Origin: Xanthobacteraceae bacterium
GTDB lineage: Bacteria > Pseudomonadota > Alphaproteobacteria > Rhizobiales > Xanthobacteraceae
Direction of reading: 5' to 3'
Assembly (NCBI GenBank): GCA_024508855.1
Contig: JANINJ010000002.1
Coordinates: 9,187-67,420, forward strand
DNA: 58,234 nucleotides
Position 1 is the stretch's first letter. Each line of letters opens with the position of its first letter. A program made the position numbers and the translations under genes. Below, piece after piece: positions 1 to 58,234 of this stretch. The notes beneath the pieces were generated by a model, which did no database searches, was not told the origin of the DNA, and saw nothing but the letters and a program-made list of their open reading frames with translations.

Positions 1-144
1 GCCTCCAGATCTTCTTGAGGTCATTCGTGACACATCATACCGAGTTCCCATTCACTAGGAATGATCGGGCGCATGAAGCGCCGACGCGTATCAAGCGGAT
101 AGAAAATTACGACGATAGTCTTTGTATTAAATTGCTCCGAACAG

Positions 145-828
145 TCACACGAGCGAACACGTTTTCCATGCCTTGGTATCGGCTGATGCAACCGGGTTTG
201 ACGTACTCACCAACCGGTCGTTCAGCCGCACAAGCTCGGCAAGCGACTTGGCACCCATCTTCTGCATGACATGGCCACGGTGAACTTTTACCGTCACCTC
301 GCTCAAGCCAAGTTCGGCCGCGATCTGCTTGTTCGGCAATCCATGGCTGACCATCTCCATGATTTCTCGTTCACGCGACGTCAGCGCATCGAATTGCGAT
401 CGCAGGAACGCCAACGATTTACGCTCTTTACGCCGCCGCCGGTCGCGCTCGATACCGATCCTGATCGCATCGAGCAGATCCTGTTCGCGAAACGGCTTGA
501 GCAGAAAGTCGATAGCGCCGTACTTCATGGCCTGCACCGACATCGCAACGTCACCGTATCCAGTGATGAAGATGATCGGAATGTGCTGCCCGGATTCAAC
601 CATCGCGCGTTGGAAATCCAGTCCACTAGGCGCAGAACCGGGAAACCGCACATCGAGCACAAGGCAGGAAGGGAGGTCAGCCTGCTTCCTGCGCGTGAAT
701 TCGTCGATCGAGGCGAAAGTTTCAGCCGCGAGGTCAACCGATCGACAAAGGTCATCGAGACAAGCCCGGATTTGGGCATCGTCATCAACGATGAACACCA
801 TAGAGTCAGGAGAGTCAGTGTCACTCAT
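145..828 (-). CDS. FixJ/NarL-type two-component response regulator
   Basis: Cytoplasmic response regulator of 227 residues. An N-terminal receiver shows the acidic pair in IVDDD near residues 14-17, the phospho-acceptor Asp59 in LVLDV, Thr89 in FITGYG and Lys111 in LLKPF. A C-terminal LuxR-type helix-turn-helix spans about residues 150-195 (LTSREREIMEMVSHG, then SEVTVKVHRG). This is the FixJ/NodW layout. The frame is open upstream to 888, but the start at 828 (MSDTDSPDS) puts the receiver at the usual distance from the N-terminus. No partner histidine kinase is visible; it may lie left of the window. The gene is transcribed away from urtA, so a link to urea control is possible but not shown. 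The family is certain; the signal and targets are unknown. Confidence 0.9.
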   Translation of the reverse strand: MSDTDSPDSMVFIVDDDAQIRACLDDLCRSVDLAAETFASIDEFTRRKQADLPSCLVLDVRFPGSAPSGLDFQRAMVESGQHIPIIFITGYGDVAMSVQAMKYGAIDFLLKPFREQDLLDAIRIGIERDRRRRKERKSLAFLRSQFDALTSREREIMEMVSHGLPNKQIAAELGLSEVTVKVHRGHVMQKMGAKSLAELVRLNDRLVSTSNPVASADTKAWKTCSLV

Positions 829-1679
829 GACCAAGCTCGCTTTGATGCGGCTATGGTCGCCATTGCTCGAACCGGGAGGCGGCAGCATGCCTCGCGAGCA
901 GGTCCTGAAAACCGCTCAACAAGCGAAAACGGCGAATGATCCGATCTCATCAATTGGTTCATGGGACGTTCCGTATAAAATCGTCAGCAAAAGCCGGCGC
1001 CGCGATATCGGCGTCAGCTCAGCAGACCGGAAATTCCGTCCCCGTGGATTCTGTGGTCTCTGCAATTCAGTACGTAAAGGGCGCTAAACGTCGCGACCCG
1101 GCAATTTACAATTCAAACGACTTCCCTTTGTAACGCATTATCAACGCAAACAAAAGCCTCCACCACTGTCAGCCATATATACGCAGTGATATTATATCTG
1201 AACGCACAATTTCGCGATTGCAGATAATTTATATCGGGGTCCATGCTTGGGACACCGGCCGCCGCGCCCTTTGGTAAGCCTTGCTGCCAAATTCAGAAAG
1301 ACGTCTTCGATCCACGATCGTGACGCCACCTTCATCCCACCATCGAGGACGCTCGCCGGCGCCTGCATCGAACACAGTCCGCCTGCCACCTCAGCACAGC
1401 ATGCATGCGCGCTCAGGAAACAGATGACCGACCTTTAGGCCACTCTCGCGCTACGCCGCCTAAACAATGAGCGTGCGAGCCAGAATATAGACAGCGCTTG
1501 TGCTTACGAAATAAGCGCGCCGGAATCGTCGATTGCAAGCTAAAGCAAAAATTCCAAAGCAAATTTAAAAACTTACCCGGATTTTCGGGAATGGCATAGT
1601 TCTTGCGAACTCCTTAACGCAGTCGGCTGGAGAGCCGTCTCATCGCGTCTTTTGCCTCGCGTCAGGGAGATACAATCAC
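829..1679. other. Intergenic region between the regulator gene and urtA
   Basis: An 851-base gap between divergent genes. Short open frames here have no ribosome site or recognisable product. The part from 1140 to 1230 and from 1500 to 1600 is richer in A+T than the surroundings. The only signal I can name is the sigma-54 type promoter at 1592-1606. A TTGC/GCAA inverted pair with 8-base spacing around 1533-1548 lies upstream of it and could belong to an activator site, but it is not a convincing NtrC box. Confidence 0.5.
1592..1606 (+). promoter_or_regulatory. Sigma-54 (-24/-12) promoter for the urt operon
   Basis: TGGCATAGTTCTTGC matches the sigma-54 consensus TGGCAC-N5-TTGC with one mismatch, and the invariant GG and GC are exactly 12 bases apart. 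Transcription would start near 1617, leaving a leader of about 60 bases before the urtA ATG at 1680. RpoN control of a urea transporter fits nitrogen-limitation (NtrC) regulation. Confidence 0.75.
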
Positions 1680-3014
1680 ATGATTACGTCTTTAGGATCG
1701 TTGTTAGCCGCGCCACTGAGCCGACGTAAGTGGCTTGCAGCGGCGTCAGGTCTTTTTCTCGGTCTTGCCACGCTTGGCCCGGCAAGCGCGGCGGACGACA
1801 CCATCAAGATCGGCATTCTGCATTCGCTCTCGGGCACGATGGCCATCAGCGAGACCACGCTGAAGGATGTCATGCTGATGCTGATCGACGAGCAGAACAA
1901 GAAGGGCGGCGTTCTCGGCAAGAAGCTCGAGGCCGTGGTGGTCGATCCAGCTTCGAACTGGCCGTTGTTCGCTGAAAAGGCGCGCGAGCTGATCACCAAG
2001 GACAAGGTCAGCGTCGTGTTCGGCTGCTGGACATCGGTGTCGCGCAAGTCCGTGCTGCCGGTGTTCAAGGAACTGGATTCGATCCTGTTCTATCCGGTGC
2101 AGTACGAGGGCGAAGAAAGCGAGCGCAACGTATTCTATACCGGTGCTGCGCCGAACCAGCAGGCGATTCCCGCCGTCGACTACCTGATGAAGGAAGAGAA
2201 GGTGAAGCGCTGGGTGCTGGCCGGCACCGACTACGTCTATCCGCGCACCACCAACAAGATCCTGGAAGCCTATTTGAAGTCCAAGGGCGTCTCCCAGGAC
2301 GACATCATGATCAACTATACGCCGTTCGGTCATAGCGATTGGCAGACCATCGTGTCGGACATCAAGAAGTTCGGCTCGGCCGGCAAGAAAACCGCCGTGG
2401 TTTCCACCATCAATGGCGACGCCAACGTGCCGTTCTACAAGGAACTGGGCAACCAGGGCATCAAGGCGACGGATATTCCTGTCGTTGCGTTCTCGGTCGG
2501 TGAAGAAGAACTCGCCGGCATCGACACCAAGCCGCTCGTCGGTCATCTCGCGGCGTGGAACTACTTCGAATCGATCAAGACGCCCGCGAACACCGCCTTT
2601 ATCAAGGAATGGCACGCCTTCACCAAGAACCCGAAGCGCACCACCAACGATCCGATGGAGGCGCACTACATCGGATTCCACATGTGGGTAAAGGCGGTCG
2701 AGAAGGCCAAGTCGTTCGATCCGGACAAGGTGATCGAGGCGCTGCCCGGCATCAAGCAGGCCAACCTGACCGGCGGTATCTCGGAAATGCTGCCGAACCA
2801 CCACATCACAAAGCCGGTATTCATCGGCGAAATCCAGGGCGACGGACAGTTCAACGTCGTCTCTCCGGACGATCCGACGAAAGCCAAGCTGGTGCCCGGC
2901 GACGCATGGTCGGACTACCTCGAAGGCTCCAAGGATCTCGAGGCCGATTGGGTGACCCTGAAGTGCGGCAACTACAACAAGGTCACCAAGAAGTGCGGCG
3001 GTCAGGGCTCGTAG
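1680..3014 (+). CDS. urtA: Urea ABC transporter, substrate-binding protein UrtA
   Basis: Periplasmic urea receptor of 444 residues for the UrtBCDE permease. The N-terminus carries a twin-arginine-like signal (SRRKWLAAASG) followed by a hydrophobic stretch and an Ala-Ser-Ala-Ala cleavage region before the mature start DDTIKIG. The body is a branched-chain amino acid/amide binding protein (Peripla_BP_5-like) with the Urt-typical segments GCWTSVSRKSVLP, LFYPVQYEGEES and GAAPNQQAIPA. A ribosome site AGGGAGA lies 9 bases upstream of the ATG. It is the first gene of urtABCDE and is separated from urtB by a strong hairpin, a common way to make more binding protein than permease. Length and motifs match UrtA well. 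Confidence 0.95.
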   Translation: MITSLGSLLAAPLSRRKWLAAASGLFLGLATLGPASAADDTIKIGILHSLSGTMAISETTLKDVMLMLIDEQNKKGGVLGKKLEAVVVDPASNWPLFAEKARELITKDKVSVVFGCWTSVSRKSVLPVFKELDSILFYPVQYEGEESERNVFYTGAAPNQQAIPAVDYLMKEEKVKRWVLAGTDYVYPRTTNKILEAYLKSKGVSQDDIMINYTPFGHSDWQTIVSDIKKFGSAGKKTAVVSTINGDANVPFYKELGNQGIKATDIPVVAFSVGEEELAGIDTKPLVGHLAAWNYFESIKTPANTAFIKEWHAFTKNPKRTTNDPMEAHYIGFHMWVKAVEKAKSFDPDKVIEALPGIKQANLTGGISEMLPNHHITKPVFIGEIQGDGQFNVVSPDDPTKAKLVPGDAWSDYLEGSKDLEADWVTLKCGNYNKVTKKCGGQGS

Positions 3015-3031
3015 CGATCGCGACCTGATCC

Positions 3032-3058
3032 AGGAAGGCGGCTACGCGCCGCCTTCCT
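3032..3058 (+). terminator. Hairpin between urtA and urtB (attenuator or RNA stabiliser)
   Basis: Perfect 11-base inverted repeat, AGGAAGGCGGC (3032-3042) and GCCGCCTTCCT (3048-3058), with a 5-base loop. Only a weak pyrimidine run (catcttct) follows, so it is better read as a partial terminator or as an element protecting the urtA message than as a full stop. urtB starts only 22 bases later. Confidence 0.65.
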
Positions 3059-3080
3059 CATCTTCTGCCGGGGTATTGCC

Positions 3081-4718
3081 GTGTTTTTCAATTCGGACGT
3101 TTTACGCCACTTGGCTGGCCGCATCAGGCGTGTGGGTGCGATTCTCGCTCTTTCGATCGCGGTATGGTCGAGCGTTCCTGCACATGCAGCATCGTTTGAA
3201 GACGATATCGCCTTGTTCGCCGCACGATCTTTCGCGGATTCCGAAGATGCCGTTGCTCGCCTGCAGGTGAGCGGCAATCCGCTGGCCTATCCCATCATCA
3301 GCGCGCTGAAAGATGGGCGGCTGTATGCGGATGACGACAGCAAAAAAGTTTTTATCAAAGGCACAGACGGCAAGGTCGTCGACGCGTCGAACGGCCAAGC
3401 CGTCGCCACCCTTCCCGATAGCGCCAGCGCCGTTCGCCTCAACAATCGCCTGCGCCGAACCATCGATGCCGCATTGGGCAGTTTGACGCTGCTTTCGCCG
3501 GACGCCTCGGTCCGGATTCAGGCCGCGCAATCCGTCTTCAAAAGCCATGAAGAAAGCTCGCTGGCGCCGCTCGACGCCGCGTTGAAGAACGAGACCAACG
3601 ACACGGCGCGAAAGGCCCTCACCGGGGCCCGCGCGGCCGTGGTCCTGTTCAAAGCCGATGCCAGCGAGGCCGATAAACTCGATGCCATCGCCACGATCAG
3701 GGCACGCGGCGATCAGGAAGCCCTGGCGCTGCTGTCCGGCCTGCCGGGAGACGCACCTCCGGCCGTCGCACGCGCCGCGACCGCCGCGATGGCGTCGATC
3801 AAAGGCAACCTCGCGCTGTGGTCGACCGTGCAGAACGCGTGGTACGGCCTGTCGCTCGGCTCGGTGCTGCTGCTCGCCGCTATCGGCCTCGCCATTACCT
3901 TCGGGGTGATGGGCGTCATCAATATGGCGCATGGCGAGATGGTGATGGTGGGCGCCTATACCACCTTCGTAGTGCAGGAAACGATCCGCACCAGCTATCC
4001 CGCCGCCTTCGATTATTCGCTGCTGATCGCGGTGCCACTCGCCTTCGTCGTCGCTGGTGCAATTGGCGTGCTGATCGAACGAACGATCATCCGCTTCCTT
4101 TACGGGCGTCCGCTGGAGACGTTGCTGGCCACCTGGGGCCTGTCGCTCATTCTTCAGCAGGCCGTCCGAACCATCTTCGGCCCCAACAATCGCGAAGTCG
4201 GCAATCCGTCGTGGATGAGCGGCGCCTTCGACCTCGGGCATATCACCATCACCTATAACCGGCTGTGGATCCTCTGCTTCGCGCTGGCAGTCTTCATCAT
4301 CCTGCTCGCCATGCTCCGCTTCACCCGCCTTGGGCTGGAGATGCGCGCGGTGACGCAGAACCGCAGGATGGCGGCCTCCATGGGCATCGCGACATCGCGG
4401 GTCGATGCGCTCACCTTCGGCCTCGGCTCCGGCATCGCCGGAATCGCCGGCGTGGCGCTGTCGCAGATCGACAACGTCAGCCCCAACCTCGGGCAAAGCT
4501 ACATCATCGACTCCTTCATGGTGGTGGTGTTCGGCGGCGTCGGGAATTTGTGGGGAACGCTGGTCGGCGCCTTCACGCTCGGCATCGCGAACAAGTTCCT
4601 CGAGCCTGCCGCCGGCGCGGTGCTCGGCAAGATCGCGATCCTGGTGTTGATCATCCTGTTCATCCAGAAACGCCCGCGCGGCCTGTTCGCGCTCAAGGGC
4701 CGGGCGGTGGACGCATGA
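3081..4718 (+). CDS. urtB: Urea ABC transporter, permease UrtB
   Basis: Inner-membrane permease of 545 residues starting at GTG. After a signal-like hydrophobic segment (about residues 20-36) comes a soluble region to about residue 245 with helical, HEAT-like character (SVRIQAAQSVFKSHEE), an extension seen in many proteobacterial UrtB proteins. The membrane part follows from about residue 255 and carries the LivH-family signature GVMGVINMAHGEMVMVGAY near residues 275-295. It forms the channel with UrtC and is driven by UrtD and UrtE. Its stop overlaps the urtC start in an ATGA, so the two are translationally coupled. Confidence 0.93.
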   Translation: MFFNSDVLRHLAGRIRRVGAILALSIAVWSSVPAHAASFEDDIALFAARSFADSEDAVARLQVSGNPLAYPIISALKDGRLYADDDSKKVFIKGTDGKVVDASNGQAVATLPDSASAVRLNNRLRRTIDAALGSLTLLSPDASVRIQAAQSVFKSHEESSLAPLDAALKNETNDTARKALTGARAAVVLFKADASEADKLDAIATIRARGDQEALALLSGLPGDAPPAVARAATAAMASIKGNLALWSTVQNAWYGLSLGSVLLLAAIGLAITFGVMGVINMAHGEMVMVGAYTTFVVQETIRTSYPAAFDYSLLIAVPLAFVVAGAIGVLIERTIIRFLYGRPLETLLATWGLSLILQQAVRTIFGPNNREVGNPSWMSGAFDLGHITITYNRLWILCFALAVFIILLAMLRFTRLGLEMRAVTQNRRMAASMGIATSRVDALTFGLGSGIAGIAGVALSQIDNVSPNLGQSYIIDSFMVVVFGGVGNLWGTLVGAFTLGIANKFLEPAAGAVLGKIAILVLIILFIQKRPRGLFALKGRAVDA

Positions 4719-5884
4719 CGTCGCATTTCCTCACTCGCTCGCTTGACCGCAGCGCGACGATCTTTCTCGCGATCGTCGCAGCAGTCGGCGTCCTGTTGCC
4801 GCTGTTCAATCTGCTATTGCCGGACACGTCGATGCTTCACGTGCCGACCTATCTGATGACGCTGTTCGGCAAATATGTCTGTTACGCCGTGCTGGCGCTT
4901 TCGATCGATCTGATCTGGGGCTATTGCGGCATTCTTTCGCTCGGTCATGGCGCGTTCTTTGCGCTGGGCGGCTACGCCATGGGCATGTACCTGATGCGGC
5001 AGATCGGCACCCGCGGCGTCTATGCCGATCCGGTGCTGCCGGATTTCATGGTGTTCCTGAACTGGAAGTCCTTGCCGTGGTACTGGCAGGGCTTCGACAT
5101 GTTCTGGTTCGCGGCGTTGATGGTGGTGCTGGTGCCGGGGTTGCTCGCCTTCTGTTTCGGGTGGCTGGCGTTCCGCTCGCGCGTCACCGGCGTCTATCTC
5201 TCGATCATCACGCAGGCGATGACCTACGCACTGCTGCTGGGCTTCTTCCGCAACGATTTCGGCTTCGGCGGCAACAACGGCCTGACCGATTTCAAGGACA
5301 TCCTGGGCTTCAATGTGCAGGCGGAAGGCACGCGGGCGGCGCTGTTCGCACTCAGCTGCCTTGCACTTGCGATCAGCTTTCTGATCTGCCGCGCCGTGGT
5401 CGGCTCCAAGCTCGGCAAGGTGTTGATCGCCATTCGCGATGCCGAGTCCCGCACCCGTTTCCTGGGCTATCGCGTGGAATCCTACAAGCTGTTCGTATTC
5501 ACGCTGTCGGCCTGCATCGCTGGCGTTGCGGGAGCGCTCTATGTGCCGCAGGTCGGCATCATCAATCCCGGAGAATTTGCGCCGGGCAATTCCATCGAGG
5601 CCGTGATCTGGGTAGCGGTCGGCGGCCGCGGCACCCTGATCGGCGCAGCGCTCGGCGCCATCGTGGTGAACTACGCCAAGACCGTGTTCACATCGGGCGT
5701 GCTGGCGCCGTACTGGCTGTTCATGCTGGGCGCGCTCTTCGTTCTGGTCACCCTGCTGCTGCCGAAGGGCATCATCGGCACATGGAACGCATGGTGGGAA
5801 TCGCGGAAGGCAACCGGCATATCGGAAGATGCCGACAGTGCGGCTTTCGAGGACGGCGCCGTCAAACCTCATATGGCGGAGTGA
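4715..5884 (+). CDS. urtC: Urea ABC transporter, permease UrtC
   Basis: Second inner-membrane permease of the urea transporter, 389 residues, LivM family. It is strongly hydrophobic, with the family segments LIWGYCGILSLGHGAFFALGGYAMGMYLM near residues 67-95, FGFGGNNGLTDF, and RDAESRTRFLGYRVESYKLFVF in the cytoplasmic loop that meets the ATPases. The frame is open further upstream inside urtB, but the start at 4715 is chosen because it overlaps the urtB stop (ATGA) and gives the normal N-terminus. urtD starts 4 bases after its stop. Confidence 0.94.
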   Translation: MTSHFLTRSLDRSATIFLAIVAAVGVLLPLFNLLLPDTSMLHVPTYLMTLFGKYVCYAVLALSIDLIWGYCGILSLGHGAFFALGGYAMGMYLMRQIGTRGVYADPVLPDFMVFLNWKSLPWYWQGFDMFWFAALMVVLVPGLLAFCFGWLAFRSRVTGVYLSIITQAMTYALLLGFFRNDFGFGGNNGLTDFKDILGFNVQAEGTRAALFALSCLALAISFLICRAVVGSKLGKVLIAIRDAESRTRFLGYRVESYKLFVFTLSACIAGVAGALYVPQVGIINPGEFAPGNSIEAVIWVAVGGRGTLIGAALGAIVVNYAKTVFTSGVLAPYWLFMLGALFVLVTLLLPKGIIGTWNAWWESRKATGISEDADSAAFEDGAVKPHMAE

Positions 5885-5888
5885 GCGG

Positions 5889-6650
5889 ATGAACGGACTG
5901 GATACCCGCAAGACCTCGGCGATGCTCTACCTCGACGGTGTGCATGTCTCGTTCGACGGCTTTCATGCCATCAACAATCTGTCGATGACCATCGCGCCCG
6001 GCGAGATGCGCGCGATCATCGGCCCGAACGGCGCCGGCAAGACGACGATGATGGACATCATCACCGGCAAGACCAAGCCGGACAGCGGCGACGTTCTGTT
6101 CGACGGCATCACGGACCTGACTCGGTTGGACGAAACGCAAATTGCCGAACTCGGCATCGGCCGGAAATTCCAGAAGCCGACGGTGTTCGAAAGCCAGACA
6201 GTGGAGGACAACCTGCTGCTGGCGTTGAACGTCGATCATCGCGTGCGCACCACCCTGTTCTGGCAGGACTCCCGGGCGGATGCGGAACGGATCGATCAGG
6301 TCCTCGAAACCATTCGCCTGACCGGCGCGCGCCGCCGGTTGGCGGGAAGCCTGTCGCACGGCCAGAAGCAATGGCTCGAAATCGGAATGCTGCTGGCGCA
6401 GGACCCGAAGCTGTTGCTGGTCGACGAGCCCGTTGCCGGCATGACCGACGTCGAGACCCATCAGACCGCCGAACTGCTGAAAACCATCAACCGCGACAAA
6501 ACCGTGGTGGTGGTCGAACACGACATGACGTTCGTGCGCGAACTCGGCGTCCGGGTCACCTGCCTGCACGAAGGATCGGTGCTTGCGGAAGGGACCATCG
6601 ACCAGGTTTCAGCGAACGAGCGCGTCATCGAAGTCTATTTGGGGCGATAG
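5889..6650 (+). CDS. urtD: Urea ABC transporter, ATP-binding protein UrtD
   Basis: Cytoplasmic ATPase subunit of 253 residues, LivG type. Visible motifs are Walker A GPNGAGKTTMMD, the family-specific signature LSHGQKQWLEIGMLL, Walker B LLLVDEP followed by VAGMTD, and the switch histidine in VVVEHDM. The start at 5889 is 4 bases after the urtC stop, with GGCGGAG just upstream. A palindromic repeat separates it from urtE. The GMTD segment after Walker B is typical of UrtD and separates it from generic branched-chain amino acid transporters. Confidence 0.94.
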   Translation: MNGLDTRKTSAMLYLDGVHVSFDGFHAINNLSMTIAPGEMRAIIGPNGAGKTTMMDIITGKTKPDSGDVLFDGITDLTRLDETQIAELGIGRKFQKPTVFESQTVEDNLLLALNVDHRVRTTLFWQDSRADAERIDQVLETIRLTGARRRLAGSLSHGQKQWLEIGMLLAQDPKLLLVDEPVAGMTDVETHQTAELLKTINRDKTVVVVEHDMTFVRELGVRVTCLHEGSVLAEGTIDQVSANERVIEVYLGR

Positions 6651-6651
6651 T

Positions 6652-6696
6652 GCATGATCCCGAAAAGTGGGCACCGGTTTCCGGACAAGATCATGC
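6652..6696. repeat. 45-base palindromic repeat of the Bradyrhizobium group in the urtD-urtE gap
   Basis: An element bounded by inverted GCATGATC (6652-6659) and GATCATGC (6689-6696), with CGAAAAGTGGGCACCGG inside. I recognise this as a very abundant dispersed intergenic repeat of Bradyrhizobium and Rhodopseudomonas relatives. It starts right after the urtD stop and fills most of the gap to urtE. RNA folding would place a hairpin inside the operon message. Confidence 0.75.
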
Positions 6697-6712
6697 GCAG
6701 AAAGAAACGCTA

Positions 6713-7408
6713 ATGCTCGATATCAAGGACATCGATCTCTTCTACGGCGCAGCGCAGGCCTTGCGTGGCATCTCGCTGACCGCAGAACCCGGCAAGGTGA
6801 CCTGCGTGCTGGGCCGCAACGGCGTCGGCAAGACCAGCCTGTTGCGCGCCCTGGTCGGTCAACAGGCCATCGCGAGCGGCTCGATCAGCCTCGATGGCGC
6901 CAACATCTCATCGCTCAAGCCCTATGAGCGGGCCCGACGCGGAATCTCGCTGGTGCCGCAAGGCCGCGAAATCTTCCCGTTATTGACCGTCGAAGAGAAT
7001 CTCAAGACAGGATACGCTCCGCTGAAGCGGCGCGACCGCAGCATTCCGGATGACGTGTTCGCGCTCTTCCCGGTTCTGCAATCGATGCTGGCGCGGCGCG
7101 GCGGCGACCTGTCGGGGGGACAACAGCAGCAGCTTGCCATCGGACGCGCGCTGGTGATGCGCCCGAAATTGCTGCTGCTCGACGAGCCAACCGAAGGCAT
7201 CCAGCCCTCGATCATCAAGGATATCGGCCGCGCCATTTCCTATCTGCGCAATCTCGGCAACATCGCCATCGTCCTGGTCGAACAATATCTCGATTTCGCC
7301 TGCGAACTGGGTGACGATTTCATCGTCATGGATCGCGGCGCGGTGAAATATCGCTGCGACCGCGTGGCACTCGATCCTACCGAGATCGGCCGGCAGATGG
7401 CGCTGTGA
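6713..7408 (+). CDS. urtE: Urea ABC transporter, ATP-binding protein UrtE
   Basis: Second ATPase subunit, 231 residues, LivF type. Motifs: Walker A LGRNGVGKTSLLRALVG, Q-loop region VPQGREIFPLLTVEENL, ABC signature LSGGQQQQLAIGRALV, Walker B LLLLDEPTEGIQPSII, and the switch region ALVLVEQ-like VLVEQYLDFA. The length and the GIQPSII segment match UrtE. The start at 6713 (MLDIKDIDLFYG) follows AGAAAGAAACGCTA, a weak ribosome site; the longer upstream frame runs through urtD and the repeat and is not used. Confidence 0.94.
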   Translation: MLDIKDIDLFYGAAQALRGISLTAEPGKVTCVLGRNGVGKTSLLRALVGQQAIASGSISLDGANISSLKPYERARRGISLVPQGREIFPLLTVEENLKTGYAPLKRRDRSIPDDVFALFPVLQSMLARRGGDLSGGQQQQLAIGRALVMRPKLLLLDEPTEGIQPSIIKDIGRAISYLRNLGNIAIVLVEQYLDFACELGDDFIVMDRGAVKYRCDRVALDPTEIGRQMAL

Positions 7409-7688
7409 GATATGGGCCGAGGCAATGCCGCGCTGCGGCTGGTTTGCATAGAGAAACTGCAATCCGCCTAAATCGTATGCAAGGCAGCCAAGGCACCGCG
7501 CTCATCATTGAGCCACGCTGCACGTTTGCGTCAGTGATATCGCCGTAATGCACTGATCCCGCGAGAAAACACGCGGTCCCTCCGCCAGGGGCCGGTTGGT
7601 ACGAACCTTGCTGAAAGCACGTAGCCACGCGATGCGGCCATCCAGGTGCAGCTCGCGGGCCTGTGGTGAGGTTGCGGGGTCGTTCCGG

Positions 7689-10600
7689 ATGCCAATGTTC
7701 AAGACTGTTCTTGTCGCCAACCGCGGCGAGATTGCCGCCCGGATCATGCGCACGCTGCGCAACATGGGCATCCGCAGCATCGCGGTCCACTCCGATGCCG
7801 ACCGTAGCAGTCCTCACGTCGAACTCGCCGATGTCGCCGTCCACCTGCCGGGCAACAGCGCCAGCGAGACCTATCTGCGTGGCGATCTCATCATCGCCGC
7901 AGCGAAACAGCACGGCGCCAATGCCATTATCCCCGGCTACGGCTTCCTGTCGGAGAATGCTGACTTCGCCGAGCAGTGCGAGGCGGAGGGCATTGCCTTC
8001 ATCGGCCCCACGCCCGATCAGATCCGGCGCTTCGGGTTGAAGCACGCCTCGCGCGAGATTGCGGAAGCGGCGGGCGTGCCGCTGGTGCCGGGAACGGGCC
8101 TGCTGACGGGCCTGGCACAAGCGCAAATCGACGCGATGCGGCTCGGCTTTCCGGTGATGCTGAAGTCGACCGCCGGCGGCGGCGGCATCGGCCTCACGCG
8201 CTGCGGAAATCCGGATGAACTGGCAACCGCCTACGAGACCGTGCAGCGGCTGGCACAGAACTTCTTCAAGGATTCCGGCGTGTTTCTCGAACGTTGCATC
8301 GACGATGCGCGTCATGTCGAGGTACAGATTTTCGGCGACGGCCGGGGCAATGTCGCGGCTCTTGGCGAACGCGATTGCTCGCTCCAGCGCCGCAACCAGA
8401 AGGTCGTCGAGGAAACGCCTGCGCCGGACCTTCCCGCGGCGACGCGTAGGCGGATGCTGGAAGCGGCCGAAAAGCTCGGCATCGCCGTCGGCTATCGTTC
8501 GGCGGGGACCGTCGAATTCATCTACGACCGCGCGCGCGACGAATTCTACTTCCTCGAAGTCAATACGCGGCTGCAGGTCGAACATCCCGTGACGGAAAAC
8601 GTGCTCGGGATCGATCTTGTCGAATGGATGGTGCGGACCGCCGCGGCCGAGCCGCCCGATCTTGAAAAATTGCCGCAACCCAAGGGCGCTTCGATCGAGG
8701 TGCGGTTGTATGCGGAAGACCCGGCCCATGATTTTCAGCCGTCTCCGGGCGTGCTGACTGAGGTCGTCTTTCCCGACGATGCGCGGATCGACGGATGGAT
8801 CGCCACGGGAACCGAAGTCTCGCCGTTCTACGATCCGATGCTGGCGAAACTGATCGTGTACGGATCCGATCGTGCCGACGCGATCCGGAAAATGAATAAA
8901 GCGCTGGCGGCGACGCGCCTCTGCGGCATCGCGACCAATCTCGACTATCTCAGGCAGGTCGTCGCCTCGCCGATGTTCGCATCGGGCGACGTATCGACCA
9001 AGGCACTCTCACGGCTGGAGTATCGCGCGCATGCCATCGAGGTCGTGGCGCCCGGCACGTTCACAACGGTTCAGGATTATCCCGGCCGCACCGGCCACTG
9101 GGATGTCGGCGTGCCGCCGTCCGGCCCGATGGATGACTACGCCTTCCGGCTGGGCAATCGCATCGTCGGAAACAAGGACGATGCCGCCGGTCTCGAATGC
9201 ACGCTCGCAGGGCCGACGCTGAAATTCCATTCCGACACCGTCGTGGCGCTGACCGGCGCGGCGGCGGAGGCGACGCTCGACGGCATCCCCGTCGCATGGT
9301 GGGTTCCGATCCCCGTCCATGCCGGTCAGACCTTGAGCGTCGGACGCGCGACGTCCGGCTGCCGCACCTATCTTTCCGTGCAAGGAGGTCTCGATGTGCC
9401 GCTCTATCTCGGCAGCCGATCGACCTTCGTGCTCGGTCAGTTCGGCGGCCATGCCGGGCGCACGCTTCGCCCCGGCGACATGCTGCCGCTCGCCACTCGG
9501 CCTGCCGATGCACCGGCGATGGGCGCCGCTCCGGCGTCGCTGATCCCCGCCTACACATCGGAATGGGAAGTCGGCGTTCTCTACGGACCGCATGGCGCAC
9601 CGGATTTCTTTACCAGCGAGGCCATCGAAATGTTCTTCGATACCGCATGGGAGGTGCATTACAATTCGAACCGGCTCGGAATTCGCCTGCTCGGTCCGAA
9701 ACCGACCTGGACACGCAGCGACGGCGGCGAAGCCGGGCTGCATCCCTCCAACATTCACGACTGCGAATATGCCATCGGCTCGGTGAATTTCACCGGCGAC
9801 ATGCCGGTGATCCTGACGCGGGACGGGCCGAGCCTCGGTGGCTTCGTGTGCCCCGTCACCATCGCAAAGGCCGAACTGTGGAAAGTCGGACAGGCCAAGC
9901 CCGGCGACCGTATCCGCTTCAAGTCGATCACGTTCGACGACGCGCTGGCGCTCGAACAAGCCCAGGACCGGGCAATCGCCACGCTGTCACCGCTCGAACC
10001 GCTGCCGCCGGTGAAAGCCCCGGCGCTCGCGCCATCGGTCACCGTTTCCGCCACGGTCCTTGCCGCACTGCCGGCGAAAGGAGATCGCCCCGCCGTCGCC
10101 TATCGGCAGGCCGGCGACCGTTACATCCTGCTCGAATACGGTCCCAACGAACTCGACCTGCGCTATCGCTTCCGCATCCACGCCCTGATGGAAGAACTCA
10201 AAGTCCACCCAATTGACGGCATTCTTGAACTGTCGCCCGGCGTCCGTTCGCTGCAGATCAACTACGACAGCCGCGTGATTCATCAGAAGGCGCTGATCGA
10301 CGCATTGCTTGCAGCCGAAGAGCGCCTGCCGCCGGTCGAGACCATGAAACTGACGACGCGCGTGGTGCATCTGCCGATGACGTTCGAGGATTCCGCCACG
10401 CTCGACGCCGTCACGCGATATCGGGAGACCGTGCGGGACAGCGCGCCGTGGCTGCCGAACAATGTCGACTTCATCCAGCGCATCAATGGCCTCCCCAGCC
10501 GCAACGATGTGAGGGACATCATCTTCAAGACCAGCTACATGGTGCTCGGCCTCGGCGACGTCTATCTCGGCGCGCCATGCGCCGTGCCGGTCGATCCGCG

Positions 10601-11294
10601 CCATCGGCTGCTGACCTCGAAATACAACCCCGCGCGTACCTTCACCGCAGAAGGCACCGTTGGCATCGGCGGAGTCTATATGTGCGTCTATGGCATGGAC
10701 AGTCCGGGCGGCTATCAGCTCGTCGGCCGCACGTTGCCGATCTGGAACAAGTTTTTGAAGAACCCGGTATTCGCACCGGGCGAGCCGTGGCTGCTGCGCT
10801 TCTTCGATCAGGTCCGCTTTTATCCCGTGGAGGAGGACGAACTGACGCGGTTACGCGAGGATTTTCGCGCCGGCCGCGCCACGATCCGGATCGAGGAAGA
10901 AGTCTTCGACCTCGGCGCCTATCACGCTTTCCTCGAGCGCGAGGCAGATTCCATCGCTACGTTCAAAGCACGGCAGAAGATTGCATTCGAGGAAGAGGTG
11001 TCGCGCTGGCAGGCGCAAGGAGCGCTCACGGCCGAGATCGAAGAGGAAATTTTGGTTGAGGAAGAGGAGATCGACGGACATCTGGTATCCTCCGATATCC
11101 ACGGCAACGTCTGGAAAGTGCTGGTGGAGGAAGGCCAATCCATCGAGGCCGGCACGCCCATCGTGATCCTGGAAGCGATGAAGACCGAGCTGAGCATCAT
11201 CGCGCCGCTTGCCGGCATCGTGCGTACGCTCTATTGCCGTGCGGGCCGACAGGTCACGACCGGCGATCGGCTCCTCGTCATCGAACCCGCCTGA
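7689..11294 (+). CDS. Biotin-dependent urea carboxylase (urea amidolyase component)
   Basis: About 1,201 residues; carboxylates urea to allophanate using ATP and bicarbonate. Domains in order: biotin carboxylase (residues 1 to about 450; VANRGEIAARI, ATP-grasp loop AGGGGIGLT, EVNTRLQVEHPVTE); an AHS2 (KipA-like) region from about 460 (TTVQDYPGRTGHWDVGVPPSGPMDD); an AHS1 (KipI-like) region from about 810 (DRYILLEYGPNELDLRYRF); then a C-terminal biotinyl domain with the biotinylated Lys1165 in LEAMKTE. The start at 7689 (MPMFKTVLVANRGEI) is chosen from the family N-terminus. Some relatives prefer guanidine, but the adjacent Urt transporter and the following allophanate hydrolase favour urea. 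No DUF1989 carboxyguanidine deiminase genes are present, which also argues against guanidine. Confidence 0.9.
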   Translation: MPMFKTVLVANRGEIAARIMRTLRNMGIRSIAVHSDADRSSPHVELADVAVHLPGNSASETYLRGDLIIAAAKQHGANAIIPGYGFLSENADFAEQCEAEGIAFIGPTPDQIRRFGLKHASREIAEAAGVPLVPGTGLLTGLAQAQIDAMRLGFPVMLKSTAGGGGIGLTRCGNPDELATAYETVQRLAQNFFKDSGVFLERCIDDARHVEVQIFGDGRGNVAALGERDCSLQRRNQKVVEETPAPDLPAATRRRMLEAAEKLGIAVGYRSAGTVEFIYDRARDEFYFLEVNTRLQVEHPVTENVLGIDLVEWMVRTAAAEPPDLEKLPQPKGASIEVRLYAEDPAHDFQPSPGVLTEVVFPDDARIDGWIATGTEVSPFYDPMLAKLIVYGSDRADAIRKMNKALAATRLCGIATNLDYLRQVVASPMFASGDVSTKALSRLEYRAHAIEVVAPGTFTTVQDYPGRTGHWDVGVPPSGPMDDYAFRLGNRIVGNKDDAAGLECTLAGPTLKFHSDTVVALTGAAAEATLDGIPVAWWVPIPVHAGQTLSVGRATSGCRTYLSVQGGLDVPLYLGSRSTFVLGQFGGHAGRTLRPGDMLPLATRPADAPAMGAAPASLIPAYTSEWEVGVLYGPHGAPDFFTSEAIEMFFDTAWEVHYNSNRLGIRLLGPKPTWTRSDGGEAGLHPSNIHDCEYAIGSVNFTGDMPVILTRDGPSLGGFVCPVTIAKAELWKVGQAKPGDRIRFKSITFDDALALEQAQDRAIATLSPLEPLPPVKAPALAPSVTVSATVLAALPAKGDRPAVAYRQAGDRYILLEYGPNELDLRYRFRIHALMEELKVHPIDGILELSPGVRSLQINYDSRVIHQKALIDALLAAEERLPPVETMKLTTRVVHLPMTFEDSATLDAVTRYRETVRDSAPWLPNNVDFIQRINGLPSRNDVRDIIFKTSYMVLGLGDVYLGAPCAVPVDPRHRLLTSKYNPARTFTAEGTVGIGGVYMCVYGMDSPGGYQLVGRTLPIWNKFLKNPVFAPGEPWLLRFFDQVRFYPVEEDELTRLREDFRAGRATIRIEEEVFDLGAYHAFLEREADSIATFKARQKIAFEEEVSRWQAQGALTAEIEEEILVEEEEIDGHLVSSDIHGNVWKVLVEEGQSIEAGTPIVILEAMKTELSIIAPLAGIVRTLYCRAGRQVTTGDRLLVIEPA

Positions 11295-11302
11295 GTAAAT
11301 TC

Positions 11303-13111
11303 ATGTTGCCGGCATTTCCGACGATTGCTGACCTCCACGCCGCTTATGCCAAGGGAGAACAGCCTACCACGATCATTTCCGAAATCTATCGGCGCATCGC
11401 CGCAGTAAACGATCCGGGAATTTTCATCACGCTGCTGCCCGAATCCGATGCGCACGCAGCGGCGGAAAAGCTTGGGCCTTTCGATCCAGTCGCCAAGCCG
11501 CTCTGGGGCATTCCCTTCGCGGTGAAGGACAATATCGACGTTGCGGGCATTCCCACGACGGCGGCATGCCCCGACTTCACGTACACACCAGGCGAAACGG
11601 CATTCGCGGTGCAACGACTGCTCGATGCTGGCGCCATCCTGATCGGCAAGACCAACCTCGATCAATTCGCCACCGGGCTTGTCGGCGTGCGCACGCCATA
11701 CGCAGTGCCGCACAATGCGTTCGATCCAGCATATGTTCCAGGCGGATCGAGCAGCGGCTCCGCGGTTGCAGTGGCGCACGGCCTCGTCACCTTCGCGCTG
11801 GGCACCGACACGGCGGGCTCAGGCCGCGTGCCGGCGGGGCTGAACAACATCGTCGGATTGAAGCCATCGCTCGGCAGCGTCTCGGCCCGCGGCGGCGTGC
11901 CGGCGTGCCGGACGCTCGATACCTTCTCGGTCTTTGCCGGGACCGTCGCCGATGCCGACGCCGCCTATCGCGTGATGCAGGTCTACGATTCGAAGGACGC
12001 CTATTCGCGCGCGTTGCCGGTACCGGCTCAGCCCGGCTCGATTCCTCCCGGCTTACGCATCGGCGTGCCGGATGCGAGCAGCCGCCGTTTCGGCGGCGAT
12101 GGATTATCGGAAGCCGCGTTCGAAGCTGCGCTTGGCGATCTTGAAAGCATCGCGGGCGGCAAGAAATTCACGGCCGTCGATATGACTGCGTTGTTCGACG
12201 TCGCCAATCTGCTTTACAGCGGCCCGTGGGTCGCGGAGCGCTATCATGCGGTTCGCAACCTGATCGAGAACAACCCGGACTCGCTTCACCCGACGACGAA
12301 GCGCATCATTTCCGGTGCGACGTCCTACAGCGCCGCCGATACATTCGATGGGCTGTACAAACTGGCGGAGCTACGCCGCGCGGCAGAGCCGATCTGGAAC
12401 ATGATCGACGTGCTCGTGGTCCCCACCTATCCGCGGCCGCGCACCGTTGCCGATCTCGAATCCGATCCGGTCGGTCCCAACAGCGAACTCGGAACCTATA
12501 CGAATTTCGTCAACCTGCTGGACCTGTGCGCGCTCGCCGTTCCCGGCCGGTTTCGAGGCGACGGCTTTCCGTCTGGCGTGACCTTGATCGCGCCTCGGGG
12601 AAAGGATGGTCTTCTCGCGGCGGTCGGCGCGCGGCTGCATTCGGCCTCCGGCGTCCCGATCGGTCATACCAATGCGCCACTGCCGCAATCGAAAGATGCT
12701 CTCGCGGTTGCCGCACCCGGCGAGATCGAGCTTGTTGTCGTCGGCGCGCATCTGTCCGGCATGCCGCTCAACCATGAACTGACCAGCCGCAATGCACGCT
12801 TTCTGCGCGCCGGCGTAACGTCGCCGGACTACAAGCTCTATGCGCTGGCGGGCGGACCGCCGTTCCGGCCGGGCCTGATGCGTGTCGCATCCGGCAGCGG
12901 AACGCCGATTGCGACCGAAGTCTGGGCGCTGACACCCGAAGCGCTCGGAAACTTCATGGCGGGAGTTCCCAGCCCCCTCGGCATCGGCACCACCACGCTT
13001 GCCGATGGCACTTCCCCCAAGGGCTTCATCGTCGAAGCCGAAGGCATCGTCGGCGCGAAAGACGTGTCGGAATTCGGCGGCTGGCGCGCGTATATCGCGA
13101 GCCTCCGGTAA
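11303..13111 (+). CDS. atzF: Allophanate hydrolase
   Basis: Hydrolyses allophanate from the preceding carboxylase to ammonia and carbon dioxide; 602 residues. The N-terminal amidase-signature domain shows the Ser-cisSer-Lys triad: Lys in FAVKDNIDVAG, Ser in GGSSSGSAVAVAHG and Ser in TDTAGSGRVPAG. The C-terminal domain from about residue 440 (ELVVVGAHLSGMPLNHELTSRNA) is the second domain of AtzF/DUR1,2 enzymes, so the protein is full length. It starts 8 bases after the carboxylase stop. Together the two genes equal a split version of the fused yeast urea amidolyase. The symbol is given by family. Confidence 0.93.
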   Translation: MLPAFPTIADLHAAYAKGEQPTTIISEIYRRIAAVNDPGIFITLLPESDAHAAAEKLGPFDPVAKPLWGIPFAVKDNIDVAGIPTTAACPDFTYTPGETAFAVQRLLDAGAILIGKTNLDQFATGLVGVRTPYAVPHNAFDPAYVPGGSSSGSAVAVAHGLVTFALGTDTAGSGRVPAGLNNIVGLKPSLGSVSARGGVPACRTLDTFSVFAGTVADADAAYRVMQVYDSKDAYSRALPVPAQPGSIPPGLRIGVPDASSRRFGGDGLSEAAFEAALGDLESIAGGKKFTAVDMTALFDVANLLYSGPWVAERYHAVRNLIENNPDSLHPTTKRIISGATSYSAADTFDGLYKLAELRRAAEPIWNMIDVLVVPTYPRPRTVADLESDPVGPNSELGTYTNFVNLLDLCALAVPGRFRGDGFPSGVTLIAPRGKDGLLAAVGARLHSASGVPIGHTNAPLPQSKDALAVAAPGEIELVVVGAHLSGMPLNHELTSRNARFLRAGVTSPDYKLYALAGGPPFRPGLMRVASGSGTPIATEVWALTPEALGNFMAGVPSPLGIGTTTLADGTSPKGFIVEAEGIVGAKDVSEFGGWRAYIASLR

Positions 13112-13132
13112 TGTGAGAATCCGCGGCGAGAT

Positions 13133-14881
13133 CTAGTTCGATTTCGTTTTCACATAACGGCCCGGCGCCGGCTCGGTCGGGCGGTATTGCGCATTGCCCG
13201 GTTGCGTCGGTGCGGGAATGGTGCCGCTGGAATGCCGCTTCATCCACGCGATCCAGTCCGGCCACCAGCTTCCCGGCTGCTGCGTGGCATTCTCGAACCA
13301 GCTTTCCGGCTCTGATCCGAGATCATCGTTCAGCCAATGGCTCCGCTTGTTGCGTGCAGGCGGGTTGATGACGCCGGCGACGTGACCGCTCGCGGCCAGC
13401 ACAAAGCGAGGATTGTTGCCGATCAGGCCCCTTGACCGGTATGCCGTTTTCCACGGAACGATATGATCCTCGCGGGACGCGAGAAGATAGACCGGCACCT
13501 GCACCTTCGACAGATCGACCGGTACGCCACACTGCGTCGTCTTGCCCGGCACCTTGATGTTGTTTTCGAGGTAGGCATTGCGCGTGTACCAGCAGTACAT
13601 CGGGCCCGGCAGGCTGACGCTGTCGGAATCCCAATACAGCAAGTCGAACGCATCCGGCGTCGCGCCCTTGAGATAGCTGTCCACCACATAGCGCCAGATC
13701 AGATCGTTGGCGCGCAGCGTCCCGAACGTGAATGCCAGCTCCTTGCCCGGAAGAATACCCCCCTTCCCGATCGTCGCCTCGCGCAACGCGACCGATGGTC
13801 CGTCGATCAACAAGCCGATTTCGCCGGTGTCGGAGAAGTCCAACATGGTCGTCAGCAACGTGATGGTCGCAAGCCGGTCCTGCTGCTGCCGCGCGGCCAG
13901 CACTGCCGCCGCGCAACTGAGGATGGTGCCGCCGACGCAAAACCCGAGCGCATGAACCTTTTCGGAGCCGGTGATTTCGCGGACGATGTCGATCGCCTGC
14001 AGCGGTCCTTTTTCCAGATAATCGTCCCATGTCAGATGGCCGATTTCAGGCACGGCGCTACGCCATGAGATGAGGAAGACATGCTGGCCCTGTGCGACGG
14101 CGTATTCGACCAGCGAGTTTCCGGCACCGAGATCGAGGAGATAGTATTTGTTGATGCAGGGAGGCACCATCAACAGCGGCGTCTTCTCGACATCGGCGGT
14201 CTGCGGTGTGTACTGGATCAATTGAATCAGTTCGTTTTCGAAGATCACCGTGCCCGGCGTAGTCGCAAGATTGCCGCCGACCTCGAAGGCAGCTTCATCG
14301 ACGCGGGTGATACGGCCCTTCCGCACGTCTTCGATCAAATTCCTCATCCCGTCGGCCAGGCTGGCGGATCTTGTCTCGATCGCCTTCCGGATCACTTCGG
14401 GATTGGTCGCAGGGAAGTTCGCGGGGCTCATCGCGTCGATATATTGACGCGCATAGAACTTGAGCTGCAGCTTGGTCTTGTCATCGACATGCGCGTTGTC
14501 GACGAAGTCGTACAGTTGCTTGGAGTTCAACAGGTAGGCCTGCTTGAGGAGATCGTAATACGGCTCCATCTGCCAGGCATTGTCCTTGAAGCGCTTGTCG
14601 CCTTTGGACAATTCGGCAACCGGGTGATTGCCGCCCGAAAAGGCCTGAAGGAATGCGGAATTCCAGAACCGCCAGAATTCCTTGATCTGCCGCAACTGCT
14701 CGCGCTGCAGGTCGGCGATCAATCCGAACGGAAAGATTTGCCGCGAAGGTTCTTCGCCGTTTTCACCCACTCCCGCCGCGGACACCAGAGCATCGTCGAA
14801 CTTTCTCAACACGCTCTGTCCCGAATACATCAGGCTTTCGAGATACTCGGCGGCATTGGTCGGCAATCGCGGGTCAGTCAT
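13133..14881 (-). CDS. phaC: Polyhydroxyalkanoate synthase
   Basis: Polymerises hydroxyacyl-CoA into storage granules. The 582-residue protein has the lipase-like box GFCVGGT with the nucleophile Cys315, the catalytic Asp in SREDHIVPWKTAYR and the His in ASGHVAGVINPP. The length and the conserved N-terminal domain (FWRFWNSAFLQAFSG) fit a class I enzyme. The start at 14881 is the first Met giving the usual N-terminus; the frame continues upstream without support. It is convergent with the allophanate hydrolase gene (22-base gap), and a phasin gene lies upstream in the same direction, which supports the PHA assignment. Confidence 0.94.
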   Translation of the reverse strand: MTDPRLPTNAAEYLESLMYSGQSVLRKFDDALVSAAGVGENGEEPSRQIFPFGLIADLQREQLRQIKEFWRFWNSAFLQAFSGGNHPVAELSKGDKRFKDNAWQMEPYYDLLKQAYLLNSKQLYDFVDNAHVDDKTKLQLKFYARQYIDAMSPANFPATNPEVIRKAIETRSASLADGMRNLIEDVRKGRITRVDEAAFEVGGNLATTPGTVIFENELIQLIQYTPQTADVEKTPLLMVPPCINKYYLLDLGAGNSLVEYAVAQGQHVFLISWRSAVPEIGHLTWDDYLEKGPLQAIDIVREITGSEKVHALGFCVGGTILSCAAAVLAARQQQDRLATITLLTTMLDFSDTGEIGLLIDGPSVALREATIGKGGILPGKELAFTFGTLRANDLIWRYVVDSYLKGATPDAFDLLYWDSDSVSLPGPMYCWYTRNAYLENNIKVPGKTTQCGVPVDLSKVQVPVYLLASREDHIVPWKTAYRSRGLIGNNPRFVLAASGHVAGVINPPARNKRSHWLNDDLGSEPESWFENATQQPGSWWPDWIAWMKRHSSGTIPAPTQPGNAQYRPTEPAPGRYVKTKSN

Positions 14882-15054
14882 TGAGTGCGATTCTCCAGAA
14901 GCTGGGATTGCAGGTTCGATCGGACAGCAGCGGCCGGCATGCGTCTTCATCCACGCAACTCATCACCTCGTTAAAGGCGAAGAGTTTCTTGCTGCGCGAT
15001 GGCTGCGTTGAAGCTGCGCTGACCATTGAAACAGTTCGCGTGCGAAGCTGCGCC

Positions 15055-15483
15055 TTAATCCTTCTTGCCGAAATTGCGCATGCTTTCCATGTTGTCCTCG
15101 AAGCGCTTGCGCACGACGTCGAAAGCGTCCTTCTGCGATTTTGTGGCCATTTCCGCCAGTTCGCGCATATTGCTCAGGGCCTTCTCAAATCCCTGCTTGG
15201 CAAGCTCGGTGCGCTTCTTGACGGCGTCTTCCTGTCGCGCATCGGCCACCGCCTGCTTCATCGTTTCCTGCAGGATTTCAGATTGCCGGCGAACCAGCGC
15301 CTGCCATCCCTCGAAGGCGATCTTGTTGGCTTCCACGAGCGCTTCGATGTTCTTGCGTTCGCGATCGACGAGCGCCGCGAAATCGACGCCGGGCAACCGA
15401 AACTGATTCAACATCTTCGCGAAATCGAAAGACGGCATCTCGCTGGTACGGTTCTTTTCAGTGGGTTTGCTGTCGTCGGCCAT
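15055..15483 (-). CDS. Phasin family protein
   Basis: Small helical protein of about 142 residues, rich in charged and amphipathic segments with no signal peptide; phasins coat polyhydroxyalkanoate granules. The core VDFAALVDRERKNIEALVEANKIAFEGWQALVRRQSEIL matches the phasin family, and the remainder is heptad-like helix. The ATG at 15483 is preferred over the GTG at 15492 because AAGG lies 8 bases before it. The gene is upstream of phaC, same strand, with a gap of about 170 bases, consistent with a shared role. Confidence 0.85.
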   Translation of the reverse strand: MADDSKPTEKNRTSEMPSFDFAKMLNQFRLPGVDFAALVDRERKNIEALVEANKIAFEGWQALVRRQSEILQETMKQAVADARQEDAVKKRTELAKQGFEKALSNMRELAEMATKSQKDAFDVVRKRFEDNMESMRNFGKKD

Positions 15484-15492
15484 CACGCTCAC

Positions 15493-15979
15493 CTTTGGGT
15501 TGATTCAACACCCGCACGACATCTGTCGTACCTCATCAAAGGTGCCACTCCGCAAAAACCTGTCAAGCGAACAATGGCCGCACAACGGAAGGCGCGAACG
15601 ACTTGATGATGAAATCGATAAAGCAACGCGCGCAGACTTGAACCTGATACCGCTACACGTGGCCTCGCTGACCGTGCGAGCCGCTTGTGCAATGCGATGC
15701 GCCTTCGCGAGTTTCTATTACTCGGATGAAAGCGCTATTCGTCGAGCAAGGCGTCGGCCTTGGCTAGCCGGAAAACGATAACTTCTGCGTGTCAAAGCCG
15801 ATGCCGGTTTTGCCGCATGTGCTGTGGCCTGTATATTGGTCCCGGGCCTCCCCGATCGATCGGGCCGGCGCCGGATGCCGGTACGACCGGCTACCGCCAA
15901 AGCAATGTGCCGCGAAACTTCGATCAGCCGAGCCCGTTTCTGTTTGTGGTATCCCTGTCACCCGTGAGGGCTGATCCAC
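15493..15979. other. Intergenic region upstream of the phasin gene
   Basis: A gap of 487 bases between the divergent phasin gene and a small unknown gene. The open frames on both strands lack ribosome sites and recognisable products. Around 15845-15895 there is a G+C-rich stretch with several short inverted repeats (GATCGATC; GCCGGCGCCGG). I see no defined promoter by eye. Confidence 0.4.
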
Positions 15980-16207
15980 ATGGACCTGGTAGAACTCGTC
16001 ATAACCGTCTGTGCCATCGCCGCACCGATGAACTGTCACGAAGACCATCTTCAGTTCACCTGGCATGGCTCGCTGCAACAATGCGCGATGGGGGCTCCGC
16101 CCTATATTGCGCAATGGATCGGCGAGCATCCGAAATGGAGCGCCGTGCGCTGGCGTTGCGAATATCCGCACTCCGGCGACAAGGCAGATAACGGCTCGAC
16201 ATTATGA
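15980..16207 (+). CDS. Small conserved hypothetical protein (75 aa)
   Basis: A 75-residue protein with three cysteines (MNCHEDHLQF, LQQCAMGA, WRCEYP) and the segment IAQWIGEHPKWSAVRWRCEYP. From memory, similar short proteins of unknown function are widespread in Bradyrhizobium and relatives. There is no clear signal sequence, although the N-terminus VELVITVCAIAAP is hydrophobic. No role can be assigned. It lies at the edge of the methanol region; whether it belongs to that region is unclear. Confidence 0.65.
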   Translation: MDLVELVITVCAIAAPMNCHEDHLQFTWHGSLQQCAMGAPPYIAQWIGEHPKWSAVRWRCEYPHSGDKADNGSTL

Positions 16208-16247
16208 AGCTGCCGCGGACGGCGCCGGCCAATGCGTCAGCGGAATG

Positions 16248-16595
16248 CTATTTGCTGCAGTCGCGTAAATCCTTGTCGGCGATCGAGAACACCGCATTCG
16301 CTTTGATCTCGATGTCCCGCACGACGCAGGCGCGTCCGTCAGGGTAGCCGACCTTGGCATCGTAGCGCCCCGGCGCAACCTCCGTGATCCGCAGCCGCTC
16401 GTCGTGATCGACTTCCTTGTCCTTGTCGTTCAGCGTCTGGTTGGGACCCCAGGCGTTCTGACCGGCGGGCGATAATTGAAAGTTCGAGATCGTAGCCGTC
16501 GTCAGATTCCACAGCCGGATGCCCTTCTCCCGAGCAACAAGCGGCCCGGACATCGCGAACAGGATGGCACCCGAAATGATCAGTTCACGTCGCAT
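16248..16595 (-). CDS. Exported hypothetical protein (115 aa)
   Basis: A 115-residue protein with a signal peptide (MRRELIISGAILFAMSGPLVA) and a small mature domain beginning REKGIRLWNLTTATISNFQLSPAG. The mature part has two cysteines (RACVVRD and LRDCSK) that could form a disulphide, and the pattern looks beta-rich. I recognise similar proteins in Bradyrhizobium-type genomes but know no function. It is convergent with the 75-residue gene and divergent from the 119-residue gene at 16772. Confidence 0.65.
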   Translation of the reverse strand: MRRELIISGAILFAMSGPLVAREKGIRLWNLTTATISNFQLSPAGQNAWGPNQTLNDKDKEVDHDERLRITEVAPGRYDAKVGYPDGRACVVRDIEIKANAVFSIADKDLRDCSK

Positions 16596-16771
16596 GGTAA
16601 CTCCCGAAGCTGGGATCGACTTCCTTGTCGGCCAGGTTCAGCATAGCTTGGGAGCGACGGAAGACAACCGCGCGAACGGAATTGCGCTCCCGCAGTGTTC
16701 GGGAACATTTCCCGGGAGCACCTTTGCTCCTATAATAATGTCGCCTCCCGGATAGCCGCAGGAGAACCAGA

Positions 16772-17131
16772 GTGTCATATGTTCGGCCGGTTCAATTCGT
16801 CATCTGTATCTTCGGCGCGCTGATCTCGTCCATCGCCTTCGGGCAAGCCGACGAGCTCAATGACTACCCCACCGCGACCCGCGCCGACTACGTATTCGGA
16901 TGTATGAAGGCGAACGGCGAGACGCAGCACACGCTCGATCAATGCTCCTGCTCGATCGATGTCGTCGCGTCGCTGCTGCCCTACGATCGATATGTCACCG
17001 CCGAGACCGTGATCCGGATGGCGCAGGTGCACGGCAATCTCGGCGGCCAATTCCGCTCCTCCGCACAGGCAGCAAGCGCGCTCAAAGACCTGCGTAGCGC
17101 ACAGGCCGAGGCCGAGGTCCGGTGCTTCTAA
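16772..17131 (+). CDS. Exported Cys-containing hypothetical protein near the XoxF cluster (119 aa)
   Basis: A protein of 119 residues beginning at GTG, with AGGAG 7 bases upstream. It has a signal peptide (VQFVICIFGALISSIAFG) and a mature domain with the cysteines VFGCMKANG, DQCSCSIDVV and VRCF. The CSCSID motif followed by VASLLPYDRYVTAETV is distinctive. Small exported proteins of this sort occur beside methanol dehydrogenase genes in rhizobia, as I recall. A periplasmic folding or redox accessory role is only a guess. Confidence 0.7.
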   Translation: MSYVRPVQFVICIFGALISSIAFGQADELNDYPTATRADYVFGCMKANGETQHTLDQCSCSIDVVASLLPYDRYVTAETVIRMAQVHGNLGGQFRSSAQAASALKDLRSAQAEAEVRCF

Positions 17132-17182
17132 GACGCCTCATTCAAGCCCGATGGCGCAACACCGGAAACAGCAAGTCATCGG

Positions 17183-18013
17183 TTACATCGCCGATGCGCC
17201 CGCAGGCCATTCGCCTTTGAATACGTGACCACTGGTATCCTTCGCCTCGGCCCGGAATTGTTTGGCGTCCTTCGGGACATAGGTGAAGCGGATGGTCGGA
17301 TCCTCCGAGATCGAAATCCCGCCCTCCATGGCAAGAAGCGGCTTGTCGTCCCGCCAGACGTGCAGCTCATTGACGAAGAACGCCGGAATGTAGAGATGGG
17401 TGAGCTGATCCATCTGCAGCCCGGAATTGTTCGGGTGCCGGATCATGATCTGCGCTTCCCGCGCGCCATCGTGATCCTGATCGGTCTTCGCGAACTGCCT
17501 GAAACGCATTTGACCGAGCGCCTTGCCGGCATCGTCGCCACTCTTTGCCATCGGCGCCGAACATCCGCCCGAGGCTTTCACATAGGTCTTCACCATGTAG
17601 AGCTTGCCGTCGCTCAATTCGGCAACGGCATGGACGTCGGTGTAGTTGTTGACGCGCACGCGCGTGGAGATCGACGAAATTCCGGAATCCGCGCCGAGTT
17701 CGAACCGCGCGGCCATCGGCGCGGGATTCTGATCGATCACCAGCGTGATCTTCGAAACGTGACGGGTATCTCCGGCCGGCAGCGTGATGCGCAATGTGAC
17801 CGGGACAAGCGCCGCATCTTCGGCACGGGTCGGCATCTCGACGGCAATAAGACCGGCGCCGTTCTCCATGGTCTGATCGTTGAACAGGTCCTGCACCAGT
17901 CCGGGCCAGGGATCGTAGGGTTCAGGCGCAGCGGCCGACGATATTCCCGAATTGAGCTGCGTCGCAGCTACCAGGGTCACAAGGCAAAGCAGACGGAAAA
18001 TCGTTCTGGCCAT
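17183..18013 (-). CDS. Quinoprotein dehydrogenase-associated SoxYZ-like carrier
   Basis: A periplasmic protein of 276 residues with a signal peptide ending SSAAA. The N-terminal half is SoxY-like and contains the carrier-type motif SGGCSAPM with Cys151, comparable to the swinging-arm cysteine of SoxY. The C-terminal half is SoxZ-like (IMIRHPNNSGLQMDQL, then PAFFVNELHVW). The two are fused in one chain. This family is known to cluster with PQQ-dependent dehydrogenases, but its substrate is not established. It is divergent from xoxF across a 758-base gap and may share control with it. Confidence 0.85.
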   Translation of the reverse strand: MARTIFRLLCLVTLVAATQLNSGISSAAAPEPYDPWPGLVQDLFNDQTMENGAGLIAVEMPTRAEDAALVPVTLRITLPAGDTRHVSKITLVIDQNPAPMAARFELGADSGISSISTRVRVNNYTDVHAVAELSDGKLYMVKTYVKASGGCSAPMAKSGDDAGKALGQMRFRQFAKTDQDHDGAREAQIMIRHPNNSGLQMDQLTHLYIPAFFVNELHVWRDDKPLLAMEGGISISEDPTIRFTYVPKDAKQFRAEAKDTSGHVFKGEWPAGASAM

Positions 18014-18771
18014 GGTTGCGTTCCGTGAACGATAAAAGCGCCAAGCGCCTGATGAGCATACACCAGTTGCGCGGCTAATCCCACTTCAACTCGAAGCGTC
18101 CGTCGTGGTTCGGTTCCACAGGTGGAGATGGAGCCGCAGTCTCGTGGGCCGGCGCAACGAATTTCCAAGCAACCGGACCAGCGAGTCTGGGCGAGTCTCT
18201 CGGCGAATTTTGGCTTCAATCTTCGATGCGGGCCAAATTTTTTATGCAACTTTATCGAGCTCGCAACAGCGCGTCGCCTACTACTTTCATCCTATTGTAG
18301 CGATCGATCAACGCAAGCGCAGCAATCGACGGGTCCGGTCAATTATCTTCGTCATCACAATCGCTTCCATCGCGAAGCGCAGAGGACTTTGCATCGCGAA
18401 AAGTAACGATCGACTGCAGTGCGATACTGTCAAACGATACAAAAGTTCCCTCGACTGTTTTTTATTGCACGCCGAAATTGGCAAGAATACCATCGGGATA
18501 GTTTCCCATTTTCAGTTTGGAATATTGCAGGCACTTGATTTGAGATTTCCCATCGGAAATTGACGATCGAGCGCCACGCCATCCCGGGAAACTTGCGAAG
18601 ACACGGCGCGCCTCTCGGACGCTGCGGCGCGCTGTTGAAATCAAACCTCGTTGCCGGGGGCCCTACTGAACGCAAAGCACATTTCAAGTCCCCGCTCGGT
18701 TTGCATCGTTGGAGACCAAGTACCCGTCTGAAAACGAACTCTGAAAACAAAATACGTGGGAGGAATTTGTT
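18014..18771. other. Divergent regulatory region between the SoxYZ-like gene and xoxF
   Basis: A gap of 758 bases that must hold the promoters of both the SoxYZ-like gene and xoxF. The open frames inside (for example 18105-18563) have no ribosome site and encode low-complexity shadow peptides. The block from about 18230 to 18560 is clearly richer in A+T than the flanks and carries two TTTCCCAT copies near 18503 and 18547. No operator can be assigned. GGGAGGAA precedes the xoxF ATG. Confidence 0.5.
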
Positions 18772-20586
18772 ATGCGCAAGCTGCTACTCACGATCTGTCT
18801 TGGCGCCATGACGGCGTTGAGTACGGGCGCCGCCAATGCGAGCGACGAGCTAGTTAAAATGTCGCAGAACCCGAAAGACTGGGTGATGCCGGCAGGCGAC
18901 TACGGTAATCAACGCTATTCCAAACTCAAACAAATCACGGCCGCCAACGTCGGCAAGCTTCAGGTGGCATGGACGTTTTCGACCGGCGTCCTGCGCGGTC
19001 ACGAAGGTGGACCGCTCATCATCGGCGATATGATGTATGTGCATACGCCGTTCCCGAACACGGTCTTCGCGCTCGATCTGTCCAAGGACAACAGGATCGT
19101 CTGGAAGTACGAGCCCAAGCAGGACCCCAACGTCATTCCGGTAATGTGCTGCGACACCGTCAATCGCGGCGTGGCCTATGGCGATGGCAAGATATTCCTG
19201 CACCAGGCAGACACGACGCTGGTTGCGCTTGACGCGAAAACCGGAAAGGTCGCGTGGTCGGTGAAGGATGGCGACCCGTCCAAGGGTGGCACCGGCACCT
19301 CCGCTCCGCTGGTCGTCAAGGACAAGGTCCTGGTCGGCATTTCCGGCGGTGAATTCGGCGTGCAATGTCACGTCACCGCATACGACATCAAGGACGGCAA
19401 ACAGGCGTGGCGTGCTTTCTCGGAAGGCCCGGACGATCAGATCCTGGTCGACCCCGTCAAGACCACCTCGCTCGGCAAGCCCGTCGGCAAGGACTCCAGT
19501 CTGAAGACATGGCAGGGCGATCAATGGAAGATCGGCGGCGGCTGCACATGGGGCTGGCTCGCCTACGATCCGGGACTGAACCTCGTCTATTACGGGTCGG
19601 GCAATCCCTCGACCTGGAATCCGAAGCAGCGCCCCGGCGACAACAAATGGTCGATGACCATTTTTGCACGCGACCCGGATACGGGTATGGCGCACTGGGT
19701 CTATCAGATGACGCCGCATGACGAATGGGACTACGACGGCGTCAACGAAATGATCCTCACGGATCAAACGATCGATGGCAAGGCACGCAAGCTGCTGACC
19801 CATTTCGACCGTAACGGCTTGGGCTACACGCTCGATCGTCAATCGGGCGAACTGCTGGTAGCCCAGAAGTATGACCCGAAGGTCAACTGGACCAGCGGCG
19901 TCGACATGGACAAGAACTCGCCGACATATGGTCGTCCGAAGGTCGTAGCGCAGTATTCGACCGACCAGAACGGCGAGGATCACAACAACAAGGGTATCTG
20001 CCCGGCCGCACTTGGTACCAAGGACGAGCAACCGGCAGCCTATTCGCCGGAGACCCAGTTGTTCTACGTGCCGACCAACCACGTCTGCATGGACTACGAA
20101 CCGTTCAAGGTGAGCTATACGGCGGGCCAGCCCTACGTCGGGGCCACGCTCTCCATGTATCCGCCTCCAGGCGATGACCATATGGGTAACTTCATCGCGT
20201 GGGATAACAAGACCGGCAAGATCGTCTGGTCGAACAAGGAGCAGTTCTCGGTCTGGTCAGGCGCACTCGCGACTGCCGGCGGCGTGGTCTTCTACGGCAC
20301 GCTCGAAGGCTACCTGAAGGCGGTGGACGCCAAGACGGGCAAGGAACTCTACAAGTTCAAGACGCCGTCCGGCATCATCGGCAACGTCACGACGTACGAG
20401 CATGGCGGCAGGCAGTATATTGCCATCCTGTCCGGCGTCGGCGGTTGGGCGGGTATCGGCCTTGCGGCCGGTCTGACCGATCCGACGGCAGGTCTCGGCG
20501 CCGTGGGCGGCTATGCTGCGCTGAGCAACTACACCGCACTCGGCGGAACGCTGACGGTGTTCGCATTGCCGCAGGATGCACACTGA
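18772..20586 (+). CDS. xoxF: Lanthanide-dependent methanol dehydrogenase XoxF
   Basis: A periplasmic PQQ enzyme of 604 residues that oxidises methanol to formaldehyde (and possibly formate) and passes electrons to cytochrome c. It has a signal peptide (cleavage near GAANAS), an eight-bladed propeller with tryptophan-docking repeats, the vicinal disulphide Cys126-Cys127 that caps PQQ, and [11 protein letters not shown] with catalytic Asp320 and the extra Asp322. Asp at that second position (DYD rather than DYA) marks XoxF and binds the rare-earth ion. The ribosome site GGGAGGAA lies 8 bases before the ATG. XoxG and XoxJ follow directly. The sequence looks closest to the XoxF5 clade, which I infer without a tree. 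Confidence 0.96.
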
Positions 20587-20597
20587 ACATTAACCCG

Positions 20598-20630
20598 GCC
20601 CGGCGCGTGGAACTTCTCCGCGCGCCGGGC
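20598..20630 (+). terminator. Hairpin between xoxF and xoxG
   Basis: Perfect 10-base arms, GCCCGGCGCG (20598-20607) and CGCGCCGGGC (20621-20630), with a 13-base loop, followed by TGTTCTTTG. It probably ends or attenuates most xoxF transcripts so that the dehydrogenase is made in excess over its cytochrome. Confidence 0.7.
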
Positions 20631-20677
20631 TGTTCTTTGATTGCATCTCTCGTCAACCGAACATCGAGGAAGATCTG

Positions 20678-21190
20678 GTGCGCACCATTTTAATGTTTGC
20701 TGCGATCGCTGTCGTGGCGCTCGCAAAGCCTGCTTTTGCCGACGGCAGCGGCGATCCCACGGCGGTCAAATCCGAAGACGGCAAGTACATGGACAAGGAC
20801 GGTAACCCGACATACAAGGTGGCACCCGACGGTACCGTCGACTGGTATACCTATTCCGGCTACCGCCGCTATCACTCGGAGTGCCATGTCTGTCACGGCC
20901 CCGATGGCATGGGCTCCAGTTACGCACCCGCGCTGAAGGATTCGCTCAAGACCATGAGCTACGCCGATTTCCTGGGCGTCGTTGCCAGCGGCCGCAAGAA
21001 CGTCACCTCGTCGCAAGACAACGTGATGCCGGCATTCGGCGATAATCCCAACGTCTCGTGCTACATGGATGACATCTACGTCTATCTTCGGGCTCGCGCC
21101 AACGACGCCGTGGGCCGTGTGCGTCCCGCCAAGCATGAAGACAAATCCGACGCGGCCAAGAAGGCGGAAGATGCCTGCATGGGCCATTAA
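20678..21190 (+). CDS. xoxG: Methanol-metabolism cytochrome c (XoxG)
   Basis: A periplasmic c-type cytochrome of 170 residues that takes electrons from XoxF. It starts at GTG after GAGGAAGATCTG. It has a signal peptide (cleavage after PAFA) and one haem-binding motif CHVCH (Cys69, Cys72, His73). A Met in NVMPAFGDN is the likely sixth ligand. The lead-in GKYMDKDGNPTYKVAPDGTVDWYTYSGYRRYHSECHVC is typical of the methanol-metabolism cytochrome family. It sits between xoxF and xoxJ, as in standard xox clusters. Confidence 0.92.
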   Translation: MRTILMFAAIAVVALAKPAFADGSGDPTAVKSEDGKYMDKDGNPTYKVAPDGTVDWYTYSGYRRYHSECHVCHGPDGMGSSYAPALKDSLKTMSYADFLGVVASGRKNVTSSQDNVMPAFGDNPNVSCYMDDIYVYLRARANDAVGRVRPAKHEDKSDAAKKAEDACMGH

Positions 21191-21206
21191 TTGAACGCGT
21201 CGACCG

Positions 21207-21236
21207 GACGCCGTCGGAGAGAGTGAAGACGGCGTC
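21207..21236 (+). other. Hairpin in the xoxG-xoxJ gap
   Basis: Perfect 9-base inverted repeat GACGCCGTC (21207-21215) and GACGGCGTC (21228-21236) with a 12-base loop. It ends 20 bases before the ribosome site of xoxJ. There is no U-run, so it may tune translation or message stability rather than end transcription. Confidence 0.5.
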
Positions 21237-21266
21237 AGGAGTTTCGGAACGGACTTGGAGACCGTT

Positions 21267-22157
21267 ATGATTCCAGCCTCCCCACATCGCTGGATCGTCT
21301 GCGCCATCCTCGGTGTGGCGTTCGCCGGCCTGCTCGATCGCAGCGCGGCTTTAGCGCAGCAGCCACAGGACAATGGCGATCTCTCGATCGAATTGATCGA
21401 CCCCAAAGTGCTGCGGGTTTGTGCCGATCCGCGCAACATGCCCTTCTCGGATGAAAAGGGCGAAGGGTTCGAAAACAAGCTCGCCGACCTGTTCGCCGCA
21501 AAGCTGCAGAAGAAAGTCGCTTATGCCTTCGTTCCGCAGGCGACCGGCTTCGTCCGGCTGACGCTCGGCTCGCACCGCTGCGACGTCATCATGGGCTTTC
21601 CGCAGGGAGACGATCTGGCGCAAGGCACCAATCCCTACTACCGCACGGCATATGCGCTCGTTACCAAGCCCGACAGTGGTCTGGCCGACGTTGCGACGCT
21701 CTCCGATCCACGACTCAAGGGCAAGCATATCGGCATCGTGGCCGGTACGCCTCCCGCCACCAACATGGCGGTCAACGGCCTGATGGCCGACGCCAAGCCG
21801 TATCCGCTGGTGATCGACACCCGCGTCGACTCTTCCGCGCAGGCGATGATCAAGGACCTGCTGTCGGGGCAGATCGACGCCGGTGTGCTGTGGGGACCGA
21901 TGGCGGGCTACTATGCCAAGCAGTCGAACCCACCGCTGAAAGTCACGCCGCTGACCAAGGAAACCACCGGGCCGAAGCTCATCTATCGCATCGGCATGGG
22001 AGTGCGGAATTCCGATCAGAACTGGAAGCGAGAACTCAATCGTCTCATTCAGGAGAACCAGCCTGAGATCAACAAGCTTCTGCTGAGCTACGCGGTCCCG
22101 CTGCTCGATGAAAACAACCAGCCGGTCACCATGGAGACGCTGGCCAAAAAGCCATGA
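21267..22157 (+). CDS. xoxJ: Quinoprotein dehydrogenase-associated binding protein XoxJ
   Basis: A periplasmic protein of 296 residues with the fold of solute-binding family 3. After the signal sequence it begins KVLRVCADPRNMPFSDEKGEGFENKLADLFAAKL, the standard start of the MxaJ/XoxJ family. The family is thought to help activate the PQQ dehydrogenase rather than feed a transporter. The ATG at 21267 is preferred over the TTG at 21255 because GGAG lies 6 bases before it. The stop overlaps the next gene in an ATGA, showing coupling. Confidence 0.92.
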   Translation: MIPASPHRWIVCAILGVAFAGLLDRSAALAQQPQDNGDLSIELIDPKVLRVCADPRNMPFSDEKGEGFENKLADLFAAKLQKKVAYAFVPQATGFVRLTLGSHRCDVIMGFPQGDDLAQGTNPYYRTAYALVTKPDSGLADVATLSDPRLKGKHIGIVAGTPPATNMAVNGLMADAKPYPLVIDTRVDSSAQAMIKDLLSGQIDAGVLWGPMAGYYAKQSNPPLKVTPLTKETTGPKLIYRIGMGVRNSDQNWKRELNRLIQENQPEINKLLLSYAVPLLDENNQPVTMETLAKKP

Positions 22158-22702
22158 AACGAGGGCTTGCAGGCATCCTCCTCGCGATGCTGTCGCTGAT
22201 TGCGGTGGCATACGCCGCGGATGCGCCGCCCGAGCCGGATGGCTATCGTACCGACAATTATCGCGCGCCGGTGCCTGCGACCCTGAAAGGCGCACGCGTC
22301 CTGACCACGCACGATGCGGAAGCGCTGTGGCGCGATCGCTCCGCGGTGTTCGTCGATGTGCTGCCGCATCCGCCGAAGCCCGCAAACCTCCCACCCGATA
22401 CGGTATGGCGTGACAAGCCGCGGCAGAACATCCCGGGCAGCATCTGGTTGCCCGATACGGGCTATGGCGAGCTTGCAACCGTCACCGAGAACTATCTGCG
22501 CTCGGGACTAGCCCACGCAACGCAGGGCGACCGGACAAAGCTCCTCGTGTTCTACTGCCAGGCCGACTGCTGGATGTCCTGGAACGCCGCCAAACGCGCA
22601 ATGTCGATGGGATATGACCATGTCGCCTGGTTTCCCGACGGCACGGATGGCTGGCAAAAAGCGGATCTACCGATGACGGAAGCGCAACCGGAGCCTCATT
22701 GA
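22154..22702 (+). CDS. PQQ-dependent catabolism-associated rhodanese-like protein (CxxxCW)
   Basis: A 182-residue exported protein with a signal peptide ending AYAAD. The domain is rhodanese-like: an inactive-looking first part (VFVDVLPHPPKP) and a loop FYCQADCWMSWNAAKRAMSMGY with Cys135, Cys139 and Trp140. This matches the family of PQQ-dependent alcohol catabolism-associated proteins named for a CxxCW motif, although here three residues separate the cysteines. A periplasmic thiol or sulphur-transfer role is plausible but unproven. It is coupled to xoxJ by a 4-base overlap. Confidence 0.88.
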   Translation: MKRGLAGILLAMLSLIAVAYAADAPPEPDGYRTDNYRAPVPATLKGARVLTTHDAEALWRDRSAVFVDVLPHPPKPANLPPDTVWRDKPRQNIPGSIWLPDTGYGELATVTENYLRSGLAHATQGDRTKLLVFYCQADCWMSWNAAKRAMSMGYDHVAWFPDGTDGWQKADLPMTEAQPEPH

Positions 22703-22732
22703 GCTTGCCGGAGATCAAAGGCGAGAAGCCGA

Positions 22733-23359
22733 TCAGTCCTCCATGCCCTGCTGAATCGCGCGGCTGAGCGCAAACAGGCGCTGATCGATCGCGTTCGGCA
22801 CATCGCAGACAAATCGTACCACCTTGCTGCGATCCTCGAAGATCCGCGTCTGCCAGCCGAGCTGGTCGGCAAGCGCATTGATCTTGGTCTGATCCGGCGA
22901 CGCGGCGTCCTGCAAGCCGTGCAGCGTCGCGGTGTCCTCGCGAATCTTTTCTGCCGCGGCGCGCTGCTTGCGCATGGTGCGCTCCAGACCGCTCATCACC
23001 GACGAGCGCTGCTCGTTCAGGGTTTCGAAGACGCCGGCGAACAGTTCCTTGCCGGCTTCGGATTTGTTCGCCGGTTTGGAAGCGAGATACTTTGAGATCT
23101 GCGCCTCGGCATCCTCGATCGGCGTGCGTCGCGCACTGAGGCGCGCGACCAGCGCGCTGGTTTCGGCGTCGTCCTTCCACTTTCCCGTGGCATCGTCGAG
23201 CGCCGGCCCGGCCCAGACCGCCGCCACCGAAACCTCAGGCACCTTGGCTTGCGCGCATGGCCAATCCGGATAGCGCGGATCGGCAGCGAGCGCCGTTCCC
23301 GCGAGCGCGAAAACGACAAAGCCAACCAGCGGAAGAAAGATACGAATCGGCTTGCTCAT
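22733..23359 (-). CDS. Exported hypothetical protein of the PQQ/methanol cluster (208 aa)
   Basis: A 208-residue protein with a signal peptide (cleavage near GTALAAD). The mature chain begins PRYPDWPCAQAKVPEVSVAAVWAGP and continues as a largely helical, charged protein (ERTMRKQRAAAEKIREDTATLHGL, probable coiled coil). A second cysteine lies in VRFVCDVP. I know of no function, but proteins of this kind are found beside the YVTN beta-propeller gene in PQQ-dehydrogenase clusters. It is downstream of that gene, 30 bases away, in one operon, and convergent with the rhodanese-like gene. Confidence 0.8.
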   Translation of the reverse strand: MSKPIRIFLPLVGFVVFALAGTALAADPRYPDWPCAQAKVPEVSVAAVWAGPALDDATGKWKDDAETSALVARLSARRTPIEDAEAQISKYLASKPANKSEAGKELFAGVFETLNEQRSSVMSGLERTMRKQRAAAEKIREDTATLHGLQDAASPDQTKINALADQLGWQTRIFEDRSKVVRFVCDVPNAIDQRLFALSRAIQQGMED

Positions 23360-23389
23360 ACTAGCCTCGCTTTGCGACGGCAGGGTCCG

Positions 23390-24376
23390 TCACTGCGGAG
23401 AAATCGTCACGCCCCATGGCAGTTCTCCTACCTGGATCGATTTGATCACCTTGAGCGCCGCGACGTCGATCACCGAAACGTCGTTCGACAGTCCATTGGT
23501 GGTCAGAAGATATTTCCCGTCGGGCGTGAACGCCATATGCCAGACCCGCTGGCCCACCAGCAGATACTTGGTCACCTGATGCGTCTTGCCGTCGATCACC
23601 GCAACGCGGTTGGCCGGCCCCAGTGCAACGAAGGCGGTCTTGCCGTCGTTCGTGATGTTGATGCCGACCGGCTGGATCGCTTCGCTGCGCAGCCCGGGGA
23701 TATTGAACTTGATCTTGTCGATCACCGTGTGTTTGGCGGGATCGATCACCGACACGGTGCCGCCGACCTCGGAGGACACCCACAGTTCGGAATTGTCCTG
23801 CTTGAACGCCGCAAACCGCGGCCGGGAATCCACCAGCACGTTGGCCACGATCTGATGCGTTTTGGTGTCGATGAAGTGCGCCATATTGGTGGTTTCGGAC
23901 GTATTGATCAGGATCGACCCGTCCGGGCTGATCGCCATCCCTTCCGGCTCCACCCCCACCTGCACGTCGCCGAGCAGCGATCGTTTCGCGATATCGATGA
24001 TGGTGACGGTATTGTCGTTCTCGTTGGCGACATAGAGCGTCTTGCCGGCCTCGTCTTGCACGAAGAACTCGGGGTCCGCGCCCGACGGCAGCGTGTCGAC
24101 GATCTTGTCGTTCGAGGTGTCGATCATCTGGATGGTATCGTCGTCGCCCACCGCCACCAGCACGAACTTCCCGTCCTTGGTGAATTCGATGCCGCGCGGG
24201 CGCTGGCCTACCTTGATCGTGTTGACCACCGCCCAGGTGCCGGTGTCGATCACCGAGACCGTGTTGCCCTTTTCATTGGACACATAGGCCTTTGCGGCAT
24301 TGGCCGGTGCAGCCGCGGCAAGCCATGTTGCAAGTCCTAGAAGCAGACCCCATCGCCACATCCGGGAATTCTCCAC
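23390..24376 (-). CDS. PQQ-dependent catabolism-associated YVTN beta-propeller protein
   Basis: A periplasmic protein of 328 residues with a signal peptide ending APANA. It has about seven repeats of the YVTN type (AYVSNEKGNTVSVIDTGTWAVVNTIKVGQRPRGIEF; TLYVANENDNTVTIIDIA; ELWVSSEVGGTVSVIDPAKHTVIDKI), which fold as a propeller. The family occurs with PQQ-dependent alcohol dehydrogenases; the biochemical role is not known. It is the first gene of a two-gene operon with the 208-residue protein. Confidence 0.9.
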   Translation of the reverse strand: MENSRMWRWGLLLGLATWLAAAAPANAAKAYVSNEKGNTVSVIDTGTWAVVNTIKVGQRPRGIEFTKDGKFVLVAVGDDDTIQMIDTSNDKIVDTLPSGADPEFFVQDEAGKTLYVANENDNTVTIIDIAKRSLLGDVQVGVEPEGMAISPDGSILINTSETTNMAHFIDTKTHQIVANVLVDSRPRFAAFKQDNSELWVSSEVGGTVSVIDPAKHTVIDKIKFNIPGLRSEAIQPVGINITNDGKTAFVALGPANRVAVIDGKTHQVTKYLLVGQRVWHMAFTPDGKYLLTTNGLSNDVSVIDVAALKVIKSIQVGELPWGVTISPQ

Positions 24377-24605
24377 CCTGTTCGAACGGCAACCTTCCTA
24401 ACGTGCAATATTCAGCTCAGTATAACGCCGTCCCGCAACATGGCTTCGAAAAATGCTCAGGCTCATGGAACGTGCTGCAACGCGAAAGATCATGTCCCGT
24501 CACACGTAGATTAGAAGACGGCTTCGTGCTTGAAACATGGCGGTCCGCTCCACGTTACACCAAGGCAAATCGACAAATCCTCCTCCAGCAGCGAGCCGGC
24601 ATATC

Positions 24606-25136
24606 ATGCGGACAATCCTGCTTTTCGGCGCAGCAATCGCCAGCCTCGTGATCGTCATGCGCCCTCTGCCTTCAGCGGCTGCCGCTGCAGTTCCGAAAGC
24701 TGCGGTGTTCGACTTCGAGTTCATCGACAGCAGCCTCGAAGGCGAGAAAAACGGGCCACGGCCGGATGAACAGGATCGGCTCGCGAAGATCGGCGATCAG
24801 CTCCGCAAGGGCCTTGCCGATTCCGGCAAGTTCCAGATCGTCGATATCGCGCCGGTCGAAGCCGAAGCACATCACAGCAACCTTCAGGCCTGCGGCGGCT
24901 GCGATGCGCGGTTCGCCGAACAGCTCGGCGCCGATCTCGCCATCACCGGCACGGTGCAGAAGGTCTCGAACCTGATCCTCAACGTCAATGTCTACGTGCG
25001 CGACGCACATAGCGACAAATCGCTGGCGGCCATGAGTGTCGACATGCGCGGCAACACCGATGAGTCATGGTCCCGCGCCATGTCGTATCTGCTTCGCAAC
25101 CGGTTGCTCGAACCGGATTACGGTCGGCCGCATTGA
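24606..25136 (+). CDS. DUF2380/DUF3280-type exported protein (176 aa)
   Basis: A protein of about 176 residues with a signal peptide (MRTILLFGAAIASLVIVMRPLPSAAAAA). The mature part has AAVFDFEFIDSSLEGEK, LRKGLADSGKFQIVDIAP, CGGCDARFAEQLGADLAITGTVQKVSNLILNVNVYVRDA, the layout of the DUF3280/DUF2380 family and reminiscent of the CsgG/TolB-like alpha-beta domain. The frame extends up to 24537, but the start at 24606 gives the signal peptide. It is divergent from the beta-propeller gene. Such genes accompany PQQ-dehydrogenase clusters, with no known function. Confidence 0.8.
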   Translation: MRTILLFGAAIASLVIVMRPLPSAAAAAVPKAAVFDFEFIDSSLEGEKNGPRPDEQDRLAKIGDQLRKGLADSGKFQIVDIAPVEAEAHHSNLQACGGCDARFAEQLGADLAITGTVQKVSNLILNVNVYVRDAHSDKSLAAMSVDMRGNTDESWSRAMSYLLRNRLLEPDYGRPH

Positions 25137-25156
25137 GCGCGGCCGGGCCTCTATCG

Positions 25157-26008
25157 TCAGCCGCCCTTCAGCCGTGCGGCATGCCAGCGGAGATGATCGT
25201 CCATAAAGGTCGAGATGAAATAGTAGCTGTGGTCGTAGCCTGGCTGACGGCGCAGCGTCAGCGGGATTCCCGCCGTGGAACATGCCTGCGCCAACAGTTC
25301 AGGGCGAAGCTGCTCGGTCAGGAATGGATCGGCGTCGCCGTAGTCGACCAGAAAGTCGCGAAACCGGGCGCCATCTTCGATCAGCGCGACCGCATCGTGA
25401 ATGCGCCAGCGGCGCTTGTCGTCGCCAAGATATCCGCCCAGCGCCTTGATGCCCCACGGCACCTGCGACGGTGCAACGATCGGGGCGAATGCAGTGGCGG
25501 CGCGATAGCGCGCCGGATGACGCAGGGCGACCGTCAGCGCGCCATGGCCGCCCATCGAATGGCCGAAGATCGATTGCCGCCCGAGGTCCGCAGGAAAATT
25601 CGCGGCGACGACGGCCGGCAATTCGTCGGTGATATAACTCCACATACGATAGTTGCGCGCGAATGGGTCCTGCGTGGCATCGACATAGAACCCGGCGCCG
25701 ATGCCGAAGTCATAGGCGCCGGCCGGATCGCCCGCGACATCCTCCCCGCGCGGACTGGTATCCGGCGCGACGAAGATCAGGCCAAGCTCGGCGCATGTGC
25801 GGCGGAATTCGCCCTTCTCGGTGACGTTGGCGTGGGTGCAGGTCAGCCCCGACAGATACCAGACGACGGGAAGCTTCGACCCTTGCTCGGCTTCCGGAGG
25901 CAGGTAGACCGAGAACGTCATCTCCGTTCCGGTTTCGCGGCTCGCGTGGCGATACACGCCCTGCACGCCGCCGTGGGATCGATTGGTGGAAATGGTCTTG
26001 ATCGTCAA
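25157..26008 (-). CDS. fghA: S-formylglutathione hydrolase
   Basis: Last step of the glutathione route: hydrolyses S-formylglutathione to formate and glutathione in the cytoplasm. A 283-residue alpha/beta hydrolase of the esterase D family with the oxyanion segment VVWYLSGLTCTHANVTEKG, the nucleophile Ser in GHSMGGHGALT, the Asp in DYGDADPFL and the His in GYDHSYYFIS. It follows gfa in the same direction with a 93-base gap that contains a hairpin. Length and motifs match FghA fully. Confidence 0.95.
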   Translation of the reverse strand: MTIKTISTNRSHGGVQGVYRHASRETGTEMTFSVYLPPEAEQGSKLPVVWYLSGLTCTHANVTEKGEFRRTCAELGLIFVAPDTSPRGEDVAGDPAGAYDFGIGAGFYVDATQDPFARNYRMWSYITDELPAVVAANFPADLGRQSIFGHSMGGHGALTVALRHPARYRAATAFAPIVAPSQVPWGIKALGGYLGDDKRRWRIHDAVALIEDGARFRDFLVDYGDADPFLTEQLRPELLAQACSTAGIPLTLRRQPGYDHSYYFISTFMDDHLRWHAARLKGG

Positions 26009-26067
26009 AACTCTACCTCGGCTCGCCTGTAGCGGCAGGACGTCGATATCTGGATGTGCGATCCGTA

Positions 26068-26087
26068 GCGGTGGCTTTCGCCACCGC
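26068..26087 (-). other. Hairpin between gfa and fghA
   Basis: Perfect 8-base arms GCGGTGGC and GCCACCGC with a 4-base loop in the gfa-fghA gap. There is no U-run on the coding strand after it, so read-through with some attenuation or RNA protection is more likely than termination. Confidence 0.5.
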
Positions 26088-26101
26088 CGGCAATCACCGG
26101 A

Positions 26102-26668
26102 TCAAGCCGCGGCTTTCGATTTCGCCACGTGGGTCGCGATGGCATCCATCAAGGGCGGCGACAGGCAGTCATAGGGCTCGAGCCCAAGCTGCTTGAGCTG
26201 CGATCTTATGCCCGCCATCTCCGATGGATTGACACCGGATTCGATTACCGAGGAGACAAAGGCGGCAAATCCGGGCGCGGCCCAACCGCCTTCGGCGAAC
26301 AGTTCGGGATGGATGAAGTCCAGTCCGTAGAACGGATGCGCCTTGTTTTCGATGCGTCCGTACATATGCGTGCCGCAAACGGTGCAGGCATATCGCTGAA
26401 TCGTCGCGGAAGCATTCACGACCTTCAGCTTGTCGCCGTTTTCGATCACCTTCACATTGTCGCGCGGGACGACCGCGACGACCGAGAACGTCGCACCTTC
26501 GGGCTTCCAGCACTGGGTGCAGCCGCATGCGTGGTTATGGGCAACGTCACCTGTGACGCTGACCTTCACCGGCTTGTCCTTGCATTTACAGACCAACGTG
26601 CCGCCAGCGAAGCTACCAGATCCCTGTTTGACTCCGCCGTCGACCGACGGATGGATTTTGACAGCCAT
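26102..26668 (-). CDS. gfa: S-(hydroxymethyl)glutathione synthase (Gfa)
   Basis: Speeds the condensation of formaldehyde with glutathione. A 188-residue zinc protein of the GFA family with the cysteine sets [24 protein letters not shown] and [12 protein letters not shown]. The start at 26668 ([12 protein letters not shown]) has AGGAGG 8 bases upstream; the longer frame overlaps the preceding gene without need. It lies between the dehydrogenase and the hydrolase genes, so the three enzymes of the pathway form one operon. Confidence 0.94.
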
Positions 26669-26699
26669 GGACCAATCCTCCTTTGGGTTTTGTTGTTGG

Positions 26700-27809
26700 T
26701 TAGAACACGACAACCGAACGGATTGACTTGCCTTCGTGCATCAAATCAAAGCCCTTGTTGATTTCCTCCAGTTTCAGGACGTGGGTGATCATCGGATCGA
26801 TTTGAATCTTTCCGGTCATGTACCAGTCGACGATCTTCGGAACGTCGGTGCGGCCGCGAGCGCCGCCGAATGCGGTGCCCTTCCAGACCCGGCCGGTGAC
26901 GAGCTGGAACGGCCGCGTCGAGATTTCCTTACCGGATTCCGCAACCCCGATCACCACCGAGACGCCCCAGCCGCGATGACAGGCTTCCAGCGCCTGGCGC
27001 ATGACGTTGGTATTGCCGGTGCAATCGAAGGTATAATCCGCACCGCCGTCGGTAAGCGTCACGAGGTGCTGGACGATATCGCCGTCGATCTTCGACGGAT
27101 TGACGAAATGGGTCATGCCGAAGCGGCGGCCCCACTCCGCCTTGCCGTCATTGAGATCGACGCCGATGATCTTGTCGGCACCGACCATTTTGGCGCCCTG
27201 GATCACATTGAGGCCGATGCCGCCGAGGCCGAACACCACGACATTAGAGCCCGGGGTGACCTTCGCGGTATTGACCACGGCTCCGACGCCGGTGGTGACG
27301 CCGCAGCCGATGTAGCAGCTGGTGTTGAATGGCGCGTCTTCGCGGATTTTCGCAACTGCGATCTCGGGAAGCACCGTGAAGTTCGAGAACGTCGAACATC
27401 CCATGTAGTGGTAGATCGGCTTGCCCTTGTAACTGAAACGTGAAGTGCCGTCCGGCATCACGCCTTTGCCCTGCGTTGCACGAATGGCCGTGCAGAGGTT
27501 GGTCTTCTGGCTCAGGCAGCTTTTGCACTGGCGGCATTCGGGCGTGTAGAGCGGGATCACATGATCGCCCGGCTTCACCGACGTCACGCCCGGGCCGACC
27601 TCGCGGACGATGCCAGCACCTTCATGCCCGAGGATCGACGGGAAAATTCCTTCGCTATCGAAACCATCGAGCGTGTAGGCATCGGTATGGCAGATACCCG
27701 TTGCCTTGATCTCGACCAGTACTTCGCCGGCCTTCGGCCCCTCGAGGTCTACCTCAACGATTTCAAGTGGCTTTTTTGCTTCGAACGCAACAGCCGCACG
27801 AGTCTTCAT
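26700..27809 (-). CDS. S-(hydroxymethyl)glutathione dehydrogenase (class III alcohol dehydrogenase)
   Basis: Oxidises S-hydroxymethylglutathione to S-formylglutathione with NAD. A 369-residue zinc enzyme: catalytic zinc ligands in [14 protein letters not shown] and [12 protein letters not shown], structural zinc cysteines in [17 protein letters not shown], and the Rossmann motif [44 protein letters not shown] is characteristic of class III enzymes (FlhA/AdhC/FrmA). The ATG at 27809 follows GGAGGAGACAGAA. It is the first gene of the formaldehyde operon and logically receives the product of XoxF. Confidence 0.95.
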
Positions 27810-28150
27810 TTCTGTCTCCTCCGAAAGCAATATTGCCGGGTCGAAACTTTTACGAAATTTCGAACCCTTTCGCCTCGCCTGAAATCGCCGCTCCGCGATG
27901 TGAAAACCGGCATTGTCCTGACGGCACTACACGTGCATTAGCACGCAGTGCATGGCAAACTTGCGAACAACGCCTTGCAGCTTTCGCATCCGAACCCGGA
28001 ACGGTCCAGTCCTTTTCCCAAGCCATCCGGGATCATTTCCCGATGCTTTGAGCATTGCATGCCGACGATACACGTCAAGCGGGTGACCGCAGGAATTTTT
28101 GTTCCATTGTGCTCTGCAATGATCGCAGACAAATCCAGCGCGCCGTCATT
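27810..28150. promoter_or_regulatory. Promoter region of the formaldehyde-oxidation operon
   Basis: A 341-base gap between two genes on the minus strand. It contains the perfect 10-base palindrome CGAAATTTCG at 27853-27862, 44 bases from the dehydrogenase start, and the inverted repeat CGTGC-ATTA-GCACG at 27932-27945. Either could be an operator. No gene is visible. Confidence 0.4.
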
Positions 28151-29893
<1,743 letters not shown>

Positions 29894-29921
29894 GCGTCAC
29901 CTGCTCGCGCGAAACAAACAC

Positions 29922-31517
29922 TCAGTATCCCAGCGCAAATCCATCCTTGCGGTGATCGGATGCGCCGATCAAGACGTTGCGCGCCCAGTCGATCCTGATG
30001 GCCTGCGCGCCGCCGATCGGCCGCAACGGCGGCTGCAGCTTCAATCCGCGTTTCACGAACTCCGCCTCGACGATGGCCCGCACACTCGCTTCGGCCTCCA
30101 CGGCGTTGCTGCCCGGAAGCGGAAATAGCCGCGGCAGGTCCATTGCCGCCTGCAGATCGAGCCCGTGATCGAACAGCAAGGACAAAAGCCACGCGTGTCC
30201 CATCGCCTGATAATGGCCGCCCATAACGCCGAAGCTCAGCGTGGGCCGGCCGTCTTCCACCACCATTCCCGGAATGATCGTGTGCATCGGGCGCTTGCGC
30301 GGCGCGATCGCGTTGCGATGCCCGGCCTCCACGACGAAGCTCTGGCCGCGATTGTGAAACAGCACGCCGGATTTCGGCGCCATCAACCCGGCACCGTAGG
30401 GATGGAAAATCGAGTTGATGAAGCTGACCGCATTGCGATCCTTGTCGACGGTCGCGATGTAGACCGTATCGCTGTGCTCCACACCGCTCAGTTCGGGCAT
30501 CTTGCCGACCGCCTTCGCTGGATCGATGCGTCGCGCGAGTTCTTCCGCGAGCTTGTCCGACAGCAAATAAGATACGGGAACGTCGGACAGCGCCATGTCC
30601 GCGACGAACTGGTCGCGTGCCGCATACGCTAGCCGGGTCGCCTCCACCATCTGGTAGAGGTTTTCGGTATCCAGCGGATCGGGCTTGAAGTTCAGGTGCG
30701 ACAGGATGTTGAGGATCAGCAACGCGACGATGCCCTGGCCGTTCGGCGCGCATTCGTACACCGTCCGGCCGCGATACACGGTCGAGACCGGTTCGACATA
30801 TTCGCCAGCCGCCTGTGCAAAATCCTCGCGGGTATGCAGGCCGCCCTTGCTCCTGAGAAATTCGGTCATCTCGGCCGCAATGTCGCCTTCATAGAACGCA
30901 CGCGGTCCTTCCCGGCCGATCCGCTCCAGCGTATCCGCCAGTCCCGGCTGTTTCTGGATGTCGCCCGGCTGCGGCGGCTTGCCGTCGACCAGAAACGTCT
31001 TTCGCGATGCCTCGTCGGCCGACAGCAGCGGAAGCTGGCTCGCGATATCGTAGGCAACGCGCTCGGTCAGCGGATACCCGTCGCGCGCCATCGCGACCGC
31101 CGGGGCAAGGATCTCGCGCAAGGACATCCGTCCGTGATCCGCGATCAACCGCGCCCACGCTTCCACCGCGCCGGGAATGGTGACCGCATGCGGCGACTGC
31201 CGATCGATGGTCGCGATGCCCTGCTTGACATACCAGTCGAGATGCGCGGCCGACGGCGTCCGCCCGGAGCCATTATAGGCGAGTGGCTTTCCCGCACTTT
31301 TCAACGAAATCAGCGCAAAACAATCCCCGCCGATGCCGGTCGAGCCCGCCTCGACGACGCTTTGCACTGCACAAGCCGCGACCGCGGCATCCATGGCGTT
31401 GCCGCCGGCTTTCATGATCTCGATGGCGGTCAGGGTCGAAGCCGGATGGGATGTCGCGGCCATCCCGTGCCGGCCGACCGCCATGGAGCGGCCGGGCTTT
31501 TCGAAATTGCGTGTCAC
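29922..31517 (-). CDS. Gamma-glutamyltransferase family protein
   Basis: A 531-residue Ntn-hydrolase of the gamma-glutamyltransferase/HpxW type with no signal peptide, so probably cytoplasmic, unlike classical Ggt. Conserved segments are MKAGGNAMDAAVAACAVQSVVEAGSTGIGGDCFALI, the cleavage and nucleophile region GVEHSDTVYIATVDKDRNAVSFINSIF with the likely catalytic Thr in SDTVY, and SFGVMGGHYQAMGHAWLLSLLFDHGLD. Relatives include oxamate amidohydrolase, so the substrate may be an amide rather than glutathione. It is followed closely by the dehydratase gene. Confidence 0.85.
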   Translation of the reverse strand: MTRNFEKPGRSMAVGRHGMAATSHPASTLTAIEIMKAGGNAMDAAVAACAVQSVVEAGSTGIGGDCFALISLKSAGKPLAYNGSGRTPSAAHLDWYVKQGIATIDRQSPHAVTIPGAVEAWARLIADHGRMSLREILAPAVAMARDGYPLTERVAYDIASQLPLLSADEASRKTFLVDGKPPQPGDIQKQPGLADTLERIGREGPRAFYEGDIAAEMTEFLRSKGGLHTREDFAQAAGEYVEPVSTVYRGRTVYECAPNGQGIVALLILNILSHLNFKPDPLDTENLYQMVEATRLAYAARDQFVADMALSDVPVSYLLSDKLAEELARRIDPAKAVGKMPELSGVEHSDTVYIATVDKDRNAVSFINSIFHPYGAGLMAPKSGVLFHNRGQSFVVEAGHRNAIAPRKRPMHTIIPGMVVEDGRPTLSFGVMGGHYQAMGHAWLLSLLFDHGLDLQAAMDLPRLFPLPGSNAVEAEASVRAIVEAEFVKRGLKLQPPLRPIGGAQAIRIDWARNVLIGASDHRKDGFALGY

Positions 31518-31720
31518 GATGGGCTAACCAGTGCTGCTTTCGGAATTTTGAGGTCTTGGCCGGCACCCGATCCAGGCGGATCAGGAGGACGAGCGGCAGG
31601 ATAGCAACACCGGCCCGATTTGACAGGCCTTTATCCAGCCATCGGCTCCGCCAATTGCGCAGTCCTCGTCGTCGATGAAAAGAGGTTTTACCCGCTAGCG
31701 TAAAGCGGCAAGCAGCCACG

Positions 31721-32539
31721 TCAGGAGGCGATATCGCTCTTCTTGCCGGCGAGCATGTAGGCCACCTGGGTCCTGTTGGCGGCGTGCAGCTTCGACATGA
31801 TGTTGCGCAGATGCACCTTGACGGTGCTTTCCGCGATTCCGAGTTCGTAGGCGATCATCTTGTTCTGCATGCCCTGACGCAGCCGCGTCAGCAGCGCGAC
31901 CTCGCGCTTGGTGAAATTGCCGATCGCGGAAAAGTCATCGTCATCGAGATATTTTTCCGGAATGCGCACCGGCTCCAGACCGGGCAGTTCGTTCGGATGA
32001 TCGGATTTGATGTGGATCTGCGCGGTGATCTTCGCGCCGACGAGCTTGACGAGATGGATGGTCGCCAGCACCACCTTGGCGGAGATGCAGCCGCCCACGA
32101 ACGCTTCAAGCCCGAGGCTCGCGAGATTGCTTGCGGCTTCCCGATCGATGTTCTCGACCAGACCGATCGCCGGAGCCCCGACCGCGCCGCGTGCTTCTTC
32201 GAGCCGCCGCCGGGCAACATCGACATCCGCGGCCCTGTTCGAGCCGAGGACGACGACGACGAGATCGATGGGCAGTGGGCGTTTCTTCACCGGTTCATCG
32301 AGCAGATGGACCACGACTTCGTAGCCCTGCTCGTGGAGCAGGCTGCGCAGGCAGTCGCCGGATAGCCCGTGACGGCACAACAGCAGAATTCGGTAGCGTT
32401 CCCGCTCTTCGAAGCTTGCGGGCGGAAGCTGCGACAGAACGGAGAGCAGTCCGTCATCGGGTGCGGGCGATGGATGGGACGATCCAGGCTCGAGCGTTCG
32501 AGTGGCAGGATCGACGGAATTCGGGACATCTTCCTGCAT
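31721..32539 (-). CDS. LuxR-family regulator with a degenerate receiver
   Basis: About 272 residues. The C-terminal NarL/LuxR helix-turn-helix is complete (FTKREVALLTRLRQGMQNKMIAYELGIAESTVKVHLRNIMSKLHAANRTQVAY). The region before it (ILLLCRHGLSGDCLRSLLHEQGY, DLVVVVLGSN, GAPAIGLVE) has the rhythm of a receiver but lacks the N-terminal acidic pair, and no phospho-acceptor Asp or Lys is in place. It therefore probably works without phosphorylation. The start at 32539 (MQEDVPN) is a choice; 32548 is also possible. The gene is divergent from the Crp/Fnr gene. Confidence 0.82.
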   Translation of the reverse strand: MQEDVPNSVDPATRTLEPGSSHPSPAPDDGLLSVLSQLPPASFEERERYRILLLCRHGLSGDCLRSLLHEQGYEVVVHLLDEPVKKRPLPIDLVVVVLGSNRAADVDVARRRLEEARGAVGAPAIGLVENIDREAASNLASLGLEAFVGGCISAKVVLATIHLVKLVGAKITAQIHIKSDHPNELPGLEPVRIPEKYLDDDDFSAIGNFTKREVALLTRLRQGMQNKMIAYELGIAESTVKVHLRNIMSKLHAANRTQVAYMLAGKKSDIAS

Positions 32540-33003
32540 GGGCCACAACCAAATAAAACGATTAAACTTGAAACTTCACTTCACTGCGGCACAACAATCG
32601 CGCAACGGATTGCCGGCCTCGTTCCGTCTCAAATCCGTAATGCGGCCAAGCAGCCCAATGCACCCATGCCGGCCGAATTACTTTTACGATGGCATTCGAT
32701 CTGCGCCGATCAGACGAGGCAACACAACGACACCGTCGCAAAACGCACCCTATTCGCGATTGCAGCAACGCGATGTGAAACAGGCCACATCCGGCAATTT
32801 ATTTTTACGGCCATAGGCCGGTACCAGGCTGCCGGCCGCTTCGAAGACAAAACCTTAGATTGCAAGTGTATGACGGCCCGGCGAACGGACCTCCGAACGG
32901 CCGCCGTCAGGGGCGCTGGAGCTATCGACAACCGCCGCGAATACGCCGAAACTGGCGCATCGTCGGGGGACGGTGGGCGCCTTGTCGAATTGCGGAACTG
33001 GAG
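32540..33003. promoter_or_regulatory. Shared upstream region of the LuxR and Crp/Fnr genes
   Basis: About 460 bases between divergent regulator genes, probably holding both promoters. I looked for TTGAT-N4-ATCAA (Fnr/FixK) and TGTGA-N6-TCACA (Crp) boxes and saw none. The open frame that runs from 32860 into the Crp gene has no support as an N-terminal extension. Confidence 0.4.
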
Positions 33004-33753
33004 ATGTTCAAGAAAACCGGGACTCGTCCCGAGGCAAATTCCAAATCGTCGGTGCTGCGAGAGCATCCGTTTTTCAGCGATCTCGAACCCGCAGCCCTCG
33101 ATCAATTGTGCCGCTACGCTACATCCCGGAAATTCCGGCGCGGAGCCACCGTTTTCACCAAGGGCGATCCGGGCGACCGGCTGTTCGCGGTCGCGGCCGG
33201 CTCGGTCAAGATGAGCATCTCGTCGATGGAAGGGCGTAGCGCCATCCTGAACCTGATCGGCAAGGGAGAACTGTTCGGCGAGATCGCCCTGCTCGACGGC
33301 ATGCCGCGCACGACGGACGCGACTGCTCACACCAATTGCGAGCTCGTCGTCATCGACCGGCGCGATTTCCTGCCGTTCCTTCGAAGCCAGCCGCTGCTGG
33401 CCATGAAATTCATCGAACTGCTCTGCACGCGCCTGCGCTGGACCAGCGAGCAGATCGAACACGTCATCCTGCAGGATCTGTCGGGCCGGCTGGCGAGCGT
33501 ATTGCTCGGCCTCGCCGGTCGCCGCCGCCCCGGCCCCGACGGACGCGCTATCGCCATCACCCAGCGCGAGCTCGGCGAGATGGTCGGCATGACCCGGGAA
33601 AGCATCAACAAGCAGTTGCGCGAATGGACGACCCGGCACTGGGTCCGCCTCGAACACGGCGGCATCGTCATCCTGGACCCGAAAGCGCTGGCAGAAGCCG
33701 CGCAGACCGATCCCGCCAGCACCAGTGCCTGGAATGTGCATCCAGGCACTTAG
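33004..33753 (+). CDS. Crp/Fnr-family transcriptional regulator
   Basis: A 249-residue regulator. The N-terminal cyclic-nucleotide-binding domain begins LREHPFFSDLEPAALDQLC, with RGATVFTKGDPGDRLFAVAAGSVKM and the phosphate-binding-cassette-like GELFGEIALLDGMPRTTDA. The C-terminal winged helix has ITQRELGEMVGMTRESINKQLREW. No cysteine cluster for an iron-sulphur sensor is present, so it is not a classical Fnr. The cassette keeps the Gly-Glu and Arg-Thr pattern of cAMP binders, so cAMP binding is plausible. The start at 33004 (MFKKTG) is the Met closest to the domain. Confidence 0.88.
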   Translation: MFKKTGTRPEANSKSSVLREHPFFSDLEPAALDQLCRYATSRKFRRGATVFTKGDPGDRLFAVAAGSVKMSISSMEGRSAILNLIGKGELFGEIALLDGMPRTTDATAHTNCELVVIDRRDFLPFLRSQPLLAMKFIELLCTRLRWTSEQIEHVILQDLSGRLASVLLGLAGRRRPGPDGRAIAITQRELGEMVGMTRESINKQLREWTTRHWVRLEHGGIVILDPKALAEAAQTDPASTSAWNVHPGT

Positions 33754-33814
33754 CTTAACGCTTACAACGCAGATTGATTCAAAGGCGACCAATGTGTGGA
33801 GACGCAACGCCGGA

Positions 33815-34087
33815 TCACGACCCCGGCGAATGCGAGAAGTGGCTCGGCACGAAATTGACACACCGCACCGGCCGTTTCAGGATGTATTCCGCAGCAACGG
33901 CGAAGTCATCCGAGTGGTCCGCTTCGATTTCCGCGGCGCAGCTTTCCGTGGCAACGAAGACGTAAAGGACGTCCTCGTCCATTTCACTGACGGTCATGCC
34001 GAGGCACAGGCGGTCGTATTTCCACGCGCCGAGAAGGTTGTTGAGGATAGCCTCAATCCCCAGTTGCTGTTCACGTGTTGGTCGCAT
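33815..34087 (-). CDS. Small hypothetical protein (90 aa)
   Basis: A protein of about 90 residues, MRPTREQQLGIEAILNNLLGAWKYDRLCLGM, acidic in the middle (SEMDEDVLYVFVATESCAAEIEADHSDD). The start at 34087 is supported by AAGGAG 7 bases upstream, which makes it a probable real gene although I do not recognise it. No signal or membrane segment. It lies between the Crp/Fnr gene (convergent) and the P450 operon (divergent). Confidence 0.6.
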   Translation of the reverse strand: MRPTREQQLGIEAILNNLLGAWKYDRLCLGMTVSEMDEDVLYVFVATESCAAEIEADHSDDFAVAAEYILKRPVRCVNFVPSHFSHSPGS

Positions 34088-34199
34088 GCGGTGTCTCCTT
34101 GAAAACACCTTAGCGACCGGCGGATGGTTGTCTGTGAACTGCTTCACACCTGGATAAATAGGATGGTGCTAGAGAGGGGGCAGGCCGCAGACGGCCGGC

Positions 34200-34218
34200 C
34201 ATATGACCGAAACATATG
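34200..34218. promoter_or_regulatory. Palindromic CATATG repeat upstream of the P450 operon
   Basis: Two CATATG palindromes separated by 7 bases (34200-34205 and 34213-34218) form a 19-base inverted repeat in the gap between the 90-residue gene and the P450 gene, about 120 bases before the chosen P450 start. The size and spacing suit a dimeric regulator, so it is a candidate operator for one or both divergent genes. Confidence 0.4.
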
Positions 34219-34340
34219 AACTTTTACCGTCGCACCGACGACTATAGCTGATCAATCATACCCGGCATCCGCGCGTGGCAGTCTGGCGATCCGCGATGCC
34301 GTCCATTCGATTTCGAAAACGGCCAGCGGGGATTCTCCAG

Positions 34341-35873
34341 ATGCTGGATCAACAGAACCACCGGATTGGACTATTGGAACGCGCGCAGCCCGCGAATGCC
34401 GACGCAGGTGAAAACGACATTCGGCGACAGCCGACGCGAACCGATGCGCCGGAATTCCCCGCCGGGGTCGCCGACGCCGCCGCCGGACCGGCTGGCCCGA
34501 CTTTCGATTCCAGGCTAGCTCGCCTGTTCGGATGGCCGCGCCGGCTGATCGAGGCCGGCAAGTATCGTTTCACCTGCTACGTCTTTTGCCATCTGTGGCT
34601 GCTCAAATTCGTCTTCAGCGTGTTGCGCGTCGTACGCCCGATCATGATCTTCGGCAAGGTCGCCGTCGTGACGAAGGCCGAGGACATCCGCGAAGTTCTC
34701 GAACGCTTCGACGATTTCGAACTCGGCGGCGTGATCGAGCCCGGCATGCCGTGGGGACCGTTCCTCATGACGGTGGACTGGCGCGAACAGCACAAGTGCG
34801 AACGGCAGATGCTGGAGAGCGCGGTTTGTCCGGCGACCGACCTCCACACCATTCGCACGATCGCGGCGGAGGTCTGCCGCTCGCGGATCGAAGCGCTGGC
34901 GGATACCGGGCAGCTCGACGTAGTCGCCGATCTGGCCGAGCCGGTCATGGTCCGCATCTTCGCGGATTATATCGGAGTGCCTCCGCTCGACGGCAGCGAG
35001 CAGCGGATGGCCCACGCGATGCGCCATCTCGCCGGCATCATCATGGTCAATCCGCCGATAGACTCGCCGGCCTGGCGCGATTCCCGCGACGACATGGTCG
35101 GCGTGACCCGGCAATTGCTCGATCAACTCGCCACCCAGCATACCGCCGGCGTCACACCGATAACGCCGCGGCAAACCCTGTTCTCCCGGCTGGTCCGGCG
35201 TCACGGCGCCTCCAATCGGCCGGCATGGTTCGATGAGGACTGGATCCGCTGCTATCTGACCGGGCTGGTCGCCACCGGCGGTGCCACCGTGATCCGCGGC
35301 ACCGCGCACACCGTCGATCAATTGCTGGAGCGCGGCAATGCGCTGGAGCGCGCGCAACAGCTCGTTCGCCTGCTCGATCAGGCGGAGCAGCATGCGGCCG
35401 ATACATCGCCGCCGCCCAAGGAAGAAGACGAAGAAGTCACCAAGCTGCGCGACGCGCTGCGGCTGTGCATCTATGAAGCGCTGCGTTTCCGGCCGATGCT
35501 GCCGCTTCTGGTCCGAGACTGCCCGCGCCAGACCGTCATCGCCAAGGGCACGCCACGCGCACGGCTGATGCCGGCAGGCACGCACGTCATCGTGCCTCCA
35601 CTCGCCGCCATGTTCGACGCCGAAGCGTTCCCGAATCCTTCCGCTTTCTCCGAACGGCCGATCGAGAGCTATTTCCACTTCGGGTTCGGCCCTCGCCGCT
35701 GCTTCGGAAAATACATTGCCGACATTGTCCTGCTGGAGGTCGTCCGCGCACTCGCACGGCTGCCGGGTCTCGAACGCGCACGGGGATCGGCCGGTCAGGT
35801 CAGCTATGAAGGTCCGGCGCCCTCCTCGCTCACCGTCATTTTCGATGCCCGCGATTCCGGAGCAAGGCCGTGA
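34341..35873 (+). CDS. Cytochrome P450 with an atypical I-helix
   Basis: About 510 residues, first gene of a three-gene operon. The haem-binding loop FGFGPRRCFG (Cys454) and the K-helix EALR (Glu379) are intact. The I-helix, usually containing a Gly-x-Asp/Glu-Thr pair, instead reads LVATGGATVIRG near residue 311, so the acid-alcohol pair that protonates the bound oxygen is missing. That suggests peroxide use, isomerisation or another non-standard chemistry. A hydrophobic run (FTCYVFCHLWLLKFVFSVLRVV) sits before the first beta-sheet. The start is uncertain: 34275 (GTG), 34296 and 34341 are in frame; 34341 has GGGGA 8 bases upstream. The stop overlaps the next gene in a GTGA. Confidence 0.85.
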   Translation: MLDQQNHRIGLLERAQPANADAGENDIRRQPTRTDAPEFPAGVADAAAGPAGPTFDSRLARLFGWPRRLIEAGKYRFTCYVFCHLWLLKFVFSVLRVVRPIMIFGKVAVVTKAEDIREVLERFDDFELGGVIEPGMPWGPFLMTVDWREQHKCERQMLESAVCPATDLHTIRTIAAEVCRSRIEALADTGQLDVVADLAEPVMVRIFADYIGVPPLDGSEQRMAHAMRHLAGIIMVNPPIDSPAWRDSRDDMVGVTRQLLDQLATQHTAGVTPITPRQTLFSRLVRRHGASNRPAWFDEDWIRCYLTGLVATGGATVIRGTAHTVDQLLERGNALERAQQLVRLLDQAEQHAADTSPPPKEEDEEVTKLRDALRLCIYEALRFRPMLPLLVRDCPRQTVIAKGTPRARLMPAGTHVIVPPLAAMFDAEAFPNPSAFSERPIESYFHFGFGPRRCFGKYIADIVLLEVVRALARLPGLERARGSAGQVSYEGPAPSSLTVIFDARDSGARP

Positions 35874-37918
35874 CCCCAAACTACGTCACCATCGTTACAC
35901 CGCTCAAGCCCGATAGCGTCGAACCGTGCCGGCAATACCTGCGCGACAATGCCGATCCGCAGCTGGGCCAGGTCGACGCATTCCTGGAATGCCGTCCGCT
36001 GTTCCAGTTTGACGAGATTGCGAGCATGCACTTCTGCAGCTTCGTCATTCTCGGCGCCGCCGATGGAATTCCGCCGAGCCTCGTATTCGAGGCGACCTTT
36101 GACGGATCGCGCGACGATTTTCTGAACGACCTGCTGCGGATCGCACCGGAAGGGCTCGACACCATCTATCGCCAGTGTGCCGGCTATCCGGTCTCCGGCA
36201 TCGCAACGCCCGAACTCGTCAAGGAATACTTCGTTCGCCATGACGTCGGCGCGAACACCTTCTTCAGCGGCAGTCCGGGACGAACGGTGTCCCAGATCAG
36301 GGGTGAAGGCCGAATCCGCGATAACCTCGCCGCCTTCCTTTCCGAACGATGCCAGGCCGGTGAAAAGATTCCCGGCCGTGCGGTAGCCATTCTCGACATC
36401 GTACGCGACGTCGTTCGTGGAGCCGGTGCAGCCAACTGGGCCGAGCAGCCGGTGCGGTTGCCGTGGGAAATGACGTTCCGCAACGGAATAGCGCTGGCCG
36501 CCGTCATCGCCGTGGTGGTGCTGGCCAGCCTGCTCGGCGCTCTGGTCTGCTGGGCCGCAGGCCATGGACCGGAATCGCTCCACCGGATCGTCAATGCGTG
36601 GCTGCAAACCGCCGATCAGATCGGTGGCCGCATCGATAACCAGGTGACGACGGTGTTTCCGTGGGTCGGCGAACTGGTGCCGATGATCCAGACATCGACG
36701 CTTCGCCTGCTCAGCGGGCTGACCCTGGCGTGGGTGGTGGTCCGTGTCTGCGAACTGCTGCTCAAGAGCGTGAGCCGGGACGTGCGCGACCAGTTCCTGA
36801 TCTGGCGCTTTCCGCTGCAACTGCTTGTCGTCACGCGATTTGCCCTCGTCGCCTATATCGTCGGCACGGTGCTGCTGGCTGCCGTTTCGGGCGCCGACGC
36901 ATTGGCGCCGGAGGGCACGAACAGCCTCTGGGGCATGTTCAAGGAACTGGCCGCCGTCGGTGTGCAACTCGTCCTCATCGGGTTGCTGCTTCTGATCGGA
37001 TGGCATTTCACGACCTCGCTGAACCTCGCCATCGAGCTTCAGCCGCTCGATGAAACGTGGGAAAACCTGCGACGGATGGCGCTCGATCTCCTCTGGTTTG
37101 CGATGCTGATCCTTGGCGGTATCGGCGTGCTGCTGATCGCTTCCGTCCTGCCGGCAGGCTTCATCGGCAGCATGGCCAGGATCATCGAGCCCATCGTCAA
37201 TTTTCTGTTCCTGTTCGTCTTCTTCGCGGTCGTCGGCATCTTCGCCGCCTACGCGGTCGGCCTGCTGGCGATGCTGACGATCGGCGCGATGGAGCATCAG
37301 GACAAATCGAAGTTCGACAGTGCCGCCGGGTTGCTCAGCCGGGCGCGGGAGAACGCAAAGAAATATGCGCGCGAGGAAGGTGGCATCAACCGATTCCAGA
37401 ATCATCTCGCCAGCGTGACCACGGTGAAGCCCGGCGTGTTGCGGCGGTGGCTGCTGCGGCTGGTTCTGTTCGCGATCAACCTACTGTCGCGCTTCTGGTT
37501 CAACAGGGGCGAACTCGGCGGCATTCCGACCATCCTGTCGGCACGATGGGTATTGATCGACGGCGGCCGGCGATTGCTGTTTCTCGACAACTACGGCGGC
37601 GCCTGGGAAAGCTATCTCAACGAATTCATCGATCTCGCGGCAGTCAAGGGACTCAACGCGATCTGGACGAACACCTTCGTCGGCGCCGCGGGCAAAACCT
37701 ACAGCTTCCCGCCGACGCGTTTCCTGTTCTGGCGCGGCGCGCAGGATGCGCGGCCGTTCAAGGCCTATGTCCGGCAGAGCCAGGTCGAAACCATCGTCTG
37801 GTACGGCGCCTATCCGACGCTGAGCGTCGTCGGCATCAACGCCAATACCGACGTGCGGCAGGCACTCTTCCAGCAACTGCAGCCTGCGGGCGTCGATCGC
37901 CTGCTTCAGGGATTCTAA
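35870..37918 (+). CDS. Membrane protein with two similar soluble domains, between P450 and DyP genes
   Basis: A 682-residue protein I cannot name. It starts at GTG overlapping the P450 stop. Residues 1 to about 130 are an alpha-beta domain (SMHFCSFVILG, then PSLVFEATFDGSRDDFLNDLL). About six or seven hydrophobic segments lie between residues 200 and 530. Residues 540-680 form a second alpha-beta domain (LSARWVLIDGGRRLLFLDNYGGAWESYLNEFIDL). The two ends share the pattern of an aromatic strand, LxFxxxYDG/GG, a (D/E)xxLxxF(I/L) helix and a conserved spacing, so they look like an internal duplication of a ferredoxin-like fold related to that of DyP peroxidases. The coupled context suggests it works with the flanking haem enzymes at the inner membrane. 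Confidence 0.75.
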   Translation: MTPNYVTIVTPLKPDSVEPCRQYLRDNADPQLGQVDAFLECRPLFQFDEIASMHFCSFVILGAADGIPPSLVFEATFDGSRDDFLNDLLRIAPEGLDTIYRQCAGYPVSGIATPELVKEYFVRHDVGANTFFSGSPGRTVSQIRGEGRIRDNLAAFLSERCQAGEKIPGRAVAILDIVRDVVRGAGAANWAEQPVRLPWEMTFRNGIALAAVIAVVVLASLLGALVCWAAGHGPESLHRIVNAWLQTADQIGGRIDNQVTTVFPWVGELVPMIQTSTLRLLSGLTLAWVVVRVCELLLKSVSRDVRDQFLIWRFPLQLLVVTRFALVAYIVGTVLLAAVSGADALAPEGTNSLWGMFKELAAVGVQLVLIGLLLLIGWHFTTSLNLAIELQPLDETWENLRRMALDLLWFAMLILGGIGVLLIASVLPAGFIGSMARIIEPIVNFLFLFVFFAVVGIFAAYAVGLLAMLTIGAMEHQDKSKFDSAAGLLSRARENAKKYAREEGGINRFQNHLASVTTVKPGVLRRWLLRLVLFAINLLSRFWFNRGELGGIPTILSARWVLIDGGRRLLFLDNYGGAWESYLNEFIDLAAVKGLNAIWTNTFVGAAGKTYSFPPTRFLFWRGAQDARPFKAYVRQSQVETIVWYGAYPTLSVVGINANTDVRQALFQQLQPAGVDRLLQGF

Positions 37919-39532
37919 ATGCGGGACACGGCCATGGATTCGATCGAGTGGAATGACGTTCAAGGTCTCCTGTTGAGCGGTTACCCGCGGCTGCCGTATT
38001 CCGCTTACGTGGTCTGGCGTTTCCGGTCCGACTGCGGCGACGCCAGCGGCCGCTGGCTCGGCGGTCTTTCAAAACGCATCATGCGCGCCGCGCCTGCCGA
38101 GGATCACGCCCATTCGGCCGAAGCCGAACCGACCGATATCCGGACGCTCAAGGCCGCCAATGGCGGCCATCACCGCGCAATCAACGTGGCCTTGACCGCC
38201 ACCGGCTTGCGGAAGCTGAACCTCGACGAGCGGCAGATCGCGGAATTCGCGTTCGAATTCCTCGAAGGCATGGCGCCGAGACCGGCCGTAGATGCCGCCG
38301 TATCGCGGCGCTCCAATCTGCTCGGCGACATCGGCGAGTGCGCGCCCGATCGTTGGGACTGGGGCGGCACTTCGGATGTGGATGGCATGCTGCTGCTCTT
38401 CTCGACCGGCGAGGGAGATTTGCAGGTGCTGATCGAGTCGGAAATCACCGCCATGCGCGCCTGTTGCGAGGTAGTCGTGTCCGCGGGTCACGCCAGGGGC
38501 ACGCCGGTCATTCTGCAAAGCCAGCTCTACGACGACCGCAAGGAGCATTTCGGTTTCACCGATGGAATCTCCCAGCCGACGATCGAGGGTTCGCCCAAGG
38601 CCAGGCGGAGCAAGGACCGGCTCAAGAAAAAATCACCGATCGACGATGAAGACGGCGGTACAATGTTGAGCGCGCGCGAGCAGCGCATCTCGCTGGTCAA
38701 GCCGGGCGAATTCGTCCTCGGCTATCCCAACGAGCGCCGCGAGAGCATCACGAGCGCGGTTGCCAACGAAGAGCCCGGCACCTGCGACCTGCTGCGCAAC
38801 GGCACCTATCTGGTGTTCCGGCAGCTCGAACAGGACGTGGAAGCCTTCGATGCCTTTGCCGCGCAACTGGCGAAGCAGATTTACGGCAACACCGATCCAA
38901 GCTCGCAGGAACTGGCGGCCGCGCGGCTGATCGGCCGGCACAAGAACGGCGAGCCTCTGATTTCAGGCGCGGCCGATTCAACGAAGAAGACATCCCGAAA
39001 CGATTTCCTCTATGCGTTCGAGGACGGATCGGGAATGGCCTGCCCGGTCGGCGCCCATATCCGGCGCGCCAATCCGCGCGACATCATCGGCCCCGATCCC
39101 GACACTGCGCTGCGGTTGTCGAAGATGCATCGCATCATCCGGCGCGGCCGGCCCTATGGCCCGCGCCGCGGTGAAGGAAAGCCGGACGCGCGCAGGGGCA
39201 TCGCCTTCATCGCGCTGAATGCCGACATCGCCGGACAGTTCGAGATGATCCAGCATTCGTGGCTTAACAATCCGAACTTCGGCGGACTGTATGCCGGATG
39301 CGATCCGATCGGCCACGTCACCCACGCCGACGACGAGTTCGCCGTGCAGCAACGTCCCGCCAACCTTCATGTCAGGAAGCCCCGCCCGTTCGTCACGGTG
39401 CGCGGCGGCGCCTATTTCTTCCTGCCGGGCATCAAGGCGATCCAGGCCATGGCCGATGCGGCGGAATCTCGCGCAGCCGCGCCGCTTTCGGCCACCGAGG
39501 AATCAAAGCGCAGAAGTGCCGTCTTCGGTTAG
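37919..39532 (+). CDS. DyP-type heme peroxidase
   Basis: A 537-residue peroxidase of the dye-decolorising family. The signature GFTDG is at residues 212-216 with the distal Asp215, CPVGAHIRRANPRD carries the probable proximal haem ligand His380, and RIIRRGRPYG holds the probable distal Arg. There is no signal peptide, so it is likely cytoplasmic or membrane-bound through its partner. At over 500 residues it is longer than the bacterial A/B types and closer to the C/D types. The start codon follows the stop of the membrane protein with no gap; Met at 37934 is also possible. Substrate unknown. Confidence 0.9.
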   Translation: MRDTAMDSIEWNDVQGLLLSGYPRLPYSAYVVWRFRSDCGDASGRWLGGLSKRIMRAAPAEDHAHSAEAEPTDIRTLKAANGGHHRAINVALTATGLRKLNLDERQIAEFAFEFLEGMAPRPAVDAAVSRRSNLLGDIGECAPDRWDWGGTSDVDGMLLLFSTGEGDLQVLIESEITAMRACCEVVVSAGHARGTPVILQSQLYDDRKEHFGFTDGISQPTIEGSPKARRSKDRLKKKSPIDDEDGGTMLSAREQRISLVKPGEFVLGYPNERRESITSAVANEEPGTCDLLRNGTYLVFRQLEQDVEAFDAFAAQLAKQIYGNTDPSSQELAAARLIGRHKNGEPLISGAADSTKKTSRNDFLYAFEDGSGMACPVGAHIRRANPRDIIGPDPDTALRLSKMHRIIRRGRPYGPRRGEGKPDARRGIAFIALNADIAGQFEMIQHSWLNNPNFGGLYAGCDPIGHVTHADDEFAVQQRPANLHVRKPRPFVTVRGGAYFFLPGIKAIQAMADAAESRAAAPLSATEESKRRSAVFG

Positions 39533-39551
39533 TTCGTCATGCTTCCGTTGG

Positions 39552-39586
39552 TTCGTCATGGCCGGGACAGGCCCGGCCATGACGAA
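39552..39586. repeat. Palindromic repeat between the DyP and cyclase genes
   Basis: Perfect 15-base arms TTCGTCATGGCCGGG (39552-39566) and its complement (39572-39586) around a 5-base loop. I recognise the CATGGCCGGGAC...CCCGGCCATGA type as an abundant intergenic repeat of Bradyrhizobium relatives. Located between convergent genes, it can act as a bidirectional terminator; the DyP stop is 20 bases before it and the cyclase stop 37 bases after. Confidence 0.75.
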
Positions 39587-39622
39587 AAGAGGCTCATCGA
39601 ATCCTGAGTATTCGACCTGCCG

Positions 39623-42600
39623 TCACGCCACCAGATCGGCGAGCGCATCGCGGCACTGACGCGCCAACGGCTTCATCGCGCATTGCTCGGCGAGTTCAAG
39701 CGCACCGCCGTAATACTGCGTCGCCAGCGCCGTATCCGCCGTCCCAGTCGCGCGCGCGATGTCGCCAAGCAGCTTCTGGGCACGCGCCGATTGTGGCGGC
39801 TCGCCGCGCTCCTGTGCCAGTGCCAGCGCGCGTTCCGCGACCGCGCGGGCATCGTCGTGGCGCTTCGCCGCGAGCAGCGCCTGCCCTTGCGCGAGGAAGA
39901 GGTAGCGCCAGCCGAAGGCGTGTTCTGCCAGCGGGATGTCGAGCCGTTCCGGCACCGCGAGAATGTCGAGCGCCGCGCCGATATCCCCGAGCGCGAGATA
40001 CGCCTCGCCCATGCGGGCGGCGAAGATCGGATACATCTGCTTCATTTCGAGATCGAGGCAGGTCTGCCAGCTCTCGCGCATCAGCTGCAGCGCCTCGGCG
40101 GGACGGCCCTGCGCGATCCGCAACCGGCCGAAGACATGATTGATGTTGGCGCGCGAATAAACGTGATTGGCCGCTTCCGCGCGACGACGGGCTTCTTCGG
40201 CCAGCCCTTCGGCGCGGCCAAAGTCGCCGAGGTCGATCAGCGAGTCCGCCATGAAGGTCCGCAACACCACGCTGGGCAGCGCGGCCCATCCCGCCCGCCG
40301 CTGGTCGACTTCCGGCGTTTCCAGCGCGAGGCATTTCTCGTGATAGGCCAGCGCCGCGGTAAAATCGCCGGTCTCGTGATGCACGATGCCGAGTTGGTGA
40401 AACGCCGCGAAGATCAGGATGCGTTCGCCGACCTGCTCCGCGATCGTGCGCGCCAGCCGTGCCGCCGCCAGCGCCTCGCCGTGATAACCCAGCCGCCACA
40501 GCGCCACCGCCAGCTGGCAGTTCACCGCCGCGATGCGCCACGGCTCGTCCGCACTTTCCGCCAGCCGGCCGGCTTGCCGCAGCACTTCGGCAATCCGCCG
40601 ATGCAGGCCGAGCGGCTCGAGCGCCGTGATGACGGTGAGATGCAGATCCATTTCGGCGATGGTCTTCTTGTGCGACTCCGGCCAATGCGTCAGCGACTCC
40701 AGGCCGCGCTCGTAGATCGCGACCGCGTCCTGATTGGCGCCGCGCCGGATCGCGCGCTGGCAGCTCCGCAGCTGATACGGCACCGCCTTCTGCCACAGCT
40801 CCGCCGCGCAGGCGTGATCGGCAAGCCGGTCGATATGCTCGTCGCGACGATCCGCGAACCGCAGTTCGGTGATTTCGATCGCCTTGGCGTGAAGGTAGCG
40901 GCGGATGCTCAGCAGCATCATGCCGTAGGCCACTTCCCGCGTCAGTTCGTGCTTGAACGAATATTCCGAGGTGCCCGAGCCGGAGGTGACGACCTTGCGA
41001 AGGAAGTCCGCGGATTCCAGCGCCTGAAGCCGCGGCGCCACATCGTCGGCCTCCGCGCCCGCCATTCCCGCCAGCAGCGCGACCGGCACATCGCGTCCGA
41101 TCACCGCGGCCATCTGCAGCAGCGACTTCGTGGCGGGGTCGAGCAGATCGATACGCGAGGCCAGCACCGAATGGATCGTTTCGGGAATTTCGATCCGCGA
41201 CGAGTCGGCGCTGACCTTGTAACGGCCGAGATTGTCGACAACGACCTTGGAGTCCTTGAGCGAGCGCGCCAGCTCCTCCACGAACAGCGGGTTTCCCTGC
41301 GCCTGGTCGAGCACCTGTCGTCGAACATGATGCAGGCTGCCGTCGTCACCGAGCAGCGAGACAAACAGCTGGTCGCCATCGCCCTCAGCGAGCGGCGTCA
41401 GATCGAGCCGCCCGGTCTTCACCTGCGTCCACATCCGCTCCGGCCGCTGCGTCGCGACGATCAGGATGCGCGCCCTTCCGATCGCCCCGATCAGGTTGTT
41501 CATCACGAGGCGCGTCTCGGCATCGATCCAGTGAACGTCCTCCATCAGGATGACGAGCGGCGTGAAGCGTTCCTGATAAAGCACCAGGGCCTTGATCGCT
41601 TCGATGATCTTGTGGCGCCGTTCCGGCGGTTCGAGTGCCTTCCAGTCCTTGTCGTCGACGGTGAGATCGAGCAGCGAGAAAATGGCCGGCAGATGCGCCA
41701 TCAATTCGGGATCGAATCGCTCCATCTGCGCGCGCACCCGGCTCGCCGCAACGCCCGGCGTATCCATCAGATCGACGCGGAAGATCGAGCGCATCACGGT
41801 GCTGATGGGGAAATAGCTGGAGTTCATGCGCTGCGCCGCGCAGGCGGCCTCGAACACCAGCCATTCTTCCGAGAGGTTGGTGAGGAATTCGTGGATCAGC
41901 CGCGATTTGCCGATTCCCGCCGCGCCGACGATCGTCGTCGCCTGCCCGTTACCGGCCACCGCACTGTTGAGCAACGATTTCAGGTGAGTCAGTTCGTCTT
42001 GCCGACCGACCAGCGGACTGAGGCCGCCGGAGGACCGCGCCTGCCATCGCGTCTGAAGACGCATCGCAACCAGCTCGAAGGTCTCGACCGGGCTCGACAC
42101 TCCCTTCACGGTCGCCATGCCGAGCGGAAGGGCGCTGATGAATCCGCGCGCCAGCCGGAAGGTGCTGGCCGTCAGCATGATCTTGCCGGGCGCGGCCAGT
42201 TCTTCCATGCGCGCGGCAAGATGGACCGACTTCCCGACCGCGTCGTAATTCATCGACAGGTTGTTGCCGATCGAGTGAATCACCACGTGCCCGGAATTCA
42301 TGCCGATCCGCACTTCGATGTTGCGCTGATTGGCCTGATTGAACTCGCGGATCGTCTCGCGAATGGCAAGCGCAGCCCGGCACGCCTGAACCGCGTGGTC
42401 CTCGCTGGCGATCGGCGCGCCGAACAGCGCCATCACTCCGTCGCCGCGGGTCTGGTTGACCAGCCCGTCATGCTGGTGGACCGCATCCATCAGCCGCTTG
42501 AGGATCGGACCGATGACTTCGAGCGCCTCTTCCGGATCAAGCCCGTCGATCAGTTCGGTCGAGCCCCGGATATCCGCGAACAGAACCGTCACATGCTTGC

Positions 42601-42796
42601 GCTCGCCGAGGCCAGGCGTGCCGGAACGGATACGATCGACGAGGGCAGACGGAACGTTCGATTGCAAAAAGGACAGTGCGTGGGCGCCGACTCCCGTCGA
42701 GGGAGCCCTCGGTCGCCCGCAGCCGCCGCAGAACCGTGCGGCTGCATCCATGACGAAGCCGCAATAGCCGCACTGGCCTGCAACTTTGTCGGTCAT
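39623..42796 (-). CDS. Class III adenylate/guanylate cyclase with AAA-type ATPase and TPR domains
   Basis: A 1,057-residue protein. Order: a zinc ribbon at residues 9-27 (CGYCGFVMDAAARFCGGCG); a class III cyclase domain from about residue 65 (VTVLFADIRGSTELIDGL with metal Asp, QTRGDGVMALFGAP) to about 240; an NTPase domain with Walker A VGAAGIGKSRL; and a long helical TPR-like C-terminal half. This is the multidomain cyclase-ATPase type common in rhizobia, where signal and output are usually unknown. It would make cAMP (or cGMP) in the cytoplasm. It is convergent with the P450-DyP operon. A tandem 14-base repeat lies 155 bases upstream of its start. Confidence 0.88.
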   Translation of the reverse strand: MTDKVAGQCGYCGFVMDAAARFCGGCGRPRAPSTGVGAHALSFLQSNVPSALVDRIRSGTPGLGERKHVTVLFADIRGSTELIDGLDPEEALEVIGPILKRLMDAVHQHDGLVNQTRGDGVMALFGAPIASEDHAVQACRAALAIRETIREFNQANQRNIEVRIGMNSGHVVIHSIGNNLSMNYDAVGKSVHLAARMEELAAPGKIMLTASTFRLARGFISALPLGMATVKGVSSPVETFELVAMRLQTRWQARSSGGLSPLVGRQDELTHLKSLLNSAVAGNGQATTIVGAAGIGKSRLIHEFLTNLSEEWLVFEAACAAQRMNSSYFPISTVMRSIFRVDLMDTPGVAASRVRAQMERFDPELMAHLPAIFSLLDLTVDDKDWKALEPPERRHKIIEAIKALVLYQERFTPLVILMEDVHWIDAETRLVMNNLIGAIGRARILIVATQRPERMWTQVKTGRLDLTPLAEGDGDQLFVSLLGDDGSLHHVRRQVLDQAQGNPLFVEELARSLKDSKVVVDNLGRYKVSADSSRIEIPETIHSVLASRIDLLDPATKSLLQMAAVIGRDVPVALLAGMAGAEADDVAPRLQALESADFLRKVVTSGSGTSEYSFKHELTREVAYGMMLLSIRRYLHAKAIEITELRFADRRDEHIDRLADHACAAELWQKAVPYQLRSCQRAIRRGANQDAVAIYERGLESLTHWPESHKKTIAEMDLHLTVITALEPLGLHRRIAEVLRQAGRLAESADEPWRIAAVNCQLAVALWRLGYHGEALAAARLARTIAEQVGERILIFAAFHQLGIVHHETGDFTAALAYHEKCLALETPEVDQRRAGWAALPSVVLRTFMADSLIDLGDFGRAEGLAEEARRRAEAANHVYSRANINHVFGRLRIAQGRPAEALQLMRESWQTCLDLEMKQMYPIFAARMGEAYLALGDIGAALDILAVPERLDIPLAEHAFGWRYLFLAQGQALLAAKRHDDARAVAERALALAQERGEPPQSARAQKLLGDIARATGTADTALATQYYGGALELAEQCAMKPLARQCRDALADLVA

Positions 42797-42950
42797 CTCG
42801 GCGCCCTGTCGCTAGCCAGCTTCATCCAGCGGGCCTGTCGAGTGTCATGCAATCCCGGGATGATGGCAAGGGCGGCAAACAGGCCACGGCGGGGCTCCCG
42901 ATCGTGTGATGTCGTTCTCAAATCACGGCTCCGGGGAGGAAATATGTTCC

Positions 42951-42992
42951 CCATGACTATCGGCCCATAACTACCGAGCCATGACTACCGGG
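42951..42992. repeat. Three tandem 14-base repeats upstream of the cyclase gene
   Basis: Copies CCATGACTATCGGC, CCATAACTACCGAG and CCATGACTACCGGG, each 14 bases with no spacing. They lie in the 285-base gap between the PepSY stop and the cyclase start. The regular period is compatible with a direct-repeat operator. No match to a known site is claimed. Confidence 0.6.
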
Positions 42993-43081
42993 GACGGCGC
43001 GGAAGCGCTACCCCCGATCGCATGATCCCCGATGACAGCGTCGGCCGATCTCCGGCCGCGCGGCTGGCAACCAGCCTCACC

Positions 43082-44281
43082 TTATTCTGCGGCTTCCCGC
43101 CGGACTGCCGGTTCAGCCACGGCATCGCTTACAACAAGATCGGTATCGAACGTCCTCGCCGCGGGAGAGGACCGGCGCGAAAGCCAGAGGTAGAGCCCGC
43201 TGCCGAGCACCGCGATCGTGACGAGGTCGAGCAGGATCCAGATGATCTTGAGCGGCATGCCACCGTAGTCGCCGAAATGCAGCGGGCGCGACACCTCCAG
43301 CGCGCGCAGATACCACGGCATTGCGACAATCCCGGCTATCTTGCCATCGGTTGCATTCACCAGCACCGGCGAAAACAGCCGCGAGGTCAGCGGGTCCTTG
43401 CCCTTCGTCCAGATCAGGTAGTGATACGGCGTCGAGACCGGCGATCCCGGGAACACGATGCTGGTGGGCACCATCTCCGGCAGCGCCTTCTTCACCGCAT
43501 CGAAAGCGGCCTGCTGCGAACTGAGGGCGGCCCCCTGTGGCGCAGGTTTTCCCTTGAACGGCGTCATCGTCGCCGCCAGTTCGGTCTGCTGCCAGAGCTG
43601 AAACAGCGGCGTCGAGAGTTCGTTGATAACGCCGGTCACGCCGACGACCAGCGTCCAGGCCAGAGTGGTGACGCCGATGAGATTATGCAGGTCGAGCCAC
43701 CTCAGCCGCGTCGAGCGGTTGGCGCGTACCGTTCCGAATTCCAGCCTGCGCATGAAGGGCGCGTAGACCACCACGCCCGAGACAATGGCCAGCACGAACA
43801 GCACCGCCATCAGCGCCATGAACAATTCGCCCGGCAATCCCGCGAACAGATCGGTATGAAGGTTCAGCATCAACTGCAGGAAGCCGATCCCGTCCTCGTT
43901 GTACGGCTTTGTCGTCTTCAGCACCGCGCCGGTATGGGCATCGAACTTGATCGAATGCAGCGCTTTCCGGTTGGCCTTGAAGGCATCCCAGGACGACACC
44001 ATGAAGACCAGTATCTGCGGCTCATCGTCGTCGACATAGACCGACAGGATCTCCTCGCCGGGAAACATCTTCCGGCTGACCTCGACCAGACGATCGATGT
44101 TCGCCTGCGGCGCATCCGCCGGCACCGATGCGTAAGGCAACGCATCGTCCAGCAGGCCGGCTATTTCTTCGCGAAGAACGAGCGGCAGCCCGGTCACGCA
44201 GATCAGCAGCAGGAACGCCGTGCATACCAGGCTCGTCCACTTGTGAATCCAGAACCAGCGATGCAGCGCGGACCGTTTCAT
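43082..44281 (-). CDS. PepSY-domain inner-membrane protein (iron-regulated type)
   Basis: A 399-residue protein with four predicted membrane segments: WTSVCTAFLLLICVTGLPLV at the N-terminus, LPGELFMALMAVLFVLAIVSGVVVYA, LIGVTTLAWTLVVGVTGVINELS, and IIWILLDLVTIAVLGSGLYLWL near the C-terminus, with periplasmic PepSY regions between. HRWFWIHKW and LHNLIGV provide conserved histidines. Relatives (PiuB/FecR-neighbour types) are linked to iron-siderophore uptake and may be ferric-siderophore reductases. The start at 44281 is chosen over 44317. It is divergent from the MFS transporter gene. Similar in layout to the protein at 50604-51767. Confidence 0.87.
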   Translation of the reverse strand: MKRSALHRWFWIHKWTSLVCTAFLLLICVTGLPLVLREEIAGLLDDALPYASVPADAPQANIDRLVEVSRKMFPGEEILSVYVDDDEPQILVFMVSSWDAFKANRKALHSIKFDAHTGAVLKTTKPYNEDGIGFLQLMLNLHTDLFAGLPGELFMALMAVLFVLAIVSGVVVYAPFMRRLEFGTVRANRSTRLRWLDLHNLIGVTTLAWTLVVGVTGVINELSTPLFQLWQQTELAATMTPFKGKPAPQGAALSSQQAAFDAVKKALPEMVPTSIVFPGSPVSTPYHYLIWTKGKDPLTSRLFSPVLVNATDGKIAGIVAMPWYLRALEVSRPLHFGDYGGMPLKIIWILLDLVTIAVLGSGLYLWLSRRSSPAARTFDTDLVVSDAVAEPAVRREAAE

Positions 44282-44676
44282 AATCGAACTAATCTCTCCT
44301 CGAGCCGGACCACGCACGTCGCCCGCAATCGCTCGCGGCTTACCATCGAGCCCATGACGGTTCGAGTGGCAGAGACCGCTGCGTAACTAGAATCCATAAA
44401 AACGGACGCGCTCCGGCGCGCCGGCATCGGCACGCCGCCGTCAGCATTCCCCGACCCCTCTCTTTTCGATTTTGCGGCACGTCCGCTTGGTCCCCGAATG
44501 GGTCTACAGGCGCGGATACCTAACCACCGGGTTTAATATCTATAAAATCGATAACAACAGCCGATTCAATTCGTTTGTCAAAATTAAAAGCCCGCATAGC
44601 TTGGTGCCGCGCGCAATCGCAACGGCGGACAGGAGTCCGCCCAAAGCAAAGCGATGCAGCTGGAGGGAGCATCATC
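44282..44676. promoter_or_regulatory. Upstream region shared by PepSY and MFS genes
   Basis: A 395-base gap between divergent genes, with an A+T-rich patch at 44530-44590 (taatatctataaaatcg) that may hold the promoters. No palindrome stood out. GGAGGGAG precedes the MFS start. Confidence 0.4.
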
Positions 44677-46107
44677 ATGACGACGACAGTGAATTCGGCG
44701 AGGAACGACTCGCGATCGATGCTGGCTTTTCTCGATCGTTCGCACACGATCGCAAAGCCGGGCTACAGCCGCTGGCTGGTACCGCCGGCCGCGTTATGCG
44801 TACATCTTTGCATCGGACAGGCTTACGCGTTCAGCGTCTTCAACCTGCCGATGACCAAGCTGCTGGGTATCTCGCAATCCGCGCCCGGCGACTGGAAGCT
44901 CACCGAACTCGGCTGGATCTTCTCGATCGCGATGGCCATGCTCGGCATTTCGTCGGCGCTGTTCGGCCGCTGGGTCGAGGAAGGCGGACCGCGCAAGGCG
45001 ATGTTCACCGCCGGCTGCCTGTGGGCTGGCGGCTTTCTGCTCTCGGCCATCGGCGTCTATCTGCACAACCTATGGATCATCTATCTCGGCTACGGCTTCT
45101 TCGGCGGCATGGCGCTCGGCATCGGCTACATCTCGCCGGTCTCGACGCTGATGAAATGGTTTCCCGATCGGCCCGGCATGGCCACCGGCATGGCGATCAT
45201 GGGTTTCGGCGGCGGCGCACTGGTGGCCTCGCCGCTGTCGGTTTGGCTGATGAGCCGGTTCACGACCGCGACGCATGTCGGCGTCATGGAGTCGTTCGTC
45301 GTCCTCGCCTGCGGCTATTTCGTCTTCATGATGGTGGGCGCGACGATCGTGCGCGTGCCGGCGGACGACTGGAAACCGGAAGGCTATGTTCCGGCCAAGG
45401 CCGCGACCAAGCTCGTGACCACCAACGACGTCTATGTCTATGACGCGGTGAAGACGCCGCAGTTCTGGCTGATCTGGGTCGTGCTGTTCCTCAACACCAC
45501 CGCCGGCATCGGCGTGCTGGGCCAGGCTTCGGCGATGAGCCAGGAAATGTTCCCCGGCCACATCACGCCGATCGCGGCTGCCGGCCTCGTCGGTCTGATG
45601 AGTCTGTTCAACATGGGCGGCCGCTTCAGCTGGGCGTCGCTATCGGACTATATCGGGCGCCGGAACACCTACTTCGTGTTCATGACGCTCGGCTTCCTGC
45701 TCTACATCACGGTGCCGTATGCCGGCGGCAGCGGCAATGTGGTGTTGTTCGTCTGCTGCTTCCTGATCATCGTCTCGATGTATGGCGGCGGCTTCTCGAC
45801 GGTGCCGGCCTATCTCAGGGACATGTTCGGCACCCGCTATGTCGGCGCCATTCACGGCATCCTGCTCACCGCATGGTCGGCGGCAGGCATCGTCGGGCCG
45901 GTGCTGATCAATTACATCCGCGAATACAACGTCACGCACGGCGTGCCGAAAGCGCAGGCCTACAACACCACCATGTACATCATGGCCGGGCTGTTGGTGA
46001 TCGGCTTCCTCGCCAATCTGTGCGTCCGCGCGGTCAACAAGAAATATCACATGGCGGCGCAGACCGGCGCCGGCATGGGAGCACTGGCGCCTGAGACCGC
46101 CGCATAG
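44677..46107 (+). CDS. MFS transporter of the oxalate/formate antiporter (OFA) type
   Basis: A 476-residue inner-membrane protein with about 12 hydrophobic segments. Conserved parts are LCIGQAYAFSVFNLPM, the MFS loop FGRWVEEGGPRKAMF, MKWFPDRPGMATGMAIMGFGGGALVASPLS, and the second-half loop GGRFSWASLSDYIGRRNTYFVF, a pattern of OFA-family carriers. Substrate probably a small carboxylate; formate from the methanol pathway in this window is a tempting but unproven candidate. The start at 44677 has GGAGGGAG 7 bases upstream. Two microprotein genes follow within 180 bases, the first 9 bases after the stop. Confidence 0.9.
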   Translation: MTTTVNSARNDSRSMLAFLDRSHTIAKPGYSRWLVPPAALCVHLCIGQAYAFSVFNLPMTKLLGISQSAPGDWKLTELGWIFSIAMAMLGISSALFGRWVEEGGPRKAMFTAGCLWAGGFLLSAIGVYLHNLWIIYLGYGFFGGMALGIGYISPVSTLMKWFPDRPGMATGMAIMGFGGGALVASPLSVWLMSRFTTATHVGVMESFVVLACGYFVFMMVGATIVRVPADDWKPEGYVPAKAATKLVTTNDVYVYDAVKTPQFWLIWVVLFLNTTAGIGVLGQASAMSQEMFPGHITPIAAAGLVGLMSLFNMGGRFSWASLSDYIGRRNTYFVFMTLGFLLYITVPYAGGSGNVVLFVCCFLIIVSMYGGGFSTVPAYLRDMFGTRYVGAIHGILLTAWSAAGIVGPVLINYIREYNVTHGVPKAQAYNTTMYIMAGLLVIGFLANLCVRAVNKKYHMAAQTGAGMGALAPETAA

Positions 46108-46116
46108 GAGGACGAG

Positions 46117-46275
46117 ATGAACGATGCACATCCGACCGTGGCAGGATTTTTCCAGCTTCTGTTCGCGTGGGCCATCTATCAGACGATGCAGAAACTCGCC
46201 TCCATCAAACAGGAAGAGACTGCGGCGCAGATAGCGGCGGAGACCGCCGCGTCGGGCTACCCACCGGGAGTATGA
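46117..46275 (+). CDS. Microprotein linked to the MFS transporter (52 aa)
   Basis: A 52-residue protein (MNDAHPTVAGFFQLLFAWAI, then YQTMQKLASIKQEETAAQIA). It has AGGAGGACGAG directly before the ATG, a strong ribosome site that overlaps the MFS stop region. One hydrophobic stretch (FFQLLFAWAIYQTM) precedes a charged helix. Its stop overlaps the start of the next microprotein gene (ATGA). The arrangement implies co-translation with the transporter. No known domain is recognised. Confidence 0.7.
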   Translation: MNDAHPTVAGFFQLLFAWAIYQTMQKLASIKQEETAAQIAAETAASGYPPGV

Positions 46276-46412
46276 CAATGATGCAGACACCGAACGCCAC
46301 ATCGGCACCAACGCCAACGATCAAGCTCGCCCTCGCCTGGAGCTTTGTCGGCATTCCCCTGCTCGCAGGAGTCGCGCAGACCCTCATCAATGCGATGAAG
46401 CTGTTCCAGTAG
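46272..46412 (+). CDS. MFS transporter small subunit-like protein (46 aa)
   Basis: A 46-residue protein, MTMMQTPNATSAPTPTIKLA followed by LAWSFVGIPLLAGVAQTLINAMKLF, i.e. one transmembrane helix at the C-terminus. Short single-helix proteins of this form are annotated as small subunits beside OFA-type MFS carriers, as I recall. The start is coupled to the previous microprotein gene. Met at 46278 or 46281 could also be used. Confidence 0.72.
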   Translation: MTMMQTPNATSAPTPTIKLALAWSFVGIPLLAGVAQTLINAMKLFQ

Positions 46413-46427
46413 TCTCCCCACGACTGT

Positions 46428-46457
46428 CGCTCGCCGGCGCATATAGGCTGGCGAGCG
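46428..46457 (+). terminator. Candidate terminator after the MFS operon
   Basis: Inverted repeat CGCTCGCC (46428-46435) and GGCGAGCG (46450-46457), loop 14, followed by GCCTTTCCC. It lies 15 bases after the last microprotein gene. No long U-run, so efficiency is uncertain. Confidence 0.45.
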
Positions 46458-46486
46458 GCCTTTCCCGGCGAGATCGTGCGCGATCG

Positions 46487-46526
46487 CTAGAGTCCGATCC
46501 AACTGCTTTTCAGGATCGTGTTCTAG
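46487..46526. repeat. Palindromic element between convergent genes
   Basis: CTAGAGTCCGATCC (46487-46500) and GGATCGTGTTCTAG (46513-46526) pair at 12 of 14 positions. The CTAGA-N-CCGATCC form resembles another dispersed intergenic palindrome of Bradyrhizobium relatives. Lies between the MFS operon and the AI-2E-type gene, both ending here. Confidence 0.55.
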
Positions 46527-46571
46527 CGGCGTTCAGATCGCAGCAGTTCGGAGCTCCGTCACCCGGGCACC

Positions 46572-48956
46572 CTAGTTCGGCACCCGCTGTCCGAGCGTTG
46601 CTGAATTCGGCGCCGCTCCATCGACCTCGTCAGGTTGGTGCTGCGCCGGCCGCGAAGTGATGAGCTCCGTGACATCGGCGGCCATTCTTTCCAGAAGCTC
46701 GATCTCGCTTTCCTCGAGAATGCGCGGCTTCGGGTCGACGATACACAGTGTGCCGAGGACGAAACCGTCCTCCGTGCGCAGCGGCGCCCCGGCATAAAAT
46801 CGCACGTCGCGCAGATCGATCGCAGGGTTGTCGGCAAACCTTGGATCGCGCTCCGCGTCCGGCACCACCAGCGTCTCGCCTGCGGCAACCACGTGCCCGC
46901 AAACCGATTGCTCGCGGGACATACTCTGCATCGGTCCGCTGTCGTCAATCAACGACTTCGGCAGCGTGCCGCTTTTTCCTGCAACGATCTCGCGGTCGGT
47001 ATCGATGAGCGAGATCATGGCAAAGCCGGTATCGAAGACATCGGCTGCGCGCTTCGCCATCGCGTCCAATTCCTCCTTGGCGTGCCCGTCGAGAACGCCG
47101 GTCGCATGCAACGCAGCGACGCGCTTCGCGTCATCTTCCGGGATCGGCGCAGGTTTGTATTCCAGCGCGGCGCCCGGACCCAGCATCTGCTGGATGCGAT
47201 GAACAGCCTCCGTCATCGAGGTCGCAACTTCGTCCGCCCCCAGCCGCTCGACCGCTTCGTCCGTAAGCAGATCGTCGGGCCCGTTCCAGAGCGCCAGCAC
47301 GATCTTCAGATCGGGCCACTTACGCCGCAACCGCCGACAGAAATGGCGCGCCGGGAGGGACGGTTCCGGGCTGAAATAGCTCAGGCAAACCAGCGCAACG
47401 CCTTCAAGATCGAGGTTCGCGACATATTCGGCATTGATCGAAGCCGCAGGGCGACTGGCCGCTGCGACACCTTCATGCCGCAACGCGTTGGCAAGCATCC
47501 TCGCTGCGATAGCGTCGACCTCCCACTTGCCGCCGATGCAGATCACCGTTTCGCGCGCCGGGACAGGCTGCGTATCCGGCGGATTCTGATCGGCCAGCTC
47601 GTCGAGCAAATCATCCATACCGCTGACGATCCGAAGGCGGTGCTCCGCCGAGGCAACGTCGGCGTGATCCTCGCTCGCGAGACGGAGCACCTTCAGGCCG
47701 ATATCGTCGTAGAACGCAAGTTCGGAGTTCTCTTTGATTTCCGCTTCAGCGATCTCGATCACCTCGTCGACATCGCCTGCGATCAGTCGCTGATAAATGC
47801 GGGTCGGCACATCCAGCGCCGGCTCCGAACCAAGCAGCACATGGAGAAACTGCAGCTGCGGCAAATGGCGGCCGATGACAAGCAGGCATACCGTCAGCGG
47901 CGTCGAGAGGATCAATCCGATCGGCCCCCAGAGAGCCGTCCAGAACGTCGCTGCGGCGATCAACGCAATTGCCGAGAGCCCCGTGCTCGCACCGTAAAGC
48001 AGCGGCTCGACGATGTTGTTGCTCACAAGTTCCAGAAAGACGATCAGTGCCAGGGTCCACAGAACCATGGACCAGCTCGGATCGACAGCGAATGCCAGCG
48101 CAAGCGGGAATATCGACGAGATCGCAGGACCGACATACGGAATGAACCGCATCGCCGCGGCGACGCTGCCCCACAGCAGCGCACCCGGCACGCCGATGAA
48201 CCACAGACCCAGCGCCAACGGCGCGCCGTAGCTCACGTTCACGAGAAGCTGCATCAGCAGATATTTGCTGATGCGCGCGCCGGCTTCGTCCAGCGCGTCC
48301 GTCGAACGATACAGATTGCCTCCGAAGATACGCAGGAAGCGGTCGCGAATGTCGCGGCTATCGAGCAACGCCAGGAAAACGAAAACGAAGACGATGCCCG
48401 CCGTCGCCAGCGGCTCCGCAGAACGGGCGAGCCAGGTCATCGCCTGTTTCATGGCGCTTTCGGGGGCTGGCGTCACCTCGACACGCTGCACGTCAGGGGC
48501 GGTGGACGACTGCGTTGCCGCCGTATCGACTTCGGTCTCGATCGTTCCGAGCGTTTTCAGCACCCCGTCGAACATGCCCGGCGCCTTCAACGTGTCGCGC
48601 AATGTCGTCAGCTTTCCGCGGATGGTCGTTTGGTAGGTGGGAAGCTGCTCGCTGAGCGAGCGTACCTGGGCACCTAAAGTCAGGCCGAACCCTGCGATGA
48701 GACAGAGAACGATCACCATCACGGCCGAAACCGCAACAATCTGCGGCAGACCGATCCGCCGCAGCCACGACACAGCGGGATTGAGCGCAAAGCTGAGGAG
48801 CAACGCCAGGGCCAACGGCATCAGCACCCCGCGACCGAAGTAAAGCGCCGCCAGAATAATGGTAGCGGAGAGGAGCATCGCCGCAATCCGGACCGGATCG
48901 CCGGCATGCTCTTGCGGTTGACCGGCAGCGCTTTGAAGGTCGGAAAGGGTTTTCAT
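46572..48956 (-). CDS. AI-2E-type permease fused to a Rossmann-like and a GAF domain
   Basis: A 794-residue protein. Residues 20 to about 370 are an AI-2E/PerM-type permease with hydrophobic segments (MLLSATIILAALYFGRGVLMPLALALLLSFALNPAVSWLRRIGLP; NVSYGAPLALGLWFIGVPGALLWGSVAAAMRFIPYVGPAIS). After a linker of about 110 residues comes a B12-binding-like alpha-beta domain (VICIGGKWEVDAIAARMLANALRHEGV) and a C-terminal GAF domain (FAMISLIDTDREIVAGKSG, SVCGHVVAAGETLVVPDAERDPRF). Permeases of this family normally end after the membrane part, so this is an unusual signalling fusion. The start at 48956 is the Met nearest the first segment; the longer frame to 49106 lacks support. Confidence 0.88.
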   Translation of the reverse strand: MKTLSDLQSAAGQPQEHAGDPVRIAAMLLSATIILAALYFGRGVLMPLALALLLSFALNPAVSWLRRIGLPQIVAVSAVMVIVLCLIAGFGLTLGAQVRSLSEQLPTYQTTIRGKLTTLRDTLKAPGMFDGVLKTLGTIETEVDTAATQSSTAPDVQRVEVTPAPESAMKQAMTWLARSAEPLATAGIVFVFVFLALLDSRDIRDRFLRIFGGNLYRSTDALDEAGARISKYLLMQLLVNVSYGAPLALGLWFIGVPGALLWGSVAAAMRFIPYVGPAISSIFPLALAFAVDPSWSMVLWTLALIVFLELVSNNIVEPLLYGASTGLSAIALIAAATFWTALWGPIGLILSTPLTVCLLVIGRHLPQLQFLHVLLGSEPALDVPTRIYQRLIAGDVDEVIEIAEAEIKENSELAFYDDIGLKVLRLASEDHADVASAEHRLRIVSGMDDLLDELADQNPPDTQPVPARETVICIGGKWEVDAIAARMLANALRHEGVAAASRPAASINAEYVANLDLEGVALVCLSYFSPEPSLPARHFCRRLRRKWPDLKIVLALWNGPDDLLTDEAVERLGADEVATSMTEAVHRIQQMLGPGAALEYKPAPIPEDDAKRVAALHATGVLDGHAKEELDAMAKRAADVFDTGFAMISLIDTDREIVAGKSGTLPKSLIDDSGPMQSMSREQSVCGHVVAAGETLVVPDAERDPRFADNPAIDLRDVRFYAGAPLRTEDGFVLGTLCIVDPKPRILEESEIELLERMAADVTELITSRPAQHQPDEVDGAAPNSATLGQRVPN

Positions 48957-49205
48957 ATCGAATTGGCTAACTATGCACGGCACCGAACGAGATGGGGCTG
49001 TACAACTCACCACCATGTGGCGAGTTCCGCGCAGGGAGCACCGCAAATGGCCCAGCCGGGAAACACACTCGCCACGCATCGACGCGCACAACGTCGACGT
49101 GACCAAAGCCCGCCAACAGATACCGCCAACGCGATCTACAGCCGGCGATTCGCTGTTACGCCAGGATTTAATTTAATGGAGGATCACGGAAATCGGCGGG
49201 GGAAA

Positions 49206-49281
49206 TGGTGCCCAGGGGCGGGATCGAACCACCGACACTGCGATTTTCAGTCGCATGCTCTACCAACTGAGCTACCTGGGC
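49206..49281 (-). tRNA. tRNA-Phe (GAA)
   Basis: A 76-base tRNA on the minus strand. It folds into a normal cloverleaf: acceptor GCCCAGG/CCTGGGC, D-arm AGCTCAGTTGGTAGAGCA, anticodon loop CTGAAAA with GAA, and T-arm GGTTCGATCC. The 3' CCA is encoded. Close downstream of yacG in the order usual for alphaproteobacteria. Confidence 0.97.
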
Positions 49282-49446
49282 GTCGCCGGGCCGGAGGCCG
49301 GGCGCGGGCGGTTTATAGTCAGAGCGGGCGGCCATGTCCACCCGGCAAACCACCGGAAGTGGAAACGGGGATAACAAGTTCGACGACTTGCGGAAATCCC
49401 CATTTTTCGCGCGACGGCAACAGCCGCGCCGTCGCTGGAAAGCCGC

Positions 49447-49644
49447 CTATTCGGCGTCTTCCTCGTCGGTGGGACGGCCCGGAACGACATAGGATCCGGA
49501 CAGCCAGCGATTGAGATCGACGTCGCGGCAGCGCTCGGAACAGAACGGTTTTGAGGCCTCGGTAGCAGGCTTGCCGCAGATCGGGCAGCGCTTCGCGGCC
49601 GCGGCCTTGCGGCCCGTGTCCGGATCGGGCCGATCAGCCGGCAT
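49447..49644 (-). CDS. yacG: DNA gyrase inhibitor/zinc-binding protein YacG
   Basis: A 65-residue zinc protein with [37 protein letters not shown], i.e. CxxC and CxxxC-type cysteines and the family's C-terminal motif. In Escherichia coli YacG binds gyrase and inhibits it. Its start overlaps the maf stop by 11 bases, so it is co-transcribed with maf. Confidence 0.95.
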
Positions 49645-50257
49645 TCAACCAGCCCGACCGGATCGGGAATTTCTCGCCGCCGAGGAGCGATATCGATTCG
49701 TAGAGCGGCAGCCCGACCACGTTGGTGTAGGAGCCGACCATCTTCACTACGAACGACCCGGCGATACCCTGCACCGCGTAGCCGCCGGCCTTGCCGCGCC
49801 ACTCGCCGGCATCAAGATAGGCCTTGATATCCTCCTCGGTCAGCCGCTTGAAGCGGACGCGGGTCTCGATCAGCCGCTGGCGAAACGCCTCGTTGGGCGT
49901 CACCAGGGAGACCGCGGTGTAGACGCGATGGTTGCGGCCGGACAATAGCCGCAGGCACTGCGAGGCCTCGTCGACCAGCTCGGCCTTGGGCAGGATGCGC
50001 CGCCCCACCGCGACCACGGTATCGGCCGCGAGGATGAAGGAGCCGCGCAGGTTGTCGTCGAGCTTCACCGATTTCAGCGCCGCCTCGGCCTTGGCGCGGG
50101 CCAGCCGGTTGGCGCAGGCGCGCGGCAGTTCTCCCCGCGTCGGCGTCTCGTCCACATTGGCCGGCAACAGCGCGTCGGGTTCGATCCCGGCCTGATTGAG
50201 CAGCGCGAGCCGTCGCGGCGAACCGGAGGCGAGGACGAGTTTGGGACGGCCGGACAT
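49634..50257 (-). CDS. maf: Maf-type nucleotide pyrophosphatase
   Basis: A 207-residue house-cleaning enzyme that hydrolyses non-canonical or methylated nucleoside triphosphates. Motifs: [19 protein letters not shown] at the N-terminus, [18 protein letters not shown] in the middle and [30 protein letters not shown] toward the C-terminus. Sub-specificity (dTTP/UTP or m7GTP type) is not assigned. Overlaps yacG; normally preceded by infA in this clade, which is absent here. Confidence 0.94.
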
Positions 50258-50400
50258 GCGGAGCGATCGATCTTTCAGGCAAACGGCGAAACGCGCGGGA
50301 CCGTATCGGAAGCGCCCCGGTTCGACAACAGCGCAGACCTGCGCCGGGGACCGGCGCGCCGTTTACCGTGTTGGAAGAATTGGCCGATCCGGCCTCGGGA

Positions 50401-50607
50401 TCAGGCCCGCCGGCGCCGGCCTACGGCAAGGAACCCGGCATAGAGCACGATCGGAACCAGCAGCGTCACCCACGACAGCCCGTCCCACACGCCATCGCCC
50501 ACCAGCGCCGCGATCAGGCCGACGCCGCTGAGCACGCCGATGATGGCGGGCGCGAGAAAAATCTGCCGCAGGCTTTGCCGCGGCCGGCGCGAGGTCGTCA
50601 TCGTCAT
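50401..50607 (-). CDS. Small membrane protein coupled to the PepSY gene (68 aa)
   Basis: A 68-residue protein, MTMTTSRRPRQSLRQIFLAP then AIIGVLSGVGLIAALVGDGV and WDGLSWVTLLVPIVLYAGFL, i.e. two transmembrane helices after a basic N-terminus. Its ATG overlaps the PepSY stop (ATGA), so the two are translationally coupled. Such small proteins accompany PepSY genes in iron-uptake operons of this group. Function unknown. Confidence 0.75.
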   Translation of the reverse strand: MTMTTSRRPRQSLRQIFLAPAIIGVLSGVGLIAALVGDGVWDGLSWVTLLVPIVLYAGFLAVGRRRRA

Positions 50608-51767
50608 GTGGTCACCGCCGGCTGCTCGACGCGCGAGGCGCGCGCCGCCGCAGGAGCGACGGCAGAACTGGTCTTGCGGCGCCGCAGCCAGAGATAGAGG
50701 CCGGTCCACAGCACGACGATGGTGAGAACGTCGAGAACCGCCCAGATGATCTTCAGCGGCATGCCGCCGTAGTCGCCGAAGTGCAGCGGCTGCGAGAGGA
50801 ACAACGCCGTCACGTACCATGGCATGTCGCGCGTATCGGTGAGCTTGCCGGTCTCGGCATCGATCAGCGCCGGCTTCAGCAGACGCGACGTGACCGGCGT
50901 GTTGCCGCGCAGGAACACCGTGTAGTGGCTCTTGCTCGAGAAGATGGTGCCGGGAAACGCGATGAACGAAGGCGTCATTCCGGGTACGGCCCTGGATGCG
51001 ACATCGGAAGCATTCTGCACCGAGGTCAGATGCGCCGGCGGCGGACGATCGCGATACTGCATCGTCATTTCCGCAAGCTGGCCGTATTGCCACATCTTCA
51101 GCACCAGATCGGCCCAGGTGTTGATGACGCCGGTGAAGCCGACCACCAGCGTCCACACCACAAGAAGGATGCCGGCAAGGTTATGCACGTCGAGCCAGCG
51201 CACGATGCGCGGCCGATCGCTGCGATAGGAGCCGAACTTCAGTTTCCGCATCGATGGCGCATAGACCACGATGCCCGAGATGATCGCCGTGCAGAACAGG
51301 ATGCCCATCAGCCCGAGAAACAGCTTGCCCGGCAGACCGGCAAACATGTCGGTGTGCAGCTTGAGCATGATGTAGGTGAAACGCCCGGTGACATCGGGCG
51401 AATCGAGATAGCTGCCGGTATGCGCATCGACGCGCACGATGCGGTTGTCGACCGGATTGGCGTCGATCGTCTTGCCGATGCTCAGCAGCATCGCATTCGG
51501 ATCGTCGCGATCCCAGATCAGGAAGTGCGGCACCTGTCCCGGAAACGGCGCGAGCCCGCTCGCAACGATGCGATCGAGATCGGCCATCGGCGTGCCCGCC
51601 GGTACGTCGGTCGCCTTTACGCTCTCATGCAGAAGGTCGTCGATCTCGTCGTGGAAGATCAACGGCAGGCCGGTGATGCACAGCATCAGCATGAACACGG
51701 TGCAGACGATGCTGGACCATTTGTGGACCCAGCTCCATCGGCGCAGCGATTTGGTACCTGCCGTCAA
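50604..51767 (-). CDS. PepSY-domain inner-membrane protein in the TonB-receptor operon
   Basis: A 387-residue protein of the same type as that at 43082-44281: HKWSSIVCTVFMLMLCITGLPLIFHDE at the N-terminus, LPGKLFLGLMGILFCTAIISGIVVYAPSMRKLKFG, LDVHNLAGILLVVWTLVVGFTGVINTWADL and IIWAVLDVLTIVVLWTGLYLWLRRR at the C-terminus. Conserved histidines on the helices suggest haem or metal binding. It starts 10 bases after the TonB receptor stop, so the two are one operon. The likely role is reduction or release of iron brought in by the receptor. Confidence 0.9.
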   Translation of the reverse strand: MTAGTKSLRRWSWVHKWSSIVCTVFMLMLCITGLPLIFHDEIDDLLHESVKATDVPAGTPMADLDRIVASGLAPFPGQVPHFLIWDRDDPNAMLLSIGKTIDANPVDNRIVRVDAHTGSYLDSPDVTGRFTYIMLKLHTDMFAGLPGKLFLGLMGILFCTAIISGIVVYAPSMRKLKFGSYRSDRPRIVRWLDVHNLAGILLVVWTLVVGFTGVINTWADLVLKMWQYGQLAEMTMQYRDRPPPAHLTSVQNASDVASRAVPGMTPSFIAFPGTIFSSKSHYTVFLRGNTPVTSRLLKPALIDAETGKLTDTRDMPWYVTALFLSQPLHFGDYGGMPLKIIWAVLDVLTIVVLWTGLYLWLRRRKTSSAVAPAAARASRVEQPAVTT

Positions 51768-51777
51768 TTCGTCCCCC

Positions 51778-54099
51778 TCAGTTCCAGCTATACTTCAACG
51801 TGCCGAGCACGGTGCGGCCTTGGCCCAGCGCACAATAGGGCAAGCCGGTGAAACAGGATGCGACATAATAGCGGTCGGTCAGGTTTCGCGCGTTGACTTG
51901 TGCTGTGAGGCCCTTCAGGTCCGGCCGCATATAGCTAAAATCGTAGCTGATCGCCGCGTCGAACAACGTATAAGACGGTATGTTGATGGTATTGGCGTCG
52001 TCGCCGAAGGTGTCGCCGACATAACGCACGCCTGCCCCCAGACCGAGGCCGGCCAGCGGTCCATTATACCAAGTGTACTTGCCCCACAGCGAAGCCTGCT
52101 CGCGCGCGGTGTTCTTCATCACCGCGCCGATATTACCGGGGACGACGCTTTCGGTCACCCTCGGATCGAGGTGGCTGTAGCCGGCGACGATTTCGAATTC
52201 GCGGGTGATGTTGCCCTTGGCCTCGAATTCGAAGCCGCGCACCCGCACCGCATCGGTCTGGGTGTTGAACAACGGGTTCGTCGGGTCTGCCGTCACCACG
52301 TTGTTCTGTCGGGTATCGAAATAGGCCGCGGTCAACATGAGGTTGGTACCGAGCGGCTGATACTTGACGCCGATCTCGCCGCCCTCACCGGTAGTCGGCT
52401 TGAAGGTGTTGCCAAACTGGTCGGAGCCAAGATTGGGCGTGAACGACGTCGAGTAGCTGATGTAGGGCGACACGCCGTTGTCGAACAGATAGTTCAGGCC
52501 AACACGGCCGGTTTGAGCCGAGTCGTGTCGTTCATAATATCCGGGTGATGGGTACATGCCGGCGCTGGTGAAAGCCGTCGAGGCCACATCCTGCCGGCCG
52601 CTGAGCGACAGCGTCCAACGATCTAACTTGACCTGGTCCTGAAGATAGAAGCCAGCCTGACTCTGAGTGTCATTCCGCTTGATAAAGGACGGCAGCGAAT
52701 CCCAGGATGGAATCGCTGCACCATAAACCGGATTGAAAGCGTCGATCGGCGTGAAAGTGCCGAACGGCATTGGGTTGTCGATCCGGAATTCGGAATCGGC
52801 TTTCATATAGGTGTAGTCGAAGCCGGCCAGCACTTTATGGGTGAGCGGGCCGCTGCGGAAGTCCGCCTGGAACTGGTTATCCAGCGTGACGTTGCTGGTT
52901 TTCGCCCTCACGTAATCGTAAGAGCGAAGCACGAGATTATCGCCGATCATACCTTCGGGGCGGATCGAATGCAGATCCTGCGTCGCCTCGGTGTAACGGA
53001 AGTTTTGCCGGAACTGCAGGTTGTTGTCGAAGCGGTGCTCGAACGCGTAGCCGACTGCAAACTGCTCCAGCTTGAAGCCGTCCGCGCCGGGCTCACCCAG
53101 ATAGGTGCTGCGCGAGATGCGGCCGAGCGGATTCCCGGAGAACGCTACCTGCCCCGGCACATATTGCTGATAACCCTTGTTGTCGATGTTCTGGTAGTGC
53201 GACAGGAAGGTGAAGCTGGTGTCGGCGTTCGGGCGCCAGGTCAGACTCGGCGCGATGAAGATTTTGTTGTCCTGAACAAAGTTCACCTCGGTGTCGCTCT
53301 GGCGCACCAGGCCGACGAGACGATAGAGAAACTCGTGATTCTTGTCGGCTGGCCCTCCGATATCGAACGCGCCCTGATAATTATTGTACGCGCCGAATGT
53401 CCCCTCGACGCTGTAATGCGGCGTATCCTGCGGACGCTTGCTGATCATGTTGATAAGACCGCCGGGATCGCTTGCGCCATAAAGGCCCGATGAAGGTCCC
53501 TTCAGCACTTCAAGGCGCTCGAGTCCGTAGGTCTCGATACGGGGAGCGGCAAAGGTGGTGACGTCCGAGGGAAGCCGCAGACCGTCGAGATAACGCGGAG
53601 CATCAAAACCACGGACTTTGACGGCATCGAAGAAGGAGTTCGCGCCGAACGATTCCGGAGTGACGCCCGGCACATATTCGAGCGCCTGCGATACGTTCTG
53701 CACTCCCTGCGCCGCCATCTGATCGCGCGTGACCACTGAAATCGACTGCGGCGTTTCCAGAATCGGCGTGTCGGTCTTGGTGCTGCTCACGCTTTGATGC
53801 GCCAGATATCCGTTCACCGGTCCGGTGCCGCGCTCTACCGCGACGCGACCGCTGCCTTCCGGTGCGACAGCCTGTCGCGGCGCAGGTGCTGCCACGCGAC
53901 GACGGGTGCTGCGCGCGCGTGAAGCGTTACGCTGCGGCCTGGCGCGGCGCGCCTGTTGCTGCCGTTGCGGAGCGTCGACCGTGACGGCCGGAAGGTTTGA
54001 GGACTGCGCGTGAACGTTTCCTGCGAAGAGAGACAGCGCGACGGTACTCGCCGCAGCAAGAAGACCGGCTTTGACCAGACCCATATTCGACATTTGCAT
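51778..54099 (-). CDS. TonB-dependent siderophore receptor
   Basis: An outer-membrane receptor of about 773 residues. The signal peptide ends NVHAQ; then LPAVTVDAP resembles a TonB box, followed by a basic Arg/Gln/Ala-rich segment of about 40 residues. The plug has ETPQSISVVTRDQMAAQGVQNVSQALEYVPGV and GSRLEVLKGPSSGLYGASDPGGLINMISKRP-like sequence (LERLEVLKGPSSGLYGASDPGG), typical of the siderophore class. The barrel ends with the aromatic C-terminus TLKYSWN. ATG starts at 54093, 54099 and GTG at 54108 are possible. The operon partner is a PepSY protein. The substrate (ferric siderophore, or a lanthanide chelate) cannot be read from sequence. Confidence 0.92.
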   Translation of the reverse strand: MQMSNMGLVKAGLLAAASTVALSLFAGNVHAQSSNLPAVTVDAPQRQQQARRARPQRNASRARSTRRRVAAPAPRQAVAPEGSGRVAVERGTGPVNGYLAHQSVSSTKTDTPILETPQSISVVTRDQMAAQGVQNVSQALEYVPGVTPESFGANSFFDAVKVRGFDAPRYLDGLRLPSDVTTFAAPRIETYGLERLEVLKGPSSGLYGASDPGGLINMISKRPQDTPHYSVEGTFGAYNNYQGAFDIGGPADKNHEFLYRLVGLVRQSDTEVNFVQDNKIFIAPSLTWRPNADTSFTFLSHYQNIDNKGYQQYVPGQVAFSGNPLGRISRSTYLGEPGADGFKLEQFAVGYAFEHRFDNNLQFRQNFRYTEATQDLHSIRPEGMIGDNLVLRSYDYVRAKTSNVTLDNQFQADFRSGPLTHKVLAGFDYTYMKADSEFRIDNPMPFGTFTPIDAFNPVYGAAIPSWDSLPSFIKRNDTQSQAGFYLQDQVKLDRWTLSLSGRQDVASTAFTSAGMYPSPGYYERHDSAQTGRVGLNYLFDNGVSPYISYSTSFTPNLGSDQFGNTFKPTTGEGGEIGVKYQPLGTNLMLTAAYFDTRQNNVVTADPTNPLFNTQTDAVRVRGFEFEAKGNITREFEIVAGYSHLDPRVTESVVPGNIGAVMKNTAREQASLWGKYTWYNGPLAGLGLGAGVRYVGDTFGDDANTINIPSYTLFDAAISYDFSYMRPDLKGLTAQVNARNLTDRYYVASCFTGLPYCALGQGRTVLGTLKYSWN

Positions 54100-54108
54100 T
54101 TGCCCCAC

Positions 54109-54536
54109 TTAATTCACGCGCCGAAATTGATCGGCTCCCCTTTTTCAAGGCCCTCCTTATCATCGGGAATTTATTTGCCAGCCCTTCTGGGCTTAGAAGT
54201 CATTTAAACAAACGATTCCACACGCACGTGTTGCCGATGTGTCGCAAAACCGCTGCGGCACAGGGCTAAATCGCATTCTTGTTTGAAGTCGTTCTAAGAA
54301 CTGATCTAAGAAAAATTCTAAGAACTGTTCTAGAAATGCATTTGTGAATCGCACCTGCAGATGCGTTGAGTAAAGCCGCGTGCCTTACACAGGCCGTCAT
54401 GTCGGGAATAAATCCGACCACAACAAATGAACGATGGTTGCGTTGTCACGTGAGCCTGCGCCCGGCAACGCAAAGCGCTGATCCGGGTGCCCCTCTCAAT
54501 GCTGGCTAGAAAGTATTCCTCAAATACGTTCGAGCA
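54109..54536. promoter_or_regulatory. Upstream region of the TonB-receptor operon
   Basis: A 428-base gap between two genes read on the minus strand. It contains no gene; infA, which occupies this place in related genomes, is not present. The main signal is the tandem TTCTAAGAA-type site at 54291-54335. Confidence 0.6.
54291..54335. promoter_or_regulatory. Tandem inverted TTCTAAGAA-type sites (candidate iron-control elements)
   Basis: Two copies of TTCTAAGAACTG-N-TCTA-(AG)-AA start at 54292 and 54316, exactly 24 bases apart. Each copy contains TTCTA and TAGAA/AAGAA half sites, resembling the iron control elements bound by Irr in rhizobia (TTTAGAA...TTCTAAA type). The location, about 190-240 bases before an iron-type receptor gene, fits, although the match to the published consensus was judged by eye only. 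Confidence 0.55.
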
Positions 54537-55004
54537 CTAAAGCCCGACGCCACCACCGCGCGCGAAGCGTTTGCGGATACGCAGCGACAAGCCGTCGCAG
54601 ACTTCGCGATAGGCTTGCAGCCGCTGCTCGCGATTGCCTTCAGCGTCGGTGGGATCCACCGTCGGCCAGTATTCGACCTCGACCGCGTGGGTGCGCGTCA
54701 GGTCCAGCGCCTTGTGATGCGCTTCCGGCGAGAGCGTGATGATGAGATCGAAGTTGAGACCTTCCCAGTCGTCGAGTTCCTCAAATGTCATCGGCTTGTG
54801 ACGCGAGATGTCCTGGCCGAGTTCGGCCATCACGGCGACGGCGAACGGATCGAGTTCGCCCTTCTTGACGCCGGCCGACTTCACGTAGAGCGCCTTGGGA
54901 AACATCTGCTGCAGCAGGCTCTCCGCCATCGGAGAACGGACGCTGTTCAGGCCGCATGCGAACAAGACGGCCTGCGGATTGCTGACGCGCGACGGCGCAG
55001 CCAT
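54537..55004 (-). CDS. Low-molecular-weight protein tyrosine phosphatase/arsenate reductase-like protein
   Basis: A 155-residue protein with the phosphatase loop CGLNSVRS (Cys17, Arg23), the CX5R motif, followed by PMAESLLQQMFP, and the general acid Asp in YWPTVDPTDAEG. Family members include tyrosine phosphatases and ArsC; the position in the hisD block is typical of a housekeeping phosphatase rather than arsenic resistance. Starts 41 bases after UPF0262. Confidence 0.9.
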   Translation of the reverse strand: MAAPSRVSNPQAVLFACGLNSVRSPMAESLLQQMFPKALYVKSAGVKKGELDPFAVAVMAELGQDISRHKPMTFEELDDWEGLNFDLIITLSPEAHHKALDLTRTHAVEVEYWPTVDPTDAEGNREQRLQAYREVCDGLSLRIRKRFARGGGVGL

Positions 55005-55045
55005 CGATTACGACCGCTTTTGGAAAGATCGCGACACTCGGCGGA

Positions 55046-55546
55046 TCATTTCTCGCCCTTCCAGTGAAGGACGCAGATCAACGTGAACAAACGACGCGCG
55101 GTTTCGAAATCGACCCGCACCTTGCCATCGAGCCGTTCCATCAACGCGCGCGAGCCTTCGTCATGGATACCGCGGCGACCCATGTCGATGGCTTCGATCT
55201 TGTCCGGCGATGCGGTGCGGATCGCGTGATAATAGCTGTCGCAGATCATGAAGTAGTCTTTAACGACGCGTCGGAACGGCGTCAGCGACAACAGATGCGC
55301 CACCACCGGATCGCCGTTCTCGCGGCGGATGTCGAACATCAGCCGATTGCCGGTGATGCCGAGATGCAGCGTGAACGGTCCATTGTCCACGCCGGCCGGC
55401 GCAAACAGGTTCTGCTCGATCAGGTCGTAGATCGCCACCGCCCGTTCGTGCTCGATGTCCGGCCCGGAACGGCCGATCGACTCCTCGTCGAGCGTCACCG
55501 CGACGATGCGGTTGTTTGAGTCATCCTCTGGGGATTGCTTGCTCAT
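55046..55546 (-). CDS. UPF0262 family protein
   Basis: A 166-residue cytoplasmic protein of unknown function. The segments [48 protein letters not shown] and [24 protein letters not shown] define UPF0262, which is largely alphaproteobacterial. The start at 55546 overlaps the hisD stop in an ATGA, so it is coupled to hisD. Confidence 0.93.
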
Positions 55547-56838
55547 TGCAGATTGAGACGTCGTCCGATCGAGCGCGAATGGGCATCGAGACCCTCGGCC
55601 TTGCCGAGCGTCATGGCCGCGGGCCCCAGCGCCCGGAGTTGCTCCGGCCCGCATCGCAGGATCGACGTTCGCTTCATGAAGTCAAGCACGCCGAGCCCGG
55701 AGGAGAACCGGGCCGAGCGCGCGGTCGGCAGCACGTGGTTGGAGCCGCCGACATAGTCCCCGATCGCTTCCGGCGTATGAGGACCGAGGAAAATCGCCCC
55801 GGCGTTGCGGATTTTACCGGCAAGCGCGTCCGGATCGGCGGTCATGATCTCCAGATGCTCGGCGGCGATGGCATCGGCCAGCCGCGCGGCTTCGTCCAGG
55901 CTCGCGACGCGGATGATGGCGCCGAAATCGTTCCATGAGGCGCGGGCAATCGCTTCCCGCGGCAGCGTCGCGAGTTGCGCTTCGACTGCGCGCTCGACAT
56001 CGCGGGCCAGATCGTCGTCGTCGGTGATCAGGATCGACTGGGCGTTGGCATCGTGCTCGGCCTGCGCCAGCAGGTCGGCGGCGATCCAGTCGGCATTGCC
56101 GGTCTTGTCCGCGATCACCAGCACCTCGGACGGACCGGCGATCATGTCGATGCCGACCTTGCCGAATACCTGCCGCTTGGCAGCCGCGACATAGGCATTG
56201 CCCGGCCCGACGATCTTGGCCACCGGCGCGATGGTCGCAGTACCGTAAGCCAGCGCCGCCACCGCCTGTGCGCCGCCGACGCGATAGATTTCCGAGACGC
56301 CGCCGAGCTGCGCCGCCGCCAGCACCAGCGGATTGAGCTTGCCATCCGGCGACGGCACCACCATCACCACGCGCGAGACCCCAGCGACCTTGGCCGGCAC
56401 CGCATTCATCAGCACCGATGAGGGATAGGCGGCCGAGCCGCCCGGAACATACAACCCCACCGCCTCGATGGCGGTCCAGCGCGAACCGAGCTCGACCCCG
56501 AGCGAGTCGGTGAAGCGGTCGTCCTTCGGCAGTTGACGGCGGTGGAACACCTCGATCCGGTCGCGGGCCAACGTCAGCGCCTCGATCGTCACCGGATCGC
56601 AGGCCTTGAACGCCGTCGCAATTTCGTCACCGGTTAACCGCAACGCTGTCGCAGGAATATCGAGCCGGTCGAATTTCCGTGTTGCGTCCAGCAGCGCCGC
56701 ATCGCCACGCGCCGCCACATCATCCACGATCGCCCGCGTCGCCGCCTCGATGTCGGCGGAAACTTCCCGCTTGGTGGTGAGGAAGGCCGCGAACTGCGAG
56801 GCGAAATCGGCGTTGCGGCTATCGATGCGGATCGGCAT
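55543..56838 (-). CDS. hisD: Histidinol dehydrogenase
   Basis: Final step of histidine synthesis: oxidises histidinol to histidine in two NAD-dependent steps. A 431-residue zinc enzyme with [63 protein letters not shown] and [12 protein letters not shown], all hallmarks of HisD. Full length. Between DUF2948 (99 bases upstream) and UPF0262, the order usual in Rhizobiales. Confidence 0.97.
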
Positions 56839-56937
56839 ATCGGTTTTCCGGGTCCCCTGCGGACGACATCCTGCTCAATGACGCGACCGCAAATCGCCGT
56901 CAACCCTTTGTTCCCAAAGATCAAGTTAACGAGGCGC

Positions 56938-57387
56938 TCAGACGTCCGGCGGTGTAGCCGCTTCGCCAAGGTCGCTGGTGCCGAGATCGTCGGGTCCAAG
57001 GTCCGCAAGTTCGCATTCGAGGCATTCGACATCGAGGCGCAACGCGCCGCCATTGGCGAACATCATCACTGCGCTACCGCCCGGCGGTTCGGCCGGATGA
57101 AAATCGATGCCGAGCAATTCCAGCCGCTCTTCCGGCGCATCGAGATCGATGTTGCGCGATTTGCAAGCCAGCACCCGATCGAACCGCAACGCCGAAACCA
57201 GTCGGCGCGGTTTTGTCTCGCCTTGAAGCGTCTGCTCCCAATCCAGCCGGCTCATGCCGATCACCAGCCGTTTCTCGCTTTGGCGCCAGATGATGTCGGT
57301 CGTCTTGATGACGGCGTCCTGTACATGCGCGGAGATCACGGCGAGATCGTCGACATCCAGCGCGATCAGCTTGACGGCCTCCGTCAT
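56938..57387 (-). CDS. DUF2948 family protein
   Basis: A 149-residue protein, KLIALDVDDLAVISAHVQDAVIK, RQSEKRLVIGMSRLDWEQ, then RVLACKSRNIDLDAPEERLELLGIDFHP. These match DUF2948, which sits between murA and hisD in alphaproteobacteria. Function unknown. The C-terminal tail (ECELADLGPDDLGTSDLGEA) is acidic. Confidence 0.92.
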   Translation of the reverse strand: MTEAVKLIALDVDDLAVISAHVQDAVIKTTDIIWRQSEKRLVIGMSRLDWEQTLQGETKPRRLVSALRFDRVLACKSRNIDLDAPEERLELLGIDFHPAEPPGGSAVMMFANGGALRLDVECLECELADLGPDDLGTSDLGEAATPPDV

Positions 57388-57455
57388 GCCCGCGCCCTCG
57401 CGCCATCGTCATGCACGATCGTTGCAACGATGGCGATCGGGCGTGCCATCCGCAG

Positions 57456-58234
57456 CTATCCGCTGATACGTTCGATGGTCGCGCCGCAGGCCGACAGCTT
57501 GTCTTCGAGACGCTCGAAGCCACGGTCGAGATGATAAACGCGATTGACCATGGTTTCGCCTTCCGCGACCAGCCCCGCGATCACCAGCGATACCGATGCG
57601 CGCAGATCGGTGGCCATCACCGGCGCGCCGCGCAATTTCGAAATGCCTTCGACAATCGCCGTTTCACCGTCGAGATGAATCCGCGCGCCGAACCGCGCCA
57701 GCTCCTGCACATGCATGAAGCGATTCTCGAAAATCGTCTCCGTGATGTGCGACGAGCCCTTGGCGCAGGCCATCAGCGCCATCAGTTGCGCCTGCAGATC
57801 GGTCGGGAATCCCGGGAACGGTGCCGTCGAGACGTTCACCGCCTTGATGCCCGCGCCATTGCGCGTGACGCGAATGCCTTCGTTATTGACCGTGATGTTG
57901 GCGCCGGCCTCGACCAATACATCGAGCGCAGACTGCAACAACTCCGGACGCGCACCGGCGAGTTGCACGTCGCCGCCGGTCATCGCAACCGCCATGGCGT
58001 AGGTGCCGGTCTCGATACGATCCGGCAGCACGGTGTGCCGCGCGCCGCCGAGCTTGCTGACGCCTTCGATAACAATGCGCGGCGTACCGGCACCGGAAAT
58101 GCGTGCGCCCATCTTGTTCAGGCAATCCGCAACGTCGAGCACTTCCGGCTCGCACGCGGCGTTCGTGATGACGGTGGTGCCCTTGGCGAGCGTTGCCGCC
58201 ATCAGTGCAACGTGGGTGCCGCTGACGGTGACCT
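57456..58234 (-). CDS. murA: UDP-N-acetylglucosamine 1-carboxyvinyltransferase, C-terminal part
   Basis: The first committed step of peptidoglycan synthesis (enolpyruvyl transfer to UDP-GlcNAc). Only about 259 C-terminal residues are inside the window; the N-terminus runs past the right edge, so the end at 58234 is a cut, not a start. Conserved parts: [70 protein letters not shown] and [22 protein letters not shown]. Confidence 0.95.

Follow-up and report, generated by a model that had tools for sequence, protein, structure and literature searches.

Why a cytochrome P450, a membrane protein and a DyP-type haem peroxidase should be encoded as one tight unit is the question raised by a locus of a Xanthobacteraceae bacterium, found within a stretch of DNA of 58,234 nucleotides, the whole of which is called the window here. 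The three genes follow one another on the + strand in the order P450, membrane protein (MEM) and DyP. The P450 open reading frame extends from 34275 (GTG) or 34341 (ATG) to 35873, that of MEM from 35870 to 37918 with a GTG start, and that of DyP from 37919 to 39532 with an ATG start. The first two overlap by 4 nucleotides, GTGA, the P450 gene ending in CCGTGA and the MEM gene beginning with GTGACC, and the ATG of DyP stands directly 3' of the TAA stop codon of MEM, with no base in between. These coordinates and junction letters bear out the 4-base overlap and zero-base junction reported in a preliminary description of the locus, and its naming of the P450 and the DyP is confirmed by matches to PF00067 and PF20628.

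The triplet is contiguous in all 17 genomes that carry a near-full-length MEM, the source genome counted. In one of them MEM is split into two frames (G187) and in another the P450 is truncated at the contig end (G129); the count leaves out the matching genomes G347, G203, G323, and G390 and a second place in G358. The 4-nucleotide overlap recurs in four of five named loci (L002, L004, L005, and L006), with a gap of ~20 bases instead in L003; these loci belong to five of the same 17 genomes, so they bring no independent evidence. Since only two of eight same-genus genomes have it, the triplet is an accessory element. Among 69 wider loci, 17 have the P450, the sol-TM-sol protein (the domain organization of MEM, described below) and the DyP fused into a single ORF of 1,408–1,692 residues, with the P450 at the N-terminal end. 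The fused ORFs fall in three families (f1, f3, and f13) and are also carried by named plasmids of Pararhizobium, Novosphingobium, and Sulfitobacter. At the level of sequence, the P450, the sol-TM-sol protein and the DyP form a conserved, often fused unit. The suggestion that the three proteins are made and work together is supported by this conservation and by the single-polypeptide fusions: a neighbourhood check found no genome among the 17 in which the triplet breaks up, and the fusions go further still. Because they are kept together in many bacteria, and sometimes fused, the three proteins are probably one machine acting on peroxide or on an oily molecule.

MEM (682 residues; 35870–37918, + strand) is composed, as indicated by a crude Kyte-Doolittle scan and profile searches, of ~6 hydrophobic segments flanked by two repeats of one unnamed soluble domain, which we call sol. 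The second copy, sol2 (residues ~500–680; 37367–37909; profile E 7.6e-52), is better conserved than the first, sol1 (residues ~1–165; 35870–36364; E 1.8e-40), and between them lies the putative transmembrane region (residues 209–460; 36494–37249), delineated by the scan and helical in a low-confidence AlphaFold model. The protein is indeed uncharacterized, as had been proposed: no family match was obtained in Pfam, NCBIfam, or PDB, the NCBIfam comparison covering MEM and the fused proteins. A Pfam scan of 26 sol rows gave only a chance-level match to oligogalacturonate lyase (3 rows, best E 0.018), and the sole hits of sol to PDB profiles were likewise to oligogalacturonate lyase at non-significant values (E 0.022 and 0.042). 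The further proposal that the soluble ends look DyP-like in fold found no support. An initial profile comparison of sol with DyP and a larger one with trimmed DyP rows both found no similarity, the AlphaFold models are poor (pLDDT 50.6 for MEM with 5 rows and 42.9 for sol2 with 12 rows), and Foldseek searches with them gave nothing significant, the best plausible matches (E 0.1–0.4) being an antibiotic biosynthesis monooxygenase, ActVA-Orf6, and a NIPSNAP protein. A 95% profile match that seemed to indicate a DyP-like origin of sol was rejected as an artefact, because the 60 upstream residues carried by the DyP rows are the sol tails of fused proteins; the match was gone after trimming. The sol domain adjoins DyP or sits inside it, on the same strand, in 69/69 wider loci, and the linkage holds in 8/8 testable held-out loci, a count made without L154, whose contig stops after sol. 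By this genomic measure, sol is a constant companion of DyP.

The DyP of the window (537 residues; 37919–39532, + strand) matches PF20628 above the cut-off (E 3.6e-7; 30.5 bits versus 20) and TIGR01413 slightly under it (E 2.4e-27; 96.1 bits versus 100.5). It possesses Asp215, His380, and Arg408, which we take to be the catalytic aspartate of the GxxDG motif, the proximal histidine, and the distal arginine, respectively. The three residues are present in 70/70 rows having a residue there, each count omitting one fragment of the L047 DyP, which falls in two frames; the DyP tree contains neither L047 piece. The best PDB sequence matches are 8re3/8re2 ('Peroxidase, putative'), followed by the ancestral D-type enzyme, DyP2, and Alr1585. 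The last three, C/D-type DyPs, have the same catalytic residues as the window DyP, which differs from them in its constant linkage to sol and in having an additional partner enzyme. DyP peroxidases have been intensively studied for lignin and dyes, while their natural role is, to our knowledge, largely open.

Upstream of the operon lies a perfect Crp-type box, TGTGAACTGCTTCACA (34133–34148), overlapping the possible GTG start of a reverse ORF of 110 residues with no assigned function (33815–34147, − strand), conserved in L004 and L071. A Crp-family regulator (cNMP_binding and HTH_Crp_2 in Pfam) is encoded at 32860–33753 on the + strand, and 8 of 11 wide close-relative loci have a relative near the set. 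In all 11 (L002–L006 and L071–L076), the convergent neighbour is a gene for a protein combining a Class III cyclase with AAA_16 and TPR (Pfam), which in the window has 1057 residues (39623–42796, − strand); diverged proteins of this kind occur at further clusters. The recurrent regulators identified are of the cyclase, Crp, SARP, or TPR types, and the type differs between clades. The other Crp boxes of the genome bear no evident relation to the operon, judging from the flanks of all three and the ORFs of two. In Granulicella, katG and Fur-family genes lie a few kb from a sol-sol-DyP set.

The neighbours in the window give no hint of a substrate. The recurrent neighbour clusters inspected showed no NRPS, PKS, or terpene enzyme, and lipoxygenase and animal-type haem peroxidase are absent from these clusters and from the Pfam scans, which covered part of the neighbours. 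Lipid enzymes lie within or beside 5 of 77 loci, a count drawn from selected neighbours: patatin in the near-identical L119 and L120, the former with a FadL porin in addition, an LCAT-type enzyme in L149, a Tle1-like phospholipase in L126, and a weak GDSL domain fused in L129. Lipases in these few related clusters suggest that the substrate may be lipid-like.

The second haem enzyme is swappable: the place of the P450 is taken by a catalase-like protein in 10/69 loci and by a RoxA-like di-haem protein in 5/69, 11/69 have no visible second haem enzyme, and the partner type switches at least four times on the DyP tree. The preliminary description mentions neither this exchange of partners nor the sol repeat and its tie to DyP. 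With the thresholds used, P450 and catalase-like partners are mutually exclusive in 69/69 and 8/8 loci; exclusivity in the strict sense was discarded, as Methylorubrum (L136) has both, its P450 carrying a canonical motif and having its own redox genes. Among seven catalase-like partners scanned, PF00199 matches above the cut-off in three (L065, L070, and L108), below it in L069 (22.5 bits versus 25), and not at all in L115, L117, and the C terminus of L121, where a catalase-fold domain is fused to DyP. None of the seven has an NCBIfam catalase match, and the rows with no Pfam match are tied to the rest by one home-made profile. The proximal Tyr is found in 12/12 catalase-like partners, and the distal His is replaced by Asn or Gln in 4/12. 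Thr before the distal His, reportedly a hallmark of catalase-related allene oxide synthases, is absent in 12/12, so by this hallmark the partners do not resemble those synthases. The RoxA-like partners contain two CxxCH motifs and resemble RoxA only weakly, over 60 residues (E 5.7e-9); a search for a RoxA-like gene in L062 found none.

Such partners, catalase-like and RoxA/Ccp-like, come from peroxide-reacting haem families, and they favour a role in peroxide defence at the membrane. There, the complex would destroy either H2O2 or hydroperoxides of lipids, the DyP reducing them and the partner serving as a second scavenger. The lack of Thr-His in the catalase-like partners and the katG and Fur-family genes of Granulicella point in the same direction. 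A P450, however, is generally a poor scavenger with no need for fusion to a DyP, and the recurrent regulators belong to the cyclase, Crp, SARP, and TPR types, although the Fur-family protein of Granulicella could be a peroxide sensor. We regard this role as unlikely.

The P450 of the window (510 residues; 34341–35873, + strand, alternative GTG start at 34275) matches PF00067 with E 1.2e-14 and has its haem Cys454 (codon at position 35700) and ExxR at residue 379. The haem Cys of FxxGxxxCxG is present in 52/52 P450 rows, and the Glu and Arg of ExxR in 51/52; from their residues, both haem enzymes retain their haem ligands. O2-activating monooxygenases use an acid-alcohol pair in the I-helix, of which the acid is lost in most partner P450s, that of the window included. 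Its I-helix stretch GLVATGGATV (residues 308–317; 35262–35291, + strand) has Ala315 in the acid position and retains Thr316, so the classical pair, which takes both residues, is incomplete. Of 51 partner P450s, a count without L072, whose P450 is truncated at a contig end, 48 lack the acid and have Pro (41), Ala (6), or Gly (1) in its place. The acid is retained in L066, L148, and L149, two of which are among the five held-out P450s, and these three rule out a universal loss. Thr at the alcohol position is kept in 33 of the 48 acid-less P450s, including that of the window. A reading in which Pro occupies the alcohol position and the whole pair is lost as in CYP152 was rejected, since the register, set against four rows keeping D/E-T, puts Pro/Ala at the acid position; as 33/48 keep Thr, the acid-less P450s do not represent a CYP152-style Arg-Pro replacement. 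OleT-type enzymes, the CYP152 fatty-acid peroxygenases, have likewise lost the I-helix acid (PMC5377825), but they have Arg-Pro, whereas here Pro-Thr is commonest, the window has Ala-Thr, and the column preceding the prevalent Pro shows no Arg. The sole NCBIfam match to CYP152 is the acid-keeping L066, far below the cut-off (E 0.0012).

A single homology search, supplemented by crude motifs, revealed no ferredoxin or reductase gene in the vicinity of the window P450. Together with the missing acid, this suggests that the window P450 may perform peroxide chemistry; acid loss alone is no proof of peroxide use. As an internal control, the Methylorubrum P450, with its own ferredoxin and reductase genes, retains AGHETT. 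Hydroperoxide- and endoperoxide-isomerizing P450s are described as self-sufficient (PMC13049297). The P450 could instead be an NAD(P)H-fed monooxygenase, perhaps for a specialized metabolite, with the DyP carrying out radical coupling or tailoring. An unlinked ferredoxin could serve it, because ferredoxins were sought only by the search and motifs just mentioned; an adrenodoxin-type ferredoxin gene lies ~5 kb from the P450 cluster L109. The three retained acids, the Thr of 33 of the other 48, and weak NCBIfam matches that include natural-product P450s argue in favour of such an enzyme. The absence of the acid in the 48, of NRPS, PKS, and terpene enzymes from the clusters inspected, and the replacement of the P450 elsewhere by catalase-like or di-haem proteins argue against it, and we consider it about as unlikely as peroxide defence.

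The presence of the cyclase/AAA/TPR gene beside all 11 wide close-relative loci, and of its diverged forms at other clusters, together with the perfect Crp box, would also fit bacterial oxylipin signalling, the P450 and DyP making a diffusible lipid-derived signal read by the cyclase/AAA/TPR protein. Yet the regulator type varies by clade, which may mean merely regulated expression, and neither a conserved receptor nor a conserved exporter came to notice, making this quite improbable. The idea that three unrelated genes lie side by side by chance has nothing in its favour beyond the accessory status of the triplet and prior possibility; it is contradicted by the 17/17 conservation and already refuted by the natural fusions, and its chances are negligible.

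We tentatively favour, with somewhat less than even confidence, a reading in which the products of the three genes assemble into a single membrane-anchored oxidative complex with two haem enzymes, which handles peroxide, possibly with lipids as its target, and is controlled by the cyclase and Crp proteins. MEM would be the scaffold, its two sol domains providing docking sites for the partner enzyme and the DyP on one face of the membrane, the cytoplasmic one, where its hydrophobic segments may give access to lipids. The P450 would run on H2O2 or an organic hydroperoxide, with no NAD(P)H redox partners, and the DyP would make or consume an oxidized intermediate beside it, an arrangement that would channel reactive species instead of releasing them. 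The cyclase/AAA/TPR protein and the Crp-type regulator would control the operon. As to the substrate, and which enzyme of the P450-DyP pair acts first, we can only guess; an unsaturated lipid might be the most likely class, with the pair then behaving as a bacterial counterpart of fungal dioxygenase-P450 fusions. Several observations run against a simple oxylipin reading.

The fungal DOX-CYP enzymes (8R-LDS/PpoA type, 10R-EAS, AOS) likewise join, within a single polypeptide, a P450 that needs no redox partner to a domain resembling haem peroxidases (PMC13049297). Here, the peroxidase is a DyP and not cyclooxygenase-like, with no animal-type peroxidase domain in Pfam scans, sol-TM-sol intervenes, and the P450 is N-terminal in the fusions. 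In the coral and cyanobacterial catalase-related AOS/HPL fusions, a catalase-fold haem domain is fused to an oxidative enzyme, as in L121, but to lipoxygenase rather than DyP, and the Thr missing here in 12/12 sets them apart. PA2077/PA2078, a fatty-acid dioxygenase and diol synthase, belong to the RoxA-like family (PMC4496055); the RoxA-like di-haem partners of five loci recall these oxygenases and differ in their linkage to sol-DyP, the similarity to RoxA being weak.

No description of a P450-sol-TM-sol-DyP assembly was found in the open-access literature, and no described pathway pairs a P450 with a DyP among the matches listed there, consistent with the initial claim that none of this composition is described. 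In our judgement of that literature, the novelty lies in the assembly, the enzyme superfamilies being already known. Bench study is directly feasible because a single-protein version exists in culturable bacteria, as in the pNL2 protein of Novosphingobium aromaticivorans DSM 12444. The link between DyP and the sol family, constant and in most cases accompanied by a single further haem enzyme, provides the peroxidase with a concrete and testable partner and a membrane location; it would also add a DyP-containing P450-peroxidase fusion and a scaffold domain with no significant Pfam or PDB match. It is rather unlikely, though conceivable, that these proteins constitute a novel class of lipid oxidase in bacteria, built on two haem enzymes, in which the sol scaffold recruits DyP and a swappable haem partner to the membrane, DyP initiating and the partner rearranging a lipid hydroperoxide under cyclic-nucleotide control; if true, this would be a DyP-based bacterial counterpart of oxylipin or prostanoid synthesis.

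In the window, the P450 gene (34341 or 34275 to 35873), the gene for the 682-residue membrane protein MEM (35870–37918) and the gene for the DyP-type haem peroxidase (37919–39532) follow one another on the forward strand, in a region whose GC content is close to that of the flanking DNA. The junctions are as the preliminary description had them, with a 4-base overlap (GTGA, common to the P450 and MEM genes) and a zero-base junction, the DyP start lying directly after the MEM stop. The outer proteins are identified by Pfam and NCBIfam, while MEM, rightly described as uncharacterised, has no match in Pfam, NCBIfam or the PDB. MEM residues 1–165 and 500–680 match the same stretches of homologues, and are thus two copies of one soluble domain, here called sol, whose profile detects both (E = 1.8e-40 and 7.6e-52). 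According to a simple hydropathy scan, about six hydrophobic segments separate the two copies, and about two occupy that place in the fused relatives described below. An even number of segments would place the two enzymes, P450 and DyP, on one side of the membrane together with both copies of sol, as far as so crude a scan indicates.

Searches with MEM gave matches in 60 of 391 same-family genomes, belonging to 11 of 47 genera. The match is near full length in 17 genomes, including that of the window, and the predicted recurrence of the triplet is borne out: P450 and DyP flank MEM, one on each side, in all 17 (the P450 of genome G129 ends at a contig end). MEM is split into two frames in genome G187, and into two pieces in two frames in Afipia birgiae (L006:8001–10059). 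The set is present in two of the eight same-genus genomes searched and is therefore accessory. Sol was found in 27 of 398 genomes of a phylum-wide sample, and sol-sol-DyP also occurs on a Granulicella tundricola plasmid; this species is an acidobacterium, so the set extends beyond Pseudomonadota.

The ORFs of wider regions fetched for 69 loci from 67 genomes, picked by MEM or sol and not by DyP, were searched with P450, sol and DyP profiles. All 69 carry sol and DyP on the same strand; in 67 the two overlap or are separated by no more than 190 bases, and in L123 and L128 the distance is about 1 kb. A held-out search of 385 genomes of the class found sol in 12, of which eight were new and contributed nine places; leaving out one place ended by a contig end, DyP is adjoining or fused in 8/8. 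A single frame of 1,408–1,692 residues encodes P450, two sol copies and DyP in 17 of the 69 loci (families f1, f3 and f13; L122 is counted here with one sol copy found); named examples of the fusion are encoded on plasmids in Pararhizobium qamdonense, Novosphingobium aromaticivorans DSM 12444 and Sulfitobacter. Elsewhere the order is MEM-DyP-P450 (L039), sol and DyP are fused (L055, L129 and L047, the last with its DyP frame broken), DyP and P450 are fused (L066), or one to three separate sol genes adjoin DyP. In L055, opposite-strand ORFs with identical first 50 residues (2826–4217 and 5695–7086) lie on one side of the sol-DyP gene, and ORFs resembling transposase genes by eye lie on the other. 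No description of a P450-DyP gene set or fusion was found in the open-access literature, among the matches listed.

The second haem enzyme is exchanged between loci. The partner is a P450 in 43 of the 69 loci, a catalase-like protein in 10 (nine by profile, L065 by Pfam) and a RoxA-like di-haem protein in 5, and was not found in 11; at the thresholds used, no locus has two types. The eight held-out loci comprise five with a P450 (that of L150 on the opposite strand), one with a catalase-like protein and two with neither. At least four changes among known partner types are required on a quick DyP tree with SH-aLRT support only and some long branches, in which L136 is labelled catalase-like despite having both. 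This exception, on Methylorubrum populi plasmid pMPPM03 (L136:3197–9170), has consecutive genes for ferredoxin, reductase, P450, catalase-like protein, sol and DyP, with a transposase after the cluster. The DyP of L121 (9688–12390) bears a C-terminal catalase-like domain (E = 6e-105), and a second catalase-like ORF lies nearby on the other strand (4179–5420). In five same-family genomes (L057–L061) the RoxA-like protein, with two CxxCH motifs in L058, lies at most 45 bases from sol-DyP. A DUF4331-like protein occurs near clusters lacking a second haem enzyme (L063, L064, L067 and L068), accompanied in L063 by a molybdopterin-type oxidoreductase; that of L064, the one locus run against Pfam, has a Polyketide_cyc2 domain.

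By their residues, the haem sites are competent. DyP Asp215, His380 and Arg408 (window numbering) are conserved in all 70 rows with the residue, the P450 haem Cys in 52/52, and the ExxR Glu and Arg in 51/52, both being absent from the L051 domain. The I-helix acid-alcohol pair, used by O2-activating monooxygenases, was positioned by means of the motif-keeping rows (L066, L148, L149 and the Methylorubrum P450), which all agree on a single alignment column. Among 51 P450s, a count that omits a truncated row and the Methylorubrum control, Asp or Glu is missing at the acid position in 48, replaced by Pro (41), Ala (6, including Ala315 of the window) or Gly (1), and present in L066, L148 and L149. 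Thr directly follows in 33 of these 48, the window among them, so loss of the acid often goes with retention of the Thr. The canonical AGHETT is present in the Methylorubrum P450, which comes with redox-partner genes of its own. Around the P450 of the window no ferredoxin was seen; an adrenodoxin-type ferredoxin ORF, by motif only, lies about 5 kb from the P450 of another sol/DyP/P450 cluster (L109:17743–18105). CYP152 fatty-acid peroxygenases carry Arg-Pro in place of the pair, according to PMC5377825, whereas the partner P450s here have a different pattern. In PMC13049297, self-sufficiency is ascribed to the P450 partners in fungal fusions, to TXS and to PGIS. Catalase-like partners (12 domains from 11 loci, L070 left out) keep the proximal Tyr in 12/12 and the distal His in 8/12. 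A Thr before the distal His is reportedly the hallmark of allene oxide synthase; it occurs in 0/12, which argues against that analogy.

The window set and all 11 wide close-relative loci (L002–L006, L071–L076) have a class III cyclase-AAA-TPR protein as a neighbour, and relatives with 27–31% identity lie beside P450-type loci including L047, L052–L054 and L056. In the fused clade the cyclase protein gives way to a conserved TPR protein 553–697 residues long (17/17 loci), with a cyclase domain in L113; a SARP-annotated gene occupies that position in Novosphingobium. Because the window operon is preceded by a Crp-family gene, Crp boxes were sought, with four related patterns. One perfect box (34133–34148) was found, against 0.03 expected per window and at least one in 3 of 100 shuffles. 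The pattern has four sites genome-wide and lies upstream of the P450 in 4 of 10 regions examined, the window among them. Its conservation may be partly coding, since a reverse ORF has a possible start codon that overlaps the window box. The core TGTGAACYGCTTCACA is common to the window box and two of the three other perfect boxes (genome G000, C25:18570 and C26:57001).

Scanning of selected neighbours placed lipid enzymes adjoining or within 5 of 77 loci: patatin in the near-identical L119 and L120, an LCAT-type enzyme in L149, a Tle1-like phospholipase on the other strand in L126 and, in L129, a GDSL domain with a weak match (27.0 bits versus a cut-off of 32.9). In L119, DyP, patatin-like phospholipase, P450 and a FadL/TodX porin form one run (5341–10393); in L129, one 1587-residue protein comprises sol, DyP and, last, the GDSL lipase domain (392–5155).

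On this comparative evidence, P450-MEM-DyP almost certainly constitutes a conserved physical and genetic unit. MEM would tether the enzymes at the membrane, where the P450 may be driven by a peroxide or hydroperoxide that DyP would make or consume. Our confidence in the order of steps is low. It is moderate for peroxide-driven P450 chemistry and somewhat below that for lipids, the likely substrates in this scheme.
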